Shown here: positions 1 through 64,000 of the stretch, piece by piece
Numbering within the stretch: the first letter of the stretch is position 1
How the letters are laid out: the number at the start of each line of letters is the position of its first letter
NCBI RefSeq assembly: GCF_030818955.1
Contig: NZ_JAUTBF010000001.1
Coordinates: 3,671,271 to 3,735,270 of the forward strand
Direction of reading: 5' to 3'
Length of the DNA: 64,000 nucleotides
Source of the DNA: Microbacterium trichothecenolyticum
GTDB taxonomy: Bacteria > Actinomycetota > Actinomycetes > Actinomycetales > Microbacteriaceae
Translations under genes and position numbers: made by a program
Notes under the pieces: generated by a model
What the model saw: the letters and a program-made list of their open reading frames with translations, nothing else
The model's database searches: none
What the model was told of the DNA's origin: nothing

Positions 1-214
1 GCCCGTCGCGCTGCGCTGACGCGAGCAACCGGTCGGGAACGCCTCGGCGACGATCCTCTTCGCGGTAGAAGCGCGAGAAGTGGGATCCGACGATCTCGGC
101 CTCGGTGTAGCCCTTGATGAGCTGCGCACCGAGGTTCCACCCGCGCACGAACCCGCCGCTGTCGATCTTGACGATGGCGAAGAGGTCGACCTGGTGGTCC
201 CAGTCGGTCGGCAT
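1..214 (-). CDS. PAS-domain sensory protein, 5' part only
   Basis: The gene starts inside the window and runs off its left edge, so only about 71 N-terminal residues are visible. They carry a typical PAS core: DLFAIVKID, then a GWN.GA..IKGY segment, then EIVGSHFSRFYREED. PAS domains of this form usually sit at the front of bacterial histidine kinases or cyclic-di-GMP enzymes and sense small ligands or redox state. The ATG at 214 was chosen because the PAS domain begins right after it. The frame stays open far upstream, and an in-frame GTG at 274 with a GAGCGAG-like site before it would add 20 residues. The output domain lies outside the window. Confidence 0.6.
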   Translation of the reverse strand, partial: MPTDWDHQVDLFAIVKIDSGGFVRGWNLGAQLIKGYTEAEIVGSHFSRFYREEDRRRGVPDRLLASAQRDG

Positions 215-411
215 GGAACGACGCAGGGCAACGGGTCGCGGCTCAGCCGCGTCGGCGGCGGGAGATGGGATCACGAGTGTCTCGCTCTCGGCGGTGCTCA
301 GGAATGCACGCGCGAACGGATCGGGGTGCTTGCTGAAGGCACCGTCCGATGATGCCCGCCAACCCGTCCCCGGCGACAGTGATTGACAAGACCGTCTCGC
401 TCCCCATCGGC

Positions 412-1998
412 TCAGGACACCGTCACGAGCGTGCGCTGCCAGCCACTGGATCCGTCGGGTGCGATCGGGGCGGATTGCTCGATCTGCACGTTGCCCTGCT
501 TGTCGGTCGCTCGCACGGCGATGTAGTGCGTACCCGCCTCGGCGGTCCAGTCGAACTTCCACTGCACCCACGACTGGTCGTTGATGGGCGTCGAGAGCTG
601 CGTCTGCTGCCAGTCGCCGTTGTCGATGCGCACTTCGACCTTCTGCACGCCGATCGGCTGTGCCCAGGCCATCCCGGCGACGGTCACGGCGCCCGCCGGA
701 ACGGGGGATCCGATCTTGGGCGTGTCCACGCGCGACGACATCTTGATGGGCGCCTCGGCGGAGTATCCGCGCGGGGTCCAGTACGCCTCGTCCCTGTCGA
801 AGCGGGTCACGGTGAGCTTGGTCACCCACTTCGTCGCCGACACGTAGCCGTACAGTCCGGGTACGACCATGCGCACGGGAAAGCCGTGCTCGAACGGCAA
901 CGGCTCGCCGTTCATGGCGACGGCGAAGATGGCATCCAGGTTGTCGTCGGTCAGCGACGACAGGGGAGTGGATGCCGTGTACCCGTCGACGCTCTCGGAG
1001 AGCACCATGTCGGCGTCGGCCTGCACGCCGGCCATGCGCAGCACGTCGCGGATGGGGACGCCGGTCCAGATGGCGTTGCCGACGAGGTTGCCGCCGACCT
1101 CGTTCGAGACGCACGTGAGCGTCACTCCATACTCGTCGAGTCCCATGCTCACCAGGTCGTCGAAGCTCAGCTCGACCGGGGTGTCGACCATTCCCTCGAT
1201 CGACAGGCGCCACGTCGTGGGGTCGACGTTCGGCACCGTGAGGGCGGTGTCGACGCGGTAGAAGTCGGCGTTGGGCGTGATGATCGGGCTCAGCCCAGGG
1301 ATGTTCCAGCTCGCGCCCTCGGGCACGGTCACGGTGGTGCGAGCCGACGGAAGGCGCAGTGCCTCGCGCGCGGCGGCGACGGAGCCGGCCGTGGCGTTCA
1401 GCACACGGGCGCCGACTCCGACCACGACGGCGCCGATGGCGGTGAGCCCGGTGAAGAGCAGAAAGCTGCGACGATCGGTGGCGCGGGCGTCGGCGTCGTC
1501 GGTTTTCGCGGCGGTCATCCAGCGCCGCAAGCGGGCGACCGAGAAGACGATCACGACCACGCCGGCGATCGTGCCCAGCACCGGGGGCAGCCAGGCGAGC
1601 GCGCCGGCGCCGGCGCGCGTGATGATCGCGACGGTCGCGAGCACGCCGCCGATGCCGATGAGCACCGCGCCCGTGGGCCGGAAGCGGTACTGCAGGACGC
1701 CGGCGACGGCCGCGGCGACCGCGGCCCCGAGCCCGACTCCCACCAGAAGGGCGATCTTGTCGGTCTCGCCGAACAGCGTGATCGCGAGTTCCTTGAGGGG
1801 ACGCGGCACGATATCGACGATGAAAGATCCGACCGCCAGCACCGGGCTCGCCGAGCGGGCGAACAGCGCCGCGAACAGTTCCGCCACGGCGAGCAGGGCG
1901 GCCGCCGACACGATCCCGGCGAACGCGGCCCACGGCCATGCGCGGGGGGTGCGCGTCTTCGCCCGGGTGTCGTTCGTGGCCGCGGTGTCGGTCGTCAT
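412..1998 (-). CDS. membrane-anchored molybdopterin-dependent oxidoreductase (sulfite oxidase family)
   Basis: This is a 528-residue protein of the sulfite oxidase / YedY-like superfamily. The N-terminal third carries several hydrophobic segments (about residues 18-150), and the last of them, near the RRSFLLFTG motif, leads into an extracytoplasmic catalytic domain. The molybdopterin domain holds the motif TLTCVSNEVGG, whose cysteine is the expected molybdenum ligand. The C-terminal part (from about residue 420) is an immunoglobulin-like dimerisation domain with the motif VRATDKQGN. The ATG at 1998 is used because the longer open frame upstream overlaps the neighbouring transporter gene on the same strand. 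The physiological substrate cannot be read from sequence; members act on sulfite, methionine sulfoxide or unknown substrates. Confidence 0.85.
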   Translation of the reverse strand: MTTDTAATNDTRAKTRTPRAWPWAAFAGIVSAAALLAVAELFAALFARSASPVLAVGSFIVDIVPRPLKELAITLFGETDKIALLVGVGLGAAVAAAVAGVLQYRFRPTGAVLIGIGGVLATVAIITRAGAGALAWLPPVLGTIAGVVVIVFSVARLRRWMTAAKTDDADARATDRRSFLLFTGLTAIGAVVVGVGARVLNATAGSVAAAREALRLPSARTTVTVPEGASWNIPGLSPIITPNADFYRVDTALTVPNVDPTTWRLSIEGMVDTPVELSFDDLVSMGLDEYGVTLTCVSNEVGGNLVGNAIWTGVPIRDVLRMAGVQADADMVLSESVDGYTASTPLSSLTDDNLDAIFAVAMNGEPLPFEHGFPVRMVVPGLYGYVSATKWVTKLTVTRFDRDEAYWTPRGYSAEAPIKMSSRVDTPKIGSPVPAGAVTVAGMAWAQPIGVQKVEVRIDNGDWQQTQLSTPINDQSWVQWKFDWTAEAGTHYIAVRATDKQGNVQIEQSAPIAPDGSSGWQRTLVTVS

Positions 1999-2039
1999 GG
2001 CATCCCTCGTTCCTGCTCGCCGCGCACGCGCGGATCGCC

Positions 2040-2981
2040 TCACTCTCTCTTCGGAGCGGCGGGGCGATCGGATGCCGTGGCGGGCGACAGCGTGAACACG
2101 GCGACGCCCGCGGCGATGAGCGCCATTGCGATCGCGAGCCCCGAGGTGAGGGGTTCGTGCAGCAGGGGGACGGCGACCGCCGCGGTCAGGACGGGGCTGA
2201 GCGCTCCCGCCGTCGCGGTGATGCTGCTGCCGAGGTTCTTCACCGCGATCACGTAGCACGCCGTCGACAGCAGGCCGGTGCCGACGCCCTGCACGAGCGC
2301 GTACCAGCCGAACCCGGACAGATCGGCGGTTCCCGCCAGAATGCGCGACGGTAGGAAGCCGGTCGTCGCCAGTGCGAGCGCGGCGATCGTCGAGGTGACC
2401 GAGACGATCAGGATGACTCCGATGGGGTCCAGGCGCGTGCGGGCGAGGCCCAGCGTGTACAGGGCCCACACCAGACCCGCCGTGACGAGGACGCAGATAC
2501 CGCCGATGTCGGCGGTGCCGCCGGTGAGCAGAGCGCTCGCGGCGACCCCCGCGACGACCGCGAGCAACGCCAGCAGGCGTCGGCCGCGGATCACCGTGCC
2601 CTCGCGCAGGAACAGCAGGATGGCGACGAACAGGGGCACCGTCCCCGGAACGAGGAGCCCGGTGAGTGCGGCCGAGGTGAGGTGGGCCCCCTCGGCGAAC
2701 AGCAGGAAATGGGGGAGGCCCGCGAGCAGGACCAGGGCGATCACGAGGGGGCGTTCCGTGCGCAGTGCCCGCACCGTGCGCGGGAGGAAGGGTGAGAGCA
2801 GCAGCGCGGGCACGGCGAAACGGGCGAGGGCGGCGTCGACCGTCGTGAGACCGGCGGTCTCGAGCGCGCGCGTCGACAGCGCGAAGGCCGCCCAGAGCGT
2901 CACGACCGCGGCGAGAGCCGCACCCCCGACGAACAGGCGCGGCGAGAGGCTCGGGCGGCGGGCGAGGGCGAAGGTGGTCAC
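2040..2981 (-). CDS. EamA/DMT-family transporter
   Basis: The protein has 313 residues and about ten hydrophobic helices in two similar halves, the layout of the drug/metabolite transporter (EamA) superfamily. These inner-membrane carriers commonly export amino acids or related metabolites. It ends 41 bp before the molybdoenzyme start and diverges from an Lrp/AsnC regulator across an 80 bp intergenic region, a layout often seen where Lrp-type proteins control amino-acid exporters. The start at 2981 gives an N-terminus with the usual short basic stretch before helix 1. Substrate unknown. Confidence 0.85.
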   Translation of the reverse strand: MTTFALARRPSLSPRLFVGGAALAAVVTLWAAFALSTRALETAGLTTVDAALARFAVPALLLSPFLPRTVRALRTERPLVIALVLLAGLPHFLLFAEGAHLTSAALTGLLVPGTVPLFVAILLFLREGTVIRGRRLLALLAVVAGVAASALLTGGTADIGGICVLVTAGLVWALYTLGLARTRLDPIGVILIVSVTSTIAALALATTGFLPSRILAGTADLSGFGWYALVQGVGTGLLSTACYVIAVKNLGSSITATAGALSPVLTAAVAVPLLHEPLTSGLAIAMALIAAGVAVFTLSPATASDRPAAPKRE

Positions 2982-3061
2982 GAGTCGACGCTAAAGACTT
3001 CCGCCCCGCAGTCGATTGCGAATATTGCTGAGAATACGTTCACATTGGCAGAATCTGCTAC

Positions 3062-3532
3062 ATGCACGATCTCGATAGCATCGACCTCCTGATTCTGCGC
3101 GAGTTGCAGCACGACGGGCGTCTCACCAACCAGGAGCTCGCCGACCGCGTCGGCCTCTCGCCCTCACCGTGTCTGCGCCGCGTGCGGCACCTCGAGCAGA
3201 CGGGGGTGATCGAGGGCTACCGCGCTGTCGTGTCGCCGAAGGCCGTGGCGCTGCCCATCACCGCCTTCGTGCGCCTCCGACTCGCTTCTCACGAAGGCGC
3301 GACCGTCGATGCCGTGGAGGAGCGCCTGCGCAGCATCCCGCACATCGTCGAGGCGCACCTGCTCGCCGGTGACTGGGACTACCTCGTGCGCATCGTGGTG
3401 CCGAGCTTCGACGCGTACGAGCGGCTGTTGCGCGAGCATCTGCGGGGGATCCCCTCGATCGCGTCCATCGACACCACCTTCGCCTTCGGCGTGACCAAGC
3501 CTGTCTCGCCCCTGCCCCTCGACGCCCGCTGA
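3062..3532 (+). CDS. Lrp/AsnC-family transcriptional regulator
   Basis: This 156-residue protein has the standard Lrp layout. An N-terminal winged helix-turn-helix (ILRELQHDGRLTNQELADRVGLSPSPCLRRV, residues about 10-40, split here by the recognition helix SPSPCLRRV) is followed by a RAM/AsnC effector-binding domain (HIVEAHLLAGDWDYLVRIV, about residues 95-115). Such proteins respond to amino acids and usually control adjacent, divergent transport genes. The best guess is that it regulates the EamA transporter at 2040-2981, with the operator in the AT-rich 2985-3060 interval, where GAATATTGCTGAGAATACG is visible. Confidence 0.9.
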   Translation: MHDLDSIDLLILRELQHDGRLTNQELADRVGLSPSPCLRRVRHLEQTGVIEGYRAVVSPKAVALPITAFVRLRLASHEGATVDAVEERLRSIPHIVEAHLLAGDWDYLVRIVVPSFDAYERLLREHLRGIPSIASIDTTFAFGVTKPVSPLPLDAR

Positions 3533-3639
3533 GCGCGCGCGGCGCTCGCCGCGCCGGAGTCGACCGTCGTGCGTCGCTACGATGTGACCAGCCCGCGGTC
3601 ATGGCATCCGGGATCACTCGGACGAGAGGACGCCGCCAC

Positions 3640-4338
3640 GTGGACGACATCGCCCGGTGGGCTGCGGCCCTGATGACGATGATCGGTCTCGGGCTCACCC
3701 TCGGACTCAACCCGGCGCTGTACGGAGCGACGGCCGAGATGCTCGCGCAGAACACGCGCATCGCCGCCCGCATGGCGTGGATGATCGGCGGCCTCGCGAG
3801 CGGAGCGACCCTGCTGTACGTGCTGTTGCAGAGCTTCGATCCCGCCGAGTTCGTCGCCGTCGCCCAACGGCGCACCGCCGAGGCGGTCTTGGACCGACGG
3901 GTCGATCTCACCGCCGGAGCGCTGTTCCTGGTCGGCGCGGCCGCCATGGCGTGGTGGAAAGTGAGGGTGCCGATCCGGCCGCGTGCGCGCACACCCGCGA
4001 AATCGCGCTCCCGCTCCTGGAGCTACTACGTGCTGGGGATCAGCTGTTCGGTCATCGGTTTCACCACCCTGCCGATCATGTACATGACCGGCAGGGTCGC
4101 CGACGGCGTCAGTGACCACCCGCTGCTGCGCTGGCTGGCGTACGCCGTGTTCCTCGTGGCGCTGGCCGCGCCCTTCGTGCTGCTCGCCACCGCGTGGGTG
4201 CACTTTCCGACCACGGCCGCCCGGGTGAACCGCGTGTACACCCGAGTGATCGACATGGATCACCGGTGGGTGTACGCCGCCGTGCTCGGCGTCGCCGGCG
4301 TCGCGTGCCTCGTGCTGGGCGTGATGCCCTGGCGCTGA
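3640..4338 (+). CDS. polytopic membrane protein of unknown function
   Basis: About 232 residues with six or so hydrophobic helices. The first is ALMTMIGLGLTLGLNP, the last is VLGVAGVACLVLGVMPW. The overall look is that of Sap/GAP-type or LysE-like small exporters, but I see no diagnostic motif. The GTG at 3640 is preferred because GAGAGGA lies about 10 bp upstream. An in-frame ATG at 3601 would add 13 residues but lacks a ribosome binding site. It lies downstream of the Lrp gene on the same strand after a 107 bp gap and is probably transcribed separately. Confidence 0.65.
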   Translation: MDDIARWAAALMTMIGLGLTLGLNPALYGATAEMLAQNTRIAARMAWMIGGLASGATLLYVLLQSFDPAEFVAVAQRRTAEAVLDRRVDLTAGALFLVGAAAMAWWKVRVPIRPRARTPAKSRSRSWSYYVLGISCSVIGFTTLPIMYMTGRVADGVSDHPLLRWLAYAVFLVALAAPFVLLATAWVHFPTTAARVNRVYTRVIDMDHRWVYAAVLGVAGVACLVLGVMPWR

Positions 4339-4344
4339 CGTCGG

Positions 4345-4530
4345 TCAGCGACTGGTGCGCTGCTTCAGCACCTTGGCCTGTACCTTGCGGCGCACCTTCT
4401 GCACCTTCGGGTCCTTCCAGACCCGGTAGGCGACCGTGCCGGCGGCTACCGCCCGCCCGATCGCGGTGCGCGCGAGCACCGCTCCCGCAAGTCCGACCGC
4501 TCCCGTTCCGATCCATCGTCCGACACCCAT
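4345..4530 (-). CDS. small membrane-associated hypothetical protein
   Basis: A 61-residue protein with a glycine/alanine-rich hydrophobic stretch (about residues 5-35, WIGTGAVGLAGAVLART) and a strongly basic tail rich in Lys, Arg and Val (KVQKVRRKVQAKVLKQ). The ATG at 4530 has GAGGAGG immediately upstream on the minus strand, which supports it over the longer frame starting at 4605. It converges with the membrane protein gene at 3640-4338. Small basic proteins like this are common in Microbacteriaceae and uncharacterised. It could be a membrane peptide or a nucleic-acid-associated protein. Confidence 0.55.
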   Translation of the reverse strand: MGVGRWIGTGAVGLAGAVLARTAIGRAVAAGTVAYRVWKDPKVQKVRRKVQAKVLKQRTSR

Positions 4531-4632
4531 GGCGCCTCCTCGTTCTCGCGTCGTGAGGTCTCCACTCAACGCGAGGGGATGCCGGATGCCAGGGCGGTTG
4601 CGCATCCGGCGCCGATGTGGGTGAAGGAGAAC

Positions 4633-5694
4633 TCAGACGGTCGCGCCGACGAGCTCCTCGCGCAGCAGGCGCGCTCCCGCCGACAGGGCGCTCAGCTTGT
4701 CGAAGGCGACCTGGCGCGGAAGGGGCGCCATGCCGCAATTCGAACTCGCGATGAGCTTGTCGGCATCCACGTACTCCAGTGCCCGCCGCAGCGTCTCGGC
4801 GACCTCTTCGGGCGTCTCGACGCGCTCGCTGGCCACGTCGAGGGCACCGAGCATGACCTTCTTGCCGCGGATCAGCTCGATGAGCTCGACAGGAACGTTC
4901 GAGTGGTGGCTCTCCAGCGACACGACGTCGATGCGGGAGCGCTGCAGCAGCGGGAACGACTCCTCGTACTGGCGCCACTCCGAACCGAGGGTGGCCTTCC
5001 AGTCGTTGTTCGCCTTGATGCCGTAGCCATAGCAGATGTGCACCACGGTCTCGGCTTTCAGGCCCTCGGCGGCCCGCTCGAGAGCGGCGACGCCCCAGTC
5101 CTTCATCTCATCGAAGAAGACGTTGAACGCGGGCTCGTCGAACTGGATGACGTCGACACCGGCCGCTTCCAGCTCGCGCGCCTCCTGGTTGAGGATCGTC
5201 GCGAACTCCCACGCCAGCTTCTCGCGGCTGCCGTAGTAGCGATCGGACAGAGTGTCGATCATCGTCATCGGACCGGGCAGTGCCCACTTGATCGGCCGGT
5301 CGGTCTGCCGGCGGAGGAACGCGGCGTCGTCGACGAAGACGGGGGCTCGCCGGCTGACCGCGCCGACCACGGTGGGAACGCTCGCGTCGTAGCGGTTGCG
5401 GATGCGTACGGTCTCGCGGTTCTCGAAGTCGACCCCGTCGAGATGCTCGATGAAGGTCGTGACGAAGTGCTGGCGGGTCTGTTCGCCGTCGCTGACGATG
5501 TCGAGACCGCGTCGCTCCTGCTCCTGCACGGCGGAGCGCAAGGCATCGTGCTTGCCCTCGACCAGCGTGTCGCCGTCGAGCTCCCAGGGCGACCAGAGCA
5601 CCTCGGGCTTCGCGAGCCAGGCGGGCTTGGGAAGGCTGCCGACGATGGCGGTGGGAACGAGCGTGGGCACGGTGGCGGATCCTTCGGTGGTCAT
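4633..5694 (-). CDS. mesD: core-MetE methionine synthase, MesD type
   Basis: This 353-residue protein matches only the C-terminal catalytic half of cobalamin-independent methionine synthase. It has GSLPKP near the N-terminus, IQFDEPAF in the middle, HICYGYG with the zinc-ligand His and Cys, and SSNCGMAPL with the second Cys ligand. It is half the length of full MetE (about 750 residues), as in the core-MetE (Mes) families that do not use folate. Its start codon overlaps the stop of a DUF1852 gene by ATGA, so the two are translationally coupled. Known biology: DUF1852 proteins (MesX) are required partners of MesD synthases, which work in aerobes and need oxygen. I infer a methionine synthase whose methyl donor is not methyl-folate. 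Confidence 0.8.
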   Translation of the reverse strand: MTTEGSATVPTLVPTAIVGSLPKPAWLAKPEVLWSPWELDGDTLVEGKHDALRSAVQEQERRGLDIVSDGEQTRQHFVTTFIEHLDGVDFENRETVRIRNRYDASVPTVVGAVSRRAPVFVDDAAFLRRQTDRPIKWALPGPMTMIDTLSDRYYGSREKLAWEFATILNQEARELEAAGVDVIQFDEPAFNVFFDEMKDWGVAALERAAEGLKAETVVHICYGYGIKANNDWKATLGSEWRQYEESFPLLQRSRIDVVSLESHHSNVPVELIELIRGKKVMLGALDVASERVETPEEVAETLRRALEYVDADKLIASSNCGMAPLPRQVAFDKLSALSAGARLLREELVGATV

Positions 5695-6764
5695 CGGACG
5701 GGCGCCGCGTAGTCGGCGGCCCATTGGTCGAGGATGCGCCGGTGGGGTTTCACGAAGTGCTCCTCGGCGTAGCGGCCCTGGACGACGGCGAGTTGGCTGC
5801 GTTCCTCGCGGTCGTAGTCGATGTCGGTGCGCACGAAGTCCGGCTCGTCGAGCGTGGGGCGATACACCGCACCCGCCGCGCTGACGGCGTTGTAGACCTC
5901 GGGCCGGTAGATCTTCTGGAAGGTCTCCATGGTGGAGATCAAGCCGATCAGCTGCAGGTCCGAGTAGTCGGTCGTGAGGTCGCCACGGAAATAGAAGGCG
6001 AGGGGCGCGACGCTGCCGCGGGGCATGAAGTAGCGCACCTGCAGGCCCATCTTGCCGAAGTACTCGTCGGTCAGCGAGAAGGCGTCCTGTTCGTACTCGA
6101 CGCCGAGCACGGGGTGGACCGTGCCGGTACGACGGTACGTGCGGCTCGTCGAGACGCTGATGCAGATGACCGGCGACTGCGGGAAGCGCTCGCGGTAGGC
6201 GTCGGAGGCGAGGAAGTGCTGGAAGAGCTTGCCGTGCAGGTCGCCGAAGTCGTCGGGCACGGTGAAACCGGTCGCCCCCGCGTTGGCGGCGGGAAGCACG
6301 ACGCTGAAGTCGTAGTCGCGCAGGTACGACGAGAAGTTGTTGCCGACGATGCCCTGGTGCCGCTCTCCCGTGAGCGTGTCGACGATGTGCACATCGAGCA
6401 CCTCGATGACGGGGAACTGCTCGTCGTCGGCACCGTCACCGAAACGCAGCTGCACCGACACGATGTCGAGCTCTATCCGGTAGCGGTCGCCGCGCGGGTT
6501 GTCGGTGGCCGCGAGATCGTTGAAACGGCGATCGATCATCGACAGGGCGTTGCGCAGGTTCTGCTGACGCCCCTCGCCGCGGGCGAGGTTGGCGAAGTTG
6601 GTCGTCACGCGCGAGTTCTCGGCCGGGGCGTAGTCCTCGTCGAAACGGGTCGTGGTGATGCTGAACGTGATGTCGTTCGCCATGGGATGCCAATCGGAGA
6701 CGGGCGGGGCCGGGTCGGTCGCGCGGGAGTCGGTGTCTTCATGGTGCGCCGGGACATCGGTCAT
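5691..6764 (-). CDS. mesX: DUF1852 protein, MesX partner of MesD
   Basis: A 357-residue protein whose core starts with the typical DUF1852 phrase NDITFSITTTRFDEDY (about residues 29-45) followed by TNFANLARG and LRNAL. The first 28 residues are low-complexity and acidic. Its stop overlaps the mesD start (ATGA), so the pair forms an operon, with this gene first. DUF1852 is known as the obligatory partner of MesD-type methionine synthases; its chemical role is unresolved, possibly generation of the methyl donor with oxygen. The start at 6764 leaves 42 bp to the divergent LysR gene. A second start at the internal MANDITF methionine is possible. Confidence 0.8.
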   Translation of the reverse strand: MTDVPAHHEDTDSRATDPAPPVSDWHPMANDITFSITTTRFDEDYAPAENSRVTTNFANLARGEGRQQNLRNALSMIDRRFNDLAATDNPRGDRYRIELDIVSVQLRFGDGADDEQFPVIEVLDVHIVDTLTGERHQGIVGNNFSSYLRDYDFSVVLPAANAGATGFTVPDDFGDLHGKLFQHFLASDAYRERFPQSPVICISVSTSRTYRRTGTVHPVLGVEYEQDAFSLTDEYFGKMGLQVRYFMPRGSVAPLAFYFRGDLTTDYSDLQLIGLISTMETFQKIYRPEVYNAVSAAGAVYRPTLDEPDFVRTDIDYDREERSQLAVVQGRYAEEHFVKPHRRILDQWAADYAAPVR

Positions 6765-6782
6765 CGGGTAATTCGGTCGTTC

Positions 6783-6794
6783 TATGACGTCATA
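6783..6794. promoter_or_regulatory. 12-bp palindrome between mesX and the LysR gene
   Basis: The sequence TATGACGTCATA is a perfect palindrome in the 42-bp gap between two divergent genes. LysR-type regulators usually bind dyads in exactly this position and control both their own gene and the divergent operon. No binding data are available, so the assignment as the operator is inference. Confidence 0.4.
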
Positions 6795-6806
6795 TAGCCT
6801 GGCGCT

Positions 6807-7775
6807 ATGCCTCGGCCGTCGAGTGGGATCACGCTCCAGCAGCTGCAGTACTTCATCGAAGTGGCGGCGGAGGGGTCGATCTCCGCGGCGGCGGATCTGC
6901 TGTACGTCGCGCAGCCGACGTTGTCGGCCGCGATGAAGGACCTCGAGGGCCGCGTGGGGCGATCGCTGCTGAACCGTTCGGCCCGCGGGGTCACGCTCAC
7001 CATCGACGGCGTGGAGTTCCTCGGCTACGCGCGGCAGGTGGTCGAGCAGGCCGAGCTGCTCGAGCAGCGCTATCTCGGACGGCCGCCGTCACGACGCTTG
7101 CTCGGCGTCTCCGCCCAGCACTATTCGTTCGTGGTCGACGCGTTCGTGCGCATGGTGAAGGCGACGGATGCCGCCGAGTACGAGTTCTCGCTGCGGGAGA
7201 CGCGCACGTTCGACATCATCGAAGACGTCCGCACACTCCGCAGCGAAGTCGGCATCCTGTTCCGCAACGACTTCAACCGCAACGTGCTCGAAAAGCTGCT
7301 GCGGGACTCGGGGCTCGCCTTTCACCCCCTCTTCGTCGCGGAGCCCCACATCTTCGTCTCGCGTCGTAACCCGCTGGCATCCCGTTCCCGGGCGACGCTC
7401 GACGACCTCGTCGACCTCCCCCGCCTCACGTTCGACCAGGGAGCGAACAACTCGTTCTACTTCGCGGAGGAGATCCTCTCGACCCTGTCGAGTGCGCAGG
7501 AGATCCGCGTGTCCGACCGTGCGACCATCTTCAACCTCATGATCGGTCTGGGCGGCTACACGATCTCCACCGGCATCATCAGCGACGACCTCGACCCCGA
7601 GATCGTCGCCGTGCCCCTCGACGTCGACGAGCGCATCGAGATCGGCTGGATCGGCCGAACCGCCATCCCCCTCACCGAACAGGCACAGCGGTATCTCGCC
7701 GAGGTGCGCGAGGTGGTGGCGGAGTTCGGGGTGGAGGTGCTGGGGGAGGGATCCGGCGGAGTTCATCGCTCCTGA
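6807..7775 (+). CDS. LysR-family transcriptional regulator, divergent from mesXD
   Basis: The 322-residue protein has the N-terminal LysR winged helix-turn-helix (LQQLQYFIEVAAEGS and AADLLYVAQPTLS, residues about 10-45) and a C-terminal two-lobed effector domain ending near residue 310. LysR regulators of methionine genes (MetR-like, CbL-like) are known in other bacteria. Its placement head to head with the mesX-mesD operon, with a palindrome in the shared gap, makes it the probable regulator of methionine synthesis here. The inducer is unknown. Confidence 0.9.
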   Translation: MPRPSSGITLQQLQYFIEVAAEGSISAAADLLYVAQPTLSAAMKDLEGRVGRSLLNRSARGVTLTIDGVEFLGYARQVVEQAELLEQRYLGRPPSRRLLGVSAQHYSFVVDAFVRMVKATDAAEYEFSLRETRTFDIIEDVRTLRSEVGILFRNDFNRNVLEKLLRDSGLAFHPLFVAEPHIFVSRRNPLASRSRATLDDLVDLPRLTFDQGANNSFYFAEEILSTLSSAQEIRVSDRATIFNLMIGLGGYTISTGIISDDLDPEIVAVPLDVDERIEIGWIGRTAIPLTEQAQRYLAEVREVVAEFGVEVLGEGSGGVHRS

Positions 7776-7856
7776 CCTCGCCGGGGTCGTCTTGTGAAAT
7801 TCATCACGCCAGAGCGAATATCGTCTGATCGGATGATTTCGATGGGTCGTATGAAT

Positions 7857-8300
7857 TCACTCCTGAAGGCGAGAGATGTCGACATCCTCCACCTTTAGTT
7901 GATCTTTTTGGAGATCTCTTGCCTCAGGAGTGGAGGCCCAAATTCCCGTGGCTTGCCGCTCTTCCACGAGCGCGACGCCCAGGCCCGCCACCCCCCAATT
8001 CACGAGATGATACGAACGGGCGGGCGTGTTCGACCCTTGACTGACGATGACCCCACCGACGGAGGGAACGGTCACGCTCGCACCGTCAGGGAGGGCGAGA
8101 GTCGAGCCCGCCAGGTCGCATTCGGGAGCGCCAGCGCCGTCGAGAGAGGCCACCGACATGCTCCTCGCCTCGCATCTGTCGAACCTGTCCGGGACCGGCG
8201 GCACCGTGACACCCTGGGGCGATGAACAGCTCGTCAAAAGCACTGTGAATGCGATAATGGCGGCGCCGGCTATCTTTTTCGCCGAGTGATGCATTATCAC
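7857..8300 (-). CDS. putative secreted lipoprotein
   Basis: About 147 residues. A signal peptide with a lipobox (IAFTVLLTSCSS) puts a lipid-modified cysteine near residue 25, so the protein should be tethered to the outer face of the membrane. The rest has two cysteines (CEARSM and PECDLAG) and no recognisable domain. The gene is less GC-rich than its surroundings and diverges from a secreted FnIII-like protein at 8407. The first residues can start at MIMHH or at the second Met without affecting the signal peptide. Confidence 0.6.
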   Translation of the reverse strand: MIMHHSAKKIAGAAIIAFTVLLTSCSSPQGVTVPPVPDRFDRCEARSMSVASLDGAGAPECDLAGSTLALPDGASVTVPSVGGVIVSQGSNTPARSYHLVNWGVAGLGVALVEERQATGIWASTPEARDLQKDQLKVEDVDISRLQE

Positions 8301-8406
8301 ACCCTATGTGATTATCGCCGGCCTGTCACGGGTGAGCTTTCGATATCACGCGAGGTGATGTAATTCAAGGGTGACATGAAGCGAAGTGCCTGCGAGGCTG
8401 ATTTGT

Positions 8407-9783
8407 GTGAAACTGATATCGAAAAGTAAACCATCCCGAATTCTTTCTTCCGGACTCGCATGCATCGGAATCTGGGGTCTCGTCATCGCTGCCGCGCCGG
8501 CACACGCGATGACGAAGGCGTCGGGCGAGAGGGGCAGCGCCGCTCCGGCCGTCGAGCTCGACGCGCCGGTCGAGGAGTTCTCCGACGTCGTCGACGCCCG
8601 AGGCGAACGGCTTCGGGTTGTTTCCGAGGAAGGTCGAGGGTCGGCCGACCGTTCGGCCGTTGCGCTCACCGAAGACGACGAAGCCGTCCTCTTGAAGAGC
8701 TTGCACGGGGACAAGGACCCGTCTTCTCTCCAGTCGCCGTCGCAGCTGCAGGAAGCGAGGGAGCCCGGTCTCGACGGGTGGGTGGAGGGTGAGAACTACT
8801 TCGTCGATGGGCGTGCCCAGACCTCGACGCAAGAGCTCGCCTTCGACGACATCGCGGCGTTGGACGAGTCTTCCTTGGACGTGCTCGTGTCGACGGCGAC
8901 AGGAAGCAGCAGCTTCTCTGCAGCGTGGGCCGCGGACGGTGCGACCTCCTACGAGATCTACCGTGACGGGCAGTTCGTCACGAAGACGGACCGTCACTCC
9001 TTCGCCGACGCCGGGCTCGAATCCGACCGGGATTACGTATACGTCGCTCGCGCGGCCGACGGATCCACGGCAGGGACCGAGACGATCTTCCAGGCGCACA
9101 CGCTTCCCTCGGACGCGAGTCGGATCGCGCAGTCGTCGCGTTCGCCCGTGCAGACGCTGGCCGTCCCGCGCGAAGCCTCATGGTTCGTCTACAACACCTT
9201 CATTCAGCAGGACAAGGTCGCGTGGGACATCTACAAGGCTGTGGGCGGCCAATGCGCGGGTGTTCCGGGGGATCAGTACGGTGGCGACAACCGCTCGTTC
9301 CGCACCCCGCTCGTCGGCGAGGACCCCTGGGCCAGCGGCTCGTTGCGCACGGGTGCGCGCGTGAAGATCGACTTCGGATCAGCCGCTGTCATCGAACAGA
9401 AGAACGTCGGGACGACGTATCTGTACAACAGCTCGGGTGGTGTGAAGGAGACGCGCACCGCTTCCACGGCGGGCATCACGTTCAGCGAGCGATCCGTGGG
9501 GGCCACCCTCTACAAGGTGCGGATCCAGCAGCAGGTGGGAAACCCCTTCTGCCAGTACGGTGCCATCCGCGCGAACGTCTACGTGAACATCTGGAAGAGC
9601 GGGACCATGCAGATCAACGGGTCCCGCCACCCCGTTCCCGCGCACGAGGCCTATGGGCTCTTCACGAACTCGAGCGGAGGGCAGTACTGGCTGCGCATGT
9701 ACGAGGGTGCCCAGGGCGACTTCCACTGCGTGTCGGGAACGTGCCCGGAGCAGGTGATCGGGAGGACCCACACCCCGTCCTGA
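8407..9783 (+). CDS. secreted protein with fibronectin-III-like segment
   Basis: About 458 residues with an N-terminal signal peptide (LACIGIWGLVIAAAPAHA). An FnIII-like strand pattern (FSAAWAADGATSYEIYRDG and DRDYVYVARAADG) covers about residues 160-220. The C-terminal half is unfamiliar, with several cysteines (GGQCAGVPGD, NPFCQYGA, FHCVSGTC) that suggest disulfides in an extracellular fold. The GTG at 8407 has GCGAGG about 8 bp upstream; an earlier GTG at 8386 is less likely. FnIII-type modules usually mediate binding to polysaccharide or protein. Function unknown; possibly a secreted carbohydrate-binding or toxin-like protein. Confidence 0.6.
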   Translation: MKLISKSKPSRILSSGLACIGIWGLVIAAAPAHAMTKASGERGSAAPAVELDAPVEEFSDVVDARGERLRVVSEEGRGSADRSAVALTEDDEAVLLKSLHGDKDPSSLQSPSQLQEAREPGLDGWVEGENYFVDGRAQTSTQELAFDDIAALDESSLDVLVSTATGSSSFSAAWAADGATSYEIYRDGQFVTKTDRHSFADAGLESDRDYVYVARAADGSTAGTETIFQAHTLPSDASRIAQSSRSPVQTLAVPREASWFVYNTFIQQDKVAWDIYKAVGGQCAGVPGDQYGGDNRSFRTPLVGEDPWASGSLRTGARVKIDFGSAAVIEQKNVGTTYLYNSSGGVKETRTASTAGITFSERSVGATLYKVRIQQQVGNPFCQYGAIRANVYVNIWKSGTMQINGSRHPVPAHEAYGLFTNSSGGQYWLRMYEGAQGDFHCVSGTCPEQVIGRTHTPS

Positions 9784-9810
9784 TCACCGGACCGCTCGGG
9801 CGGGGGTGAG

Positions 9811-9850
9811 TCCAGAAGTCGTTCTGGAGGCTTCGGCACCCCGCGGTGCC
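9811..9850. terminator. two short hairpins between convergent genes
   Basis: Two stem-loops lie in the 99-bp gap between convergent genes: TCCAGAA-gtcg-TTCTGGA at 9811-9828 and GGCACC-ccgc-GGTGCC at 9835-9850. Neither is followed by a T-run, so their role as bidirectional terminators is only probable. Confidence 0.35.
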
Positions 9851-9882
9851 CTTCGAGGTGCGCGAGGTGCGCGCGCAACCTC

Positions 9883-12591
9883 TCAGCGAAGGGCACGCCG
9901 CCGAACGGCGGCCATCGTGGCAGCCCCGGCGCCGAGCACCACGGCGAGGATGCCGATCAGCCCGCCCACGGCGAGACCATCAGTGTCCTGACCCGTCTTC
10001 GCGAGCCGCCCCGCGCTGGCGGCCGACGACGGAGTCGGGGCAGATGTCGGTGTCGTCGTGGGGGTGGGGCTGAGAGTGGGTGTCGGCGTCGGGGTGGGTG
10101 TCGGGGTGGGCGTCGGTGTCGGCGCGGGCTGATCGATCGCGGCGCGCATCACGGCCGCCCACTTCCACGGCGCCTCGGGGCCACCGGGGAGCGAATTGAA
10201 GTACTCCCAGCCCGCCACTCCGCCGAAGGTGGGGGAGTCGACCTTGATCTGCTGGATTTCCGCTGTCAGCTCCTCGAGCGGGATCCACCCGCTGCCGCAG
10301 TTTTTCGGGTTGGTGAGTGCCGCCATCACGATCTTGCTCGCGGGGATGCCGGCACCCTCGGTGTCCTGGTACTCGACGATCCTGCGGTACTCGGCCGCCG
10401 TCGGCTCTCCCCACCCGCAGTAGAACTGCGTGTTGAACCAGTCGATCGATTGCCCGGAGCTCGCGTAGAGGTCGTCGTAGTCGAAGCCGGAGAGGTTCCC
10501 TTCGCCGACGAGCGCGTCGGTGACGGGCGACAGGGTGATGAGGAACGACGGGCCGAAGTCGGCGTCGAGGTCGGCGATCACTCTTTCGACGACGGAGATG
10601 TCGGTCTCGGTCTCCACATCGAGGTCGATGCCGTCGAGCGAATACCTTGTGACGAAGTCGTGAAGTCGTTGGTACTGCACGTCGTAGTCGTCTGTCAGGC
10701 TCTCCCAGGTCGCGTTCTGCGCGCCGCCGATCATGCCGACGACCGGCACACCCGCGGCTTGGATCTCGGCCAGCTCTTCCCACATGCGGTCGAACGACGG
10801 ATCATCCGGCAGGAGGTCGTTCAGCTTGAGCTCGTCGCGGTTCATGTGCACGGCGGCGAGATTGACGACGTCGACGCCGGTGTTCTCGGTGACGAGCGGC
10901 AGCGGTGAGATGAAGGGGCCCGTCGAGCCGTCGACGAACTGCTTCTGGTAGTACACGATCACCCGGCCGCTGTCGCGCACGACGCGGTGGAAGCTGTCCA
11001 GCAGGGCGTAGGCGTCGATGCGGCCTGCGCCGGTGACGTTCTCGTCGGCGAACCCGAATTGCGCGTAGGGGTTCTGCACGGGTGCTGCGGTCTCGAGCGC
11101 TGCGCGCGTGAGGGCCTCGGCTCCGGCTTTCGGAGCGTATTGTGCGGCGAGTGCGAGTACGCCCGCGGCGTTCGGCGCGGCCGCGGAGGTGCCTTCGAAG
11201 CGGTAGACCTTCTCGCCGTCCTCGACGGATTGCCAGCCGAAGAACGAGGTGCGGACGTCGTCGACCCCGACGAGGTTGGGGGCGTTCACCGTCACGGGTG
11301 CAGCAAGCGCCGCCGACGGCTTGCCCGACGTCACATCGACCGGTTCGAATCGCAGCGTGCCCGGCCCGATGGACTGGGTCTCGCGGACGACATCGGGCGC
11401 CGACAGGTCCACCGTGCCCACCGATAGAGCGGTGCCGTCGGACTGATGCCCGTAGGTGCTGGGGCCCACCACGTCTGCACCGGAACTGCGGTCGTACTCC
11501 TGAGACAGGATGACGCGGGTGTTCGATGTCTGCCCGATCCACATGGCGGGAAGCGAGCCATCGTCGGCGGCCGACGTTCGCATCACGACGAGTTCGTAGG
11601 AGCGGTCCTCGACGGGCTTGTCGATCGAGAGGGTGACGATCGGCTCGTCGTCGCTCACGCGGATCGCCTCACCGATGGGAGTGCGAGTGCCGGCATCCAC
11701 CGAATACAGCTGGAGCTCGAAATCGGACGAGACGCCATAGACGGGCTCGGCCCACTGCAGAATGAACGTCGGCGCCGCGCCCTCGTCGGTGTCGATGGTG
11801 TTGGTCGGGTCCTCACCCGTACCCGGGTCGAAGTCGAGGCAGTCCAGGACCTTCCCCTCGGCGCTGTGTACCCACTCGGGGCACGCCATGGGACGGTAGG
11901 CGGCCGTCTGCCACCCGCCGATGGGGCGACCGGCGCTCGGCCAGCCTTCGTCTCCCACGACGGTCTCGTTGCCCGCGGAGGTGAGATAGAGGACGCCCTC
12001 GGCCTTCACTTCTTCGATCGTCTGCGACAGCTCGCTGCGTTGGAAAGCGAGTTCCCCGGCCGGTGACACGTCGTCGACGATGATCGTGGCGCCGGCGTCG
12101 GCGAGCATTCGCACGGCCTCGGCGGCAGTCGCGACCTCGCCGCCGTCGGCGGCGAACAGAATCCGAGCGCCCGGGGCGACGCCATGCACGAGCTGGGCCA
12201 TCGCGCGGCCCTCGTCTGCGCCGGATACGCCCTCGCGCAGCACGTCGACGGGGGTGGTGTAGCCGCAGGGGTTACCGGGGCCGGGCAACACCCCGGCACG
12301 CACGTCGTCTTCCGGGGTCGTGATCGTGGTCGCCCGCGCCCAGGAGTCGGAGACGATGCCGACGGTCACACCGCTGCCGTCGACACCGAAGGTCTCGCGA
12401 GCCAGTCCGGAGCGGAGGGGTCCGTCGGCCTCGACCGGGATGCTGCGACAGCCCTGTGTCGCTTCGGCGGTGCGGGCGATCGCGGTCGAGGTCGAGGCCC
12501 CTGCGGCGGCGGCTGCGGTGCCGGGTGCGAGCACGGCGGCGCACAGCACAGCAGACACGATGAACGGTAGGACGGCCCGGTGGTTCCCCAT
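9883..12591 (-). CDS. cell-surface subtilisin/sedolisin-like protease fused to a GH18 glycosidase domain
   Basis: A 902-residue exported protein. Residues 1-32 are a signal peptide. A protease domain follows (about 55-480), with VTVGIVSDS holding the Asp and FEGTSAAAPNAAG holding the Ser. Where subtilisins have HGTHVAG this protein has GADEGRAMAQLVHGVAPGA, a Glu in place of the His, as in sedolisin-type triads. Next comes a GH18 domain (about 515-830) with the catalytic signature DGIDLDVE. A Pro-Thr repeat linker, an LAKTG sorting-like motif, a transmembrane helix and an RRRAL tail end the protein, so it should be anchored at the surface by sortase. The ATG at 12591 is used because the longer frame lacks a signal peptide. 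GH18 enzymes of the EndoS type cut N-glycans; here the substrate may be a glycoprotein that the same chain also proteolyses. Confidence 0.75.
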   Translation of the reverse strand: MGNHRAVLPFIVSAVLCAAVLAPGTAAAAAGASTSTAIARTAEATQGCRSIPVEADGPLRSGLARETFGVDGSGVTVGIVSDSWARATTITTPEDDVRAGVLPGPGNPCGYTTPVDVLREGVSGADEGRAMAQLVHGVAPGARILFAADGGEVATAAEAVRMLADAGATIIVDDVSPAGELAFQRSELSQTIEEVKAEGVLYLTSAGNETVVGDEGWPSAGRPIGGWQTAAYRPMACPEWVHSAEGKVLDCLDFDPGTGEDPTNTIDTDEGAAPTFILQWAEPVYGVSSDFELQLYSVDAGTRTPIGEAIRVSDDEPIVTLSIDKPVEDRSYELVVMRTSAADDGSLPAMWIGQTSNTRVILSQEYDRSSGADVVGPSTYGHQSDGTALSVGTVDLSAPDVVRETQSIGPGTLRFEPVDVTSGKPSAALAAPVTVNAPNLVGVDDVRTSFFGWQSVEDGEKVYRFEGTSAAAPNAAGVLALAAQYAPKAGAEALTRAALETAAPVQNPYAQFGFADENVTGAGRIDAYALLDSFHRVVRDSGRVIVYYQKQFVDGSTGPFISPLPLVTENTGVDVVNLAAVHMNRDELKLNDLLPDDPSFDRMWEELAEIQAAGVPVVGMIGGAQNATWESLTDDYDVQYQRLHDFVTRYSLDGIDLDVETETDISVVERVIADLDADFGPSFLITLSPVTDALVGEGNLSGFDYDDLYASSGQSIDWFNTQFYCGWGEPTAAEYRRIVEYQDTEGAGIPASKIVMAALTNPKNCGSGWIPLEELTAEIQQIKVDSPTFGGVAGWEYFNSLPGGPEAPWKWAAVMRAAIDQPAPTPTPTPTPTPTPTPTLSPTPTTTPTSAPTPSSAASAGRLAKTGQDTDGLAVGGLIGILAVVLGAGAATMAAVRRRALR

Positions 12592-12670
12592 GGCTGCATC
12601 ATGGCGGATACCGGGGCCGGTCCCCGTCGCGTTAGGCGAAACCACCTAGTCGACGGCGATCCCGCGACGA

Positions 12671-13852
12671 TCAGTCGAGAGGCAGGCGCGCCCGCAGGGT
12701 GCTGCCGCGCTCGCCGATCCCGCCGGGATTCACGACCAGCGCGCCCCCGCGCAGGAGTGCTTGCCGGGACAGACGGGCGAGCCCGGAGTGCACGGCAGTG
12801 GCCTCGATCCCCACACCATCGTCGGCGACGGTTACCTCGACCCACCGTTGCTCCGCCTCGTGAATCCCGATCCGGATGCGGGAGATGGCGCCGTGCTTCA
12901 CGGCGTTGGTGACGCCTTCTTCTGCGATGTGTACCAGCAGCAGCGCGAGTGCATCGCCGTCCGGCGGCCGCTCATCCGTGGCCCGCGCGTCCAGGGCACG
13001 CGCCCCCGCCCGGTAGCCGTCTTCGACGGCGATCGAGGCGGGCAATCGTGCGACCAGGGCGTCGAGCGCCGCCTCGACGCCTCGATCCAGGTCGGCCGGA
13101 AACAACCTCGACGTGAGACGGCGCAGCTGTTCGTCGCGGATCACCCGGAGCGACTCGGCGACCGCCGCGAGCTCGGCCGAGTCGACGGGGGAGGCGCCAT
13201 CCGCGTTCGCGGCCAGGTGATGCACGTGGGCTTCCGCGATGACGAGTGCTCCCTGCACGGTGCCGTGGAGTTCTTGGGCGACCTCGCGTCGGATGCGGAT
13301 CTCCTCGGCTCGGAGTTCGTCGTGGGCGGCCAGGGCGAGGGCGTGGTTACGTTCTCGCTGGCGTTGCTCCGAACGCTGCCGACGCCACAGGAGGGCGACG
13401 GCGAGACCGATCCCGAGCGTGAGGAGTGCCGCGCAGGTGGTCGTCGCGATCTCTGTGACGACGACGGGCACGTCTGTGCACGGGTAGAGGCCGGAAGCCA
13501 CTTGCGCTATGGCGCGCATCACGGCTGCCGCAAGCGCGATCAGGACGGCGAGTGCGATCCGCAGGACTGGTCGCTGGCGAGCGAGGTCGACCAGTACCGC
13601 CATGCCGAGCATCACCGCGACGGTGCCCAGATTGATGAGCCCCCGTGCGACGAGCTCCGCGGCGGGACTCGCCGCGACAGCGCGCATCTGGACGGAGAAG
13701 ATGCCGAGCGCCATCACCGATTGCGTGGTCGTCGCTACCGCGAAGAACGTTCCCACCACCGCGACGGCCGCCTCGAAGACTCGACGCTCGGCGCGTGCGT
13801 CCTCGATCTGCGTGGATGTCGTGTCCGACGGCGGCGCGGGGGGACGCATCAT
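12671..13852 (-). CDS. NarL-type sensor histidine kinase
   Basis: A 393-residue kinase. Residues about 20-165 are membrane-spanning segments. A dimerisation helix follows, with the phospho-acceptor motif RREVAQELHGTVQG (HisKA_3 type). The ATP-binding domain has AEEGVTNAVKHG and a VADDGVGI G1 box. The start ATG overlaps the stop of the upstream response regulator gene (TGATG), so the pair is translationally coupled. The signal sensed is unknown; the sensor region is mostly membrane-embedded, which suggests membrane or cell-envelope cues. The next gene downstream encodes the protease-glycosidase fusion, a plausible but unproven target. Confidence 0.85.
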   Translation of the reverse strand: MMRPPAPPSDTTSTQIEDARAERRVFEAAVAVVGTFFAVATTTQSVMALGIFSVQMRAVAASPAAELVARGLINLGTVAVMLGMAVLVDLARQRPVLRIALAVLIALAAAVMRAIAQVASGLYPCTDVPVVVTEIATTTCAALLTLGIGLAVALLWRRQRSEQRQRERNHALALAAHDELRAEEIRIRREVAQELHGTVQGALVIAEAHVHHLAANADGASPVDSAELAAVAESLRVIRDEQLRRLTSRLFPADLDRGVEAALDALVARLPASIAVEDGYRAGARALDARATDERPPDGDALALLLVHIAEEGVTNAVKHGAISRIRIGIHEAEQRWVEVTVADDGVGIEATAVHSGLARLSRQALLRGGALVVNPGGIGERGSTLRARLPLD

Positions 13853-14526
13853 CAGCGCGTGTGATCCAGGAACAGAGAGGCGGCCGTGACGCGCGCGTTC
13901 GTCTGCGCCGTCGCCGTGACGCCGAGGGCGAGATAGACGGCGTTGACGTGGTTGTCGACGGATCGCACGGCGATTCCGAGCTCCGCGGCGATGGCGGCGT
14001 TCGTGAGGCCCGCGGCCAGCAGCTTCAGTACCTCCAGCTGTCGACCGCTCAGGGCGTCGAGCGGGCTGTCGGGGAGGACGACGCGACGCTCGGCGAGTCC
14101 ACGATCGATGACGGGGCGCCCTTCCGCCGCGCTCATCAATGCCTGGAGCAGGGATGCCGCCGACAGCGCCGACGTCTTTGAGAGATAGCTCCACGCGCTC
14201 CGTTCCGACGAGGGAAGTGCCCGGATGCGATGACTCGCATCGGCTGCCGACAGGAGTACCACGTGCAGCGTCGGTGCTTCCGCCCTCAGTTCTCGAGCGA
14301 GATCGATACCGTCGCCGTCCCCGAGGTCGAGGTCCACGAGCACGACGTCGATATCGTGGACGGGAAGCGCCCGACCCTCGCAAGCCGAGGACACCGACGC
14401 CCGCACTCTCACTCCCGGAGCGGCATGCAGAAGGCCGGTGAGCATTTGGCGGTAAAGCGGCTGGTCTTCCACCACTGCCACACGAACCCCACTTGCCACA
14501 TCATTAATCGTAGCCACACGGGGCAC
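13852..14526 (-). CDS. NarL/FixJ-type response regulator
   Basis: The 224-residue protein has a receiver domain (VRVAVVEDQPLYRQML at the front, phospho-acceptor Asp in VVLVDLDLGDGDG, a Thr/Ser-Lys pair in YLSKTS) and a C-terminal LuxR-type helix-turn-helix (LSGRQLEVLKLLAAGLTNAA then VRSVDNHVNAVY). It is the first gene of a two-gene operon with the histidine kinase. The start at 14526 lies next to an AT-rich region (14527-14743) that probably contains its promoter. Confidence 0.88.
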   Translation of the reverse strand: MPRVATINDVASGVRVAVVEDQPLYRQMLTGLLHAAPGVRVRASVSSACEGRALPVHDIDVVLVDLDLGDGDGIDLARELRAEAPTLHVVLLSAADASHRIRALPSSERSAWSYLSKTSALSAASLLQALMSAAEGRPVIDRGLAERRVVLPDSPLDALSGRQLEVLKLLAAGLTNAAIAAELGIAVRSVDNHVNAVYLALGVTATAQTNARVTAASLFLDHTR

Positions 14527-14743
14527 TTTTGGACTTGCGTGTCAGCGTTGTATGGCGGCGATATCTTGGGATTCATATTCTCTCGATGGAAACCGAACAT
14601 CTCTCGCACGAGACCTTTTCTTCAGACGCCGAGAAGATGGGAGAAGTCTGATTGGGCCGGTTTCGGCGCCGCGAGCTGGGCGTCTCGAGAGCGGGAGTTA
14701 TCGCGAGGCCGTATACACGAATCCGATTTGGGGCGGCGATGCT

Positions 14744-16159
14744 TCATCGCGCGCCGAAGCGCAGCGGAGGTCGATGCAGCCGCACACCCCGGGCACCTCG
14801 GTAGCTGTCTACCGGGTGCGGTGCGCTCAGTCGGGGCCCGTTACCGAAAAGGCGCTCCCGAAGCGTCTGGGCCGACGCCGGACGTTCTCGGATGCGGCCA
14901 CGCCGGCGGAGCTCGGGAACGACGAGCTCGACGAAATCCCGGGCCGTGTCGAAGGAGTGGTATTGCCGCAGATTGATGCCGTCCACCCCGTCTTCGTCCA
15001 GCCAGCGCTCGATCTCGTCAGCCACGACCGTCGGTGTTCCGGCCACGAAGAAGCGCCCCTCGCGCTGCTGCGCGAACCGGTCGAGCGTCGCACCGACCGT
15101 CGTCTCGGGATCGATCGGACCCATCGCCTTCGCGGACAGCCCTGCGTCCGCCAGCGCCGCGCGGATGGTCTGCTCCCGGGGCAGGTTGGGCAGATCGAGC
15201 GGGGCGCTCGCATGCGCCAGGATGGCATCGAGGCTGCGCCGCTCACGGTATCGCTGCCACTTGTCCGCCGCTTCCTTCTCGGTTCGTCCGGTGATCACAC
15301 CCGCTTGGACGATGAATCGCAGATCGTCCGCGCCGCGGCCGTTGGCGACGGCCGCGGCGCGCATCGCGCCAGCGTGACGTCGGAAGTCGTCGGCGGTCCG
15401 GCCGCCGGTGAAGACCAGCTCGGCGTGCCGACCCGCGAACGCGATCCCGGCCTCAGACTGTGTGGCCTGGTACAGCACGGGCGTGCGTTGCGGCGACGGC
15501 TCGACCAGGTGGGGGCCGGCGACGCGGAAATGCTCCCCGGCGTGGTCGATGTAACGCACTTTCGCGGGGTCCGTGTACACGCCCCGGTCTCGGTCGGCGA
15601 GAACGGCGTCGTCGTCCCACGATCCTTCCCACAGTTTGTAGACGACCTCGAGGAACTCGTCGGCGATCTCGTAGCGCGTGTCGTGGGGAATCTCCTCGGC
15701 CAGTCCGAAGTTGCGGGCGGCGTTGGGGAGATACGAGGTGACGATGTTCCACCCGACGCGTCCGCCGGTGAGGTGGTCGAGCGTTGACATGCGTCGAGCG
15801 AACGAGAACGGCGGCTCGTAGCTCGTCGAGAAGGTGACGCCGAATCCCAGATGCGTGGTGGCGGACGCCATCGAAGGGATCACGAGGAGGGGATCGTGGG
15901 AGGGGATCTGGAGTCCCTCGCGCACGGCTGTCTCGGGGCCTCCGCGGAAGGTGTCGTAGGCGCCGACCACGTCGGCCAGGAAGACGCCGTCGAAGTCTCC
16001 CTCTTCGAGGAGCTGCGCGAGCTCCGTCCAGAAGCCGATCTCACCGAACCGGTGACGGTTGTTCTCCGGCAGCGACCACAGACCGTGGGAGATGTGGCTG
16101 ACGGTGCTCATCTCGAAGAGATTGAGAATGAGGGGCTTCTTCTCGGAATCCGAGGTCAT
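14744..16159 (-). CDS. LLM-class flavin monooxygenase, NtaA/SnaA/DszA family
   Basis: A 471-residue TIM-barrel monooxygenase. Family marks are LNLFEMSTVSHISHGLW at the front, LEEGDFDGVFLADVVGAYD, the TTHLGFGVTFSTSYEPPF segment, and GRVGWNIVTSYLPNAARNFG, all typical of NtaA/SnaA/DszA enzymes. Such enzymes use reduced FMN from a separate reductase to cleave C-S or C-N bonds. It is the last gene of an operon with two DszC/SfnB-like proteins and a MetNIQ-type transporter. The C-terminal 30 residues are basic and low in homology. The likely role is oxidative desulfurisation of an imported organosulfur compound. No flavin reductase is visible nearby. Confidence 0.85.
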   Translation of the reverse strand: MTSDSEKKPLILNLFEMSTVSHISHGLWSLPENNRHRFGEIGFWTELAQLLEEGDFDGVFLADVVGAYDTFRGGPETAVREGLQIPSHDPLLVIPSMASATTHLGFGVTFSTSYEPPFSFARRMSTLDHLTGGRVGWNIVTSYLPNAARNFGLAEEIPHDTRYEIADEFLEVVYKLWEGSWDDDAVLADRDRGVYTDPAKVRYIDHAGEHFRVAGPHLVEPSPQRTPVLYQATQSEAGIAFAGRHAELVFTGGRTADDFRRHAGAMRAAAVANGRGADDLRFIVQAGVITGRTEKEAADKWQRYRERRSLDAILAHASAPLDLPNLPREQTIRAALADAGLSAKAMGPIDPETTVGATLDRFAQQREGRFFVAGTPTVVADEIERWLDEDGVDGINLRQYHSFDTARDFVELVVPELRRRGRIRERPASAQTLRERLFGNGPRLSAPHPVDSYRGARGVRLHRPPLRFGAR

Positions 16160-16177
16160 GACGTGTCCTTCTCGTGC

Positions 16178-17389
16178 TCATGCCTCGCCGCTGGTCCACC
16201 AGGACACGACGGGGGTGCCGTTGACGAGGTGATCGCCGACGCTGCGCGCCTTGTATCGAGCCGGGTTGTGGGAGGCGATCGTGCGGGCGTTGCGCCAGTG
16301 GCGGTCCCAGGCGAGGTCGGCGCCCACGGCGGTGGCTCCGCCCACCTCGAACAACTCGGTCGTGGCACGCAGAATCGCGGGGATGATCACCAGTTGCGCC
16401 CTCGCCGTGGCGAGGTGCGCTGCGGCGGGGTCGTGGTCGGGGGCGGTAGGCCGACCCCCGTCTGTCTCCCGGAGTGGAGCGGCGACGCGGTCGAGAACCG
16501 TTACCGCCGCCGCCAAGGCGGCATCCGCGCAGAACGAAGCCGCCGAGAGATCGCCGATCACCTCCTGGACGAGGGGATCGTCTTTCGGGCGCGCGGCGCT
16601 CGCGTGGCTGTAGGAGCGCGTGCGCTCGCCCACGTACCGCGTCGCATCGTCGACGACTGCTCGACCGATGCCGGTCAGGGTCGCGAGAAGGACCAGCTGT
16701 ACGAACGCGCCGGCGTGACTCGGTTCGGGGGAGCGGGAGACGAGGTCGCTCTCGTTCACACGGACACCCTCGAACACCGTCGAGCCGCTGCCGGTCAGGC
16801 GCTGGCCGAATCCATCCCAGTCGTCGATGCGGGTGAGTCCGGGTGCGTTCGTCGAGACGAGGACCCCGACCGTTTCGCCGGGCACTCCCGACCGCGCATC
16901 GGGAGCGGCGAGCACCGACACGATGTCGGCGAAGAGTGTGCCGGTGCTGTAGAACTTGCGGCCGTCGAGCCGCAGCCCGCAGTCGTCACGTGTCAGGACG
17001 GTGGAGTACGAGCCCACCCGAGCAGAGCCCCGCTCGAAGCTTGCGTTGCCGTGTATGGCTCCCTCGGACAGGCGGCGGAGCAGGGCGCTCGAGAACTCCG
17101 ACCGCGGTGCGTGAAGCGCGCGGTCGATGACGGAGAAGTGAGAACGGAAGAGCTGTGCGAGATTCGGATCGCGCCGGGCGAGCTCCGCGAGCAGTTCGAA
17201 CAACGCGAGGTGGTCCGCTCCATCGCCGCCCAGTTCGACGGGCAACGTGACGCGGGTGAAACCGGACGCGCGCAACGTCTCGATCTCGGCGTACGGCAGT
17301 CGTCGCTCTTTCTCTCGCGCGATGGCATCGGCACCGACCTCGTCGAAGACGGGAGCGAAGCGCTGGATGAGGTCCGCGGTGTGGCTCAT
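16178..17389 (-). CDS. acyl-CoA-dehydrogenase-fold monooxygenase, DszC/SfnB-like (first copy)
   Basis: This 403-residue protein has the acyl-CoA dehydrogenase fold: an N-terminal helical domain with LPVELGGDGADHLALF, a middle beta domain with LRLDGRKFYSTGTLFAD, and a C-terminal helical bundle ending RHWRNARTIASHNPARYKARSVGDHLV. The FYSTG and RNARTI.SHNP phrases are those of DszC, SfnB and related flavin-dependent S- or N-oxygenases rather than beta-oxidation enzymes. Its ATG overlaps the previous stop (ATGA at 17386-17389). It is about a paralogue of the neighbour at 17386-18573, and the two may form a heteromer. Confidence 0.82.
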   Translation of the reverse strand: MSHTADLIQRFAPVFDEVGADAIAREKERRLPYAEIETLRASGFTRVTLPVELGGDGADHLALFELLAELARRDPNLAQLFRSHFSVIDRALHAPRSEFSSALLRRLSEGAIHGNASFERGSARVGSYSTVLTRDDCGLRLDGRKFYSTGTLFADIVSVLAAPDARSGVPGETVGVLVSTNAPGLTRIDDWDGFGQRLTGSGSTVFEGVRVNESDLVSRSPEPSHAGAFVQLVLLATLTGIGRAVVDDATRYVGERTRSYSHASAARPKDDPLVQEVIGDLSAASFCADAALAAAVTVLDRVAAPLRETDGGRPTAPDHDPAAAHLATARAQLVIIPAILRATTELFEVGGATAVGADLAWDRHWRNARTIASHNPARYKARSVGDHLVNGTPVVSWWTSGEA

Positions 17390-18573
17390 GCGCCCGGCGC
17401 CTGCCACGGAGGGAGCGTGCCGTGAAGAGCCCACTGGCCCAGTGCGCGTGTGCGCTGGGCCACCGGGTTGTGGGAGGCGATGGTGCGCACGTTGCGCCAG
17501 TGACGATCGAGCGCGGGTCCCGCCCCGACGGCCGAGGCCCCTCCCACCTCGAACAGCCGCGTCGCGGCATCCAGCACGAGCCGCGGAACGATCTCCTGCA
17601 GTCGATAGACCTCGAACTGGATCTCGCGCAGCCGAGCGACGGCTTCGTGTCCGTCGAGAGCCGCGCCGAGCTCTGCTGCCGTCGACAGGACGAGTCGGCG
17701 CGCCGCGGAGGCGACGGCCCCGACTTCGCCCACGACGATCTGCACGAGCGGATCGTCCGCGGGGACGGATTCTCCCGCGAAGCCGTACGTCCGACGGCGC
17801 GGGAGCACGTACGCCACCGTATCCTCGAGCGCTCGCTGGGCGATGCCCGCGATGACCGCCAGGAGAGACAGCTGGAACACGCTTGCGAGCGCGGGCCCAC
17901 GCCGTTCGTCGTCGGTTGCGGCGACGATGTCGGCGGGGTCCACCGGCACGCGGTCGAACGTCGTCGTTCCGCTCCCGGTGAGGGTTTGCCCGAAGCCGTC
18001 CCAGTCATCGACGCTGCGCACGCCGGGGTGACGGGCCGACACGGTGAGCGCGACCCGCTCATCACCGTCGAGGGCGGCGAGATGGATCCAATCGGCGTAG
18101 ATGCTGCCCGTCGTGTAGAACTTCCTCCCACTCAGCAGAACCTTGTCGCCGTCTCGTTCGATGCGCGACTCCAGGCGAGCCGTCGTCTGACGTTCCGACT
18201 GCGCGTTGCCGATGAGATCCCCTCGACCAACCCGCCTCCACCAGTCTTCGGACGCGTCGGCCCCTTGCATCCGCAGGTCTTCGACGAAGGCGAGGTGTCC
18301 ACGCCACACATGCGCCAGGCTCGCGTCGGCGGCAGCCAGGCGGATCAGACGGTCGAAGACCGCATCGAGAGGCATGTCGACACCTCCCCGTGAGGCAGGG
18401 ACGCGCAGCGCGCCGAACGACAGGTCGTGCAGGTGTGCGATCTCGTCGTGCAGCAGCCGACGGTCGCGTTCTCGTTCGACGGCACCGTCTGCGGCTTCCC
18501 GGAGGAAGGCGTCGAACGCGACGTCGTCGAAGAGGCGCGAGGGGTGCGTGGCGGTGGGGGAGGCAGCACTCAA
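17386..18573 (-). CDS. acyl-CoA-dehydrogenase-fold monooxygenase, DszC/SfnB-like (second copy)
   Basis: The 395-residue paralogue of the preceding protein. It keeps VLLSGRKFYTTGSIYADW in the middle beta domain, SVDDWDGFGQTLTGSGT, and DRHWRNVRTIASHNPVAQ near the C-terminus. It differs at the front, where an ADASLAHVWRGHLAFVEDL segment replaces the matching region of its neighbour. It overlaps both neighbours by four bases (18570-18573 and 17386-17389). Two distinct DszC-like subunits beside one DszA-like enzyme suggest successive oxygenation steps or a heterotetramer. Confidence 0.82.
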   Translation of the reverse strand: MSAASPTATHPSRLFDDVAFDAFLREAADGAVERERDRRLLHDEIAHLHDLSFGALRVPASRGGVDMPLDAVFDRLIRLAAADASLAHVWRGHLAFVEDLRMQGADASEDWWRRVGRGDLIGNAQSERQTTARLESRIERDGDKVLLSGRKFYTTGSIYADWIHLAALDGDERVALTVSARHPGVRSVDDWDGFGQTLTGSGTTTFDRVPVDPADIVAATDDERRGPALASVFQLSLLAVIAGIAQRALEDTVAYVLPRRRTYGFAGESVPADDPLVQIVVGEVGAVASAARRLVLSTAAELGAALDGHEAVARLREIQFEVYRLQEIVPRLVLDAATRLFEVGGASAVGAGPALDRHWRNVRTIASHNPVAQRTRALGQWALHGTLPPWQAPGA

Positions 18574-19232
18574 TGCAGCACCCGTCGCGCGATGCGGTTA
18601 CCGATGAACTGAGCGAGCTGAACCAGCACGATGAGGGTGATCACGACCAGCAGAACCGTGATCCAATCGAACCGCGCGTAGCCGAACTTCAGGGCGAGAT
18701 CGCCCAGACCCCCGCCGCCCACGACACCCGCGACGGCGGTGGCGTCCACCAGCGCGACCAGGATGTAGGTCAAGCCGAGCGTCAACGGGCCGAGCGCCTC
18801 CGGGATCACGATCGTGAACAGCACCCTGGCCGGACTGGCGCCCATCGCTGCCCCCGCTTCGATGGCCCCGGGATCGACGGACACGAGATTCGACTCGGCG
18901 ACCCGTGCGATCGCCACGCTCGCCACGAGAACCAGCGGCAGCGTCGCCGGGAGGGGGCCGATTCCCGTACCGAAGACGAACCGTGTCAGGGGAATGAGCG
19001 AGATCGCGACGATGAGGAACGGAATGGGGCGGATGATGTTGATCGCACCGTTCAGGACGGCGAACACCACGCGATTCTCCAGCAGATTGCCGGGGCGGCT
19101 GGCATAGAGCAGGAGCCCGAGGAGAACCCCGAGCACGGAGGCGGCGAGGAACGCGACCGAGACCATCAGCCCCGTCTCTGCCAATGCCGTGAGGAAGCGG
19201 GGGAGGAAAGCGTCGAAGCTGAATTCACGCAT
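18570..19232 (-). CDS. MetI-type ABC transporter permease
   Basis: The 220-residue membrane protein has five hydrophobic helices and the cytoplasmic EAA loop (EAGAAMGASPARVLFTIVIPEALG), which couples to the ATPase. It belongs to the MetI family of the D-methionine/methionine uptake systems. It overlaps the ATPase gene by 8 bp (19225-19232) and the downstream monooxygenase by 4 bp. The context points to an organosulfur substrate rather than, or in addition to, methionine. Confidence 0.88.
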   Translation of the reverse strand: MREFSFDAFLPRFLTALAETGLMVSVAFLAASVLGVLLGLLLYASRPGNLLENRVVFAVLNGAINIIRPIPFLIVAISLIPLTRFVFGTGIGPLPATLPLVLVASVAIARVAESNLVSVDPGAIEAGAAMGASPARVLFTIVIPEALGPLTLGLTYILVALVDATAVAGVVGGGGLGDLALKFGYARFDWITVLLVVITLIVLVQLAQFIGNRIARRVLH

Positions 19233-20271
19233 GGATTGCCTCCGGGGTGGGGGCGGACGGGATTTCGGTGACGGAGGTGATCGCCTTCAGATCGGCGACC
19301 GCGGCGGCCACGTCGGCGTCAGCGCCGACGAGTTCGACGGTGAGAGTTCCGAACGCGCGGCCTTGGAGCTCGTCGACGCCGCCGAAGACGACATTCACGT
19401 CGACATTGCGGACCCGCGAGATGCGCGAGAGGAAGGCGTCGCCGTGCTCGGTCACACGAACGTGCAGCAGGCGGCCCGGGTGCAGGGCCCGGATGCGTTC
19501 GAGGACCTCCGGCGTCGGGAGGTGTCGAAGCACCGAGGCCACGAAGCGCTGCGAAGTGGGGTTCTGCGGCGCGGAGAAGACGTCGTACACGCTGCCGGTC
19601 TCGACCACGCGCCCGCTGTCCATCACGGCGACGCGGTGGGCGATCTCGCGCACGACGTCGATCTCGTGCGTGACGAGAGCGATGGTGACCCCGCGTTCGC
19701 GATTGGTCCGGCGCAGCAATTCGAGGACTTCCCCGGTGGTCTCGGGATCGAGTGCACTCGTCGCCTCGTCGGAGATCAGGATGCCGGGATCTGTCGCCAG
19801 TGCGCGAGCGATCCCCACTCGCTGCTTCTGACCGCCCGAGAGTTGCGACGGATAGGCGAGTGCCTTGTCCGCGAGTCCGACGAAGTCCAGCAGCTCTTCG
19901 ACACGGTCGAGGATGCGGTCCTGCGACCAGCCGGCAAGGCGCATCGGGTAGGCGATGTTCTTGTACACGTTCCGTGAGCGCAGCAGGTTGAACTGCTGGA
20001 AGATCATCCCGATCCCTTGGCGAGCGGCGTACAGATCCCGGCCCGTGAGGTCGGAGATCACTTTGCCGTCCACGACGACGCGGCCCGAGGTGGGGCGTTC
20101 CAAGGCGTTGACGGTTCGCAGCAGCGTGGACTTGCCCGCACCCGAGTACCCGACGATCCCGAAGATCTCCCCGCTTTCGATGGCGAGATCCACTCCGTGG
20201 AGAGCTTCGACTCGACGCCCTTCGATATCGAACGACTTCGATACGTTCTCGAAGACGATGGCAGCACTCAT
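19225..20271 (-). CDS. MetN-type ABC transporter ATPase with NIL domain
   Basis: A 348-residue ATPase. Walker A is GYSGAGKSTLLR, the Q-loop region is MIFQQFNLL, the signature is LSGGQKQRVGIARAL, Walker B is GILISDEATSALDP, and the H-loop is LVTHEIDVV. The C-terminal 80 or so residues form a NIL-type domain (VTEHGDAFLSRISRVRNVDVNVVFG in two parts), which in MetN proteins binds the substrate and inhibits transport when the cell is replete. It is the middle gene of the importer, between the binding protein and the permease. Confidence 0.9.
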   Translation of the reverse strand: MSAAIVFENVSKSFDIEGRRVEALHGVDLAIESGEIFGIVGYSGAGKSTLLRTVNALERPTSGRVVVDGKVISDLTGRDLYAARQGIGMIFQQFNLLRSRNVYKNIAYPMRLAGWSQDRILDRVEELLDFVGLADKALAYPSQLSGGQKQRVGIARALATDPGILISDEATSALDPETTGEVLELLRRTNRERGVTIALVTHEIDVVREIAHRVAVMDSGRVVETGSVYDVFSAPQNPTSQRFVASVLRHLPTPEVLERIRALHPGRLLHVRVTEHGDAFLSRISRVRNVDVNVVFGGVDELQGRAFGTLTVELVGADADVAAAVADLKAITSVTEIPSAPTPEAIHA

Positions 20272-20330
20272 GCGTTCCCTCTTTCAGCACGGTGGGGCCG
20301 GGACTCATCCCGGCCCCACCGTGGCCGTGG

Positions 20331-21320
20331 TCACTTCTTCGACGCGGACTTCTGCAACTCGGCGAGCTTGTCGCGGAGCGTGTTCACGTCCACGTCGACC
20401 AGCACGCTGTTACCGAACTGCTCCTTCTCCAACGCGTCCGCGACACGAGGGTCGGCGTAAGCCTCTTTGAGGGTCGCCCACGCGGGGTCGTCGGCGTTGT
20501 CCGCCCGCGTGGCGACCACGTTGACGTACGGCAGGTTCTTCTCGTCGAGGGAGTCGTCGAGAAAGAGCGCGTCATCCTTCGACACGTTCTGTGCGGGGTC
20601 GAAGTAGGACGTGCCGACGACGACGGCCGAGAGGCTGGGGTCATTGAACTGCAGCGGGATGTCACGGGCCGGAAGCGCCACGAACTGCAGGTTCTTGGGG
20701 TTGGACGTGACGTTCTCGACCGTGGGGAAATCCCCCGCGTCGGCGGCGAGCTCGATCAACCCGGCCGAGGCGAGGATGTTGAGCGCACGGCCCCCGTTCG
20801 ACGGGTCGTCCGGGATCGCGACGCGGCCGCCCGAGGGAATCTCGGACACGTTCTTCAGCGTGGACGAGAAGATGCCCCACTGCGTGATGACCGTTGAGAA
20901 CACCGGCGTCAGATCCGCGTTGTTCTGCGCGTTGAAGGCGCTCAGGTAGAGAATGTGCTGGAAGGCATTGGCGTCCACCGACCCGGCGACGAGTTCCGTG
21001 TTCGGCAGCACCCAGTCGTCGACGTTCACCCACGTGACGTCCAAGCCCTTCTCCGAGGCGACGGCTGCGATGGCATCCTGGAATTGGCTGTCTTCGGCCG
21101 TGGCGATCTTGACGCTACGACGCTCACCGGCTGCCGGGGTGCCGGCAGCGCTGGAGGCGGTTCCGCCGAGGTTGGAGACGATCGCGACCACCCCGACGAT
21201 CAGGGCGACGGCGACCACGGCGGACGTGGTCAGGATGATGGTGCGGCGCTTCTTGCTGCCGGCTGCGACGGCGCTGCGCAGGTCGCTCGGTCCGGAAGAA
21301 GGCGGGTTCTGGTCGGACAC
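20331..21320 (-). CDS. MetQ/NlpA-type substrate-binding protein with N-terminal membrane anchor
   Basis: About 329 residues. Instead of a lipobox it has a single N-terminal transmembrane helix (TIILTTSAVVAVALIVGVVA) after a short cytoplasmic tail with KKRR. The rest is an NlpA/MetQ binding domain, with VKIATAEDSQFQDAIAAVA, AFQHILYLSAFN, GGRVAIPDDPSNGGRAL and NLPYVNVVATR. The GTG at 21320 has GAGAGGAAC just upstream. The anchor in place of a lipoprotein modification is unusual for MetQ. It is the first gene of a six-gene operon that ends in sulfur monooxygenases. Confidence 0.85.
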   Translation of the reverse strand: MSDQNPPSSGPSDLRSAVAAGSKKRRTIILTTSAVVAVALIVGVVAIVSNLGGTASSAAGTPAAGERRSVKIATAEDSQFQDAIAAVASEKGLDVTWVNVDDWVLPNTELVAGSVDANAFQHILYLSAFNAQNNADLTPVFSTVITQWGIFSSTLKNVSEIPSGGRVAIPDDPSNGGRALNILASAGLIELAADAGDFPTVENVTSNPKNLQFVALPARDIPLQFNDPSLSAVVVGTSYFDPAQNVSKDDALFLDDSLDEKNLPYVNVVATRADNADDPAWATLKEAYADPRVADALEKEQFGNSVLVDVDVNTLRDKLAELQKSASKK

Positions 21321-21580
21321 AGTTGTTCCTCTCGTGGTTCGGGTCCCTGGTGTGGGAGAGCCAGTACACCCCACGGAGGGCGGCCGATTCGACTTCGATG
21401 ACACGCAAGGAATCGTCGCGAAACAATCGGACACCTCGGGGTGCGGGTCGTGCCGTAGCCGTTGTTCTCGTCAGCCGTGAGGAACCGACGCCGACGTGGG
21501 ATTCGGCGCTGTCGAGTGGTGACGCGCGATGTCCGCAATGCGATTGCGCCGACTGATCGTGAGGATGCGACACTGCCCGC
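21321..21580. other. 260-bp intergenic region upstream of the organosulfur operon
   Basis: The gap separates the MetQ-like gene (minus strand) from the MazG-like gene (plus strand) and must contain both promoters. I searched it by eye for SAM-I and SAM-IV riboswitch core motifs, which often precede methionine transport genes, and saw none. No T-rich terminator was seen either. Confidence 0.5.
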
Positions 21581-21889
21581 GTGCACATCAACGATCTGAG
21601 CGAACACGTCGAAGCGGTGTCGGCGTTCTATGCCGAGCGTCACGACATCGACCGCACCGGTGACTGGTTCGTCCTCAAGCTCAACGAGGAAGTCGGCGAA
21701 CTCACGCAGGCGTATCTGGCGCGGGAGGGTCAGGCTCGCGACAAAGGGCGCACCCGGGACGAACTCGAGACCGACTTCCGGTCGGAGCTGGCCGATGTCC
21801 TCGCTCAGGTGCTCCTGATCGCACGCCGCTTCGATGTCGACCTCACCGCGGAGGTCGAGAGGAAGTGGCTCGTGTGGAAACCGTCGTGA
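21581..21889 (+). CDS. MazG-like nucleotide pyrophosphohydrolase
   Basis: A 102-residue all-alpha protein. The motif LNEEVGELTQAYLAREG followed by FRSELADVLAQVLLIARRFDVDL gives the EExxE...ExxD metal-binding pattern of MazG and phosphoribosyl-ATP pyrophosphatase-like enzymes, which hydrolyse nucleoside triphosphates to monophosphates. The GTG at 21581 is the only start before the conserved region. It stands alone, convergent with the importer genes to its right. Confidence 0.78.
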   Translation: MHINDLSEHVEAVSAFYAERHDIDRTGDWFVLKLNEEVGELTQAYLAREGQARDKGRTRDELETDFRSELADVLAQVLLIARRFDVDLTAEVERKWLVWKPS

Positions 21890-22116
21890 TCCCGGTGGGT
21901 CGCATCACGCCCACGGCGACGGCCCGGACGACGAGCCGAGCGATGCCGCCCGGTCAGATGAAGGACGCGGGCAGGTCTCACTCCGCCGTGTAGGACGCCG
22001 CGCTCGCCGCGGAGCGAGGGCCCCCGCGATCGTCGGCATCATCGTCGGAGCCGGGCTCGATCGACGAGGATCGGGCCGGAACGGCCCCGGACTCATCGTC
22101 ACCCGTCCCGCCCGCT

Positions 22117-22149
22117 GCCGGGCTCCGCGCGGTTCACGCGGAGCCCGGC
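22117..22149. terminator. bidirectional terminator hairpin
   Basis: A perfect 13-bp stem (GCCGGGCTCCGCG with a 7-nt loop) sits between the convergent MazG-like gene and the importer operon, 9 bp beyond the stop of the binding-protein gene. It is symmetric and can serve both strands, although no clear T-run follows. Confidence 0.7.
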
Positions 22150-22157
22150 GGGCTCTC

Positions 22158-23177
22158 TCAGCCGAACGAGGCGTCGGGGTAGAGCGCTTCGGCGATCTGG
22201 CGCACGACCGAGACGTTTCCGAGGGTGCCCGGGAACATGTCGGAGCTCGAGACCGCGATCAGGCGACCGTTTCGCACCGCCGGCATGTCGGGGAACGTCG
22301 CGGTGAGGTACGCGCGTACGGCTTGCTCGTGGGCGGGATCGGTGACCGCGAACACGAGCGCGTCCGGTGCCTGGGCGGCGAGGGACTCGGGGGTGATCTC
22401 CGCGGCGAAGAAGTCGGCGAACTGGGGGTCGTCGGGCGTGTAGATCGTGTCGGCGCCCGCGTGACGGAGGATGTCGTACTCGACCCCCGCGCCGATCGCG
22501 CTGAGCGTGGTGCCGTCGACGTAGATCTGCGCGACGCGGGGCTTGGTACGGCCCTGGATCGCCGTGTCGACGGAGGCCAGCTGCGCTTTCGCGTCGGCGA
22601 TCAGCGCCGCAGCTTCGTCGTGCACGTCGAAGATCTCGCCGAGGTTGTTCAGATCGACGAACAGGTCGTCGACCGTGCCGTCCATCCGGCGCGAGAAGCA
22701 TCCCCCCGTCGCGGTGTACGCCGCGACTCCCGCCTCGGCGAGCTGCTCGATGCTCGCGAAGCCCTGCTCGGCCGTGAACTCGTAGGTCGTGGGGGAGTAG
22801 ACGAAGTCGGGGTGGACGGCGAGGAGGTCCTCTCGGCTCGGGGGCGTTTCGCCTCCGATGACGGGTACGTCTGCCGCGAGGGGCGCCACGTCTGCCGGGA
22901 GCTCCTGCACGGTCGCCTGGGCTTGGCCGACGAGGTGGTCGGCGAGTCCCAGGCGCAGCAGGAGCTCGGTCTGCGAGGGGTGCAGGCCGACCGCGGCGGT
23001 GGGGACGTGGGTGATCGTGACCGGTGCGCCGCAGTTCTCGATGACGAGGGCGTCCCCGGTGGGGGTGGCCGCACCTTGGGGCGCGACGGCGGAGCCGCAG
23101 GCGGTGAGCGCGAGTGCGCCGAGGCCGCCGGCGATCGCCATCATCAGGCGGGCGGGTCGAAGGGAGTGCTGTGTCAT
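22158..23177 (-). CDS. FecB/siderophore-type ABC substrate-binding lipoprotein
   Basis: A 339-residue exported protein with a lipobox signal peptide (LGALALTACGS, Cys near residue 27). The rest is a type III periplasmic-binding fold as in FecB, BtuF and siderophore receptors: VGLHPSQTELLLRLGL, SREDLLAVHPDFVYSP, VAQIYVDGTTLSAIGAG, and IPV-type closing helices near the end. Its start overlaps the ATPase stop (ATGA). It is the last gene of the five-gene left operon. Proteins of this family bind metal chelates or corrinoids, never free sugars. Given the Fur/Zur-type box and RiPP genes upstream, a metallophore is the best guess. Confidence 0.85.
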   Translation of the reverse strand: MTQHSLRPARLMMAIAGGLGALALTACGSAVAPQGAATPTGDALVIENCGAPVTITHVPTAAVGLHPSQTELLLRLGLADHLVGQAQATVQELPADVAPLAADVPVIGGETPPSREDLLAVHPDFVYSPTTYEFTAEQGFASIEQLAEAGVAAYTATGGCFSRRMDGTVDDLFVDLNNLGEIFDVHDEAAALIADAKAQLASVDTAIQGRTKPRVAQIYVDGTTLSAIGAGVEYDILRHAGADTIYTPDDPQFADFFAAEITPESLAAQAPDALVFAVTDPAHEQAVRAYLTATFPDMPAVRNGRLIAVSSSDMFPGTLGNVSVVRQIAEALYPDASFG

Positions 23178-23986
23178 TCGTTTCTCTCTGTCGGGGTATC
23201 GGATGGGGAGGGACCGCGAAGCGGACGGGGGTGAAAGGCCATGACGCGCGCGCCCGTGTCGATCTCCGTCGCCACGCGCGCCGTGACGCGGAAGACGCCG
23301 CCGACCAGGTCGGGGGTGAGAACGGCATCCGGCTGCCCGACCGCGACGAGGTGACCCTCATCGAGGACCGCGACCTCGTCGCAGAACGCCGCGGCGATGT
23401 TGAGGTCGTGGAGGGCGGCGATCACGGTCGTTCCGAGGCCGCTGACGACCCGCATGAGGTCGAGCTGGTGAGCGATGTCGAGATGGTTGGTCGGTTCGTC
23501 GAGCACGAGGATCTCGCCGTCCTGTGCCAGGGCGCGCGCGAGCATCACGCGCTGCCGCTGGCCTCCGGAGAGCCGGCGCACGAGGCGGTCCTCCAGATCG
23601 AGCACGTCGGCGGTGCGCAGCGCCTCCGTGACGATCCGGCGGTCGTCGTCGGTGTCGCGGCTGAAGGGCGCGTGATGCGGAGCGCGCCCGACCATCACGG
23701 TCTCGCGCACCGTCAGGTCGAACTCCGAGGGGGCGTCCTGCAGCATGACCGCGACCCGGCGGGCGAGGGTGCGCGGCGGCAGCGTCGAGACGTCGACGCC
23801 GTCGATGCGTACGCGGCCGGCGTGCGGCCGGCGGCCCGTGAACAGGGTGCGCAGCAGGGTCGACTTGCCGCTGCCGTTGGGCCCGAGCAGGCCGAGGATC
23901 CGGCCGCGGCCGACCTCCAGCTCGACGTCGTGCAGAACGCGCCGTCCGCCGAGCTCCACGCTCACGGACTCGAAGGACACCGTCAT
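23174..23986 (-). CDS. FecE/siderophore-type ABC transporter ATPase
   Basis: The 270-residue ATPase shows Walker A GPNGSGKSTLLRTLF, signature LSGGQRQRVMLARAL, Walker B ILVLDEPTNHLD and H-loop IAALHDLNIAA, in the arrangement of FecE/FepC-type iron-chelate and cobalamin importers. Its ATG overlaps the permease stop (23983-23986), and its stop overlaps the start of the binding-protein gene (23174-23177). The C-terminal 50 residues are a short regulatory extension. Confidence 0.9.
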   Translation of the reverse strand: MTVSFESVSVELGGRRVLHDVELEVGRGRILGLLGPNGSGKSTLLRTLFTGRRPHAGRVRIDGVDVSTLPPRTLARRVAVMLQDAPSEFDLTVRETVMVGRAPHHAPFSRDTDDDRRIVTEALRTADVLDLEDRLVRRLSGGQRQRVMLARALAQDGEILVLDEPTNHLDIAHQLDLMRVVSGLGTTVIAALHDLNIAAAFCDEVAVLDEGHLVAVGQPDAVLTPDLVGGVFRVTARVATEIDTGARVMAFHPRPLRGPSPSDTPTERNE

Positions 23987-25092
23987 CGGTCGAACCCCGC
24001 CCTCTCGCCGCCGCGTCGCATGAGCCACAGGAAGAACGGCGCCCCGACGAACGCGGTGAGGATGCCGAGGGGGATCTCGGTCGGTGTGGCAACGGTCCGC
24101 GCGAGGAGATCGGCCACCATGAGGAAGAGCGCACCCCCGAGCACCGCGACCGGGACCATCCGGCGATGGTCCGAGCCCACCAGCAGACGCGCGACGTGCG
24201 GGACCACGAGCCCCACGAATCCGATGCCGCCGCTCACCGCGACGATCACCCCCGTGAGCAGGGAGGCGATCACGAGGAGGATTGCGCGCACCCTGGTGGT
24301 GCGCACCCCGACCGCGAGAGCGGACTCGTCGCCGGCTAGCAGGGCGTTCATCGATCGCGAGAGTCCGAAAGCGGCGATCAGAGCGATCGCGAGCGCGATC
24401 GCGGGGATCGTCAGCGACGACATGGTGGCGGCGGACACGCTGCCGAGGAGGAAGAACATCACGCTGACGACGTTCTGCGCGTCCGTCGTCAACGTCAGGT
24501 AGCTCGTGACGGCGCTCAGCAGGGAACCGAGAGCGACCCCCGCGAGGATCATGCGGGTCGGTGACAGCTCTCCGCGCGTCCGCGCCAGGAGCGCGACGAG
24601 CACGCAGGACCCGACGGCTCCGGCGAAAGCCGCCCCGCTCATCGTCACGCCGAGGAACGCGGCGCCGCCCGAGACGATCACGAGCACGGCACCCACGCTC
24701 GCGCCCGAGGACACCCCGAGGATGTAGGGCTCGGCGAGAGGATTGCGCACCACGGCCTGCATCATCGTGCCCGCAAGGGCCAGCCCCGCCCCGGCGAGTC
24801 CCGCGAGCAGCGCCCGCGGCAGACGGAACTGCCACACCGCCTGATCCTGCAGCGGGGTGAGAGAGCCGTCCGTCATCCACGGCATCCCCGGCACCAGGTG
24901 CCCGATCACGAGCTTCGCGGCGTCGATCGGCGGCACGGGCACGGGGCCGATCGCGCCGGAGAGCACGACCGTCACCACGAGCAGGACGGCGCTGACCGTC
25001 ACTGTCACCCCGAGCGGCACGACCCTTCCTCCCTGCCGCGCGGCGCGCGGGACTGTCCGCCAGCGCGCGGTGCGCTGCGTCGTCGCGGTCAT
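23983..25092 (-). CDS. FecCD-type ABC transporter permease
   Basis: A 369-residue permease of the FecCD/BtuC family with about ten helices, including AGAGLALAGTMMQAVVRNPLAEPYILGVSSGA (in parts), the ALGVR-type cytoplasmic loop (SALAVGVRTTRVR), and the closing HVARLLVGSDHRRMVP region. There is one permease gene, so it would act as a homodimer. The ATG at 25092 has overlaps on both sides (ATGA with the S9 peptidase stop). A long N-terminal frame upstream is a shadow of the peptidase gene. Confidence 0.9.
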   Translation of the reverse strand: MTATTQRTARWRTVPRAARQGGRVVPLGVTVTVSAVLLVVTVVLSGAIGPVPVPPIDAAKLVIGHLVPGMPWMTDGSLTPLQDQAVWQFRLPRALLAGLAGAGLALAGTMMQAVVRNPLAEPYILGVSSGASVGAVLVIVSGGAAFLGVTMSGAAFAGAVGSCVLVALLARTRGELSPTRMILAGVALGSLLSAVTSYLTLTTDAQNVVSVMFFLLGSVSAATMSSLTIPAIALAIALIAAFGLSRSMNALLAGDESALAVGVRTTRVRAILLVIASLLTGVIVAVSGGIGFVGLVVPHVARLLVGSDHRRMVPVAVLGGALFLMVADLLARTVATPTEIPLGILTAFVGAPFFLWLMRRGGERAGFDR

Positions 25093-26774
25093 CGGATGCC
25101 TCCGCTCGTCACGTCGGCGGCGAACTCGAGCACCGTGAGACCCAGTGCGTGCAGGTCGTCGAGCGCGTTGGCTCCGTGCCCCGCCGATGGAGCGGTCCAC
25201 ATCCGCGCGGGCGCGCCCAGTCGCTGCAGGGCGTCGACCGTGCGGCGCGTGTCGATGGCCCGGACGCGGGTGTCGCGGCCCAGGGTGATCCCGAGGAAGG
25301 CGGGGAGGCCCTCGGCATCCGTCCGCTCCTCGACCAGAGCGAGCGGGGAGAGACGGCGGAGCCGGTTGCGGGATGCGGCACTGCCGTCGTCGCCGAACTC
25401 CGATCGCCAGCCCGCCCCGAGCGGGTGCTCCGCGAGCGAGAGGAGGTCGAGGGGCGCGGCCGTCGTCACGACGCCCGCGCAGAGACCGGGATGCTGGAAC
25501 GCGCAGCTCGCGGCGACGACTCCCCCCAGCGACGCGCCGACGAGCACGAGGAGATCGGGTCGTGTGATCCCCCGGTCGATGAGGGCACGCGCGATGTCGG
25601 CGAGGTCGTCGACCGCCTGCTGCTTACGCGCACCGCTGCCGGCCGCGCGCCACGAACCACCGCGCTCGCCGCCGCCGCGGATCTGGGCTGTCACGTAGGC
25701 GCCGCCGTGCGCGACCCAGGCGGGGACGGTGGGCTCGAAGACGGGGAGATGCGGAACCCCGAAGCCCCCGTAGCAGGCGAGGAGGAGCGGCCTCGGCCCG
25801 GAACCCTCGGCGGGTGCGGTGAGGTGGGCGGTGAGGGTCTCGCCGTCTCGCGCCGGGACATCGAGGCGGCGCGTCTGGCCCGTCGGCGCCTCGGGCGCGG
25901 CATCCGTCTCGGTGACGATCCGCGGCGGCGTGAGCGGGCCCTCGACGGCGAGATACAGGATGCCGTCGTCGATGCGCACCCCGGTGGTCGTCGACTCGCC
26001 CACCGCGGCGATGGTCGCCTCCCGTGCGCCCGTGGCGTCGACGCCCGAGACGACGGTCCGACCGTCGCGGACCCCCAGGATGACGATGCGGTCGTCGGCG
26101 ACGGTGACATCGGTGATCCGCAGCGAGTCGTCGCGACGCGTCCAGCGGGTCGTGCCGGAGCAAGCGAGAGCGTCCACCCCGTCCGCGTGCCAGACGAGCA
26201 CGCCGTCGGTGAGCGGGAAGGCGCCGTGCAACGCGTTCCATCGCCCGAGCTGTCGTCCCGTGGCGCGATCGAACAGGCTCGTGCCCTGGCCGCGCGTCGT
26301 GCGGGCGAGCAGCCCGCGCGTGCCGCCGGGGAACAGGCGGCTGCGATGAGCGGGTTCCAGGGGCGTGGACGTCCACGCGCCGGAGTCGACGTCGAGGGTG
26401 ACGAGTGCGTCGTCACGACTGGCGACGACCTCGAGGCAGCGCGAGTCGTCGCTCCACAGCACGGTGTCGTAGCGCAGCCGGATCTCCGGATGCAGGCGGA
26501 GGGCGCCGGATGCCACGTCGACGATGCCGAGCACGGCGTCCTCGCTCGCGTCCGCGGCCCATTCGATCGCGATGTGCCGGCGGTCGGGGGACGGGCTCAT
26601 GCGATGGATGTGCCCGTCCGGGGCGATCACGGTGCGGCCGTCGGCATGCCGGAGAGCGGGTCGGGGAGTGCCCGCCGCGCGGTCGAGGACGAATCCGCGA
26701 ACGGGCAGCCCCGGGCGGGGGTGGCGCTCGTGCGCGGTGAGCGCCTCGTCGAGCGCGTCGCGGAGCGCGGTCAT
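25089..26774 (-). CDS. S9-family prolyl-oligopeptidase-like peptidase
   Basis: A 561-residue protein with the two-domain layout of prolyl oligopeptidases: an N-terminal beta-propeller (about residues 30-320) and a C-terminal alpha/beta hydrolase (about 330-560). The hydrolase has LLLACYGGFGVPHLP, the QIRGGGERGGSW oxyanion strand, the nucleophile elbow GASLGGVVAASCAF, and the catalytic His in APSAGHGAN. Prolyl oligopeptidases cut short peptides after proline. There is no signal peptide, so it is cytoplasmic. Placed inside a metallophore-importer operon it could release metal by cutting an imported peptide, as esterases do for siderophores, or mature the precursor. Confidence 0.8.
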   Translation of the reverse strand: MTALRDALDEALTAHERHPRPGLPVRGFVLDRAAGTPRPALRHADGRTVIAPDGHIHRMSPSPDRRHIAIEWAADASEDAVLGIVDVASGALRLHPEIRLRYDTVLWSDDSRCLEVVASRDDALVTLDVDSGAWTSTPLEPAHRSRLFPGGTRGLLARTTRGQGTSLFDRATGRQLGRWNALHGAFPLTDGVLVWHADGVDALACSGTTRWTRRDDSLRITDVTVADDRIVILGVRDGRTVVSGVDATGAREATIAAVGESTTTGVRIDDGILYLAVEGPLTPPRIVTETDAAPEAPTGQTRRLDVPARDGETLTAHLTAPAEGSGPRPLLLACYGGFGVPHLPVFEPTVPAWVAHGGAYVTAQIRGGGERGGSWRAAGSGARKQQAVDDLADIARALIDRGITRPDLLVLVGASLGGVVAASCAFQHPGLCAGVVTTAAPLDLLSLAEHPLGAGWRSEFGDDGSAASRNRLRRLSPLALVEERTDAEGLPAFLGITLGRDTRVRAIDTRRTVDALQRLGAPARMWTAPSAGHGANALDDLHALGLTVLEFAADVTSGGIR

Positions 26775-27979
26775 CGGCCCACCGGGTCGGTGAAGCGCCC
26801 GGGAGGGGCGGGCCACAACAGGTGCCCGCCCTCGTCGAGGGAGTCGGGCATGTCGATCGTGGTGAGGCCGCCCTCGTCGTCGACGAGATGGATGACGCCG
26901 TCGCCGCCCGCTGTCACGGCGATGATGCCGGAGCGGGGATCGATCGCGACCGCTCGCCTGTGCGCGGGGCGCCCGTCGACGCCGTCCCACGGCATGCGGC
27001 CCGGGTGCGGCGGTGAGCCGAGCGGGGGGAGGGGAACCACTCGGGCGATGCGCCCCCTCACGCGGTCGATCACGACGAGGGCGTCGCCGTCGGGATGGAT
27101 CACGGTGGTGGCGGCGATCCCCTGGGCCAGTGCGAAGCGGAAGACGAGGCCGTTCGGCAGCGGCACGGTGCGTGCGGCACCCGAGTGAAGGTCGATCTCG
27201 GCGAAGACGTTGGTCCACTCCGTCCAGCGCGACGGGTTCGTCGGGCCGCCGCGGAGCACGCCCGTCGCGTTCCCGGTGTCACTCGCGCGGCGCAGGTAGT
27301 AGGCGCGTCCGTCCGCGGGCCAGGGGATCACGCCAAGGGCGTGCGGGGCGCCGTCGTCGATCGCGAACCTCTCCAGACCGCGCCCCGTGGCGACGCCGAC
27401 GACACCCGTCTCGTGGTCGACCACGTCGCCGTGCCCGTCGTCGGCGAGGTCATCGCACACGCTGCCACGCAGTACGGGCACGTGCGCACCGAGGTCGAGA
27501 GCGCTCGCGAGCGGTATCGCCTCGATCGCGCCGGGATCGCGGTGGCGCAGCACGATCGTCGGCCGCCCGGTCGCCCGGTCCGGCGCTATCACGACGCCGG
27601 GCTCACCGGTGCGGGTTCGGAACCGCACGGAGGAGTCGCGAGCGAGATCGACGACCGTCACGACATCGTTCCACGCGTCGTCGTTCGCGCCGAGCCCGGG
27701 GGTGACGACGACCTGGGATCCGTCCGCCGAGGCGGCGAGGTGCTCGGCGGGGATCGCGATCGGGATGCGACGGATGCCATCCGGACCGCAGACGACGAGA
27801 GCACCGCCGCGGTCGTCCGCGAACGCCCAGGAGTCTCGCGCCTCGGGAGGGAGCACGAGGAAACCGGCGTGCTCGGCGAGCAGGGCGTCCGAGGCGACGA
27901 CATGCCGAGAGTCCCCGTCGAGGGAGAAAACGGTTCCTGCCCGGTGATCGGCGGCGAGAAGAGCAGTCCCTGAGAGCAT
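26771..27979 (-). CDS. stand-alone beta-propeller protein, first gene of the importer operon
   Basis: A 402-residue protein built of repeated beta-strand motifs ending in Asp-Gly or Gly-Asp turns (for example VVCGPDGIRRIPI, AASADGSQVVVTP, VVIDRVRGRIARVVPL, VTAGGDGVIHLVDD), which suggests a six- or seven-bladed propeller. It has no signal peptide, no catalytic motif and no membrane helix. Its stop overlaps the start of the S9 peptidase gene (ATGA). It resembles a peptidase propeller without its hydrolase, so a partner of the S9 enzyme or a peptide-binding scaffold is possible. The name is based on pattern only. Confidence 0.55.
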   Translation of the reverse strand: MLSGTALLAADHRAGTVFSLDGDSRHVVASDALLAEHAGFLVLPPEARDSWAFADDRGGALVVCGPDGIRRIPIAIPAEHLAASADGSQVVVTPGLGANDDAWNDVVTVVDLARDSSVRFRTRTGEPGVVIAPDRATGRPTIVLRHRDPGAIEAIPLASALDLGAHVPVLRGSVCDDLADDGHGDVVDHETGVVGVATGRGLERFAIDDGAPHALGVIPWPADGRAYYLRRASDTGNATGVLRGGPTNPSRWTEWTNVFAEIDLHSGAARTVPLPNGLVFRFALAQGIAATTVIHPDGDALVVIDRVRGRIARVVPLPPLGSPPHPGRMPWDGVDGRPAHRRAVAIDPRSGIIAVTAGGDGVIHLVDDEGGLTTIDMPDSLDEGGHLLWPAPPGRFTDPVGR

Positions 27980-28000
27980 GACGGCGATGCTACTAGATAT

Positions 28001-28015
28001 TGAGAATCATTCTCA
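28001..28015. promoter_or_regulatory. Fur/Zur-type operator in the divergent promoter
   Basis: TGAGAATCATTCTCA is a perfect 7-1-7 inverted repeat, the form bound by Fur-superfamily repressors. It differs from the Fur consensus TGATAATNATTATCA and from actinobacterial Zur boxes (TGAAAATNATTTTCA) at one symmetric position. Iron control in actinobacteria is usually by DtxR/IdeR, whose box is different, so Zur is favoured. It lies 22 bp upstream of the left operon and 78 bp upstream of the peptide gene, placed to repress both. Confidence 0.65.
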
Positions 28016-28093
28016 TTTAGGGTCGATGACGTTCACGACGGTGAACGCCGCTTCGCACCCGCGGAGTGGACGTAACGAGAGAAGGAGAAGGAA

Positions 28094-28192
28094 ATGGACA
28101 AGCAGATCCTGTCCGAGATCGAAGAGACCGAGCAGCTGGCGCACCTGTCGGCGACCCACTCGAACGCGCTCGTCGAGAACCCCTTCGAGTGA
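28094..28192 (+). CDS. candidate RiPP precursor peptide, 32 residues
   Basis: A short gene with a strong ribosome binding site (AGAAGGAGAAGGAA directly before ATG). The product has an acidic leader (MDKQILSEIEETEQLA) and a core region HLSATHSNALVENPFE. It contains no cysteine. Core residues Ser19, Thr21 and Ser23 are the possible cyclisation sites, His17 and His22 flank them, and Pro30 is the only proline. It starts the operon of YcaO, E1-like and SagB-type genes, the expected place for a precursor. Two hairpins follow it. The gene is too short for routine gene callers. An alternative is a small unrelated peptide, but the context makes that unlikely. Confidence 0.75.
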   Translation: MDKQILSEIEETEQLAHLSATHSNALVENPFE

Positions 28193-28200
28193 TCCTCGAG

Positions 28201-28251
28201 GTCGCGTCACGCTGACGCGACCCCCGGCCGGGCGCCTCGCGCCCGGCCGGG
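28201..28251 (+). terminator. tandem hairpins, probable partial terminator after the precursor gene
   Basis: Two perfect stem-loops lie 9 bp after the precursor stop. The first is GTCGCGTCA-cgc-TGACGCGAC (28201-28221). The second is a 12-bp stem CCCGGCCGGGCG with a CCTCG loop (28223-28251), followed by CTTTC. Partial termination here would make the precursor mRNA more abundant than the enzyme mRNA, as known for many RiPP operons. Confidence 0.65.
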
Positions 28252-28268
28252 CTTTCGGAAAGACATCC

Positions 28269-29072
28269 ATGCCTCACCACCCCCGAATCACCCCCGTGCC
28301 CGCAACCGGTGCCCATGTCGTCGCTGTCGACGAGGACGCGCCGCTGCTGCGACTTCGCACCGGAGACCACGCCGCGATCGGCTCCCCGCCGTCGGAACTG
28401 CACGGCGTCCTCGACTCGCCTGCCCCGGGTGCCGCCGCATCCGCGTATCGGGATCGGCTGGTCGGCGAGGTCCAGGAGCGCGAGCGCGCCGACGACGAAC
28501 GCCGCTGGCCTTCGGCCCGCCGCCGCATCGGCGTGGTGGGCACCGGCGTGCTGTCCGACGAGATCGCGCGTGCACTGGGGGCGTGGGGCGCTCGGGTGGG
28601 GAGGGGCATCTCCGCCGCGGAGGCGCGAGATTCCGTCGCGCTGGTCATCTCGGTGTCAGACGGGGCGTCGGAGCGCCGCGATCACGCCGTGCTCGACGAC
28701 CTCCTCGCCACCGGCACCGCTCGGTTGCGCGTGTACCGGGAAGGGGAGTGCGTTCTCGTCGATCCGCTCGCGGTCGATGTCACCGACATCACGGCCGCGC
28801 AGGTCGCGCGGCGTCGGATCGCCGCCAGCACCGTGCCGGACGCTCTCGGCGCGTGGCAGCGCCACGGACCTGTGGCGGATCAGCCCGTGGACTCGGCGAC
28901 CGTCAGCCTCGTGACGGCGCGCGTGCTCACGATGACTCTCGCGTGGGCGCAGGACGACGAGGCGCTGCCCCGACTGCGCACCACACTCTGGAAACTGGTG
29001 CCCGCGCTCGGCCGAGTGACCGAGCACCCGGTGCTGCCCTACCCGACGCCGTACCCGGGAGCGGGCCGGTGA
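28269..29072 (+). CDS. E1/ThiF-like cyclodehydratase partner protein
   Basis: About 267 residues. The middle has a Rossmann-like nucleotide fold (RRIGVVGTGVLSDEIARALGAWGA), as in the degenerate E1-like or ocin-ThiF-like proteins that bind the leader peptide and activate YcaO enzymes in azoline biosynthesis. The end, TEHPVLPYPTPYPG, matches the conserved C-terminal His-Pro region of this family. No zinc-binding Cys pairs are seen. The start ATG is at 28269; the longer frame from 27978 is a shadow. It overlaps the next gene (GTGA). Confidence 0.7.
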   Translation: MPHHPRITPVPATGAHVVAVDEDAPLLRLRTGDHAAIGSPPSELHGVLDSPAPGAAASAYRDRLVGEVQERERADDERRWPSARRRIGVVGTGVLSDEIARALGAWGARVGRGISAAEARDSVALVISVSDGASERRDHAVLDDLLATGTARLRVYREGECVLVDPLAVDVTDITAAQVARRRIAASTVPDALGAWQRHGPVADQPVDSATVSLVTARVLTMTLAWAQDDEALPRLRTTLWKLVPALGRVTEHPVLPYPTPYPGAGR

Positions 29073-30043
29073 TCCCGCCGCGGGACGCCCGCCCGCACGT
29101 CTGGCGCACCGACGACGGCGTCGCTCTGCACGGCTGGATCTGGGAGCCCGAGACCCCGCGGGGCATCGTCGTGGTGCGCACGCCCTACGGCGTCTGGCGT
29201 CACGGGGACACCGCCCGCTCCTGGGTGCGGCGCGGGTACCGCTGCCTCGTGCAGGACGTGCGCGGCCGCCACGACTCCGGGGGCGAGTGGAACCCCTACC
29301 TCCACGAGCGTCGTGACGGCGCATCCGTCGTCGCCGCGCTCCGCGCCCAGGATCCGCACCTCCCCGTCGTGCTCTCGGGAGGGTCGTACGACGCCCACGC
29401 GGCGCTGGAATGCGCCCGCGACGTCGACGTCGACGCGCTCGTGCTCATGGTGCCCGCCCTCGGACTCGCCGAGACCGCCTGGGACGCGGAGGGTCGCCCC
29501 CAGCTCTTCGACCGCATCGGGTGGTGGCATCAGCACGGACGCGGTCCCCGCTCGTTCCCCGCGTTGACGGAGGGCGAGCTGCACGCGCGGGTTGCGAGCG
29601 CTGAGCGGCGGGGCGTGGAACGGGCGGCTCGGGACTGGGAATGGGCGCCGGCCGTGCTCGCGGGGTGGCGGAGACTGTGGACGACTCCGCCCGTCGACCT
29701 GGACCGCGCGTACGGGGCGATCGACGCCCCGCTTCTGCTCATCCGCGGCGACGACGACTTCTTCTACGCCGATGCCGGGCGACTGGCCGCCGCGTGGGGA
29801 GCCGACGTGCACGTCGTCGACGGGCCGTGGGGCCATCGCCTCGGAGCCGACATCCACGATGAGGATGTGCGTGCTCGCCTCCGGGACTCGGGCGGGATCG
29901 GCGGTGTGCTCGATGCGTGGCTCGCACGTACCGGCCTGCCCTCGGGAGTCGCCGGCACTCGCCATGTCGTGCCGGTGGGCCGACGATCGCGGTCCGCCTT
30001 CGAGCCGCGCTCCGGTCGCTGGCATCACGAAAGGACAGCATGA
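29069..30043 (+). CDS. CocE/NonD (S15)-like alpha/beta hydrolase in the RiPP operon
   Basis: A 324-residue hydrolase of the X-Pro dipeptidyl-peptidase/CocE type: VRTPYGVWRHGDTARSWV, then CLVQDVRGRHDSGGEW (the oxyanion strand), then the nucleophile elbow VVLSGGSYDAHAALEC. A short acid segment PLLLIRGDDDFFYADA and a closing His in DGPWGHRLG complete the triad. Family members cleave X-Pro dipeptides or acyl esters. Usual CocE proteins have GRSYGG; here it is GGSYDA, so the elbow is altered but the Ser is kept. In the RiPP context it may remove leader or follower residues. The GTG at 29069 overlaps the previous stop; its stop overlaps the YcaO start. Confidence 0.7.
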   Translation: MIPPRDARPHVWRTDDGVALHGWIWEPETPRGIVVVRTPYGVWRHGDTARSWVRRGYRCLVQDVRGRHDSGGEWNPYLHERRDGASVVAALRAQDPHLPVVLSGGSYDAHAALECARDVDVDALVLMVPALGLAETAWDAEGRPQLFDRIGWWHQHGRGPRSFPALTEGELHARVASAERRGVERAARDWEWAPAVLAGWRRLWTTPPVDLDRAYGAIDAPLLLIRGDDDFFYADAGRLAAAWGADVHVVDGPWGHRLGADIHDEDVRARLRDSGGIGGVLDAWLARTGLPSGVAGTRHVVPVGRRSRSAFEPRSGRWHHERTA

Positions 30044-31431
30044 CCCGCGACAGCATCTCGTCCCTCCCGCCTCTTCCCGTCGAGACCCTGGTGGACGCCG
30101 AGACCGGTGTCATCCGGTCGATCCGCGCGGTTGCGCACCCGGCGGGGGCTCCGCACCGCTACCTCGCGCTCACGGCATCCGTCTCCGACGCCCGAGCCCT
30201 GGGCGAGTGGCCGGCCGATCGGGTCTCGCTCGGCACGTCGTTCGGCGACCCCGCCCAGGCCCGGATCGCGGCGATCGGCGAGGGCGTCGAGCGGTACTGC
30301 GGCAATTGGCTCCCCGAGACCTTGCCGCACGACGACCTGCGCGTCGCCACCGCCGACGAGCTGCGGGCGGACGGGCACCCGGTGATCGCGCTCGACGACC
30401 TGCCCCGGTTCGCCGATTGGCAGCTCGCCCGGGAGGGCTTCGCCTACCGGGAACTGGATGCCGCGACCCCCGCGCTCTGGGCACGGTGCCGGGATGCCGA
30501 GGGCAGGCCGATCTGGCTGCCCGACGCCCTCGTGCACCTCAACTGGAGGCAGTCGCGCTTCCGGCACCTTCCCCGCACGCACCACCTCAACTACGCCGGT
30601 ATCGCCACCGGAACGAGTGTCGACGACGCGCGCGACCGCGGGATGCTCGAGGTCGTCGAACGCGACGCGCTCGAGGTGTGGTGGCATCTCGACGGGCCGA
30701 CGTTCGGCATCGATCCCGCGAGTGTTCCCGGCCTGGTGGACGACCTGCGGGGCAGCAGCTTGAGGGTCTGGCTGGTGGCGATGCCGTCGGAGTTCGCTCC
30801 CGCGATCGCGGCCCTCGTACACGACGCGGATCGCGGGCTGTACGCCGCGGGCTTCTCCGTCGCGCTCGACCCCGCGAAGGCGGCACGCAAGGCCGTGCTC
30901 GAAGCGGTCCACACGTGGATCTACACCCAGGGCTGCACGGATGCCGACGGGTGGGTCTTCCGCGCCGTGCAGGCCGGGGTCATGGCGAAGGGGCTGATGC
31001 TGGACTTCCGCCCCGACGCCGACTACCTCACCGCGGCCGGCCCGCAGTTCGAGCGGGTGATCGATCTCGGAGCCCATGTCCAGGTCTGGCTCGATCCCGC
31101 CGTTCACGGCGAGGCGCGGCGGTTCACCGATCCCGCGCTCGGGGTGCGACCGCTCAGCGCCGTGCCCGCGGTCACGATGGCCGAGGTTCACGACCGACTG
31201 CGTCGGCGGGGCCATCGCGTGCTCACGCGCGACCTCACCACCGCGGATGTGCGCCGCACCCCGCTGCGGGTCGTGCGCACATTCGTCACGGGGCTCGTGC
31301 CCAATGCTCCGGCGGCCTTCTCGTACCTCGGGATGCCGCGACTGCGCGACGCGGCGCACGAGCGAGGGTGGCGCGCGGCCTGGAGCGGCGGACCCGAGGA
31401 TTTCACGCTCCTGCCCGCGCCCCACATGTGA
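30040..31431 (+). CDS. YcaO-type azoline cyclodehydratase
   Basis: A 463-residue YcaO protein. ATP-site motifs are present: SLGTSFGDPAQARIAAIGEGVERYC, then GTSVDDARDRGMLEVVERDALEVWW, then AAGFSVALDPAKAARKAVLEA. YcaO enzymes cyclise Ser, Thr or Cys side chains onto the preceding backbone carbonyl using ATP. The C-terminus ends in LLPAPHM rather than the PxPxP tail of some azoline YcaOs. The ATG at 30040 has AAAGGAC upstream and overlaps the hydrolase stop. It is the defining gene of the cluster. The absence of Cys in the precursor implies oxazole or methyloxazole products. Confidence 0.85.
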   Translation: MTRDSISSLPPLPVETLVDAETGVIRSIRAVAHPAGAPHRYLALTASVSDARALGEWPADRVSLGTSFGDPAQARIAAIGEGVERYCGNWLPETLPHDDLRVATADELRADGHPVIALDDLPRFADWQLAREGFAYRELDAATPALWARCRDAEGRPIWLPDALVHLNWRQSRFRHLPRTHHLNYAGIATGTSVDDARDRGMLEVVERDALEVWWHLDGPTFGIDPASVPGLVDDLRGSSLRVWLVAMPSEFAPAIAALVHDADRGLYAAGFSVALDPAKAARKAVLEAVHTWIYTQGCTDADGWVFRAVQAGVMAKGLMLDFRPDADYLTAAGPQFERVIDLGAHVQVWLDPAVHGEARRFTDPALGVRPLSAVPAVTMAEVHDRLRRRGHRVLTRDLTTADVRRTPLRVVRTFVTGLVPNAPAAFSYLGMPRLRDAAHERGWRAAWSGGPEDFTLLPAPHM

Positions 31432-31441
31432 GGCGGACGAC

Positions 31442-32479
31442 GTGATCGATCCGCGACCGGCCGTTCTGCCGCACTCCGTCGGCCTTCTCGACGGCCCTCT
31501 CGCGCGCGTGCTCACGACGGACCCTCCGGGGGAGCCGTTGCCTCCGGGACCGCGCGTCAACGCCTGGCACCGTGCCGGTGCGGTGGCGGGGAGTCCCGGG
31601 GCGGCGCTGATCGCCCTCGTCGAGGCGCTGTGGCATCCGGGGGAACCGCATCGCGCCTCGAACGGCACCGAGACCGCAATCCCGCGCCGTCCGGTGCCGT
31701 CGGCGGGGGCGTGCTACCCCGTGCAGACGCACCTCGTCGTCGACGGCGCGCGCTGGGTCTACGACCACGACCACGGTGTCGCCCGCCGCAGGGATCCCGC
31801 CATCGAGCGCGCCGCGGGGTGGCCCGGCGGCGACGTCACGGCATCCGACACCGCGACGCTCGTCTTCACCGTGCAGCCGGGACGATCGTTCGGCCGGTAC
31901 CGGCACCGCGCATGGCCGCTGTGGATCGCCGACGCGGCCTACGCGCTCGCGGCCTTGGAGTTCGTCCTCGGACGCCTCCCGGCCTCCGTGCGATACGGTC
32001 CTTCCGCGTCTCTTCGCACGGTGCTCGCCGTCCCTCGTGCGGCGCAGACGCCCTCGTGGACAGGTCTCGGGCTCGCCCCGGAGATCCCGCTCGTCGCCGT
32101 CGACGTGCCCTCGCGTCCCGAGCTGATCGGCGACGCCGTCCAGACCCTCGCGCAACGACGTTCGCCGAGCCTCGACCTCTTCCTCGCGCGCGCCGCGTCG
32201 CGTCGCCCGACGCCGTGCCTCGAGGATGTCGCCCGCGCCTCCGGTCAGGCATGGGTCCGCGGGGCGGCGGCGGTCCGCTCGTGGTCGGTTCGGATCCCGT
32301 CCTCGCCCGCTCAGCTCGCCCGGGCGGTGTGGACCGGTCATCTCGCCGCCGCCCGCCTCGCGTACGCCGGGGCGTTGCGCGGCGCGGACTCCCGCCCCGT
32401 CTCCGGTCTCGCCGCCCAGGGGGACCGGTGGATCTTCCACGCCCTCGCCTTCCTCGACCCTCCGGGAGATTGCCCATGA
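31442..32479 (+). CDS. SagB/ThcOx-type flavin dehydrogenase
   Basis: A 345-residue protein with the nitroreductase-like FMN-binding pattern of SagB enzymes: RRPVPSAGACYPVQTHLVVD in the middle and RYRHRAWPLWIADAAYALAAL, both typical. SagB enzymes oxidise azolines made by YcaO proteins to aromatic azoles. The GTG at 31442 has GAGGCGG upstream. Its stop overlaps the start of the first exporter gene (ATGA at 32476-32479). Residues 1-60 are Pro-rich and less conserved. Its presence predicts aromatic oxazoles in the product. Confidence 0.75.
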   Translation: MIDPRPAVLPHSVGLLDGPLARVLTTDPPGEPLPPGPRVNAWHRAGAVAGSPGAALIALVEALWHPGEPHRASNGTETAIPRRPVPSAGACYPVQTHLVVDGARWVYDHDHGVARRRDPAIERAAGWPGGDVTASDTATLVFTVQPGRSFGRYRHRAWPLWIADAAYALAALEFVLGRLPASVRYGPSASLRTVLAVPRAAQTPSWTGLGLAPEIPLVAVDVPSRPELIGDAVQTLAQRRSPSLDLFLARAASRRPTPCLEDVARASGQAWVRGAAAVRSWSVRIPSSPAQLARAVWTGHLAAARLAYAGALRGADSRPVSGLAAQGDRWIFHALAFLDPPGDCP

Positions 32480-34120
32480 TGATCGTCCCCGCACTGTGGC
32501 GGGAGGCGTGGCGCGCCCCACGCCTCCTCGCCGCGAGCGTCCTGCTCCAACTCCTCGTGTTCGCGACGCACGTCGCGCAGGCCGTCGCTCTCGCGGTCGC
32601 CCTGGCGGCGCTCGTGCACGGCGATGCGGGAGGTGCGCTCCTCGGCATCGGTGCCATCCTCGGGAACCGGCGTCGCGCGCCTGCTGCTGGGCCTCGCTCA
32701 GCGCGACGCCGCCGTGCGGCTCGGCGGCCGCGTGCGCGAAGAGCTGCGAGCGCGGGCCGTCTCGGCCGTGCTCACCCCGGAACGGCTCCACGACGTGTCG
32801 TTGCGCGACGGCTCCACCCGCCTCACGCTCGGCGACGGCATCGACGGCACCGAGGCCTACGTGTCGAAGTACATCCCGGCGGTCGTGCAGCTGGGCGTCG
32901 GCGGCATCGGCGTCGTCGTCGCCCTCGCGACGCTCTCTCCGGGGCTCGCCGCGGGGATCGGCCTCGCCCTGATGCTCGCGGTGCTCGGGCCGATGGCATG
33001 GAAGAAGATGCTCGCGCGCCGAGGATTCACGCACTGGGATACGTACGAGGCGCTCAGCGGCGACCTGCTCGAGGCGCTCCGTGGCATGTCGACGCTGCGC
33101 GCGCTGGGCGACGTCCCCGCGACGCGCGCGCGCCTCCAGGCACGCTCGGAGGCGTTGCGTCAGGCGACCGAACGGGTGATGCGCTCGTCGCTCGCCGAGA
33201 CGGCGATCACGGATTTCGCGATCCAAGCCGGAGCCGTACTCGCCGCGGGAGTCGCGATCGTCGCCGTGCTCACCGGGCAGGCGCCGGCGACGGAGGTGTA
33301 CGTGCTGTTGCTGCTGTCGTCCGAGGCGTTCCGTCCGGTACGCGAGCTCTCGCGTCATTGGCACGCGGGGTTCCTCGGCCTCACCGCGGTGCCCGGGCTG
33401 CGCGCACTGGGTGCCTTCTCCGACGCCGACTCCGCGGATCGCCGACACCCGGCATCCCTCCCTCCGGCGAAGGGAGCGGGGGCGGAGCTCGTGATCACCG
33501 GCCTGTCCTACCGCTATCCCGGGGCCGAGTCGCCCGTGCTGGACGGCGTGTCCCTGCGCGCCGAGCGTGGTGCGGTCCACGCCATCATCGGCCCGTCGGG
33601 AGCGGGCAAGTCGACCCTGTTCGATCTCGTGCTCGGCTTCCTCCGCGCCGACCGGGGGAGCGTCGAGCTCGACGGTCGACCTCTGCGCGCCGACGACGTC
33701 GCGGTGGTCTCTCAGCGTCCCGTCCTGTTCGCGGCGACCGTGCGCGAGAACATCGACCTGTTCGGATCGCCGCAGGGCGAGCTCGAGCGCGCCTGCGCGG
33801 ATGCCGGGGTGCTCGACGAGATCCTCGCCCTGCCCGGAGGCTTCGACGCGCCCGTCGCCGAGGCCGGGGCGAGCCTCTCCGGGGGCCAACGGCAAAGGCT
33901 CGCCCTCGCCCGTGCCCTCCTGGCCCGCCGCCCCGTGCTGCTGGTCGACGAGCCGACGAGCGCCCTCGACGACGCCAACGCGGAGCTGGTCGCACAGACC
34001 CTGGAGCGGGTCGCCGCCGATCGCATCGTCCTGATGATCAGCCACCGTCCCGAGGCGCTCCGCCGCGTCGCTCACGTGCACGTGCTCGAGGGTGGCGCTC
34101 TCGTGGAGGCGGCGTCGTGA
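32476..34120 (+). pseudogene. ABC exporter subunit (permease-ATPase), interrupted by one-base frameshift
   Basis: The frame opens at 32476 (MMIVPALWREAW) with an N-terminal helix, LLQLLVFATHVAQAVALAVAL, then breaks near 32665. From there a frame one base later continues with TGVARLLLGLAQRDAA through to 34120. Removing one A from the GGGAACC run at 32662-32668 restores an unbroken 547-residue protein with Walker A GPSGAGKSTLF, signature LSGGQRQRLALARAL and Walker B VLLVDEPTSALDD. It is a CydD-like exporter half that should pair with the next gene. A sequencing or assembly error is as likely as a true mutation. A functional start inside the second frame is possible but would remove the first helix. 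Confidence 0.72.
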
Positions 34121-35784
34121 GCGGCGGGACGGCCTCGGTCCTGGCCCGCCTGATCCCGCCGCTGCGGCCCGAGTGGCGGCGCATCGTCGGCAGCTACGTC
34201 CTCGCGACCACGAGCCTGCTCGCCCTCGCGGCGATCGGCGTGCTCGCCGCCCTGAGCGTCGGCGGCGCCGTCGTGCACGGTCAGTGGCCGTCCGCGGCCT
34301 GGTGGGTCGCCCTGGTCGCGCTCGTGCTGCTTCGGACCCTTCTCACCTGGCGGGAGATGGACGTCTCGCACGCCCTCGCGTACCGGGTGCTCGCCCGCTT
34401 GCGAGTCGCCCTGTTCGACGCCTACGCCCGCAGTGTCCCGGCCCGCCGCCGCGAGCACTCCGGGAGGGCCGCATCGGTGGCGATGACCGACATCGAGAAG
34501 CTCGAGTTCTTCTACGCGCACACCCTCGCCCAGCTCGGCGCCTCGGTGACGCTCTTCGTGGCGGCGCTCGGGGTCGCGGCGGTTCTGATGCCGGCCGCGG
34601 CCGTCGTCATGGTGCTCGGTGCCGCCCTCGTCGCCCTGACGGCATGGGTGGGCGCCGGGGCGACGCGGCGCGTCGGCGAAGAGGAGCAGGGGGAGCGCGA
34701 GCGCCTGTCGGAGCGGCTGGTCGACGCCCTGGGGGCGTTGCGCGAGGTGCTCGCGTACGGGCTGCAGGACCGTGTCGTCGCCGACGCCGTCGCGGCCACG
34801 CGGCGCTCGGTCCGAACCGCTCGTCGCCGCGAGTTCCTCGCGGGCGTCATCGACGGGTCGCGCGAACTGATCCTCACCGGTGTCCTCATCGGTGTCGTCG
34901 CCTCGGCCCTGTTCGTCGGAGGCGTCGGTGACCCCCGGTCGGCGGCGCTGGCTCCGGCGGTCCTCGCCCTCGCCGTCGCCGGGGTCGCGGCGATCGCCGA
35001 TGCGGCGCACACTCTCTCGGAGCTGCACCCTCTGGTGGCCAGCGCAGCCCGCGTCGACGAAGGACTGCGTCGGTCGCCCGTCGTCGCTCCGGTCGTCGAC
35101 GCTCGTCCCGTGCCGGCCGGACCGCTCGGCATCCGCTTCCACGATGTCGAGTTCTCCTACGACGATCGCACGCGGGTGCTGCGGCGCTGGTCGGCCGAGG
35201 TGCACCCGGGCGAGCACGTCGGGATCGCAGGGCCGTCCGGTGCGGGCAAGAGCACCGTGATCGCCCTGGCCGCGCGGCTCTGGGACCCCGACGGCGGCGA
35301 GATCGCGCTCGTCGACAGCAACGGACGGGGGATGCCACTGCGTGAGGTGGCGGAGGAGGATCTCCGTGCCGCCGTGGCCGTCGTCGAGCAGGACGCGCGT
35401 CTGTTCCACGGCACGGTGCGTGACAACCTCCTGCGGGGCACGGCCGGTCGAACGGACGCGGACCTCGTCGGCATCCTGGACCGCGTCGGCGCCCGCGACT
35501 GGATCAGCCTCGACGACGAGCTCGGCGAGCACGGCGTCCGTCTCTCGGGAGGCCAGCGCGCCCGGCTCGCCCTCGCCCGCGCGCTCTGTCGCGAGCCGCG
35601 GATCCTGATCGTCGATGAGATCACCGCGAGCCTGGACCCGACGACCGAGAAGGCGATCTCGCAGGTGCTCGCCGAGGTCGACGCGACCGTCGTCGTCGCC
35701 TCGCACCGTCGGGAGACACTCGCCCGGCTCGGCCGCGTGCTGCGGGTGGAGCCACCGGCCGGTGCAGCCTCACCCTCCGAGTGA
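34117..35784 (+). CDS. ABC exporter subunit (permease-ATPase), second half
   Basis: A 555-residue protein with six N-terminal helices (for example LATTSLLALAAIGVLAALSVGG) and a C-terminal ATPase: Walker A GPSGAGKSTVIALAARLW, signature LSGGQRARLALARAL, Walker B ILIVDEITASLDP. The Glu in DEI rather than DEP is a small departure. It overlaps the first exporter gene by GTGA (34117-34120), so the two form a CydDC-like heterodimer, probably secreting the finished peptide and conferring self-protection. It is the last gene of the right operon, 79 bp before an IS3 element. Confidence 0.85.
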   Translation: MSGGTASVLARLIPPLRPEWRRIVGSYVLATTSLLALAAIGVLAALSVGGAVVHGQWPSAAWWVALVALVLLRTLLTWREMDVSHALAYRVLARLRVALFDAYARSVPARRREHSGRAASVAMTDIEKLEFFYAHTLAQLGASVTLFVAALGVAAVLMPAAAVVMVLGAALVALTAWVGAGATRRVGEEEQGERERLSERLVDALGALREVLAYGLQDRVVADAVAATRRSVRTARRREFLAGVIDGSRELILTGVLIGVVASALFVGGVGDPRSAALAPAVLALAVAGVAAIADAAHTLSELHPLVASAARVDEGLRRSPVVAPVVDARPVPAGPLGIRFHDVEFSYDDRTRVLRRWSAEVHPGEHVGIAGPSGAGKSTVIALAARLWDPDGGEIALVDSNGRGMPLREVAEEDLRAAVAVVEQDARLFHGTVRDNLLRGTAGRTDADLVGILDRVGARDWISLDDELGEHGVRLSGGQRARLALARALCREPRILIVDEITASLDPTTEKAISQVLAEVDATVVVASHRRETLARLGRVLRVEPPAGAASPSE

Positions 35785-35863
35785 CGCGGCCTCGCCGGGG
35801 AGAGCCGCTGCCAGTGCCTACGGTGTCTCGGCCGGCTGGGCATGGTGATCGAGGATGCGGCCA

Positions 35864-35889
35864 GGGGTCTGCTGCACGGATAGGTGACA
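35864..35889 (+). repeat. left terminal inverted repeat of the IS3 element
   Basis: The 26-bp repeat begins GGGGTCTGCTGCACGGAT and pairs with the right end at 37121-37146 in inverted orientation with one mismatch (A for G at the 19th base). Confidence 0.85.
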
Positions 35890-35934
35890 TCTGATCTGGC
35901 TTGCTCCGAGGGGTGGGCCTGGAAGGATGCCATC

Positions 35935-36252
35935 GTGCCCAAGCCTTATCCGAAGGAGTTCCGTGACGACGTGGTGCGCGTTGCGGAGAACCGTGAGCCC
36001 GGCATGACGATCGAGCGGATCGCCGCCGATTTCGGTGTTCACCCGATGACCCTCATGAAGTGGCTCGCCCGATCGCGTGCCGAGAAGATCGCCTCCGAGA
36101 CGGGCTCGCCGTCGCCCAGCGACTGCGACGCCGAGCTTCGCGAGTTGCGCCAGCGCAACCGGCTGCTCGAGCAGGAGGTCGAGGTGCTGCGCCGGGCGAC
36201 GGCGTATCTGTCACAGGCGCATCTGCCGGGAAAAGGCTCTACCCGCTCGTGA
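35935..36252 (+). CDS. IS3 transposase OrfA
   Basis: About 105 residues with a helix-turn-helix (TIERIAADFGVHPMTLMKWL) and a C-terminal coiled coil (ELRELRQRNRLLEQEVEVLRR in part), the standard OrfA for IS3-family elements. The GTG at 35935 is preferred over upstream starts because homology begins there (PKPYPKEFRDDVVRVAE). The frame ends soon after the AAAAG slippery stretch at 36231-36235, where translation can shift back by one base into OrfB. Confidence 0.85.
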   Translation: MPKPYPKEFRDDVVRVAENREPGMTIERIAADFGVHPMTLMKWLARSRAEKIASETGSPSPSDCDAELRELRQRNRLLEQEVEVLRRATAYLSQAHLPGKGSTRS

Positions 36253-37112
36253 AAGAGCTCGCCTGTGACGGGATCCCCGTCGCGGTGACGTGCCGGGTCC
36301 TTACGCTCGCCCGCCAGCCCTACTATCGCTGGCTCAAACAGCCCATCACCGAGTCGGAACTGGTGGAGGCCTATCGCGCGAACGCGCTGTTCGACGCGCA
36401 TCGCGACGACCCCGAGTTCGGGCATCGCCTCCTCGCTGACGAGGCCCGGGATGTCGGGGAGGCGATGTCGGACCGGACTGCGTGGAAAATCGCGTCCGAG
36501 AACGGCTGGTGGTCCGCATTCGGCAAGAAGAAGGCACGCGGCAAGGGCCGCAAGACCGGCCCGCCCGTTCACGACGATCTCGTGCAGCGGGAGTTCACCG
36601 CCGACGCTCCGAACCGGCTCTGGCTGACCGACATCACCGAGCATCGAACCAGCGAGGGCAAGCTCTACCTCTGCGCGATCAAGGACGTCTTCAGCAACAA
36701 GATCGTCGGCTACTCGATCGACGCGCGGATGAAATCCCGCCTCGTGGTGAACGCGATCGACAACGTCGCCGCGCTGCGCGGAAACGTCGCCGGCTGCGTC
36801 GTACATTCCGACCGCGGATCGCAGTTTCGCTCCCGGAGAGCGATTCGCGACCTGGCCCGTCACCGCATGGTCGGATCGATGGGCAGAGTCGGTGCCGCGG
36901 GCGACAACGCCGCCATGGAGTCGTTCTTCTCGCTCCTGCAGAAGAACGTCCTCAACCGACGCTCCTGGACCACCCGCGAACAGCTGCGCATCGCGATCGT
37001 CACCTGGATCGAGCGAACCTACCACCGACGCCGCCGACAAGACCGCCTCGGCCGTTTGACCCCGGTCGAGTTCGAGACCATGATGACCAAAACCCTGGCC
37101 CTCGCGGCCTGA
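36234..37112 (+). CDS. IS3 transposase OrfB (DDE integrase), reached by -1 frameshift
   Basis: The catalytic domain continues as KRLYPLVKELACDGIPVAV, then an HTH_21 region (YYRWLKQP), then the rve integrase core with DDE residues: Asp in WLTDITEH, Asp in VVHSDRGSQF, Glu in GDNAAMESFF. It ends with RLTPVEFE, typical of the family. I see no ATG or GTG start in this frame near the junction, so it is probably made only as an OrfAB fusion. Confidence 0.88.
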   Translation, partial: RLYPLVKELACDGIPVAVTCRVLTLARQPYYRWLKQPITESELVEAYRANALFDAHRDDPEFGHRLLADEARDVGEAMSDRTAWKIASENGWWSAFGKKKARGKGRKTGPPVHDDLVQREFTADAPNRLWLTDITEHRTSEGKLYLCAIKDVFSNKIVGYSIDARMKSRLVVNAIDNVAALRGNVAGCVVHSDRGSQFRSRRAIRDLARHRMVGSMGRVGAAGDNAAMESFFSLLQKNVLNRRSWTTREQLRIAIVTWIERTYHRRRRQDRLGRLTPVEFETMMTKTLALAA

Positions 37113-37120
37113 CTAACCCC

Positions 37121-37146
37121 TGTCACCCATCCGTGCAGCAGACCCC
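37121..37146 (-). repeat. right terminal inverted repeat of the IS3 element
   Basis: The plus-strand sequence TGTCACCCATCCGTGCAGCA plus GACCCC is the inverted copy of the left repeat with one mismatch. It starts 9 bp after the transposase stop. Confidence 0.85.
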
Positions 37147-37245
37147 GGACCGGTGATGCTTTTCGGGCTACACGAAAGCTCTTCGTGTTGAAAGCGCTGC
37201 CCTCGGCCCGGCACGCATAGTCCGCAGACCGATGGCGAGCGCGAC

Positions 37246-39501
37246 TCAGCTAAACGACTGATGCCAGCGTTGCAGGGCCAAATAGAGTTGCAGCCGATTC
37301 CTTCCGTAGATCATTGAACTGTCAGTGAGGCCGCCGTCATCGGTCCACGAATTGTTGTACCCAGTGCACATCGCCATGATCTGGCTTGGAGTCATTGTTC
37401 GCAACTGGTCCGATGCCGGCGCCACGGGACTGGTTAGCGCTTCCATAATCATTGTGTACGCAGCGAAGCGAATGCACTGCTCCTCGTCGCCTTTCAACAT
37501 CTTCCACACCGCCCAGCGGTCCCGCCAGTTGGCCGCGTCATACTTCGTACCGGTAATGAGCTTCTTCTCGATGAGCCAATTGTTGGCTCGGATCGCGGTC
37601 CGAGCGAACACTTGGCAGCATCCCGTTGAGCTATCATCGTTCGACCAGCTAGGAGGAGTGGCGCCCCGTTCGATTGCCTCGTAGTGAGCAATGACGAGAA
37701 GGTCGGCTGCGTCGTCATCGACACGAATTACCATTCCTTCCCAAATGAGCGGAGTCATGATGAGTGCTTTTGGGCAGTTCAGTTCCGTCGCGAGCTTTGT
37801 AATGAATGTGTCTCTCGTTTGCACCCTCACAGCAATGATTGTCTGATTCTCCGGCATCAAGACTTTCTGGGCTAGAGTATCTTCGTGTTCAATGCATTCG
37901 GTGAACCAATCCTCCTGCATGCCCTTCAGTTTGTCCTGGGGAATCAGAGGATCAGGCCGCGTGAGAATCGTCGTCGAAATCGAGTTGATGCCGGGCTCAA
38001 AACCCGACACGATATTCTTGTCGAATTCGATGGCACTTGACCCCGACCCGAGCGTGAGGGTCTGCACCTGGTCGTACGCCCAGTTCTTCGGAAGCGGCTT
38101 TCCAATGTTTCCGGCGTAGCCGGTCGACATGTCCGACACGAACGCGCTCGATGCCAAGCCTGCTTCCATGATGGTGCGACAGACATCTCTAGGCCCGTAT
38201 ACGCCCACTTTGTAGCGCCGTCCAGTCCGGCTCATACGCTCAGGAAGCGCTCGAAAGTAGGGAATCACTGAGTCTTCGACTTGATATGGAAGCGCGTCGA
38301 AGTCGACAGAGAAGTAGATTGTTGTGTCATTCGGAAGACCGTACGCCCATGCAGCGTTGGCCGCCTCTTCGCCACACTCAAGCCCGCGCCGAGGCGTGAA
38401 ATGAGAAAGGCTGCCACCGCCGGTCTGAAAAAGCGGGAAGACACGCCCCCCTGATGCATAAATCCGTTGCAACTCGCCAGACTTGATACACTTATCTAGA
38501 GACTGGTCGGGTGAATTGGTGAGATATCGACCGAAATGAGTGTACCCCGCGTTGCGCAGCGTGGCGAGCTTAGCGGCGGTTAGTGTTGTAACGCAGTCAG
38601 CGCCCGTTCCGACGCGATCTGGGTCGCCCGTACTGACGAGCAAACTGGCCCAAGTCTGAATGTTGGCGGTTCCGGTGACTGGCAGCTTCGCAAACGACTG
38701 AAACGATTTCACGAAGTTGGACGTTGTCGTCGTGAAACTCCCGACGAAGGATGTGGCGTAGCCATTCACGCGGAGCGCTAGGTTGAACCAGCGGCAGAAA
38801 TACTTGGTGCTGTCCGTCGATCCAATCTTCAGGTTCCCCTGCTCCGACAGCCTCTGCTTGGTGGTGGGCCCGAAGTATCCATTCGCGATGCCATCCCCCA
38901 GACCTACCTCGTACTGAATCGAATAGAGGAGCGCTTGGTGTGTATCGCGGAGGAAGATTCCATCGGTCGGTACCGCATAGAAGTCTCGTCGCGAAAGATA
39001 GCGTCTGTTCATAGCCATCTGCGCTGACCGGATAACCGAGTCACCCCCCGCTAGCAACTTGGTTGCACTCATGTTCAAAAGCGCCTTGAAGACTTTCGCT
39101 TCCAACTCACCAGTACCAGAACTCAGGCCCATGTCGGTTCGAAGTGACCTGATAGCCGACTGCGTCGTTGAGTTCCAGAGACCGCTCAGTGCGCCATTAT
39201 CAGCGTTGTACCCCTTGCAGTATAGAGCGCCTTGAGCAATCCTCACTATATTTGACCCGCTCGCGCTTGGCGCAGGGTTAGATGTCGTGAGAGGGCCATA
39301 TTTCGAAACGGCCGCGTAAAGGTTATCGGTAAAATTGTCCGACAAGGTGATCTGGTTGAGTTCTTTTGCGAGGGCTCGAGTCAGCGCGAATATTGTGGCC
39401 CAACCGGGCACTCCATCTTCATCCAGAAGGGCGGTACCCAAGCTCCGCCCGTATGTCTTATTGAACCACTTCTGCGTGTTTTCAACCCAGGGGTCGGTCA
39501 T
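37246..39501 (-). CDS. peptidoglycan-binding and DUF1906 glycoside-hydrolase-like protein, no signal peptide
   Basis: A 751-residue protein, clearly less GC-rich than its neighbours outside the island. Several peptidoglycan-binding-like repeats fill about residues 1-300 (for example QKWFNKTYGRSLGTALLDED and GYFGPTTKQRL). A DUF1906 domain follows at about 310-510 (GYTHFGRYLTNSPDQSLDKC, GGRVFPLFQTGG, IYFSVDFDALPYQV), a TIM-barrel fold related to Rv2525c and GH25-type lysozymes. The last third (about 560-751) is an alpha-helical lysozyme-like segment with GCCQVFARTAIRANNW. There is no N-terminal signal peptide. The neighbouring gene 23 bp upstream encodes a Tat-exported protein, so co-export is one possibility. 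It acts most likely on cell walls. Confidence 0.65.
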   Translation of the reverse strand: MTDPWVENTQKWFNKTYGRSLGTALLDEDGVPGWATIFALTRALAKELNQITLSDNFTDNLYAAVSKYGPLTTSNPAPSASGSNIVRIAQGALYCKGYNADNGALSGLWNSTTQSAIRSLRTDMGLSSGTGELEAKVFKALLNMSATKLLAGGDSVIRSAQMAMNRRYLSRRDFYAVPTDGIFLRDTHQALLYSIQYEVGLGDGIANGYFGPTTKQRLSEQGNLKIGSTDSTKYFCRWFNLALRVNGYATSFVGSFTTTTSNFVKSFQSFAKLPVTGTANIQTWASLLVSTGDPDRVGTGADCVTTLTAAKLATLRNAGYTHFGRYLTNSPDQSLDKCIKSGELQRIYASGGRVFPLFQTGGGSLSHFTPRRGLECGEEAANAAWAYGLPNDTTIYFSVDFDALPYQVEDSVIPYFRALPERMSRTGRRYKVGVYGPRDVCRTIMEAGLASSAFVSDMSTGYAGNIGKPLPKNWAYDQVQTLTLGSGSSAIEFDKNIVSGFEPGINSISTTILTRPDPLIPQDKLKGMQEDWFTECIEHEDTLAQKVLMPENQTIIAVRVQTRDTFITKLATELNCPKALIMTPLIWEGMVIRVDDDAADLLVIAHYEAIERGATPPSWSNDDSSTGCCQVFARTAIRANNWLIEKKLITGTKYDAANWRDRWAVWKMLKGDEEQCIRFAAYTMIMEALTSPVAPASDQLRTMTPSQIMAMCTGYNNSWTDDGGLTDSSMIYGRNRLQLYLALQRWHQSFS

Positions 39502-39524
39502 GAAATTTCTCCGTATGGCACTGG

Positions 39525-40508
39525 TCAGTTGGCGGTCTCAACTACGTATGTACTGAGATGAGAGCCAACGTTCGTAAGGGGGAAGCAAGACATCATGTTT
39601 GTTTGGCGCATGCCGTTCGAGGCCGTTTCCGTTTGCAGCGCCAACCTGGGAACAATGGGCACGATCATTGTGGGCTCAGAGTCCGACACACTTGCTGCGA
39701 AGACGAGATACGTCGACGTTTCCGCGGGGATCGCCTCTGTCGTCACAATGGTCGCCGTCGTGACACCATCGGACACTTGGGTGGTGATCGAGAGATAGCG
39801 TTCTTCCGACTCATCGAGCGCAGCCTCGCTGACTTCGCCGGCCGACGCTGGGAAGGAGAAGACAAAGGCCACGCCGACCTCGATAGGCGATGGTCCGACG
39901 CTCTTGATGGTCGCTCTGCTGGGCGTAATTTCCTCGCTCAGTGATATCCAATCGACCGCGAGTTCCACGCCCCACGCGGAGACGTCCTCGCTGGCTACCG
40001 GAAGTTCGACCTTTTGTACTTCTGCACCATTCGTGTCACCGATGCTGATGACGCTAGCGCGGGGCTTTCCGATGTTCTCACTCGGGTACAGGTTGACTGT
40101 ACGGCTGGGAAGATAGACGCGTTCGGCACCCAGAGGAAGCCGCAGGGTCGCAATACCGTCGGCGCGATCTGCGAACGTGACAGACGTGATCTGCCCCCTC
40201 ACCGTCAGCAACGCAGTTCCCGTGATCTCGAAAACACGAGCATCCCAAGTGACAGTGAGCGTGCTGGCGTCCCCAGAGGTCAAGGCAATGTCCCGGGGGA
40301 ATGGGGTGTCGAATCTCTGACCCCACGTTGACTCATATGTCGTCGCAACGACTGTCGACGATCTGCCCAAATCGACGGTTGGAAGAACCTGACGTCTTGC
40401 GGTCGTGGCCGAGTTCGCGGACGCGGAAGACGCTCCGACGTCGATTGAGACAGCTACCCCTGCTGTAACCACCAGACTTTTCAGAACAGCGCGACGAGAA
40501 AAATGCAT
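39525..40508 (-). CDS. Tat-exported protein of unknown function
   Basis: A 327-residue protein with a twin-arginine signal (HFSRRAVLKSLVVTAGVAV followed by ASSASA). The mature part is rich in Ser, Thr and Val with beta-strand patterns and no cysteines near the front, such as LTVTWDARVFEITGTALLTV, and no motif I can name. The ATG at 40508 was chosen because it sits three residues before the Tat motif; an upstream frame to 40598 lacks a ribosome binding site. It lies upstream of the DUF1906 gene on the same strand and is probably co-transcribed. Confidence 0.6.
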   Translation of the reverse strand: MHFSRRAVLKSLVVTAGVAVSIDVGASSASANSATTARRQVLPTVDLGRSSTVVATTYESTWGQRFDTPFPRDIALTSGDASTLTVTWDARVFEITGTALLTVRGQITSVTFADRADGIATLRLPLGAERVYLPSRTVNLYPSENIGKPRASVISIGDTNGAEVQKVELPVASEDVSAWGVELAVDWISLSEEITPSRATIKSVGPSPIEVGVAFVFSFPASAGEVSEAALDESEERYLSITTQVSDGVTTATIVTTEAIPAETSTYLVFAASVSDSEPTMIVPIVPRLALQTETASNGMRQTNMMSCFPLTNVGSHLSTYVVETAN

Positions 40509-40572
40509 TTGAAACCGATCAGCGTCAGAACGAGCACGAGAAAACTTGACGCGCAGCCGCTTGGCCTCGCTA

Positions 40573-40923
40573 TCAAGGGACGGTATTAACAGGTGCAAAA
40601 AACACTTGTGCTAGAACTGCACCTGACAGTGATGCCGCGGCACTGAGCGCTAGCGCAATCAAGATCCCGGACCACCAAACTCGCCGAGCCCGCACTCCCA
40701 AGGCGATTAAGACCAGCGGGGCAATCACCTGGACCGTGAAGGTTGGAATTGTTCCAAGATAAAGCACGTTCGCGCTGGTGATTTCGGCGCCGCCCTGCCC
40801 GACGTCCTTCAGGGCCGTGTCAGTTACGGCCGCGAGCCAAAACCACGACCCGAAAAGTGCTGCGCTACACAAGGCGGCTCCGATGAGAAAGCCTATGTAA
40901 CGCTCGCCCCGCCAACCTCTCAC
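40573..40923 (-). CDS. small membrane protein with three helices
   Basis: A 116-residue hydrophobic protein with three predicted helices (GFLIGAALCSAALFGSWFWL, VQVIAPLVLIALGV, WSGILIALALSAAASLSGAV). No family recognised. It precedes the Tat-protein gene on the same strand by 64 bp and may belong to the same operon. Confidence 0.5.
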   Translation of the reverse strand: MRGWRGERYIGFLIGAALCSAALFGSWFWLAAVTDTALKDVGQGGAEITSANVLYLGTIPTFTVQVIAPLVLIALGVRARRVWWSGILIALALSAAASLSGAVLAQVFFAPVNTVP

Positions 40924-41269
40924 GACTGATCCACTCCTAAACCAGAAAGACGGTAATTACAGCTGTACAAGGGGCCGCTGAGGAATTCCCTCAGGGCATC
41001 TGACGCAACCGGCCGTCGTGTTGGCTTTCCTGCAGGCTACCTGGACATCGACACCTCCGTCTGTCCACCAAATGGTGGACAACCAGGTTTATGGGCCGAG
41101 ACTCTCCACAGCCACCGACCCACCGATGTGTTGTCCGTTTGACATAGGAGGGGAACGATGCGAGGGTGGCCACTAAGCGCAGAGGGGTGCAACTTTACGC
41201 GGTACAACGACGCTGAAGTGTCAAAATTCGCGTTAGCTGTGCGTTACGTATAGCTCAATTGGGGGAAGT
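40924..41269. other. 346-bp intergenic region with one hairpin
   Basis: The gap between divergent genes is AT-richer than the chromosome average. It holds one perfect stem-loop, TGTCCACC-aaat-GGTGGACA, at 41062-41081. Promoters for 40573-40923 and for 41270 onward must lie here; no coding frame is convincing. Confidence 0.45.
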
Positions 41270-41836
41270 GTGAGTTATTTTTCGAGCGCGCCGATAGATA
41301 GGAGTAGTCTTTTCGCGGTAGCGATCTTTGGTGGTATCTCAGCCTGGGCTTTCTCGCCGGTGGTGGCAAATGCCGAAGAGCTGCCGATTGACCCGTCGGA
41401 GGTGCCCGAATACGTTGAGAAGACGGTGGGAAGCGGCTTCACGGATCTCGCGGGGATTCACCAGGAGTATCGCGAAGCCGTTGCGTCGTTCCCATTTCCT
41501 CTGCCAGATGGTCAGCAGTTCCCACCCGAATCGAGTCTGAACGACGACGCTCCAACATCCGACGCGGTTAGGCGCAGAGTCGTCTGGCAGAAGGGTAGCG
41601 GCGTCGCCGAGGCGTACATGTACTGGGAGACCGCTACGGTCGTCGCCGCCAGCGAGGCGCAAGATCGCGGCGAGTTCATCCGCGCGCAGGCCTTACTCGA
41701 CACGCTTGAAGCGGGCTACAACTCGGACTTCCGACGTCTTGTGCTCATTGACCGCGGGAATGAGTTTGTGCGAACGCAAGTCGGCGCGGCGAGGTCTGGT
41801 GACTTCGGCCCACTGCGGGATGCTGTCTGCGCATAA
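41270..41836 (+). CDS. putative secreted protein
   Basis: A 188-residue protein with an N-terminal signal-like helix (SSLFAVAIFGGISAWAFSPVVANA) ending at about residue 35. The mature part is helical and acidic (IDPSEVPEYVEKTVGSG), with one Cys at the very end. The GTG at 41270 has TGGGGGAAGTG upstream. No family recognised. Confidence 0.5.
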   Translation: MSYFSSAPIDRSSLFAVAIFGGISAWAFSPVVANAEELPIDPSEVPEYVEKTVGSGFTDLAGIHQEYREAVASFPFPLPDGQQFPPESSLNDDAPTSDAVRRRVVWQKGSGVAEAYMYWETATVVAASEAQDRGEFIRAQALLDTLEAGYNSDFRRLVLIDRGNEFVRTQVGAARSGDFGPLRDAVCA

Positions 41837-41956
41837 GTTGAAACGCCGCCTTCGTTAAGACGACGGTAAAACCAAAATCCTCCGCCACCGATGGCGGTCT
41901 CACACACTCCAACGCGAACGCTAACGGCTCGCGTGTACACCTGGAAGGATCCGCCA

Positions 41957-42316
41957 ATGGCGTGGACCTACGACAGCACGAACGCAGAGCAAGGTAGCGA
42001 TGTAATCAACTACTGGAAGTATCGCCAAGTGCGCGGGAACTTGCAGATGCGGTTGACTGACGTCGCGATCGCAAACGGTGAGCGCTGGTACTCGGCCGTG
42101 TATTTCATCTGTGTGATCGACCGCTCGGGCAGAGTCCATGGCGACACTTCCATAACCAAAACATGGGGGCAGGCTGCGAACTACAAAACGATCGCTGTCG
42201 TCCCTAACCTGGCTGTGCGCTTCCAGATTCGCGCGTCCGTTCGCAGAAGCAACGGAATCGAAGTCTACAACTGGTGGAGCGCACAGATGCGCTGGGACAA
42301 CACGAGCATCTCGTAG
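41957..42316 (+). CDS. small hypothetical protein, possibly secreted by other means
   Basis: About 119 residues, aromatic-rich with beta-strand patterns (for example ERWYSAVYFICVIDRSG, VEVYNWWSAQMRW). The ATG at 41957 has GGAAGGAT seven bases upstream. An upstream in-frame ATG at 41891 would add 22 residues without a ribosome binding site. There is no signal peptide. The fold is unrecognised. Confidence 0.45.
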   Translation: MAWTYDSTNAEQGSDVINYWKYRQVRGNLQMRLTDVAIANGERWYSAVYFICVIDRSGRVHGDTSITKTWGQAANYKTIAVVPNLAVRFQIRASVRRSNGIEVYNWWSAQMRWDNTSIS

Positions 42317-42367
42317 GCGACGAGTCGATCAGACCCCGGGGACACTACTCAGAGATAGGGTTCAGGC

Positions 42368-42925
42368 ATGGCCTCCAAGTCGAAACTCGTGGTCGGCGTC
42401 ACATGCGGAGTCGTGATGGCGGGCCTCATTGCGCTTGCCACGCCGGCCGTCGCGTTTGTGGGTGACACAATTGAACGTGCACGAACGGCGGCGTCGGTCG
42501 TCGAAACAGGTTCCCCACAGCCTGCAGGGTCTTTGCCCGCCTTCAACGGCGAGCTCACAGACTACTCCGGGTGGACAGACGAACAGCTCGCCGAAGCCCG
42601 GGCGGAGGATCCCTTCCCCGTGATGGTGAACCACCCATCGCGCTTCGCCGGAGACTGCCGACAGAACTCGGTCATGACCAAGACCGGCGCCTTGCAGGGT
42701 GCGCAGACGCTCGTCGATATGGGCCCGTCAGCATTGGCGGCGGGAGCGGTCGAACGTACCGCAGACGGACGAATCAAGTCCTACACTGTCGCGGCCGGAG
42801 ACGCGGGGGACTCGATCGGCGAGCGATTCTGCGTCGACTACGTGACCGTCTTCCAGTTCAATCACGTCTGGCCGTACCCCCAGCCCGGAGACGTGTTGTC
42901 CCTGTTGCCGGCAGGCGCCGACTAG
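42368..42925 (+). CDS. secreted protein with LysM-like C-terminus
   Basis: A 185-residue protein with a signal peptide (LVVGVTCGVVMAGLIALATPAVA). The C-terminal 45 residues (YTVAAGDAGDSIGERFCVDY then WPYPQPGDVLSLLP) resemble a LysM peptidoglycan-binding motif with a Cys in the middle. Residues about 35-135 show no clear domain. Small LysM-like proteins usually attach to the cell wall. Confidence 0.55.
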   Translation: MASKSKLVVGVTCGVVMAGLIALATPAVAFVGDTIERARTAASVVETGSPQPAGSLPAFNGELTDYSGWTDEQLAEARAEDPFPVMVNHPSRFAGDCRQNSVMTKTGALQGAQTLVDMGPSALAAGAVERTADGRIKSYTVAAGDAGDSIGERFCVDYVTVFQFNHVWPYPQPGDVLSLLPAGAD

Positions 42926-43231
42926 ACAAGGGTCGTCGGTAGCTACCGGCCAGGGGATCGAGGGACGTGAAGGTTTTTCGCGAAGTCGGGCTTGGACGAC
43001 AAACCTGCAGCCTGTGCGCGCATGGACACGAGTCTGCGTCCAACAAAACGATCTGTTCCTGAAGCGCTGCGTCGGGGAGATGGGTCGTATCCATGCTCCA
43101 GGGTGCGCGTGAGAGCAGTTTGGAAGTAAAGAGTTGTGTTCGTGGGTGGAGCGAGCCTCAACAGACACCTACAGTGCGCATGCGCGTACGGATGCGCCTC
43201 TGAGCACACGGCAGTCTCAGCCTGAAGCTAC
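42926..43231. other. 306-bp intergenic region, nothing recognised
   Basis: The region between the LysM-like gene and the small decayed gene shows no believable frame on either strand and no strong hairpin. It may hold decayed coding sequence. Confidence 0.4.
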
Positions 43232-43428
43232 CTACTTCGCAGCCTCCAGAACGGCAGAGATCGTCGCTTTGAGTCGCTGCGCACTGTCGAAGGTAACGGC
43301 GAAGAATCGGTGCCCATCTTCGAACGGCCCAACGTAGAGGTACGTGGCTTGGCTTCTTCGATCGCGACGACGAAGTCGTCGGCGAAGAGCTGCGCGGGAT
43401 TGCCGTCGAGGCTCTCGGGTTTCGTCAT
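43232..43428 (-). pseudogene. small gene with internal frameshift, divergent from the XRE remnant
   Basis: On the minus strand the frame starts MTKPESLDGNPAQLFADDF and stays open to about residue 26 (VVAIEEA). A second frame then gives TYLYVGPFEDGHRFFAVTF and RLKATISAVLEAAK before a stop at 43232. The total length, 197 nt, is two bases more than a multiple of three. The product of the repaired gene would be about 65 residues; its function is unknown. It starts 51 bp from the XRE remnant in divergent orientation. Confidence 0.4.
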
Positions 43429-43479
43429 CGTGCGGGATGATCGGTCTTCTGGGTCAGGCTGGGACAAGGTGAGACACCC

Positions 43480-44207
43480 GTGAGCGATGGTACGAACCCG
43501 CTGGCGTCGATTCCGTCGACGTGGGCAAAGTTTGGCGTGGGGCTGCGGCAGCTGCGAGCGGTCAGCCTGCGGGCGCCGGAGACCCAGCAGTTGGCGGGCC
43601 CAGCGGGCGTGGTTCTGTCCCGGTCGCAGCTTCAGCGCTACGAGGCTGGGACGTCGCGACCCTAGCTCGCCTATCCCGACCACCTGGATCAGGTGTACTG
43701 CGCGGGTGGGTGGGTGTCGCTTGCGATCCGGTCACTGTACGGGGCTCTATGGGATCCGTGGGATGAGGCGCAGGCGTTGCCCGGCTCCATCACGCCCATC
43801 GATGGCCCGCTCGGTATGACGGCATCGTGTGGATAGCGCTCAAGCCGCTGCCCGGACACGCCGACACACAGCACGCCCTCGCCCTTACATCGGGACCATG
43901 GCGGCTCGCTCTCAGTCCGCTCATTCCGGCCTCAGGCATCGTGCTTATGACCGGCAAAGCGGAAGACTCGTCCGGTGAGGCGGCCACGCTCAACCTGGAC
44001 AGTACGCTGCCGGTGTTCTGCCTGCGCGGGGCAGGCGCGCCACCCAATTCGGTGGCGGTTATCGACATTCGTCGGCGGTGGCAGCACCAGAACATCGAGC
44101 CGAGAGAAGGCCGCCCGCGACTGCGAGAACTCGGGCGAAGGCCGCGGCAGGTGGATCCCGCTTCCGAGGTCGCGAGGGCGGAGACGGCGCGCCTCAAGGT
44201 GAGGTGA
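43480..44207 (+). pseudogene. XRE-family regulator remnant with stop codon and frameshift
   Basis: The frame starts at a GTG at 43480 and encodes a helix-turn-helix (WAKFGVGLRQLRAVSLRA, then VVLSRSQLQRYEAGTSRP) before a stop at 43663-43665. The same frame continues after the stop as LAYPDHLDQVYCAGGWVSL and DPWDEAQALPGS, then moves near 43827 into a frame reading VWIALKPLPGHADTQHALAL. The pieces line up as one DNA-binding protein with a C-terminal sensor-like region, broken at two points. Sequencing error cannot be excluded, but two lesions argue for decay. Confidence 0.5.
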
Positions 44208-44685
44208 TCGATCCGCCGCGGCAACTGCGCGCCTCGCCCAGAAGACAGGGTCGCTCAACCAACGACGCCTCCGGCAAGAGTGCGGAGGCGTCGTACTCGC
44301 GTGGGGACACGAGTGTGAGGGGGGGTATCAGGACGGGCTCGGCGGCTGCGGCCTTGTACGCCTCGACGATGGTCGCGGGCACCCGGCCGCGGTCGCTGAC
44401 AGTGTGCCCGTTCTCCCGCGCCCACTTCCGGACCGCCGCAAGATTCACGTCGCTCTTCGCCCTCGTGGCGCGGCTACCGGCGCGCGGGGTGGCGGCGGAT
44501 CCTGTGGGGCGGGCGGCGTTCACAAACGGGGCAAGTGCCTGGAAGAACGTGTCGGCGTTCTTGTCGGAAAGGTCGATCTCGTAGACGCGGCCCTCGATGG
44601 AGAAGGTAATCTGCTTTCCTTCACCTTCCTCGAGCGGGGTTCCGTCGAGGTCGTCGATGAGCTGAGCAACGTGTCGAGTAGCCAT
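44194..44685 (-). CDS. lsr2: Lsr2-family nucleoid protein
   Basis: A 163-residue protein with the Lsr2 N-terminal dimerisation region (HVAQLIDDLDGTPLEEGEG and ITFSIEGRVYEIDLSDKNA) and the AT-hook-like C-terminal DNA-binding region (VRKWARENGHTVSDRGRVP). Lsr2 binds AT-rich horizontally acquired DNA and silences it. The extra 45 residues at the C-terminus after AYKAAAAEP are unusual for Lsr2. The start at ATG 44685 is used because the longer frame from 44748 lacks homology. Located on the accessory region, it may silence the island genes. Confidence 0.85.
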   Translation of the reverse strand: MATRHVAQLIDDLDGTPLEEGEGKQITFSIEGRVYEIDLSDKNADTFFQALAPFVNAARPTGSAATPRAGSRATRAKSDVNLAAVRKWARENGHTVSDRGRVPATIVEAYKAAAAEPVLIPPLTLVSPREYDASALLPEASLVERPCLLGEARSCRGGSITSP

Positions 44686-44809
44686 ACTCGTAAATCTGCA
44701 CAGTCGGACATATCCCATTGCCCCGACATTCGTGCTCACGACGGTCACGGTGATTCGCCAAGTGACTTCTTGAACTCCGAATGGGTCTTCGCTCGTTTCG
44801 CAAGGGACA

Positions 44810-44847
44810 GATCGGCCCGTCGCTCTTTGTGAAGCGACGGGCCGATC
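44810..44847 (-). terminator. strong terminator hairpin after the surface-protein remnant
   Basis: A perfect 15-bp stem (GATCGGCCCGTCGCT with an 8-nt loop) lies 23 bp past the stop codon of the surface protein remnant and could also serve the plus strand. No long T-run follows. Confidence 0.65.
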
Positions 44848-44870
44848 CGGTGCTTACCTCTGCCTCTCTT

Positions 44871-45569
44871 TCAAGCGCGCGCCTTCGCGCGGCGGCGAGC
44901 GACCATCATGAAGGCGATCCCGCCGAGGATGAGCGCGCTCGCCCCAATTCCTGCAGCTGTCGTGCCGGTGCTGTCATAACCCGTCAATGCCAGCCCGTCG
45001 GTCACGATGAGGGATGCGTAGACCGAGCCGCTGGTCGCGCCACGTACCTCGATCTTGCGGGCTCCGAAGTCAGTTCCGGACGGAATGGTGATCGTCGCGG
45101 ATACGGTGCCGTCGGCGCTGGCCGTGGTCGAGAGCAGCTTGATCGGCGTGGAGTGCAGCCAGATCTCAACCGCCTCGCCGGGTGCAAAGCCACTGGCTTT
45201 CACTGTGACCTGGTTGCCGCGGGCGACCGTGCTTGTCGACACCGAGGCCGCGATCGACGGAGCTGAGGCAGTCGGCGAGGTGAGCGGCGTCTCTGTCGGC
45301 GTCGGCGTCGATGTCGGCACCGGGGTCGGCGTGGGAGTCGGATCCGGCGTGGGCGTCGGTTCCGGCGTGGGAGTGGGGGTGGGCGTGGGAGTCGGCTCGG
45401 GCGTCGGTGTCACGCAGTCGCCGGGCAGTGTGTACACGTGCTCACCGACGGGCGCGGTGAGCGTCGGGCGGTAGTGCTGAACGACACTCAGCGTCGTGGG
45501 CCCCTCGCTGGCAAGCGGAACGTATCGAGCAGTTCGCTCGTACGCCACAGGTGCGTCGCGGTCGACAAG
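44871..45569 (-). pseudogene. C-terminal fragment of a sortase-anchored surface protein
   Basis: The minus-strand frame has no signal peptide and no upstream continuation: a TAG stops it at 45570-45572 just before homology would continue. It starts as VDRDAPVAYERTARYVPL, contains a long Pro-Thr/Glu/Val repeat linker (about residues 50-90), a beta domain (VTVKASGFAPGEAVEIWLHS), and an LALTG sorting-like motif followed by a transmembrane helix and RRRAKARA. The front part is missing. The break is exactly where the serine recombinase begins on the other strand, which suggests that this gene was the integration target. Confidence 0.6.
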
Positions 45570-45584
45570 CTACTGATCCGGCCT

Positions 45585-45797
45585 ATGACGGCAACCCCGA
45601 CGACAGGGGGACTCGCGCCGTCATCTATCTCCGCGTGAGTAGCAAGAAGCAAGTCGACACTGACTACGACCCAGAAGGAATCTCGCTCCCTGCCCAACGC
45701 CTCGCCTGCGAGAAGAAGGCTGAGCAGATGGGGCTCCAGATCGTCGATGAGTACGTCGACGCGGGCTTCTCTGGTACTGACGTCGCAGGGCATCCCT
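45585..45797 (+). pseudogene. serine recombinase, N-terminal fragment (forward)
   Basis: The fragment has the start of a resolvase-type catalytic domain: TRAVIYLRVSSKKQ (catalytic Ser and arginine region) to SLPAQRLACEKKAEQMGL and EYVDAGFSGTDVA. An ATG at 45585 would begin MTATPTTG, but it is off by one base from the homologous frame, with a five-G run at 45607-45611 between them. After about 45797 the forward homology ends. The rest of the catalytic domain is missing. Confidence 0.65.
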
Positions 45798-46358
45798 TCT
45801 CGACAGTCTTGCGGAGCCCCACACGAGCCGCAGCAATGAATCCGGGGCTCACCCGCAGCTGGTCCCAGTACCGTTCAACGGCGTCTTCGACGCGGGCCAT
45901 CTGCATGTATGGTGCGTCGCAAAGCTTGTCCTGACTGCGACGACAGAAGAAGTAGTCGTACGTTCCGCCGCGCCCGTTCACGTGAGCCACAATGATCCGT
46001 CCGTGCGCATCATCTGTTGAGTGGCAGTTGCCGCAATAGAGCGTGCTCTTCAAGTAGTGGTGATGAATGCGCCGCCGCTCGCCCGTGGCACGAACAGAGA
46101 TGACCTCCTGGACACGGCCAAAAAGATCTCCATCAACGAGCGGGTCATGACGGCCGGGGTAGATGTTGCCCTTGAACCGCGTGAAGCCCAGATAGTACGG
46201 GTCCTGGAGGAGTCGAAGTAGCTGATTGTCGGAGAGCTGCTTGGACGGCCAGCGCGCCGAGGCCCGCGTCTTCAGCCCGCGAAGGTAAAGCTCATCTGCG
46301 AGCGCTGGGATGCTATACGCGCCCGTCGCGTACAGCTCAAACGCGGCGGCGGCACGCT
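45797..46358 (-). pseudogene. serine recombinase, middle fragment (inverted)
   Basis: On the minus strand this segment encodes the recombinase domain and zinc ribbon of the same protein family: RAAAAFELYATGAYSIPALA, WPSKQLSDNQLLRLLQDPYY, then LKSTLYCGNCHSTDDAHGR and FFCRRSQDKLC, the four cysteines of the zinc ribbon. It ends near GFIAAARVGLRKTVE. Its orientation is opposite to the N- and C-terminal fragments on either side, so about 560 bp have been inverted inside the gene. Both junctions lack long inverted repeats. Confidence 0.7.
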
Positions 46359-46903
46359 CGCTGCACACGCAGCTGACGGAGAATCTGCGGAAGCTCGATC
46401 AGCGGGAAGAGAACCTGTTGGACCTGGCCGCCGATGGCACGCTTCCACGCGAGACGATTCAGAAGCGGATGAACGCCATCCTGCGAAACCGAGCCGCGAT
46501 GAGCGCGCGCCTTGAGAAGACGGAGCAGAAGTTGGCAGTCGTCGTGGACTACCTGGACGCGGCGCTGTCGCTTCTCGAGCGCCCGGGCGAGTTGTACGCA
46601 AATGCAACGGATGAGCAGCGGCGCATGCTGAATCAGGCGGTCTTCTCGCGCATCTACGTATACGCGGATGAGATCACGGACGTCGAGTTCAACGAGCCGT
46701 TCGACATGCTGATGGCGGCGGGGGAATTGTACGAGAGCCCAACGAAAACCGCCCCTGAGAACAGGGGCGGGGACGTATCTGCCGAGGCAGCGAGTCTCGT
46801 AAACATCGCTCTCGGCGATATTTCGAGTAACGCTGACGTGGTGGGCCCCGTGGGGCTCGAACCCACGACCCGCGGATTAAAAGTCCGATGCTCTACCGAC
46901 TGA
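46359..46903 (+). pseudogene. serine recombinase, C-terminal fragment (forward)
   Basis: The forward frame resumes as LHTQLTENLRKLDQREENL and LDLAADGTLPRETIQKRM, the coiled-coil region of large serine recombinases, then RRMLNQAVFSRIYVYADEIT. After about 46780 the frame drifts into antisense tRNA sequence and stops at 46903, so the natural stop has been lost or altered. Together with 45585-45797 and 45797-46358 it gives most of one recombinase. Confidence 0.65.
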
Positions 46904-46914
46904 GCTAGAGGCCC
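46839..46914 (-). tRNA. tRNA-Lys (anticodon TTT)
   Basis: The minus strand folds as a full cloverleaf. The acceptor stem GGGCCTC pairs with GGGGCCC, a D-arm GCTCAGTCGGTAGAGC is visible, the anticodon loop is CTTTTAA (anticodon TTT), the T-arm is GTGGGTTCGAGCCCCAC, and the 3' end reads ACCA. It forms the right edge of the accessory region, directly beside the recombinase remnant. Confidence 0.95.
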
Positions 46915-47430
46915 TCGGCATCCACCCTACCGGCCCTGACGGGGCGCACGTGTTCATCGGGGCGCGTTCGTGCGACGATCCAGAACAGGTGGGGGCCGCC
47001 GATCGCGGCGGTGAGCAGGCCCACGGGAGCTGTAGGGGTGCGAGGGCGCGCTGGGCGATCACGTCGGCGACGACGAGCACGGTGGCGCCGGTCACGGCCG
47101 AGCCGATGACGGGCACTCCGCTGGTGCCCATCGCGCGGCGGGCCAGCTGCGGCGCGGCGAGGGCGGTGAAGCCGATGGGTCCCGAGACGGCGGTGGCGGT
47201 TCCGGTCAGCAGCGCCGCGACGATGACGAGCGCGAGGCGCACGCGTGCGGTGCGCACGCCGAGGGAGCGGGCGGTTTCGTCGTCGAGTTCGAGGGCGCGG
47301 AAGTCGCGATAGATCACGGCGAGGACGAGACCCAGGATGCCGATCGAGACGAGCAGCAGGGCGACGTCGGCGAACGAGGTGGCCGCGAGGCTGCCGTGCA
47401 GCCATTGGTCGGCGGTGCGGGCGATTCGAA
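46905..47430 (-). pseudogene. FecCD-type permease fragment, 5' truncated and frameshifted
   Basis: The minus strand encodes the last half of a FecCD-type permease: ARTADQWLHGSLAATSF, then FRALELDDETARSLGVRTAR, GPIGFTALAAPQLARRAMG and TVLVVADVIAQR. The first 150 or so residues are absent. Near 47025 a change of frame is needed to continue with VGLLTAAIGGPHLFWIVAR, after which the frame ends inside the tRNA-Lys gene. It is a relic of another metal-chelate importer and is not part of the operon at 22-28 kb. Confidence 0.6.
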
Positions 47431-47455
47431 CTGACGCGAAGACACGACATGCAGA

Positions 47456-47494
47456 GCGAGCGCCGGACCCCCTCGCCTGGGGTCCGGCGCTCGC
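47456..47494 (-). terminator. strong terminator after the fasciclin gene
   Basis: A perfect 16-bp stem (GCGAGCGCCGGACCCC with a 7-nt loop) lies 58 bp beyond the stop of the fasciclin-domain gene and can terminate its transcript. No T-run follows, as is usual in this group. Confidence 0.7.
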
Positions 47495-47551
47495 CGTCTG
47501 CTCCGATCGATCATCGATCGGTCGGGTGCGTGAGCTCACGCATCCGAAGGA

Positions 47552-48220
47552 TTACATCGGGGGCATCAGCACCGAGTCGATGAGGTACACCGTGGCGTTG
47601 GCGGTCTGGACGCCACCGCAGACGACGTTGGCGGTGCCGTTGACCGTGATCGAGTCGCCCGAGCCGGCGACGGTGACGTCCTGGCCCTCGACCGTGGCGT
47701 GCGTGCCGTCGATCTCGTCGGGCGCGATCTGGCCGGGGACCACGTGGTAGGTGAGGATCTTGGTCAGCGTGGCGGAGTCGGTCTTCAGGCCCTCGATGGT
47801 GGAGGCGTCGATCTTGGCGAACGCGTCGTCGACGGGGGCGAAGACGGTGAACTCGCCGCCGTTGAGCGTGTCGACGAGGTTCACGTCGGGGTTCAGCTGG
47901 CCGCTGACAGCCGCGGTGAGCGTGGTGAGCAGCGGGTTGTTCGATGCGGCGACGGCGACCGGGTCGGCAGCCATGCCCGCGACCGAGCCGGCACCCGAAG
48001 GAACGGCTGCGGCGTAGTCGGCGCAACCGGGGCCGACGAGGTTGGCGGCGGGGTCCATCGCCGACGACGAGGCCGAGGGGGATGCGGCCATGGAGGGCGC
48101 GGTGCTCTCTTCGGCCGTGGAGCCGCCCGAGGTGGTGCCACCCGAACATGCGGTGAGTGCGAAGGCCGAGCCCAGAACGAGGGCGAGACCAGCGACGACA
48201 GGCTTCTTGTTGGTGAGCAT
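47552..48220 (-). CDS. fasciclin-domain lipoprotein
   Basis: A 222-residue lipoprotein (lipobox [13 protein letters not shown], Cys at about residue 25) with a Ser/Ala-rich linker and one fasciclin domain ([33 protein letters not shown]-like [29 protein letters not shown]). It is related to the MPT70/MPT83 proteins of mycobacteria, which SigK controls. Its promoter region faces the sigK-rskA operon. The start ATG at 48220 has GGAGGAATG before it. Such proteins are surface adhesins or heme/iron-related proteins. Confidence 0.9.
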
Positions 48221-48524
48221 GACATTCCTCCGAAATCGTTCGGATCGCGTTCACGATCCGTCAGGGACACCCCGGTGCGAGGGGCGGTTCGCCGTGGAGC
48301 GGCTTACACAGGGTCTTCGGGACTCCCCGGGGATCGGATTGCGAAATGTTGCGGATCGGCGCCGAATGCATGGTTCGAGCGTCATAAATTCCCAGATCAG
48401 CGCAGGATAAATATTCTCCGGAATATTTCTTCATCACGCTCGCCCGGTCGCTCCGTCAGCCCGATGCGCCCTACGCGCACCATCGGCTCGCGCGCGCATA
48501 CGTGAGTCTTTGTACGGGTAGGCA
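48221..48524. promoter_or_regulatory. 304-bp divergent promoter region of fasciclin and sigK genes
   Basis: The region is AT-rich between 48385 and 48435. It holds a perfect 8-bp inverted repeat, AAATATTC-tccg-GAATATTT, at 48409-48428, which could be an operator. Promoters for both flanking operons must be here; SigK-type -35 and -10 elements were not identified with confidence. Confidence 0.4.
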
Positions 48525-49128
48525 ATGATGGATGCCATGGTGATCGACGGTTTTGATCTGCCCGACGACGGGGCGGAGCACGTCGACCATGTCGGGGAAC
48601 TGCTGCAGCGCACCGCCACGGGAGATCGCGCCGCGTTCACCGAGTTGTACGACGTTCTGTCCGGCCCGCGCCTTCGGCCTCATCCTGCGCGTGCTCGTCG
48701 ATCGTTCGCAGAGCGAAGAGGTGCTGCAGGAGGTCTTCGTGGAGATCTGGCAATCCGCTGCGCGTTTCACTCCGAACAAAGGGCAAGGAAGATCGTGGGT
48801 TCTCACGATCGCCCACCGACGGGCCGTCGACCGCGTGCGGTCGTCGCAGTCGAGTGTCGATCGTGACGTGCGCGCGGGATTGCGCGATATGGACGTCGCC
48901 TATGACGACGTTTCGGAGAAAGTCGAGATGAGGATCGAGGGACGACGCGTCGTCGATGCATTGGCGGCGCTCCCCGACGCGCAGAAAGAAGCACTCACCC
49001 TGGCCTACTTCGGTGGATACAGCCAGAGCGAGATCGCTGCCCTCGTCGGGGCGCCCCTCGGAACGATCAAGACGAGGATGCGCGACGGATTGTCACGCTT
49101 GAGGATGGAGATGGGGGTGGACAAGTGA
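48525..49128 (+). pseudogene. sigK: ECF sigma factor SigK, one-base frameshift in region 2
   Basis: The frame starts MMDAMVIDGFDLPDDGAEHV and gives AFTELYDVLSG before breaking at about 48665. A frame one base later continues RAFGLILRVLVDRSQSEEV through region 2 (FVEIWQSAARFTPNKGQG) and region 4 (YFGGYSQSEIAALVGAPLG) to the stop at 49128. The total length is one base over a multiple of three. A repaired gene would give about 200 residues. The extra base lies in a GGCCCG run at 48660-48668. Its stop overlaps the anti-sigma start (GTGA). SigK normally activates fasciclin genes. Sequencing error or recent mutation are both possible. Confidence 0.78.
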
Positions 49129-49928
49129 ACGAGAGGGATTTCGCCGACCTCGCTGCCGGTCACGCGCTCAACGCGCTGTCGGACGCAGATGAACGCGCGT
49201 ACCAGGAGGCTCTGGCGGGACATCCGCAGTGGGAGCTCCATGTCCGCCGTGCCGCCGACGCGGTAGCCGCCATCAGCGACACCATCGAGCCCGTCGAGCC
49301 GCCGGCGTCCGTTCGCGCCTCGCTGTTCGCCCGGATCTCGGAGCTGCCGCAGGAGCAGCCTGCCTTCGCAGCCGATCCCCTCGAGTCCGATGCCGAAGAC
49401 TTCGCCGCCGCAGGCCCCGCACCGGTCGATCCCGAGGCCGACGTCCCGCGTCCCGCGGCGTCCTTCGGGTGGGGCCGGCGCCGATGGTTCACGTTGGCCG
49501 CCTCGGTCGCAGCCGTCCTCGTGCTGGGCTTCGGCGCCGTCACGGTGGGGCAGCTGATGGCTCCTCCGGCCGCCGTCGTCGCGCTGGAGCAGATCGAGCA
49601 GGCGCCCGATGCCCGCTCGGCGTCGACCACCATGGCCGATGGCACGGTCGCGACGGCGCACTGGTCACCATCGACGGGGCAGAGCGTGCTGGTCACCGAC
49701 GGCATGCCCGCCCTCGCGTCGGGAACGACCTACGAACTCTGGTTCGTTCGCGGAGAGACGCCGATCGCCGCGGGCACCTTCGAACCGGATGCCGACGGCA
49801 AGGCCGTCGCGGTTCTCGACGGCGAGATGCACGCCGGCGATGTCATCGCCGTCACGATCGAGCCCGCGGGAGGCTCGCCAGACGGTACCCCCAGCACGGA
49901 GCCGGTGGTCGCGGTCGCGACGGCCTGA
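49125..49928 (+). CDS. rskA: anti-sigma-K factor RskA-like
   Basis: A 267-residue protein: an N-terminal cytoplasmic anti-sigma domain with LAAGHALNALSDADERAY, a central membrane helix (WFTLAASVAAVLVLGFGAV), and an extracellular RskA domain (ALEQIEQAPDARSAS, LWFVRGETPIAAGTFEP, VTIEPAGGSPDGTPS). The Pro/Asp-rich linker at about 95-125 is typical. It is translationally coupled to sigK. RskA holds SigK at the membrane until cleaved. With sigK frameshifted, the pair may be silent unless the break is an error. Confidence 0.88.
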   Translation: MNERDFADLAAGHALNALSDADERAYQEALAGHPQWELHVRRAADAVAAISDTIEPVEPPASVRASLFARISELPQEQPAFAADPLESDAEDFAAAGPAPVDPEADVPRPAASFGWGRRRWFTLAASVAAVLVLGFGAVTVGQLMAPPAAVVALEQIEQAPDARSASTTMADGTVATAHWSPSTGQSVLVTDGMPALASGTTYELWFVRGETPIAAGTFEPDADGKAVAVLDGEMHAGDVIAVTIEPAGGSPDGTPSTEPVVAVATA

Positions 49929-49977
49929 GCCGCCGGGGCTCGGCCCTCGGCGAGGGCCGACGCCCTAGCCTGGGACG

Positions 49978-50616
49978 ATGAGCGATTCCCCGCGCGAGTT
50001 CCACAAGCCGGTGCGGCGACCTGCCGAGCTGTTCGACCGTCTGTTCTCGGCCGAAGACCCGGCCGAGGTGTCGCGCGTGGCGCACAGCACCGCGCAGGCC
50101 CTGCTCTCGCGGGTACGTGCAGACCCGACGGTCGACGTCGTCGAACGCCTGGTCGCTTTCACCGACGATCACGGCATCGACGACATCGCCGAGCTGTGGT
50201 CGCGTTCGCCGGCTCGCTCACTCCCGGGCGCGCTGTGGCGGCTGTACCTGCTGCAGCTGATGATCCACGACGACGCAGCGACCGCGGCCCTGCTGTACGA
50301 GCGTGGACGCGTCGAGATGACGACGGTCGATCCCGTGGTGGCCGGGGCGCCGGCCCCCGCCGGACCGGAAGAACTGGTGCAGCTGATCGACACGATCCTC
50401 CGGGGGCTCTTCGAGGGCGATTTCGCCGTCGCCCTCGATCGTGCCGCGGCGTTCTGCCGCGTTCAGGCGGCCGGCTCCACCCACCTCGCCGACGACTACG
50501 AGAACACCGAGTCGGAGCGGGCGACGGCATTGACCACGCGGGCGCTGCGCCTGTCGACGTACGCCGACGACCTCGCGGCCGCGGCATCGTTGTGGCGCCG
50601 AGACGCACTGTCCTGA
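49978..50616 (+). CDS. hypothetical helical protein
   Basis: A 212-residue acidic helical protein with no membrane helix (HKPVRRPAELFDRLFSAED, ALWRLYLLQLMIHDDAA). It is a familiar type of unnamed protein in Microbacteriaceae, but I know of no function. ATG at 49978. It is separate from the rskA gene by 49 bp. Confidence 0.55.
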   Translation: MSDSPREFHKPVRRPAELFDRLFSAEDPAEVSRVAHSTAQALLSRVRADPTVDVVERLVAFTDDHGIDDIAELWSRSPARSLPGALWRLYLLQLMIHDDAATAALLYERGRVEMTTVDPVVAGAPAPAGPEELVQLIDTILRGLFEGDFAVALDRAAAFCRVQAAGSTHLADDYENTESERATALTTRALRLSTYADDLAAAASLWRRDALS

Positions 50617-50727
50617 GGCGCTTCCCGGGCGGCGATCGACCCGCGGGACGCTGCGTCGGCAGAACTGCCGCTGACTCCCCGTGGTGGGCGCCCGCGTGAG
50701 GGCGGCGCACAGACGACCTGCGAAAAG

Positions 50728-50825
50728 AAAAGCGCCGGACCGCAGAACGCCTCTCGGCGCAAGGCCGCTCATAGCGGCAGAAGATGGAGCCCGGGGTTAC
50801 TGCGGCCCGGCTAGAAGAGTGTAAC
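50728..50825 (-). ncRNA. possible small RNA or leader with three hairpins
   Basis: On the minus strand three stem-loops follow each other: one near 50788-50815 (GCCGGG...CCCGGGC), one GCCGCT-atg-AGCGGC at 50764-50778, and a long one GCGCCG...CGGCGC that ends in TTTTCTTTT at about 50722-50735. A T-rich end after a stem is the pattern of a rho-independent terminator. No coding frame fits. The region could be a small RNA or an untranslated leader. The identification is weak. Confidence 0.3.
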
Positions 50826-50906
50826 AAGCGACCCCGCGACACATTCCCTCCGCGTCCCCCGTTGACACGGCCCGGGCGTGTCGGTGCCTCGGCGTAGGCT
50901 CGCTGC

Positions 50907-51791
50907 ATGGCTTGGCGCTCCGCTGTCTCGATCGACCCCGTGGCATCCGACGATCGGAGGACGGACTTCGCCGACACGATCACGATGATCGACCCCGGGG
51001 CGCCCGCGGTCCTCATCGGAGATCTGAGCGCGCAGCGCGGCGACGGCATCTTCGAGTCGCTGGGCGTCGTCGACGGGCACGTGCAAGAGGTGGGCCCGCA
51101 CCTCGCGCGTCTCGCGCATTCCGCCGGCCTCTGCGACTTGCCGGCACCGAACCTCGCCCAGTGGCGGGCCGCCATCGAGCGGATCGCCGTCGAGGCCGGC
51201 CCCGGCGAGAACGTCATCAAGCTCATCCTCAGTCGCGGTCTCGACCAGGGGCCCGCCCCCACCGCGTGGGTCACCCTGGCCACGGCGCCCGACAGCGCGC
51301 GCGCTCGTCGCGACGGCGTGCGCGTCGTCACCCTGGACCGGGGATACACCCTCGACGTTCCCGCGCGCGCTCCGTGGCTGCTGCTGGGGGCCAAGACCCT
51401 GTCGTACGCCACGAACATGGCCGCCATCCGCGAGGCGCACCGCCGCGGTGCCGACGACGCCGTCTTCGCGACCAGTGATGGTTTCGTGCTCGAGGCGCCC
51501 ACGGCATCCGTGGTCTTGCGTGTCGGTGACCGCTTCGTGACGCCGGCGCCGCAGGCCGGCATCCTGCACGGCACGACGCAGCTGAGCCTGTTCGCCCACC
51601 TCGAGACCCGCGGTTTCGATACCGCATACGAGAACGTGCCGATCGCCGACCTCGAGACCGCGGATGCCGCGTGGCTCCTGTCGAGCGTGCGGCTGGCGGC
51701 CCCGATCGCGAGCGTCGACGGCCGCGACAAGAGCATCGACCGGGCGCTCACCGCCGAGATCAACGCCTACTTGCTCGCTCCCCGCGACTGA
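50907..51791 (+). CDS. pabC: class IV aminotransferase, probable aminodeoxychorismate lyase
   Basis: A 294-residue PLP enzyme of fold type IV. The Schiff-base Lys is in LLGAKTLSYATNMAA, followed by GADDAVFATSDGFVLEAPTASV, and the front region carries AQRGDGIFESLGVVDG. Aminodeoxychorismate lyases, D-amino acid transaminases and branched-chain aminotransferases share these marks; the length and the short loop favour PabC, which makes 4-aminobenzoate for folate. The start ATG at 50907 has CTCGCTGC upstream, a weak site. Its stop is followed by a strong terminator. Confidence 0.72.
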   Translation: MAWRSAVSIDPVASDDRRTDFADTITMIDPGAPAVLIGDLSAQRGDGIFESLGVVDGHVQEVGPHLARLAHSAGLCDLPAPNLAQWRAAIERIAVEAGPGENVIKLILSRGLDQGPAPTAWVTLATAPDSARARRDGVRVVTLDRGYTLDVPARAPWLLLGAKTLSYATNMAAIREAHRRGADDAVFATSDGFVLEAPTASVVLRVGDRFVTPAPQAGILHGTTQLSLFAHLETRGFDTAYENVPIADLETADAAWLLSSVRLAAPIASVDGRDKSIDRALTAEINAYLLAPRD

Positions 51792-51799
51792 CGCGGGAA

Positions 51800-51833
51800 C
51801 CACGAAGGCCCCGCCGGGGCGGGGCCTTCGTGG
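51800..51833. terminator. bidirectional terminator between pabC and pstB
   Basis: A perfect 15- to 16-bp stem (CACGAAGGCCCCGCC with its complement) lies between two convergent genes, 9 bp from each stop codon. It is well placed to end both transcripts. Confidence 0.85.
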
Positions 51834-51842
51834 GGGAGCGGC

Positions 51843-52622
51843 TTATCCGAAGCGGCCGGAGACGTAGTCCTCGGTGGCCTGCACCGACGGTGCGGTGAAG
51901 ATCGCCGAGGTGTCGTTGTACTCGATGAGCTTGCCGGGCTTGCCGGTGCCGGCGATGTTGAAGAACGCCGTCTTGTCGCTGACGCGCGAGGCCTGCTGCA
52001 TGTTGTGGGTCACGATCACGATCGTGTAGTCGTTCTTCAGCTCCGAGATGAGCTCCTCGATCGCGAAGGTCGAGATGGGGTCGAGCGCCGAGCAGGGCTC
52101 GTCCATCAGCAGCACGTCGGGAGAGACGGCGATCGCGCGGGCGATGCACAGACGCTGCTGCTGACCACCGGACAGGCCGCCGCCGGGCTTGTCGAGACGG
52201 TCCTTGACCTCGTTCCAGAGGTTCGCGCCCTGCAGCGACTTCTCGACGAGGGCGTCGGCGTCGCTCTTGGCCATGCGCTTGTCGTTGAGCTTCGCGCCGG
52301 CCAGCACGTTCTCGCGGATCGACATCGTGGGGAACGGGTTCGGGCGCTGGAAGACCATGCCGACGTGGCGACGCACCAGCACCGGGTCGACGCCCGGTCC
52401 GTAGAGGTCGTCGCCGTCGATGAGCACGCGCCCCTCGACCCGGCCGCCGGGGATCACCTCGTGCATGCGGTTGAGGGTGCGCAGGAACGTGGACTTGCCG
52501 CAGCCCGACGGACCGATGAAGGCGGTGACCGAGCGGGGCTCGATGTCGATGGAGACGCCCTCGACCGCGAGGAAGTCGCTGTAGTAGACGTTGAGGTCCT
52601 GGACCTCGATGCTCTTGGACAC
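51843..52622 (-). CDS. pstB: phosphate ABC transporter ATPase PstB
   Basis: A 259-residue ATPase. It has [36 protein letters not shown] (in parts, Walker A), [14 protein letters not shown], the signature [16 protein letters not shown], Walker [17 protein letters not shown] and the H-loop [13 protein letters not shown]. The length and motif order fit PstB precisely. It is the last gene of the pstSCAB operon, 18 bp after pstA. Confidence 0.96.
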
Positions 52623-52640
52623 GGGAGTGCCTTTCCTCGC

Positions 52641-53723
52641 TCAGCGGGACTTCGGCGCGAACACGGCCGCGACGACCCGGGCGATCAGGTTGAAGATGAC
52701 GACGAGGACGACCAGCAGGAATGCCGCACCCCAGGCCTGGGCCTGAGAGGCGTCGATGTCCTGGCCGGGGAAGCTGTACGCGGTGTAGGCCATGACGGGG
52801 AGGGTCTGCATCGGGCCCTCGAACGGATTGGCGTTGAAATTGTCGGTGAAGCTCGCGGCGATGAAGATCGGCGCCGTCTCACCGACCACGCGAGCCACCG
52901 CGAGGACCACGCCGGTGATGATGCCCGAAGCCGCGGTGCGCAGCACGACCTTGACGATCGTCGCCGACCGGGGCACGCCGAGCGCGAGAGAGGCCTCGCG
53001 GAGGTCGGCCGGAACCAGGCGCAGCATCTCCTCGGTGGAGCGGATGACGATAGGGATCATCAGCACGCACAGGGCGATGGATGCCGAGAACCCGCTGAAC
53101 GCCTTGGGTCCGACGATCAGGCTGAACAGCGAGAACGCGAACAGACCGGCAACGATCGAGGGGATACCCGTCATCACGTCGACGAGGAAGGTGATCGCAC
53201 GCCGCAGCGGATTGCTCGGCTGGGCGTACTCGACGAGGTAGACGGCTGCCAGGATGCCGATCGGCACCGAGATGAGCGCGGCGATGCCCGTGATGATGAG
53301 CGTTCCCGCGATCGCCTGCCACGCGCCGGCGGTGGCGACGACCTCGAGGGTGTTCGGATCGAACGAGGTGCCCCCCACCTGCGTGATGAATTGCCAGTTG
53401 ACCACCGCGAGGCCCTTGGACACGACCGTGTACAGGGTCGACACGAGGGGTGCGACGGCGAGCAGGAAGGCGACGGTGACGAGGCCGCGCACGACCCGGT
53501 CGACGGCCTTGCGACGGTTCTCGACGATCGAGGAGCCGATGCCGATCGCGATCAGGTACACCAGGGCCGAGAAGATCAGCCAGGTGGCGACGTTGAACTC
53601 GCCCATGATCAGTTGCAGCGCGGCGATCACGACGGCGACGCCGGCGAGCAGCGCGGGCTCGATGAACCGCGGGAGTCGGCCGCTCGTCAGCGCGAGCGGA
53701 GCGGAGGGAGCGGAGGCGGTCAC
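52641..53723 (-). CDS. pstA: phosphate ABC transporter permease PstA
   Basis: A 360-residue permease with eight helices, longer than usual because of an N-terminal pair (LLAGVAVVIAALQLIMGEF and LIFSALVYLIAIGIGSS). The PstA-type loop EMLRLVPADLREASLALGVPR and GVVLAVARVVGETAPIF are present. It overlaps pstC by ATGA (53720-53723). Confidence 0.94.
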   Translation of the reverse strand: MTASAPSAPLALTSGRLPRFIEPALLAGVAVVIAALQLIMGEFNVATWLIFSALVYLIAIGIGSSIVENRRKAVDRVVRGLVTVAFLLAVAPLVSTLYTVVSKGLAVVNWQFITQVGGTSFDPNTLEVVATAGAWQAIAGTLIITGIAALISVPIGILAAVYLVEYAQPSNPLRRAITFLVDVMTGIPSIVAGLFAFSLFSLIVGPKAFSGFSASIALCVLMIPIVIRSTEEMLRLVPADLREASLALGVPRSATIVKVVLRTAASGIITGVVLAVARVVGETAPIFIAASFTDNFNANPFEGPMQTLPVMAYTAYSFPGQDIDASQAQAWGAAFLLVVLVVIFNLIARVVAAVFAPKSR

Positions 53724-54739
53724 GAGCGCTTTCCCTTCTTGCGGCCCTTGGCGCCCGGGCCCGTCGCGGCGATGATGTAGCGCGCGAACATGTTGACCGC
53801 GAGCGAGACGACGAACAGCATCAGGCCCGTACCGATCAGGGCGGAACGCTGCAGGTCGGTGGCGATGGGGAAGTTCAGCGCGATATTGGCGGCGATCGTC
53901 TGGGAGTTGTACCCGTCGGTCAGCAGCAGCACCGAGTAGATGAGGCTGGGCGAGATGATGAGCGCGATCGCCATCGTCTCACCGAGCGCGCGCCCCAGGC
54001 CCAGGAGCGTCGCCGACACCATGCCGCTGCGGGCGTAGGGGAAGACGGCCAGGCGGATCATCTCCCACCGCGTGGCGCCGAGGGCGAGAGCGGCTTCCTC
54101 GTGCAGGCGCGGGGTCTGCAGGAAGATCTCGCGGGTGATCGACGTCACGATCGGCAGGATCATGACAGCGAGCACCACACCACCGGTGAACATCGTCGAA
54201 CCGGTCGTCGACACCGGGCCCTGGAACAGCGGGATCCAGCCGAGGTATTCGTTGAGGAAGTCGCTCACGGGCAGCAGCAGGGGGCGCATCACGATGATGC
54301 CCCAGAGGCCGAACACGATCGAGGGGACCGCGGCCAGCAGGTCGACGATGTAGCCGAGGGCTCCCGCGACCTTGCGCGGAGCGTAGTGCGAGATGAACAG
54401 GGCGATGCCGATGGCGACGGGGGCACCGATGACCATGGCGATCAGGGCGGCCCAGATGCTGCCGAACAGCAGCGGTCCGACGTAATCCCAGAAGTTCGTC
54501 CACGCCCCGTTCTGGTAACCGGCGAGGTCGCCCTCGCTCCAGTTGGCCGTGATGGCCGGCAGGCCTCGCAGGATCAGGAAGATCGCGACGCCGGCCAGGA
54601 TGAGCATGATCGACACGGCCGCCGTGGTCGACAGGCCGAGGAAGACGGTGTCGCCGACGCGGCGCGTGCCGACGATGCTCGATCGGGGCGCCGGCGGGGA
54701 CGACGGGGCGGTCTCTGTGTCAGCGACGGTGTCAGTCAC
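53720..54739 (-). CDS. pstC: phosphate ABC transporter permease PstC
   Basis: A 339-residue permease with six helices. It has LGLSTTAAVSIMLILAGVAIFL near the front, LFISHYAPRKVAGALGYI and the loop REIFLQTPRLHEEAALALGATRWEM, with GRALGETMAIALI closing. The GTG at 54739 was chosen because GAGG lies six bases upstream. A GTG at 54760 would add seven residues. Its stop overlaps the pstA start. Confidence 0.93.
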   Translation of the reverse strand: MTDTVADTETAPSSPPAPRSSIVGTRRVGDTVFLGLSTTAAVSIMLILAGVAIFLILRGLPAITANWSEGDLAGYQNGAWTNFWDYVGPLLFGSIWAALIAMVIGAPVAIGIALFISHYAPRKVAGALGYIVDLLAAVPSIVFGLWGIIVMRPLLLPVSDFLNEYLGWIPLFQGPVSTTGSTMFTGGVVLAVMILPIVTSITREIFLQTPRLHEEAALALGATRWEMIRLAVFPYARSGMVSATLLGLGRALGETMAIALIISPSLIYSVLLLTDGYNSQTIAANIALNFPIATDLQRSALIGTGLMLFVVSLAVNMFARYIIAATGPGAKGRKKGKRS

Positions 54740-54841
54740 GTGGGACCTCACGCTCGGCACGGGTCATGGGGTGCTCCTCGGTCGGGTGTTCTGTGAGGAT
54801 TCGGCTCAGCGGAACGCCCGATCGTGATCGATCGCTCCGAT

Positions 54842-54885
54842 CAGCCCGGCCCGGCCCGCACGGAGCGTGCGAGCCGGGCCGAGTC
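54842..54885 (-). terminator. hairpin between pstS and pstC
   Basis: A stem formed by CCGGC-CGCAC and GTGCG-GCCGG with a small bulge lies 10 bp past the pstS stop. Such hairpins between pstS and pstC often act as partial terminators that raise the binding protein level over the membrane parts. Confidence 0.55.
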
Positions 54886-54895
54886 CGACAGATGT

Positions 54896-56023
54896 TTACT
54901 TGATGGCCGAGAGGGTCTTGGCGGCAGCCGAGAGGACCGAGTCGGGCAGCGGGGCCGAACCGGCGTTCTTCGCCGCGACCTGCTGACCGAGGGTGCTCGT
55001 GACGAAGCCGAGGTACGACTTCACCAGCTCGGACTGCTTGGTGTCCTTGAACGTCGAGCAGGTGATGGCGTACGACACCAGCGGGATCGGGTAGGTCTCG
55101 GCGGTGAGCTTGGAGTAGTCGAACTTCTTCGACAGGTCGCCCGGAACGCCGTTGCTGGCATCGACGGCGGCGAGCTCGAACGTCTTCGACACGGCCTCGG
55201 CGCTGTAGGGCAGCGCGGTGCCGTCCTGGATGACCGCGACCGACTTCAGGTCGCCGATGGCCGAGTGGTCGGCGTAGCCGATGGTGCCGGAGCCGGCCTT
55301 GACGGCCTCGACGACGCCGGAGCCGCCCTTCTGCTTCGAGACGTTGCCCTCGACCGGCCAGTCCTTGCCCGCGGGGAAGGACCAGACCGACGACTGCGTC
55401 GCCGCGAGGTAGTTGGTGAAGTTCTGCGTGGTGCCCGAGCCGTCCGAGCGGGCGACGGTCGTGATGGCGCCGGCGGGGAGCGCGGTGCCGTTGTCGGCGG
55501 TGATGGCCGGGTCGGACCAGTCGGTGATCTGCAGCGCGAAGATCTTGGCGATCGTCTCACCCGAGAGCTTCAGCGAGCTGACACCGGGGATGTTGAAGAT
55601 GATCGCGACGCCGTCGAGGTAGACGGGGATGTTGACGCCGCCCTCGGTGCACAGCGCCTTCGACTGCGAGGTCTGGTCGGCGTTCAGCGGCGAGTCGGAG
55701 CCGGCGAAGTCGTACGCGCCGCTCAGGAAGTTGGTGACACCGCCGCCGGAGCCCTGCGACTTGTCGTAGTTGATCGTGACGCCCTTCGCCTGGGCGTTGT
55801 AGGCGCTGGTCCACGCGGCCTGCGCGTTGGACTGGGCGCTCGAGCCTCCGGCGGTGATCGTGCCCGAGAGGTTGGGGTCGATCGTGAACGCCACATCGGC
55901 GGACGTGGGGGAGGCCGAGGTGCCGGCGGCACCACCGGAGCCCGAGGGGCCGGCGCAGCCGGCGAGGGTCAGGGAGGCCACGGCGGCCACGGTGCCCAGC
56001 TGGGCGAGTCGGGAGATCTTCAC
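54896..56023 (-). CDS. pstS: phosphate-binding lipoprotein PstS
   Basis: A 375-residue lipoprotein. The lipobox is ASLTLAGCAG, Cys at about residue 24. The PBP domain has the phosphate-binding signature TITAGGSSAQSNAQAAW, NYDKSQGSGGGVTNFLSG, DFAGSDSPL, and RSDGSGTTQNFTNYL, with DGVAIIFNIPG between. The GTG at 56023 is chosen because AAGGATT lies 9 bp upstream; an in-frame ATG at 56041 would add six residues. It is first in the operon and divergent from a large synthetase gene; a PHO box lies in the gap. Confidence 0.95.
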   Translation of the reverse strand: MKISRLAQLGTVAAVASLTLAGCAGPSGSGGAAGTSASPTSADVAFTIDPNLSGTITAGGSSAQSNAQAAWTSAYNAQAKGVTINYDKSQGSGGGVTNFLSGAYDFAGSDSPLNADQTSQSKALCTEGGVNIPVYLDGVAIIFNIPGVSSLKLSGETIAKIFALQITDWSDPAITADNGTALPAGAITTVARSDGSGTTQNFTNYLAATQSSVWSFPAGKDWPVEGNVSKQKGGSGVVEAVKAGSGTIGYADHSAIGDLKSVAVIQDGTALPYSAEAVSKTFELAAVDASNGVPGDLSKKFDYSKLTAETYPIPLVSYAITCSTFKDTKQSELVKSYLGFVTSTLGQQVAAKNAGSAPLPDSVLSAAAKTLSAIK

Positions 56024-56110
56024 GAGGTGAATCCTTCGCATGTCGGGAACAGGAACCCGGTGCAGGGTTCGTCGTGAACGGTAAACAGCGACTCTTAAGA
56101 GACTGCGCTG

Positions 56111-56132
56111 CGTGGGTGAACGGCAGGTGAAC
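56111..56132 (-). promoter_or_regulatory. PHO box (PhoP binding site) upstream of pstS
   Basis: On the minus strand two 11-bp units, GTTCACCTGCC and GTTCACCCACG, lie in direct repeat. They match the actinobacterial PhoP consensus of 11-bp direct repeats starting GTTCACC. Transcription of pstS under phosphate limitation is expected from here. A single further GTTCACC at 56173-56179 lies on the plus strand just before the divergent gene. Confidence 0.75.
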
Positions 56133-56182
56133 CGGGGTGGCCTGTCCGGGGTGTTTTCCTGGGCGTTGTACTGTTCACCCCC

Positions 56183-59100
56183 GTGACGACTCCTGCCCCC
56201 GCTGCACAGGCTCCGCTCGACCGACGTGCTGCCGCGGCGCCCGCGCGCACGCTCATCGATCTGCTCGCCGACGTCGCCGCACGGCATCCGGAAGCCTCCG
56301 CGATCGACGACGGCTCGGGAGCCCTCAGCTACCGCGAGCTGCTCGCTCGCGTGTGGCGCACGGCTGCGGCCCTGCACGAGGCGGGTGTTCGTCGCGGCGA
56401 CCGTGTGGGTGTGCGGATGCCGTCGGGCTCGAAAGAGCTGTACGTGTCGATCCTGGCGGTCATGGCCGCCGGCGCCGCGTACGTGCCGGTGGATGCCGAC
56501 GACCCCGACGAGCGCGCACGGCTGGTGTTCGCAGAGGCGGCGGTGAAGGGCATCGTCGCGGGCGACGGCGAGTTCATCGCCGCGGACGATTGCCTCGTCC
56601 GTCTCTACGACGGCGACGCTCCGCACCCGAGTACGAACGCGGTACCCGTGGTGGCACCGCCCACGGTCGAGGACGACGCCTGGATCATCTTCACCTCGGG
56701 CTCGACGGGCGTGCCGAAGGGGGTGGCGGTCACGCACCGCTGCGCCGCGGCGTTCGTGGAGGCGGAGGCGCGCATCTTCCTGCGGGACGAGCCGCTGGGC
56801 CCCGGCGACCGCGTGCTCGCCGGTCTCTCGGTGGCGTTCGACGCCTCGTGCGAGGAGATGTGGCTGGCGTGGGGGCACGGCGCATGCCTCGTGCCCGCGC
56901 CCCGCTCGCTCGTACGCTCGGGCGAGGACCTCGCGCCCTGGCTCCTTCGCCAGGGCATCACGGTCGTGTCGACCGTGCCCACGCTCGCGGCGATGTGGCC
57001 CGCCGACTCGATCGAGAACGTGCGCCTGCTCATCTTCGGTGGCGAGGCGTGCCCGCCCGAACTGGCCGCTCGTCTGGTGGCCGACGGGCGCGAGGTCTGG
57101 AACACCTACGGACCCACCGAGGCCACCGTCGTCGCGTGCGCCGCCCCGCTCGATGGCACACTGCCGGTGCGCATCGGCCTGCCCTTGGACGGCTGGGCCC
57201 TGGCGGTCGTGGATGCCGAGGGCCGGCCCGTCGCCGAGGGCGAAGTGGGCGAGCTCATCATCGGCGGCGTCGGACTGGCGCGGTATCTCGACCCCGCGAA
57301 GGATGCCGAGAAGTACGCGCCCATGCCGACTCTCGGTTGGGAACGCGCCTACCGTTCCGGCGACCTCGTGCGCTTCGAGCCCGAGGGCCTGGTGTTCCAG
57401 GGGCGCGCCGACGACCAGGTCAAGGTGGGTGGTCGGCGCATCGAGCTGGGCGAGGTCGAGTCCGCCCTGCAAGACCTGGCCGGGGTGAGCGCGGCGACCG
57501 TCGCGGTGCGCACCACCGGGGCAGGGGTTCCCGTGCTCGTGGGCTACCTCGTGATGGACGAAGGCGTCGAGCTCGACCGTGCCGCGGCGCGCACCGCCCT
57601 CGCGCAACGCCTCCCGGCGGCGACCATCCCGTTGCTCGGCGTCGTCGATGCTCTGCCGGTGCGCACGTCGGGCAAGGTCGACCGTGCCGCACTGCCGTGG
57701 CCGCTGCCGGGTGCCGATATGCCGGCCGCGACCGACTTCTCGGCCGACGAGGCCTGGTTGGCCGCGCAGTGGCAGGCCGTACTGGGCCTTCCCGTCACCG
57801 AGCGCAAGGCCGACTTCTTCGACCTCGGCGGCGGCTCCCTCGCCGCCGCGCAGCTCGTCTCGCGCATCCGCGCACGCGTGCCCGAGTTCTCGGTCGCCGA
57901 CATCTACGACGTCCCGCGCCTGGGAGCGATGGCCAAGGCGCTCGGTCCCCAGCTGGCCGACGAGACGCCCGCGCAGTTCCACCGCCCTGCCCCGACGCCG
58001 CGCACGACCCAGTGGGCGCAGACGCTTCTCGGTGCCCCGCTCTTCGTGCTCGCGGGTGTGCGATGGCTGCTGTACCTGCTCACCGCCTCGGCGATCCTGC
58101 GGCTCCTGCCGGGTTTCGAGGTGCTGCCGTCTGTCCCGTGGCCGGTGCTGGTGGTCGGGCTGCTGCTGTTCGCGACGCCGTTCGGACGCATGGCGATCGC
58201 CGTGGCATCCGCTCGTCTCCTTCTCGCGGGCGTGCGGCCGGGCGACTACCCGCGCGGGGGTTGGGTGCACGTCCGGCTCTGGCTGGCCGAGCAGATCGCC
58301 GACCAGGTGGATGCCGTGGGCCTGGCCGGAGCGCCGTGGGTGTCGTACTACGCCCGGGCGCTCGGTGCGCGCATCGGTCGCAACGTCGACCTGCACGCCC
58401 TGCCGCCTGTCACGGGCATGCTCGTCGTCGGCGACGGCGCCTCGATCGAGCCCGAGGTCGATCTGACGGGGTACTGGATCGACGGTGACCTCGTGCGCAT
58501 CGGCGAGGTGCGCATCGGGGCCGATGCCACCGTCGGGGCGCGCTCGACCCTGGCGCCGGGAACCCGCATCGGGCGCCGCGCCGAGATCGCCCCCGGCTCC
58601 GCGGTGTTCGGCCGGGTGAAGGCCGACCAATCGTGGGCCGGGTCGCCCGCCGTCCGCGTCGGAGGCACGGCGAAGGGGTGGCCGATGGAGCGTCCGCCCG
58701 CGCCCACCCGCTGGTTGTGGGCCTACGCGGCCTCGGCCGTCGTGCTCGCCCTGCTGCCGCTGGCCGCGTTCACCGTGGGCGGGCTGGTCATCGCCCAGGG
58801 CATCCGCGGGGCGGGATCGCTCGCCGAAGCCGCGGGGTGGGCCTTCGCCTGGCTCGTCCCGGCCGTCGCGGTCACGGGCCTCGTGTTCGCGGCATCCGTG
58901 GTCCTTCTCGTGCGCGTGCTCTCACTCGGGCTGAGGGAGGGGACCCACCCGGTGCGCAGCCGTGTCGCGTGGCAGGCGTGGAGCATCGAGAGGCTTCTGG
59001 ATGCCGCCCGCACCATCCTCTTCCCGCTGTACTCGTCGCTGTTCACCCCCGTCTGGCTGCGATTGCTCGGTGCCGAGGTGGGCCGTGACGTCGAGGCATC

Positions 59101-60121
59101 AACCGTGCTGCTCATTCCCTCGATGACGCGCATCGAAGACGGCGCGTTCCTCGCCGACGACACCATGGTGGCCTCCTACGAACTGCGCGCCGGGTGGATG
59201 CGCATCGGGCCGGTGCGCATCGGCAAGCGCGCCTTCCTCGGCAACTCCGGAATGGCCGCGCCCGGGCACCGTGTGCCCCGCGACGGACTCGTCGCCGTGC
59301 TGTCGGCCGCGCCGGTCAAGGCCAAGGCCGGGTCGTCGTGGCTCGGCTCGCCCGCGGTGCGCCTGCGGCGCCTGTCGGCCGAGGGCGACGAGTCGCGCAC
59401 GTACCGCCCGACGGCGGCGCTACGCCTGGCGCGGACGCTCTGGGAGCTCTGTCGTTTCGTGCCCGTCGTCGTCACCTGCGGCATCGGCTCGGGGGTGCTG
59501 TTCGCGCTCGCCGGCTTGTGGGAGGCTGTCGGGCCGGTCTGGACGCTGCTTCTGTCGGGCGTCGTGCTCTTGGCCGCGGGAGCGGTCGCGGCGGCGATCT
59601 CGACCGCGGCGAAGTGGGCGATCGTCGGGGTGATCCGTGCCGGCGAGCAGCCCCTGTGGTCGAGTTTCGTGTGGCGCACCGAGGTGTCCGACACGTTCAC
59701 CGAGATGGTGGCGGCTCCGTGGTTCGCCCGCGCGGCCGCCGGGACGCCCGCGCTGGCGGTGTGGTTGCGCAGCCTCGGGGCCCGCATCGGTACCGGCGTA
59801 TGGTGCGAGAGCTACTGGCTGCCCGAGCCCGATCTGGTGACGTTGGGGGCGGCTTCGACGGTCAACCGCGGGTGCGTCGTGCAGACGCACTTGTTCCATG
59901 ATCGAATCATGAGCATGGATACCGTCGAGCTGGAACCCGGGGCCACCCTCGGCCCGCACAGCGTGGTCCTTCCGGCCTCCACCCTCGGTGCTCACGCGAC
60001 CGTGGGTCCCGCCTCGCTGGTCATGCGCGGCGAGACCGTGCCGGTGGGCTCGCGGTGGAGCGGCAACCCCATCGGCCCCTGGCGCGCGGTGAAGGTTCGC
60101 GCGTACCAGTCGACGACGTGA
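56183..60121 (+). CDS. Pls/PosA-type single-module nonribosomal peptide synthetase with membrane domain
   Basis: A 1312-residue protein. Residues 1-510 are an adenylation domain: FTSGSTGVPKGVAVTH (A3), NTYGPTEATVV (A5), YRSGDLVRFEPEGLVFQGR (A7-A8) and VRTSGKVDRAALPW (A10). A carrier domain follows (about 525-590, FFDLGGGSLAAAQL with Ser for phosphopantetheine). The rest is the Pls/PosA terminal region: six transmembrane segments and three left-handed beta-helix acetyltransferase-like segments (for example GRNVDLHALPPVTG and GASIEPEVDLTG). This layout is that of epsilon-poly-L-lysine synthetase and its relatives, which join amino acids without a condensation domain. The GTG at 56183 was chosen. 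The substrate amino acid cannot be read here. Confidence 0.85.
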   Translation: MTTPAPAAQAPLDRRAAAAPARTLIDLLADVAARHPEASAIDDGSGALSYRELLARVWRTAAALHEAGVRRGDRVGVRMPSGSKELYVSILAVMAAGAAYVPVDADDPDERARLVFAEAAVKGIVAGDGEFIAADDCLVRLYDGDAPHPSTNAVPVVAPPTVEDDAWIIFTSGSTGVPKGVAVTHRCAAAFVEAEARIFLRDEPLGPGDRVLAGLSVAFDASCEEMWLAWGHGACLVPAPRSLVRSGEDLAPWLLRQGITVVSTVPTLAAMWPADSIENVRLLIFGGEACPPELAARLVADGREVWNTYGPTEATVVACAAPLDGTLPVRIGLPLDGWALAVVDAEGRPVAEGEVGELIIGGVGLARYLDPAKDAEKYAPMPTLGWERAYRSGDLVRFEPEGLVFQGRADDQVKVGGRRIELGEVESALQDLAGVSAATVAVRTTGAGVPVLVGYLVMDEGVELDRAAARTALAQRLPAATIPLLGVVDALPVRTSGKVDRAALPWPLPGADMPAATDFSADEAWLAAQWQAVLGLPVTERKADFFDLGGGSLAAAQLVSRIRARVPEFSVADIYDVPRLGAMAKALGPQLADETPAQFHRPAPTPRTTQWAQTLLGAPLFVLAGVRWLLYLLTASAILRLLPGFEVLPSVPWPVLVVGLLLFATPFGRMAIAVASARLLLAGVRPGDYPRGGWVHVRLWLAEQIADQVDAVGLAGAPWVSYYARALGARIGRNVDLHALPPVTGMLVVGDGASIEPEVDLTGYWIDGDLVRIGEVRIGADATVGARSTLAPGTRIGRRAEIAPGSAVFGRVKADQSWAGSPAVRVGGTAKGWPMERPPAPTRWLWAYAASAVVLALLPLAAFTVGGLVIAQGIRGAGSLAEAAGWAFAWLVPAVAVTGLVFAASVVLLVRVLSLGLREGTHPVRSRVAWQAWSIERLLDAARTILFPLYSSLFTPVWLRLLGAEVGRDVEASTVLLIPSMTRIEDGAFLADDTMVASYELRAGWMRIGPVRIGKRAFLGNSGMAAPGHRVPRDGLVAVLSAAPVKAKAGSSWLGSPAVRLRRLSAEGDESRTYRPTAALRLARTLWELCRFVPVVVTCGIGSGVLFALAGLWEAVGPVWTLLLSGVVLLAAGAVAAAISTAAKWAIVGVIRAGEQPLWSSFVWRTEVSDTFTEMVAAPWFARAAAGTPALAVWLRSLGARIGTGVWCESYWLPEPDLVTLGAASTVNRGCVVQTHLFHDRIMSMDTVELEPGATLGPHSVVLPASTLGAHATVGPASLVMRGETVPVGSRWSGNPIGPWRAVKVRAYQSTT

Positions 60122-61416
60122 GCGGCACCGATCCCTACGCCCCGCACAGCGGTGACGCCTCGTACGACGTGCGAGCGTACGACCTCGTGCTCGGCTACCG
60201 CGTGCGTACGAACCGGCTCGAGGGCACGGCGACCATCACCGCCGTCGCGCGGGAGCCGCTGACCTCGTTCGCCCTCGACCTCGTGGGGCTGCGAACCTCG
60301 CGGGTGCGGGTCGACGGTGCGTCGGTCCGCTTCGCGGCCGGCCCGCGCGTGCTCCGCGTCACCGCCCCTCGCGCTATCGCGGCCGGGGAGCGGTTCGAGG
60401 TCGAGGTGGCGTACGCCGGTGCCCCCGCTCCGCGCCGTTCCCGGTGGGGCACGGTCGGGTGGGAGGAGCTCACCGACGGCGCCCTCGTCGCCGGTCAGCC
60501 GATCGGCGCTCCCACGTGGTTCCCCTGCAACGATCGCCCCGACAACCGCGCGTCCATGCGTCTGGAGGTCACGGTCGACGACGGCTACACCGTCGCCGCG
60601 ACCGGGGTGGCGGGGCCGAGCACCCGTCGCGGCGGGCGGGTGACCACCGTCTTCACCTCCGCCGTACCGACCGCGACCTATCTGGCGGCGGTGCACGTGG
60701 GCCGGTACCGCACTCGCTCGCTGGCGGGGAGCGGCGTCGGGGTCGTTCCGCCGGTCGGCATCGCCGCCCCGCCCGGACTGACCGCGGCGGTCGATCGCGC
60801 CTTCGCCGCCGTACCCGAGATGCTTCGCGTCTTCGACCGCGCGTTCGGGCCGTACCCGCAGGAGGCGTGCACGCTGGTCGTCACCGCCGACGAGCTGGAG
60901 ATCCCGCTCGAGGCGCAGGGACTCGCGGTGTTCGGGATGAACCACCTCGTTCCCGCCGCCCAGCGGCTCGTCGCTCACGAGCTGGCCCACCAGTGGTTCG
61001 GCAACAGCGTGGGCATCGGTCGCTGGAGCGACATCTGGTTGAACGAGGGCTTCGCGTGCTACGCCGAGTGGTTGTGGTCGCAGGCGTCGGGCGGGCCCTC
61101 GGTGGCGTCTTGCGTCGCCGACCACTACGCGCGCCTCGCGGCCAAACCCCGCGATCTGCTGCTGGTCGACCCGGGACCCGACGACATGTTCGACGACCGC
61201 GTCTACAAGCGCGGGGCCCTGGCCCTGCACGCCGTGCGGCGTGCGCTGGGCGACGACGGGTTCTTCGCGTTGCTGCGCTCGTGGTCCGCGCAGCACCGCC
61301 ACGCGCTCGCGACGACCGACGATTTCCGCGCGGCCGTCAGCCGGGCCGGGGGAGCGGATGCCGCCGCGGTGCTGTCGGAGTGGATCGACCGCACCGCGCT
61401 GCCGGCGCGGCCGTGA
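60118..61416 (+). CDS. M1-family zinc aminopeptidase
   Basis: A 432-residue metallopeptidase. The zinc motif HELAHQWFGN (about residue 285) is followed 18 residues later by NEGFACYAEW, the standard HExxH-x18-E of M1 enzymes. A GMxN-like GMNHLV motif lies just upstream. It is shorter than full aminopeptidase N, with the C-terminal helical arch missing, as in many actinobacterial M1 proteins. The GTG at 60118 overlaps the synthetase stop (GTGA), so the two are co-transcribed and the enzyme may process the synthetase product. Confidence 0.88.
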   Translation: MSGTDPYAPHSGDASYDVRAYDLVLGYRVRTNRLEGTATITAVAREPLTSFALDLVGLRTSRVRVDGASVRFAAGPRVLRVTAPRAIAAGERFEVEVAYAGAPAPRRSRWGTVGWEELTDGALVAGQPIGAPTWFPCNDRPDNRASMRLEVTVDDGYTVAATGVAGPSTRRGGRVTTVFTSAVPTATYLAAVHVGRYRTRSLAGSGVGVVPPVGIAAPPGLTAAVDRAFAAVPEMLRVFDRAFGPYPQEACTLVVTADELEIPLEAQGLAVFGMNHLVPAAQRLVAHELAHQWFGNSVGIGRWSDIWLNEGFACYAEWLWSQASGGPSVASCVADHYARLAAKPRDLLLVDPGPDDMFDDRVYKRGALALHAVRRALGDDGFFALLRSWSAQHRHALATTDDFRAAVSRAGGADAAAVLSEWIDRTALPARP

Positions 61417-61467
61417 CGGTGCGAATCGCGCGAGGGTGACGATGCTCCCGGGTCGCTCCTGCGCCGG

Positions 61468-61968
61468 TCAGCTTGCGGAAGCCACCGCGACCGCCACGAC
61501 GACGCCGGGCGGTGCCTCGACGTCGAATCCGACGCCCGCCGCCGCGCCGTCGATCGTCGAGCTCCACTCGCCGTCAGCGCGCTCGACGATCCGCACTCGC
61601 GCGGGATCGACCGCGAGCCCGCGTCCGTCGGCCTTCAGCACCGCCTCGACCCGCGCCCATGTGCGCGCGTCCGCGCCCGGCAGCACACGGTCGAGGCCCG
61701 TCGCATCGGCGGCCACGGCGTCGATTCCCACCCGCTGGTCGCCGTCACGGACGGCGACGATCGCCCATCCGCTCGCGTAGGAGACGGATGCCGTGACCTC
61801 CGCCCCCGACACGCGGACGCGACCGTGGTCGCCGCCGCACCGCGAGCATCTCGACGACAGGCGAGCTCCGGGCAGGAGCTCGGTCAGCAGCGAACGCGAC
61901 ACCTCGCGGCGGTCTGCCCCGGCGGAGACGATGCGCCAGGCGACACGCACTCCACCGGCCCCGTTCAC
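61468..61968 (-). CDS. 4'-phosphopantetheinyl transferase, Sfp-like
   Basis: A 166-residue protein with VSYASGWAIVAV, then GIDAV (magnesium-binding Asp) and WARVEAVLKADGRGL, the W.xKEAx.K pattern of Sfp-type transferases with some change (Val-Glu-Ala for Lys-Glu-Ala). It is shorter than Sfp (about 220), with a reduced front part. It would attach phosphopantetheine to carrier domains, and the nearest one is in the Pls-like synthetase. It is convergent with the M1 gene. It overlaps the NUDIX gene by ATGA. Confidence 0.75.
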   Translation of the reverse strand: MNGAGGVRVAWRIVSAGADRREVSRSLLTELLPGARLSSRCSRCGGDHGRVRVSGAEVTASVSYASGWAIVAVRDGDQRVGIDAVAADATGLDRVLPGADARTWARVEAVLKADGRGLAVDPARVRIVERADGEWSSTIDGAAAGVGFDVEAPPGVVVAVAVASAS

Positions 61969-62903
61969 ACGGGCGGCTCGTGCGTCTCGATCGCGACGAT
62001 GCCGGCGCCGGGGTGCGCCACCGGGATGTGGATGACAGAGAAGCCGCCGGGTTCGAGCGACGACGAGCTCCCCAGGTACGCCCCGCGCATGGTGCCGGTC
62101 GCGAGCGCCACCTCTTGCAGGATGTCGGGCAGCACCGGACCGTGACTGGCGAGCACGACGGGCTTACGCGCACGGACCCGTTCGCCGATGACGGACCGGG
62201 CATCCGAGCGGCCTTGCTCCCAGGCGTCCTGGCTGATCGCCCCGCTCATCTGAATACGCTGCCCCAGCGCGTGCGAGAGCGGCGTGACGGTGCGGACGCA
62301 CCGCTCCGCCGGGCTCGACACGATGCGGCGCACACCGTACGCCAGCAGCGGACCGACGATGGCTTCGGCCTGGCGACGTCCACGGGTGGTCAGCGGACGG
62401 TCGGTGTCGGCGCCCTCCCACTCGTCGCGGGGGCGGGCCTTGCCGTGCCGGAGCGCGATGAGCGGGAACGTCGGCAGCGCGCGCTCGTCGATGAGCCGTG
62501 AGAACTCGTCGAGGATCTCGATGTCGACCGGGTAGCTGAGGTTCTTGCGCGCCTTCTTCACGCTCATCCACTCGATCGCGGCCACTTCTTTGTTGGGCAC
62601 GAACGATGAGGTGCGCACGGCCGCGTCGGTCGCCTCGGCCGCCCAATAGTGCACGATCTTCGTGCGTGAACTGGGCATCTTGTATCGCGAGACCCCCACG
62701 GGCACACCCAGCGAGACCCGGATGCCGGTCTCTTCGCGGATCTCGCGCACGGCGGTCTCGGCGAGGGTCTCGCCGGGTTCGACCTTGCCCTTGGGCAGCG
62801 TCAGGTCGCGATACTTGGTGCGGTGGATGAGCAGGACGCGCAGCTTGCCCTCGACGATGCGCCATACGACGCCGCCGGCGGCATAGACCGCGGTCTCCGT
62901 CAC
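61965..62903 (-). CDS. NUDIX hydrolase fused to histidine phosphatase (MutT1-like)
   Basis: A 312-residue protein. Residues 1-140 form a NUDIX domain with the box [23 protein letters not shown]. Residues about 155-310 form a histidine phosphatase domain with [13 protein letters not shown] (catalytic RHG) and [13 protein letters not shown]. The same fusion is known as MutT1 in mycobacteria, where it degrades 8-oxo-dGTP and diadenosine polyphosphates. The GTG at 62903 overlaps the polyphosphate kinase stop (GTGA), a conserved actinobacterial arrangement. Confidence 0.9.
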
Positions 62904-64000
62904 CGCGCCGCCCGGGCGCGGCGCTTGCGCTGAACGAGGGCCATCGTGTGCTCCTGCAGGTCGATGAGGGGCGCGCCGGCGGCGTCGACGCTGTGACGGG
63001 TCCATTCTCCGTCCGAGCCCAGGTGCCACGAACTGGTGCCGTCGTCCATCGCCAGATCGAACAGCGCGGTGAGCTCGTTCACCTGGCCCGGGTCCACGAC
63101 GCGCACGAGCGCCTCGACCCGACGGTCCAGGTTGCGGTGCATCATGTCGGCGCTGCCGATGAACACCTGCGGGTCGCCGTCGTTGGCGAACGAGAAGATC
63201 CGCGAGTGCTCGAGGTAGCGACCGAGGATCGAGCGCACCGTGATGTTCTCGCTCATACCGGGAACGCCCGGCTTGATCGAGCAGATGCCGCGCACCCACA
63301 CCTCCACCGGAACACCGGCCTGACTGGCGCGGTACAGGGCGTCGATGATCTGCTCGTCGACCATCGAGTTGACCTTGATGCGTACGCCCGAGGGCTTGCC
63401 CTCGAGGGCGTTACGACGCTCCTTGTCGATGTGCCGCAGCAGCCCCTTGCGCAGGTGCAGCGGGGCCACGAGCAGTCGCTTGAACTTCTTCTCGATCGCG
63501 TAGCCGCTGAGCTCGTTGAACAGGCGGGTGAGGTCGCGGCCCACCTGGTCGTCGACCGTGAAGAGGCCGAAGTCTTCGTAGATACGGCTCGTCTTCGGGT
63601 TGTAGTTGCCCGTGCCGACGTGGCTGTAGTGGCGCAGGCGCCCCTCTTCTTCACGGATGACGAGGGCGAGCTTGCAGTGGGTCTTCAGCCCCACGAGACC
63701 GTAGACCACGTGCACGCCGGCTTTTTCGAGCTTGCGCGCCCAGACGATGTTGTTGGCCTCGTCGAACCGGGCCTTGACCTCGACGAGGGCGAGCACCTGC
63801 TTACCGGCCTCGGCGGCGTCGATGAGCGCCTGCACGATGGGGCTGTCGCCGGAGGTGCGGTAGAGGGTCTGCTTGATCGCGAGCACGTGCGGGTCGCGCG
63901 CGGCCTGCTCGAGGAAGGCCTGCACGCTCGTGGCGAACGACTCGTACGGGTGGTGCACGAGCACGTCGTTCTTGCGGATGGCGCCGAACAGGTCGGCGCG
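62900..64000 (-). CDS. ppk: polyphosphate kinase, C-terminal part
   Basis: The gene runs off the right edge of the window; about 366 C-terminal residues are visible. They match PPK1: [47 protein letters not shown] with the phospho-acceptor His, [19 protein letters not shown], and [20 protein letters not shown]1 makes polyphosphate from ATP reversibly. Its position beside a MutT1-like gene and near pstSCAB fits a phosphate-related neighbourhood. Confidence 0.95.

Follow-up and report, generated by a model that had tools for sequence, protein, structure and literature searches.

The window analyzed here, a 64,000-nucleotide stretch of Microbacterium trichothecenolyticum DNA, harbors two divergent operons (positions 22158 to 35784) on either side of a perfect 15-bp palindrome (28001 to 28015). 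Every gene named in the original prediction was found, with five importer-side genes running leftward and a series from a peptide gene to two ABC transporter genes running rightward. The leftward operon, on the minus strand, codes for a beta-propeller protein at the AmiX position (26771 to 27979), an S9 prolyl-oligopeptidase-family peptidase (25089 to 26774; PF00326, 91 bits) with no signal peptide evident on reading its N terminus, a FecCD-type permease (23983 to 25092), an ABC ATPase resembling FecE and BtuD (23174 to 23986), and a FecB-type substrate-binding lipoprotein (22158 to 23177; PF01497, 76 bits). As predicted, each of the four adjacent gene pairs overlaps by 4 bp. The permease matched NCBIfam families of the BtuC/FhuB/FecD type, all under their cut-offs, and the PDB matches of the lipoprotein (AlphaFold2 model, pLDDT 87.9) were uncharacterized, siderophore- and heme-type binding proteins.

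The rightward operon, on the plus strand, starts with a gene for a 32-residue precursor, amiA (28094 to 28192), with the core HLSATH and the conserved follower SNALVENPFE. It continues with an amiB-like gene for an E1/RRE-like partner of YcaO (28269 to 29072), an amiC-like S15/CocE-NonD hydrolase gene predicted to serve in leader removal (29069 to 30043; PF02129, 59 bits), an amiD-like YcaO gene whose product ends in PAPHM (30040 to 31431; PF02624, 139 bits), an amiE-like SagB-type dehydrogenase gene with a GTG start (31442 to 32479), and the amiT1- and amiT2-like ABC transporter genes, ABC1 (32476 to 34120) and ABC2 (34117 to 35784; PF00664 and PF00005). The hydrolase scored 56 bits against TIGR00976 and YcaO 187 bits against TIGR03604, under the respective cut-offs of 66 and 219. 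Pfam and NCBIfam searches yielded no family match for the E1-like and SagB-like proteins, which are named from their position and the published ami cluster (PMC8442711); homologues of the former occur in 62 of the 66 long loci. Two stable hairpins lie between amiA and amiB (28200 to 28251, plus strand; RNA fold of 28190 to 28268, -51.3 kcal/mol, z -5.6), possibly an attenuator or a processing element.

AmiA matched NCBIfam NF040714 with 65.1 bits, above the curated cut-off of 40, and AmiA homologues are present in 67 of the 73 loci compared (L034 to L106). The core is nearly invariant, with six variants in 78 copies. Order and homology identified the gene set A to E, T1, T2, and F (the FecB-type importer) in the window and in the 66 long loci, with amiB and amiE assigned by position. 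Judged by its sequence, the locus is thus a member of the streptamidine (ami) RiPP family, which was published in 2021 together with its link to FecBCDE-like genes and a metal hypothesis, and which is not the undescribed system that the original prediction took it for (PMC8442711). The S. albidoflavus J1074 cluster (MIBiG BGC0002115; NF040714) likewise combines HLSATH with E1-like, hydrolase, YcaO, and dehydrogenase genes, two ABC transporters, and a FecB-type importer, for which the paper names four transporter genes; here, the importer is divergent and has one permease gene, and the S9 peptidase is additional (PMC8442711). Such clusters occur in more than 230 species (PMC8442711).

The anticipated product, a linear oxazole peptide, was abandoned in view of the AmiA match, since the identical core yields a hexapeptide with a six-membered amidine and unmodified Ser and Thr (PMC8442711). 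Streptamidine has a published [M+H]+ of m/z 647.33. That chemistry is established for S. albidoflavus only, and we expect the same product in this strain. An azole-containing bacteriocin whose transporters confer immunity would agree with the YcaO, SagB-like, and E1-like genes and the proline-rich YcaO tail. It is hardly credible for this locus, because the core has neither Cys nor a Ser/Thr-rich run, an importer accompanies the cluster, and the same core gives a peptide with no azole and no antibacterial activity (PMC8442711).

Both predicted exporter genes are present, but ABC1 is not intact in this genome: its frame is broken between the start (32476) and approximately 32700, whereas it is continuous in a close relative (L098; YcaO 94%). 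The ABC1 N-terminal motif is in frame in 13 of 28 sources and varies among the remaining 15, including L034. Directly downstream of the cluster is a gene for a transposase with rve domains. The frameshift and this neighbor raise the alternative of a cluster in decay that yields nothing of use in this strain. We regard this as distinctly unlikely, as no further break was seen in the cluster, the palindrome is perfect, and amiT1-T2 deletion in the published system leaves the product detectable at a reduced level (PMC8442711); the lone break may also be an assembly error.

The palindrome of Fur/Zur type foreseen in the divergent promoter, TGAGAATCATTCTCA, fits the S. coelicolor Zur motif tGaNNatSatNNtCa as given in PMC5472717. 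In the window, TGANAANNNTTNTCA with up to one mismatch occurred only there, without mismatch; shuffled windows gave a mean of 0.16, and 13 of 100 had at least one occurrence within one mismatch. Genome-wide, TGANAATNATTNTCA with up to one mismatch gave eight sites, three of them exact, compared with none for the reversed control. The other seven lie upstream of znuA, COG0523-type genes, and others, and S. roseolus also has a box common to its own znuA and COG0523-type genes. A Fur-family gene approximately 1.7 kb past the end of znuA was assigned as Zur by context; a second adjoins a katG-like gene. With a matrix built from the seven other sites, the top-scoring site within each relative (approximately 20 kb) fell in the ami promoter for 60 of 68 loci. 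Part of this count reflects base composition, because column-permuted matrices also favored these AT-rich promoters, with a mean of 17.8 and a maximum of 45 of the 68 loci over 40 trials. In a shuffle test that preserved composition, no shuffled sequence equaled the real promoter in 64 of 68 cases. The ami site of Nocardiopsis sinuspersici is degenerate (score 15.3) and does not belong to the three exact sites of that genome. No sigma-70-like promoter was found between 27900 and 28300.

From its match to the published motif and to its counterparts in the genome, the palindrome is a Zur, i.e., zinc, box. This identification is added by the present analysis; neither "Zur" nor "Fur" appears in the main text of the streptamidine paper (PMC8442711). 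As the box is of the Zur type, it points to zinc rather than iron. A siderophore-like system for iron or metals in general, under a Fur-type iron regulator, might be suspected from the kinship of the FecB and FecCD-type proteins with iron-chelate, heme, and corrinoid systems. We consider it very unlikely, given that znuA and COG0523-type genes share the box, that the other Fur-family gene adjoins a katG-like gene, and that streptamidine is negative in the CAS assay (PMC8442711). Iron control was also rejected on the absence from the promoter of a DtxR/IdeR-like site; two weak matches to this pattern were located elsewhere, at chance level.

The cluster and its importer are inherited together and spread over orders. 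As the original prediction expected, the YcaO and importer operons co-occur in relatives, and the FecB-type importer is present in all 66 long loci; yet FecB without YcaO occurs in 11 of 295 genomes of the genus. The box is kept in all 11 of these importer-only loci. The S9 peptidase coincides exactly with a close ami YcaO in the genus (9 of 295 genomes), and so does the propeller in the family (3 of 398 genomes). Streptomyces ami loci have no S9 gene, and their transporter clade and gene order differ from those of the clade of this strain. Importer-only loci also raised the idea that ABC1 and ABC2 are importers resembling YbtPQ and IrtAB. This idea was dropped: neither was among the best 60 of 560 PDB sequence matches to ABC2, which were ABCB, CydC, and other exporters, so that it comes down to the importer-only loci.

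The propeller has six near-invariant histidines, as judged by conservation. The nearest solved fold of its AlphaFold2 model (pLDDT 92.5) is the zinc chaperone AztD, according to Foldseek and VIA-align. PMC6689063 describes AztD as a Zur-controlled beta-propeller with conserved histidines that is periplasmic and hands zinc to the cluster A-I binding protein AztC. Our propeller has no evident signal peptide at its N terminus. Homology by sequence was rejected: identity is about 15%, profile comparison was not significant (probability 2.8%), and the window propeller did not match the AztD family NF038015 (cut-off 400 bits), to which 1 of 36 members gave a hit at an E value of 0.1. The modeled relation to AztD is thus one of fold only. 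A Bosea (alphaproteobacterial) homologue has a gene neighborhood suggestive of metal handling, and zinc genes are absent from the surroundings of a second alphaproteobacterial homologue, in Rhizobium.

The YcaO peptide cluster, its own FecB-type importer, and the Fur-family box stand from the original prediction; novelty and the oxazole fell away, and metal binding finds no backing in published data. Streptamidine showed no binding of Fe(II), Co, Cu, Mg, Mn, Ni, or Zn by LC-MS, and an amiD mutant behaved like the wild type under metal starvation (PMC8442711). Other zinc importers may have masked the effect of this single deletion. It also lacked antimicrobial activity, and the authors suggest signaling or development (PMC8442711). 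Under Zur, the peptide could then be a zinc-starvation signal or have another role, with the importer returning it as a cue rather than with a zinc cargo, and the near invariance of the core agrees with this. Even so, we find it unlikely, since the importer belongs to the metal-chelate class and, as piracy of a metal carrier would predict, has been retained together with the box in the importer-only loci of the genus, and since the propeller fold and the Bosea neighborhood suggest metal handling.

We therefore favor, as the probable explanation, a Zur-controlled ami system for zinc acquisition with putative zinc binding by the peptide. Being under Zur, the locus should be on during zinc starvation. 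Zinc-loaded Zur would bind the palindrome and keep both operons off, and a drop in zinc would allow AmiA synthesis. The core would be modified by the E1-like protein, YcaO, and the SagB-like enzyme, and the hydrolase would cut off the leader, with the amidine ring formed between His1 and Leu2. This product, or a longer version of it, would be exported and would bind Zn(II) or strip weaker ligands of it. The complex would re-enter via the FecB-FecCD-ATPase importer, a cytosolic S9 peptidase would cleave the peptide to release zinc, and the histidine-bearing propeller would take over the metal in the cytosol. If this zinc-scavenging scheme holds, the ABC genes retained with the importer in nonproducers may serve uptake or recycling besides export.

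Methanobactin is a ribosomal peptide that is likewise produced under metal starvation and re-imported; it differs in its metal, copper, and in its chemistry and enzymes, which include no YcaO. Coelibactin and EDDS are not ribosomal peptides. Like the ami locus, their actinobacterial clusters are under Zur, according to PMC6103462; compared with these metallophores, zinc binding by streptamidine is putative. In the main text of the TOMM survey (PMC4603692), a word search found no "siderophore," "metal," "iron," or "Microbacterium." The distant motif-B clusters of the streptamidine paper (PMC8442711) share an ALVxNPF follower, a FecBCD-type importer, and a Zur-type box with the present one but differ in having two YcaO proteins in most cases and a core of the VLSAPQGPG type instead of HLSATH. 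No propeller or S9 match was found in motif-B loci L131 to L139. Their precursors probably correspond to NF040715, "streptamidine-related RiPP repeat protein."

The Zur link suggests a concrete setting for seeking the native product and a phenotype: zinc-starved cells that lack their other zinc importers. It is also an initial clue to the function of a propeller family that has no name. We propose tentatively that motifs A and B form a superfamily that would be the first ribosomal, Zur-controlled zinc-scavenging peptide system, in which a His-containing amidine peptide is secreted, its zinc complex is recovered via the FecB-type importer, zinc is freed by the peptidase and the AztD-like propeller, and importer-only neighbors act as pirates. 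If zinc binding is true, these clusters would constitute a ribosomal zincophore family, and the importer-only genomes a natural system of metallophore cheating.

The locus lies within the right-hand 64-kb end of a 3,735,270-base contig and consists of two divergent operons, as originally described. The leftward operon encodes a beta-propeller protein (26771-27979), an S9 peptidase, FecCD, an ATPase and a FecB-type lipoprotein, the importer genes covering 22158-25092, with a 4-bp overlap at every gene pair. The rightward operon encodes a 32-residue peptide, an E1-like protein, a hydrolase, YcaO and a SagB-like protein, followed by two ABC genes. Both ABC genes had been expected as exporters and were found, but the first (ABC1, AmiT1-like, 32476-34120) has a reading-frame break near its 5' end. 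The frame is unbroken in the close relative L098 and in several Microbacterium loci (L035-L039, L059), and the break represents either true decay or an assembly error. In the gap between amiA and amiB (28200-28251), two adjacent strong hairpins (z -5.6) are a possible attenuator fixing the precursor-to-enzyme ratio.

The peptide matches the NCBIfam "streptamidine family RiPP" model with 65.1 bits (cut-off, 40). The cluster belongs to a published family (PMC8442711), and the initial view that no such system had been described does not hold. As described in that paper, ami clusters occur in >230 species. They comprise the precursor gene amiA, amiB for a hypothetical protein whose structure is predicted to be E1/RRE-like, genes for a hydrolase (amiC), a YcaO (amiD) and a dehydrogenase (amiE), the amiT1/T2 ABC transporters, the FecBCDE-like amiF1-F4, and amiX. 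The product, streptamidine, has the sequence HLSATH, in which an amidine ring joins His1 and Leu2; the core of the window peptide is identical. Its authors suspected metal import and left the role open; they found no metal binding, and their amiD mutant had no phenotype under metal starvation. The words Zur, Fur, peptidase and propeller are absent from the main text in a whole-word search, and we found no published Zur assignment for these clusters in the open-licence PMC literature. What this analysis adds is the Zur assignment.

Three other YcaO genes of the genome (L031-L033) show weak or no similarity to the ami YcaO. Directly past the cluster, a region of lower GC (36060-46914; 0.56-0.66) looks like an inserted element; it encodes a transposase with rve domains, a glycoside-hydrolase protein of Rv2525c-like type that also has peptidoglycan-binding domains, and a protein with a recombinase domain, and at its far end lies a tRNA-Lys gene (46839-46914). 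Farther on, a 1312-residue protein is encoded at 56183-60121; its domains are of AMP-binding, carrier and hexapeptide type, and we take it to resemble single-module poly-amino-acid synthetases.

Judged by its sequence, the palindrome at 28001-28015 in the shared promoter is a Zur-type box. The Fur/Zur-type call first made for it could be narrowed to the Zur type, common to znuA and COG0523-type genes of the same genome. Searching that genome for TGANAATNATTNTCA with at most one mismatch gave 8 sites, 3 of them exact, and none for the reversed control. Apart from the ami site, they precede znuA (PF01297, 190 bits), genes for two CobW/COG0523-type GTPases and for a CobW_C protein, an ABC ATPase gene accompanied by one for an SBP_bac_5 protein (box at G000:C1:128629; L124:5130), an AAA gene of Mg-chelatase-like type, and either a gene for a large surface protein or the neighbour divergent from it. 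We know of no established zinc role for the last three; the ABC ATPase and SBP_bac_5 protein are possibly a second zinc importer, of peptide or opine type. Of the genome's two Fur-family genes, one lies ~1.7 kb past the end of znuA and the other adjoins a katG-like gene (read from its translation). The window site matches both motifs quoted in PMC5472717: tGaNNatSatNNtCa, from ChIP in S. coelicolor, and one for znuA in actinobacteria.

Genes next to sites in two further genomes were named from their translations, without a family search. The 8.1-Mb genome of Streptomyces roseolus (L062) has a single exact TGANAAYNRTTNTCA, located at ami; its seven one-mismatch sites lie at znuA (two), L32 with COG0523, L33/L31 and a CDF exporter, with two lacking an evident zinc gene. 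Nocardiopsis sinuspersici has three exact sites, one at znuA and one beside a shikimate dehydrogenase-like gene; its ami site is degenerate (score 15.3) and outside these three.

Relatives were collected by a profile search of genome contigs with an alignment of three YcaO sequences, and the best 80 of 89 matches were taken, a limit that applies to all counts on these loci. We used 73 (L034-L106) and set aside L107-L113 as unrelated YcaO (22-26% identity). L034 (Microbacterium sp. GCS4) agrees in its coordinates with the 91% YcaO match of the genus search. The single-YcaO type spans 18 actinobacterial genera; two Rhodococcus-group loci (L103, L104) have two YcaO. With homology thresholds set by eye, the 66 of 73 loci reaching at least 18 kb contained FecCD and the ATPase in 66 cases, the hydrolase in 65, the propeller, YcaO, ABC1 and ABC2 in 64 each, and the E1-like protein in 62, bearing out the predicted joint occurrence of YcaO and importer. 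FecB of the window's subfamily (37/66), S9 (36/66, no Streptomyces locus among them) and the SagB-like protein (34/66) were less frequent; Streptomyces locus L062 carries its own FecB-like protein (PF01497). A precursor was found in 68 of 81 sources (the window plus L034-L113), i.e., 67/73 of L034-L106, in single (58) or tandem double form (10; nine Nocardiopsis, one Glycomyces). Core copies were HLSASH (29), HDSASH (28), HLSATH (18) and three variants seen once each. The tandem precursors (L040, L042, L044-L047, L049, L050, L052, L053) have two cores per peptide and a likewise repeated leader segment.

Co-inheritance was also followed in drawn samples. Of the 398 family genomes sampled, 14 had a YcaO relative (E 1e-10) and 3 a close one (at least 62%), these 3 being the only genomes with the propeller. 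Among 295 of the genus, relatives (E 1e-30) occurred in 14 and close ones (at least 79%) in 9; S9 was found in the same 9, and FecB in these and 11 others. At 10647-16565 of a Bosea vaviloviae plasmid locus (L195), an AmiX-like propeller with a signal-peptide-like start lies inside a zinc-type island together with a copy of hisI and a gene of the Fur family, with no RiPP cluster annotated.

A matrix built from the seven non-ami sites of the window's genome was applied to the 73 loci (best 80 of 89). Five without a propeller match (L043, L068, L096, L103, L104) were left out; L103 and L104 have a weaker best site (19.2) immediately before FecCD. The best site of the entire locus lay 0-110 bp before the propeller in 60 of 68 loci, against a length expectation of 0.4 and a mean of 17.8 (largest, 45) for 40 column-permuted matrices. 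Measured against the best scores of shuffled loci, the promoter score was at or above the 95% level in 67/68; of 200 composition-keeping shuffles per promoter, none reached the actual score in 64/68 and at most two did in 68/68. Among the eight exceptions, the best site precedes a separate FecCD operon (L064, L091, L100) or immediately precedes amiA (L070, L095); the propeller match seems misplaced in L089, and in L053 and L063 the best site is elsewhere and the promoter site ranks second. In distant loci (YcaO, 29-38%), the best site lay beside the precursor or FecCD in 8/9 from the family search (L131-L139; the remaining L138 has no FecCD match) and 4/5 from the genus (L154-L158; the exception, L155, ends at a contig end). 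The precursor of motif-B type (ALVHNPF) was seen in eight of these 14.

Zinc binding is the weak link in a zinc-acquisition reading. The one published test used the isolated hexapeptide and was negative (PMC8442711). That hexapeptide may be a fragment: among the explanations that the authors offer for the need for AmiE is that an oxidised part is lost (PMC8442711). They also report that deletion of the importer genes abolished streptamidine production (PMC8442711), which could reflect polarity or formation of the hexapeptide after uptake.

Eleven genus loci (L143-L153) have FecB (58-73% identity) and no YcaO relative at E 1e-30. In all 11, FecCD is directly preceded by the best Zur-type site, and both ABC genes have homologues next to it. 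These diverge from FecCD in L143-L145 and L153, whereas in the remaining seven loci they lie downstream and point the same way; biosynthesis genes, propeller and S9 gave no match above 60 bits in these loci. Retention of the ABC genes may mean that the two ABC proteins do more than export. This arrangement would suit piracy of a foreign zinc carrier. For the ami clusters themselves, a peptide system for zinc acquisition fits the predicted zinc-starvation control, the linkage to an importer and the propeller, which may handle zinc.
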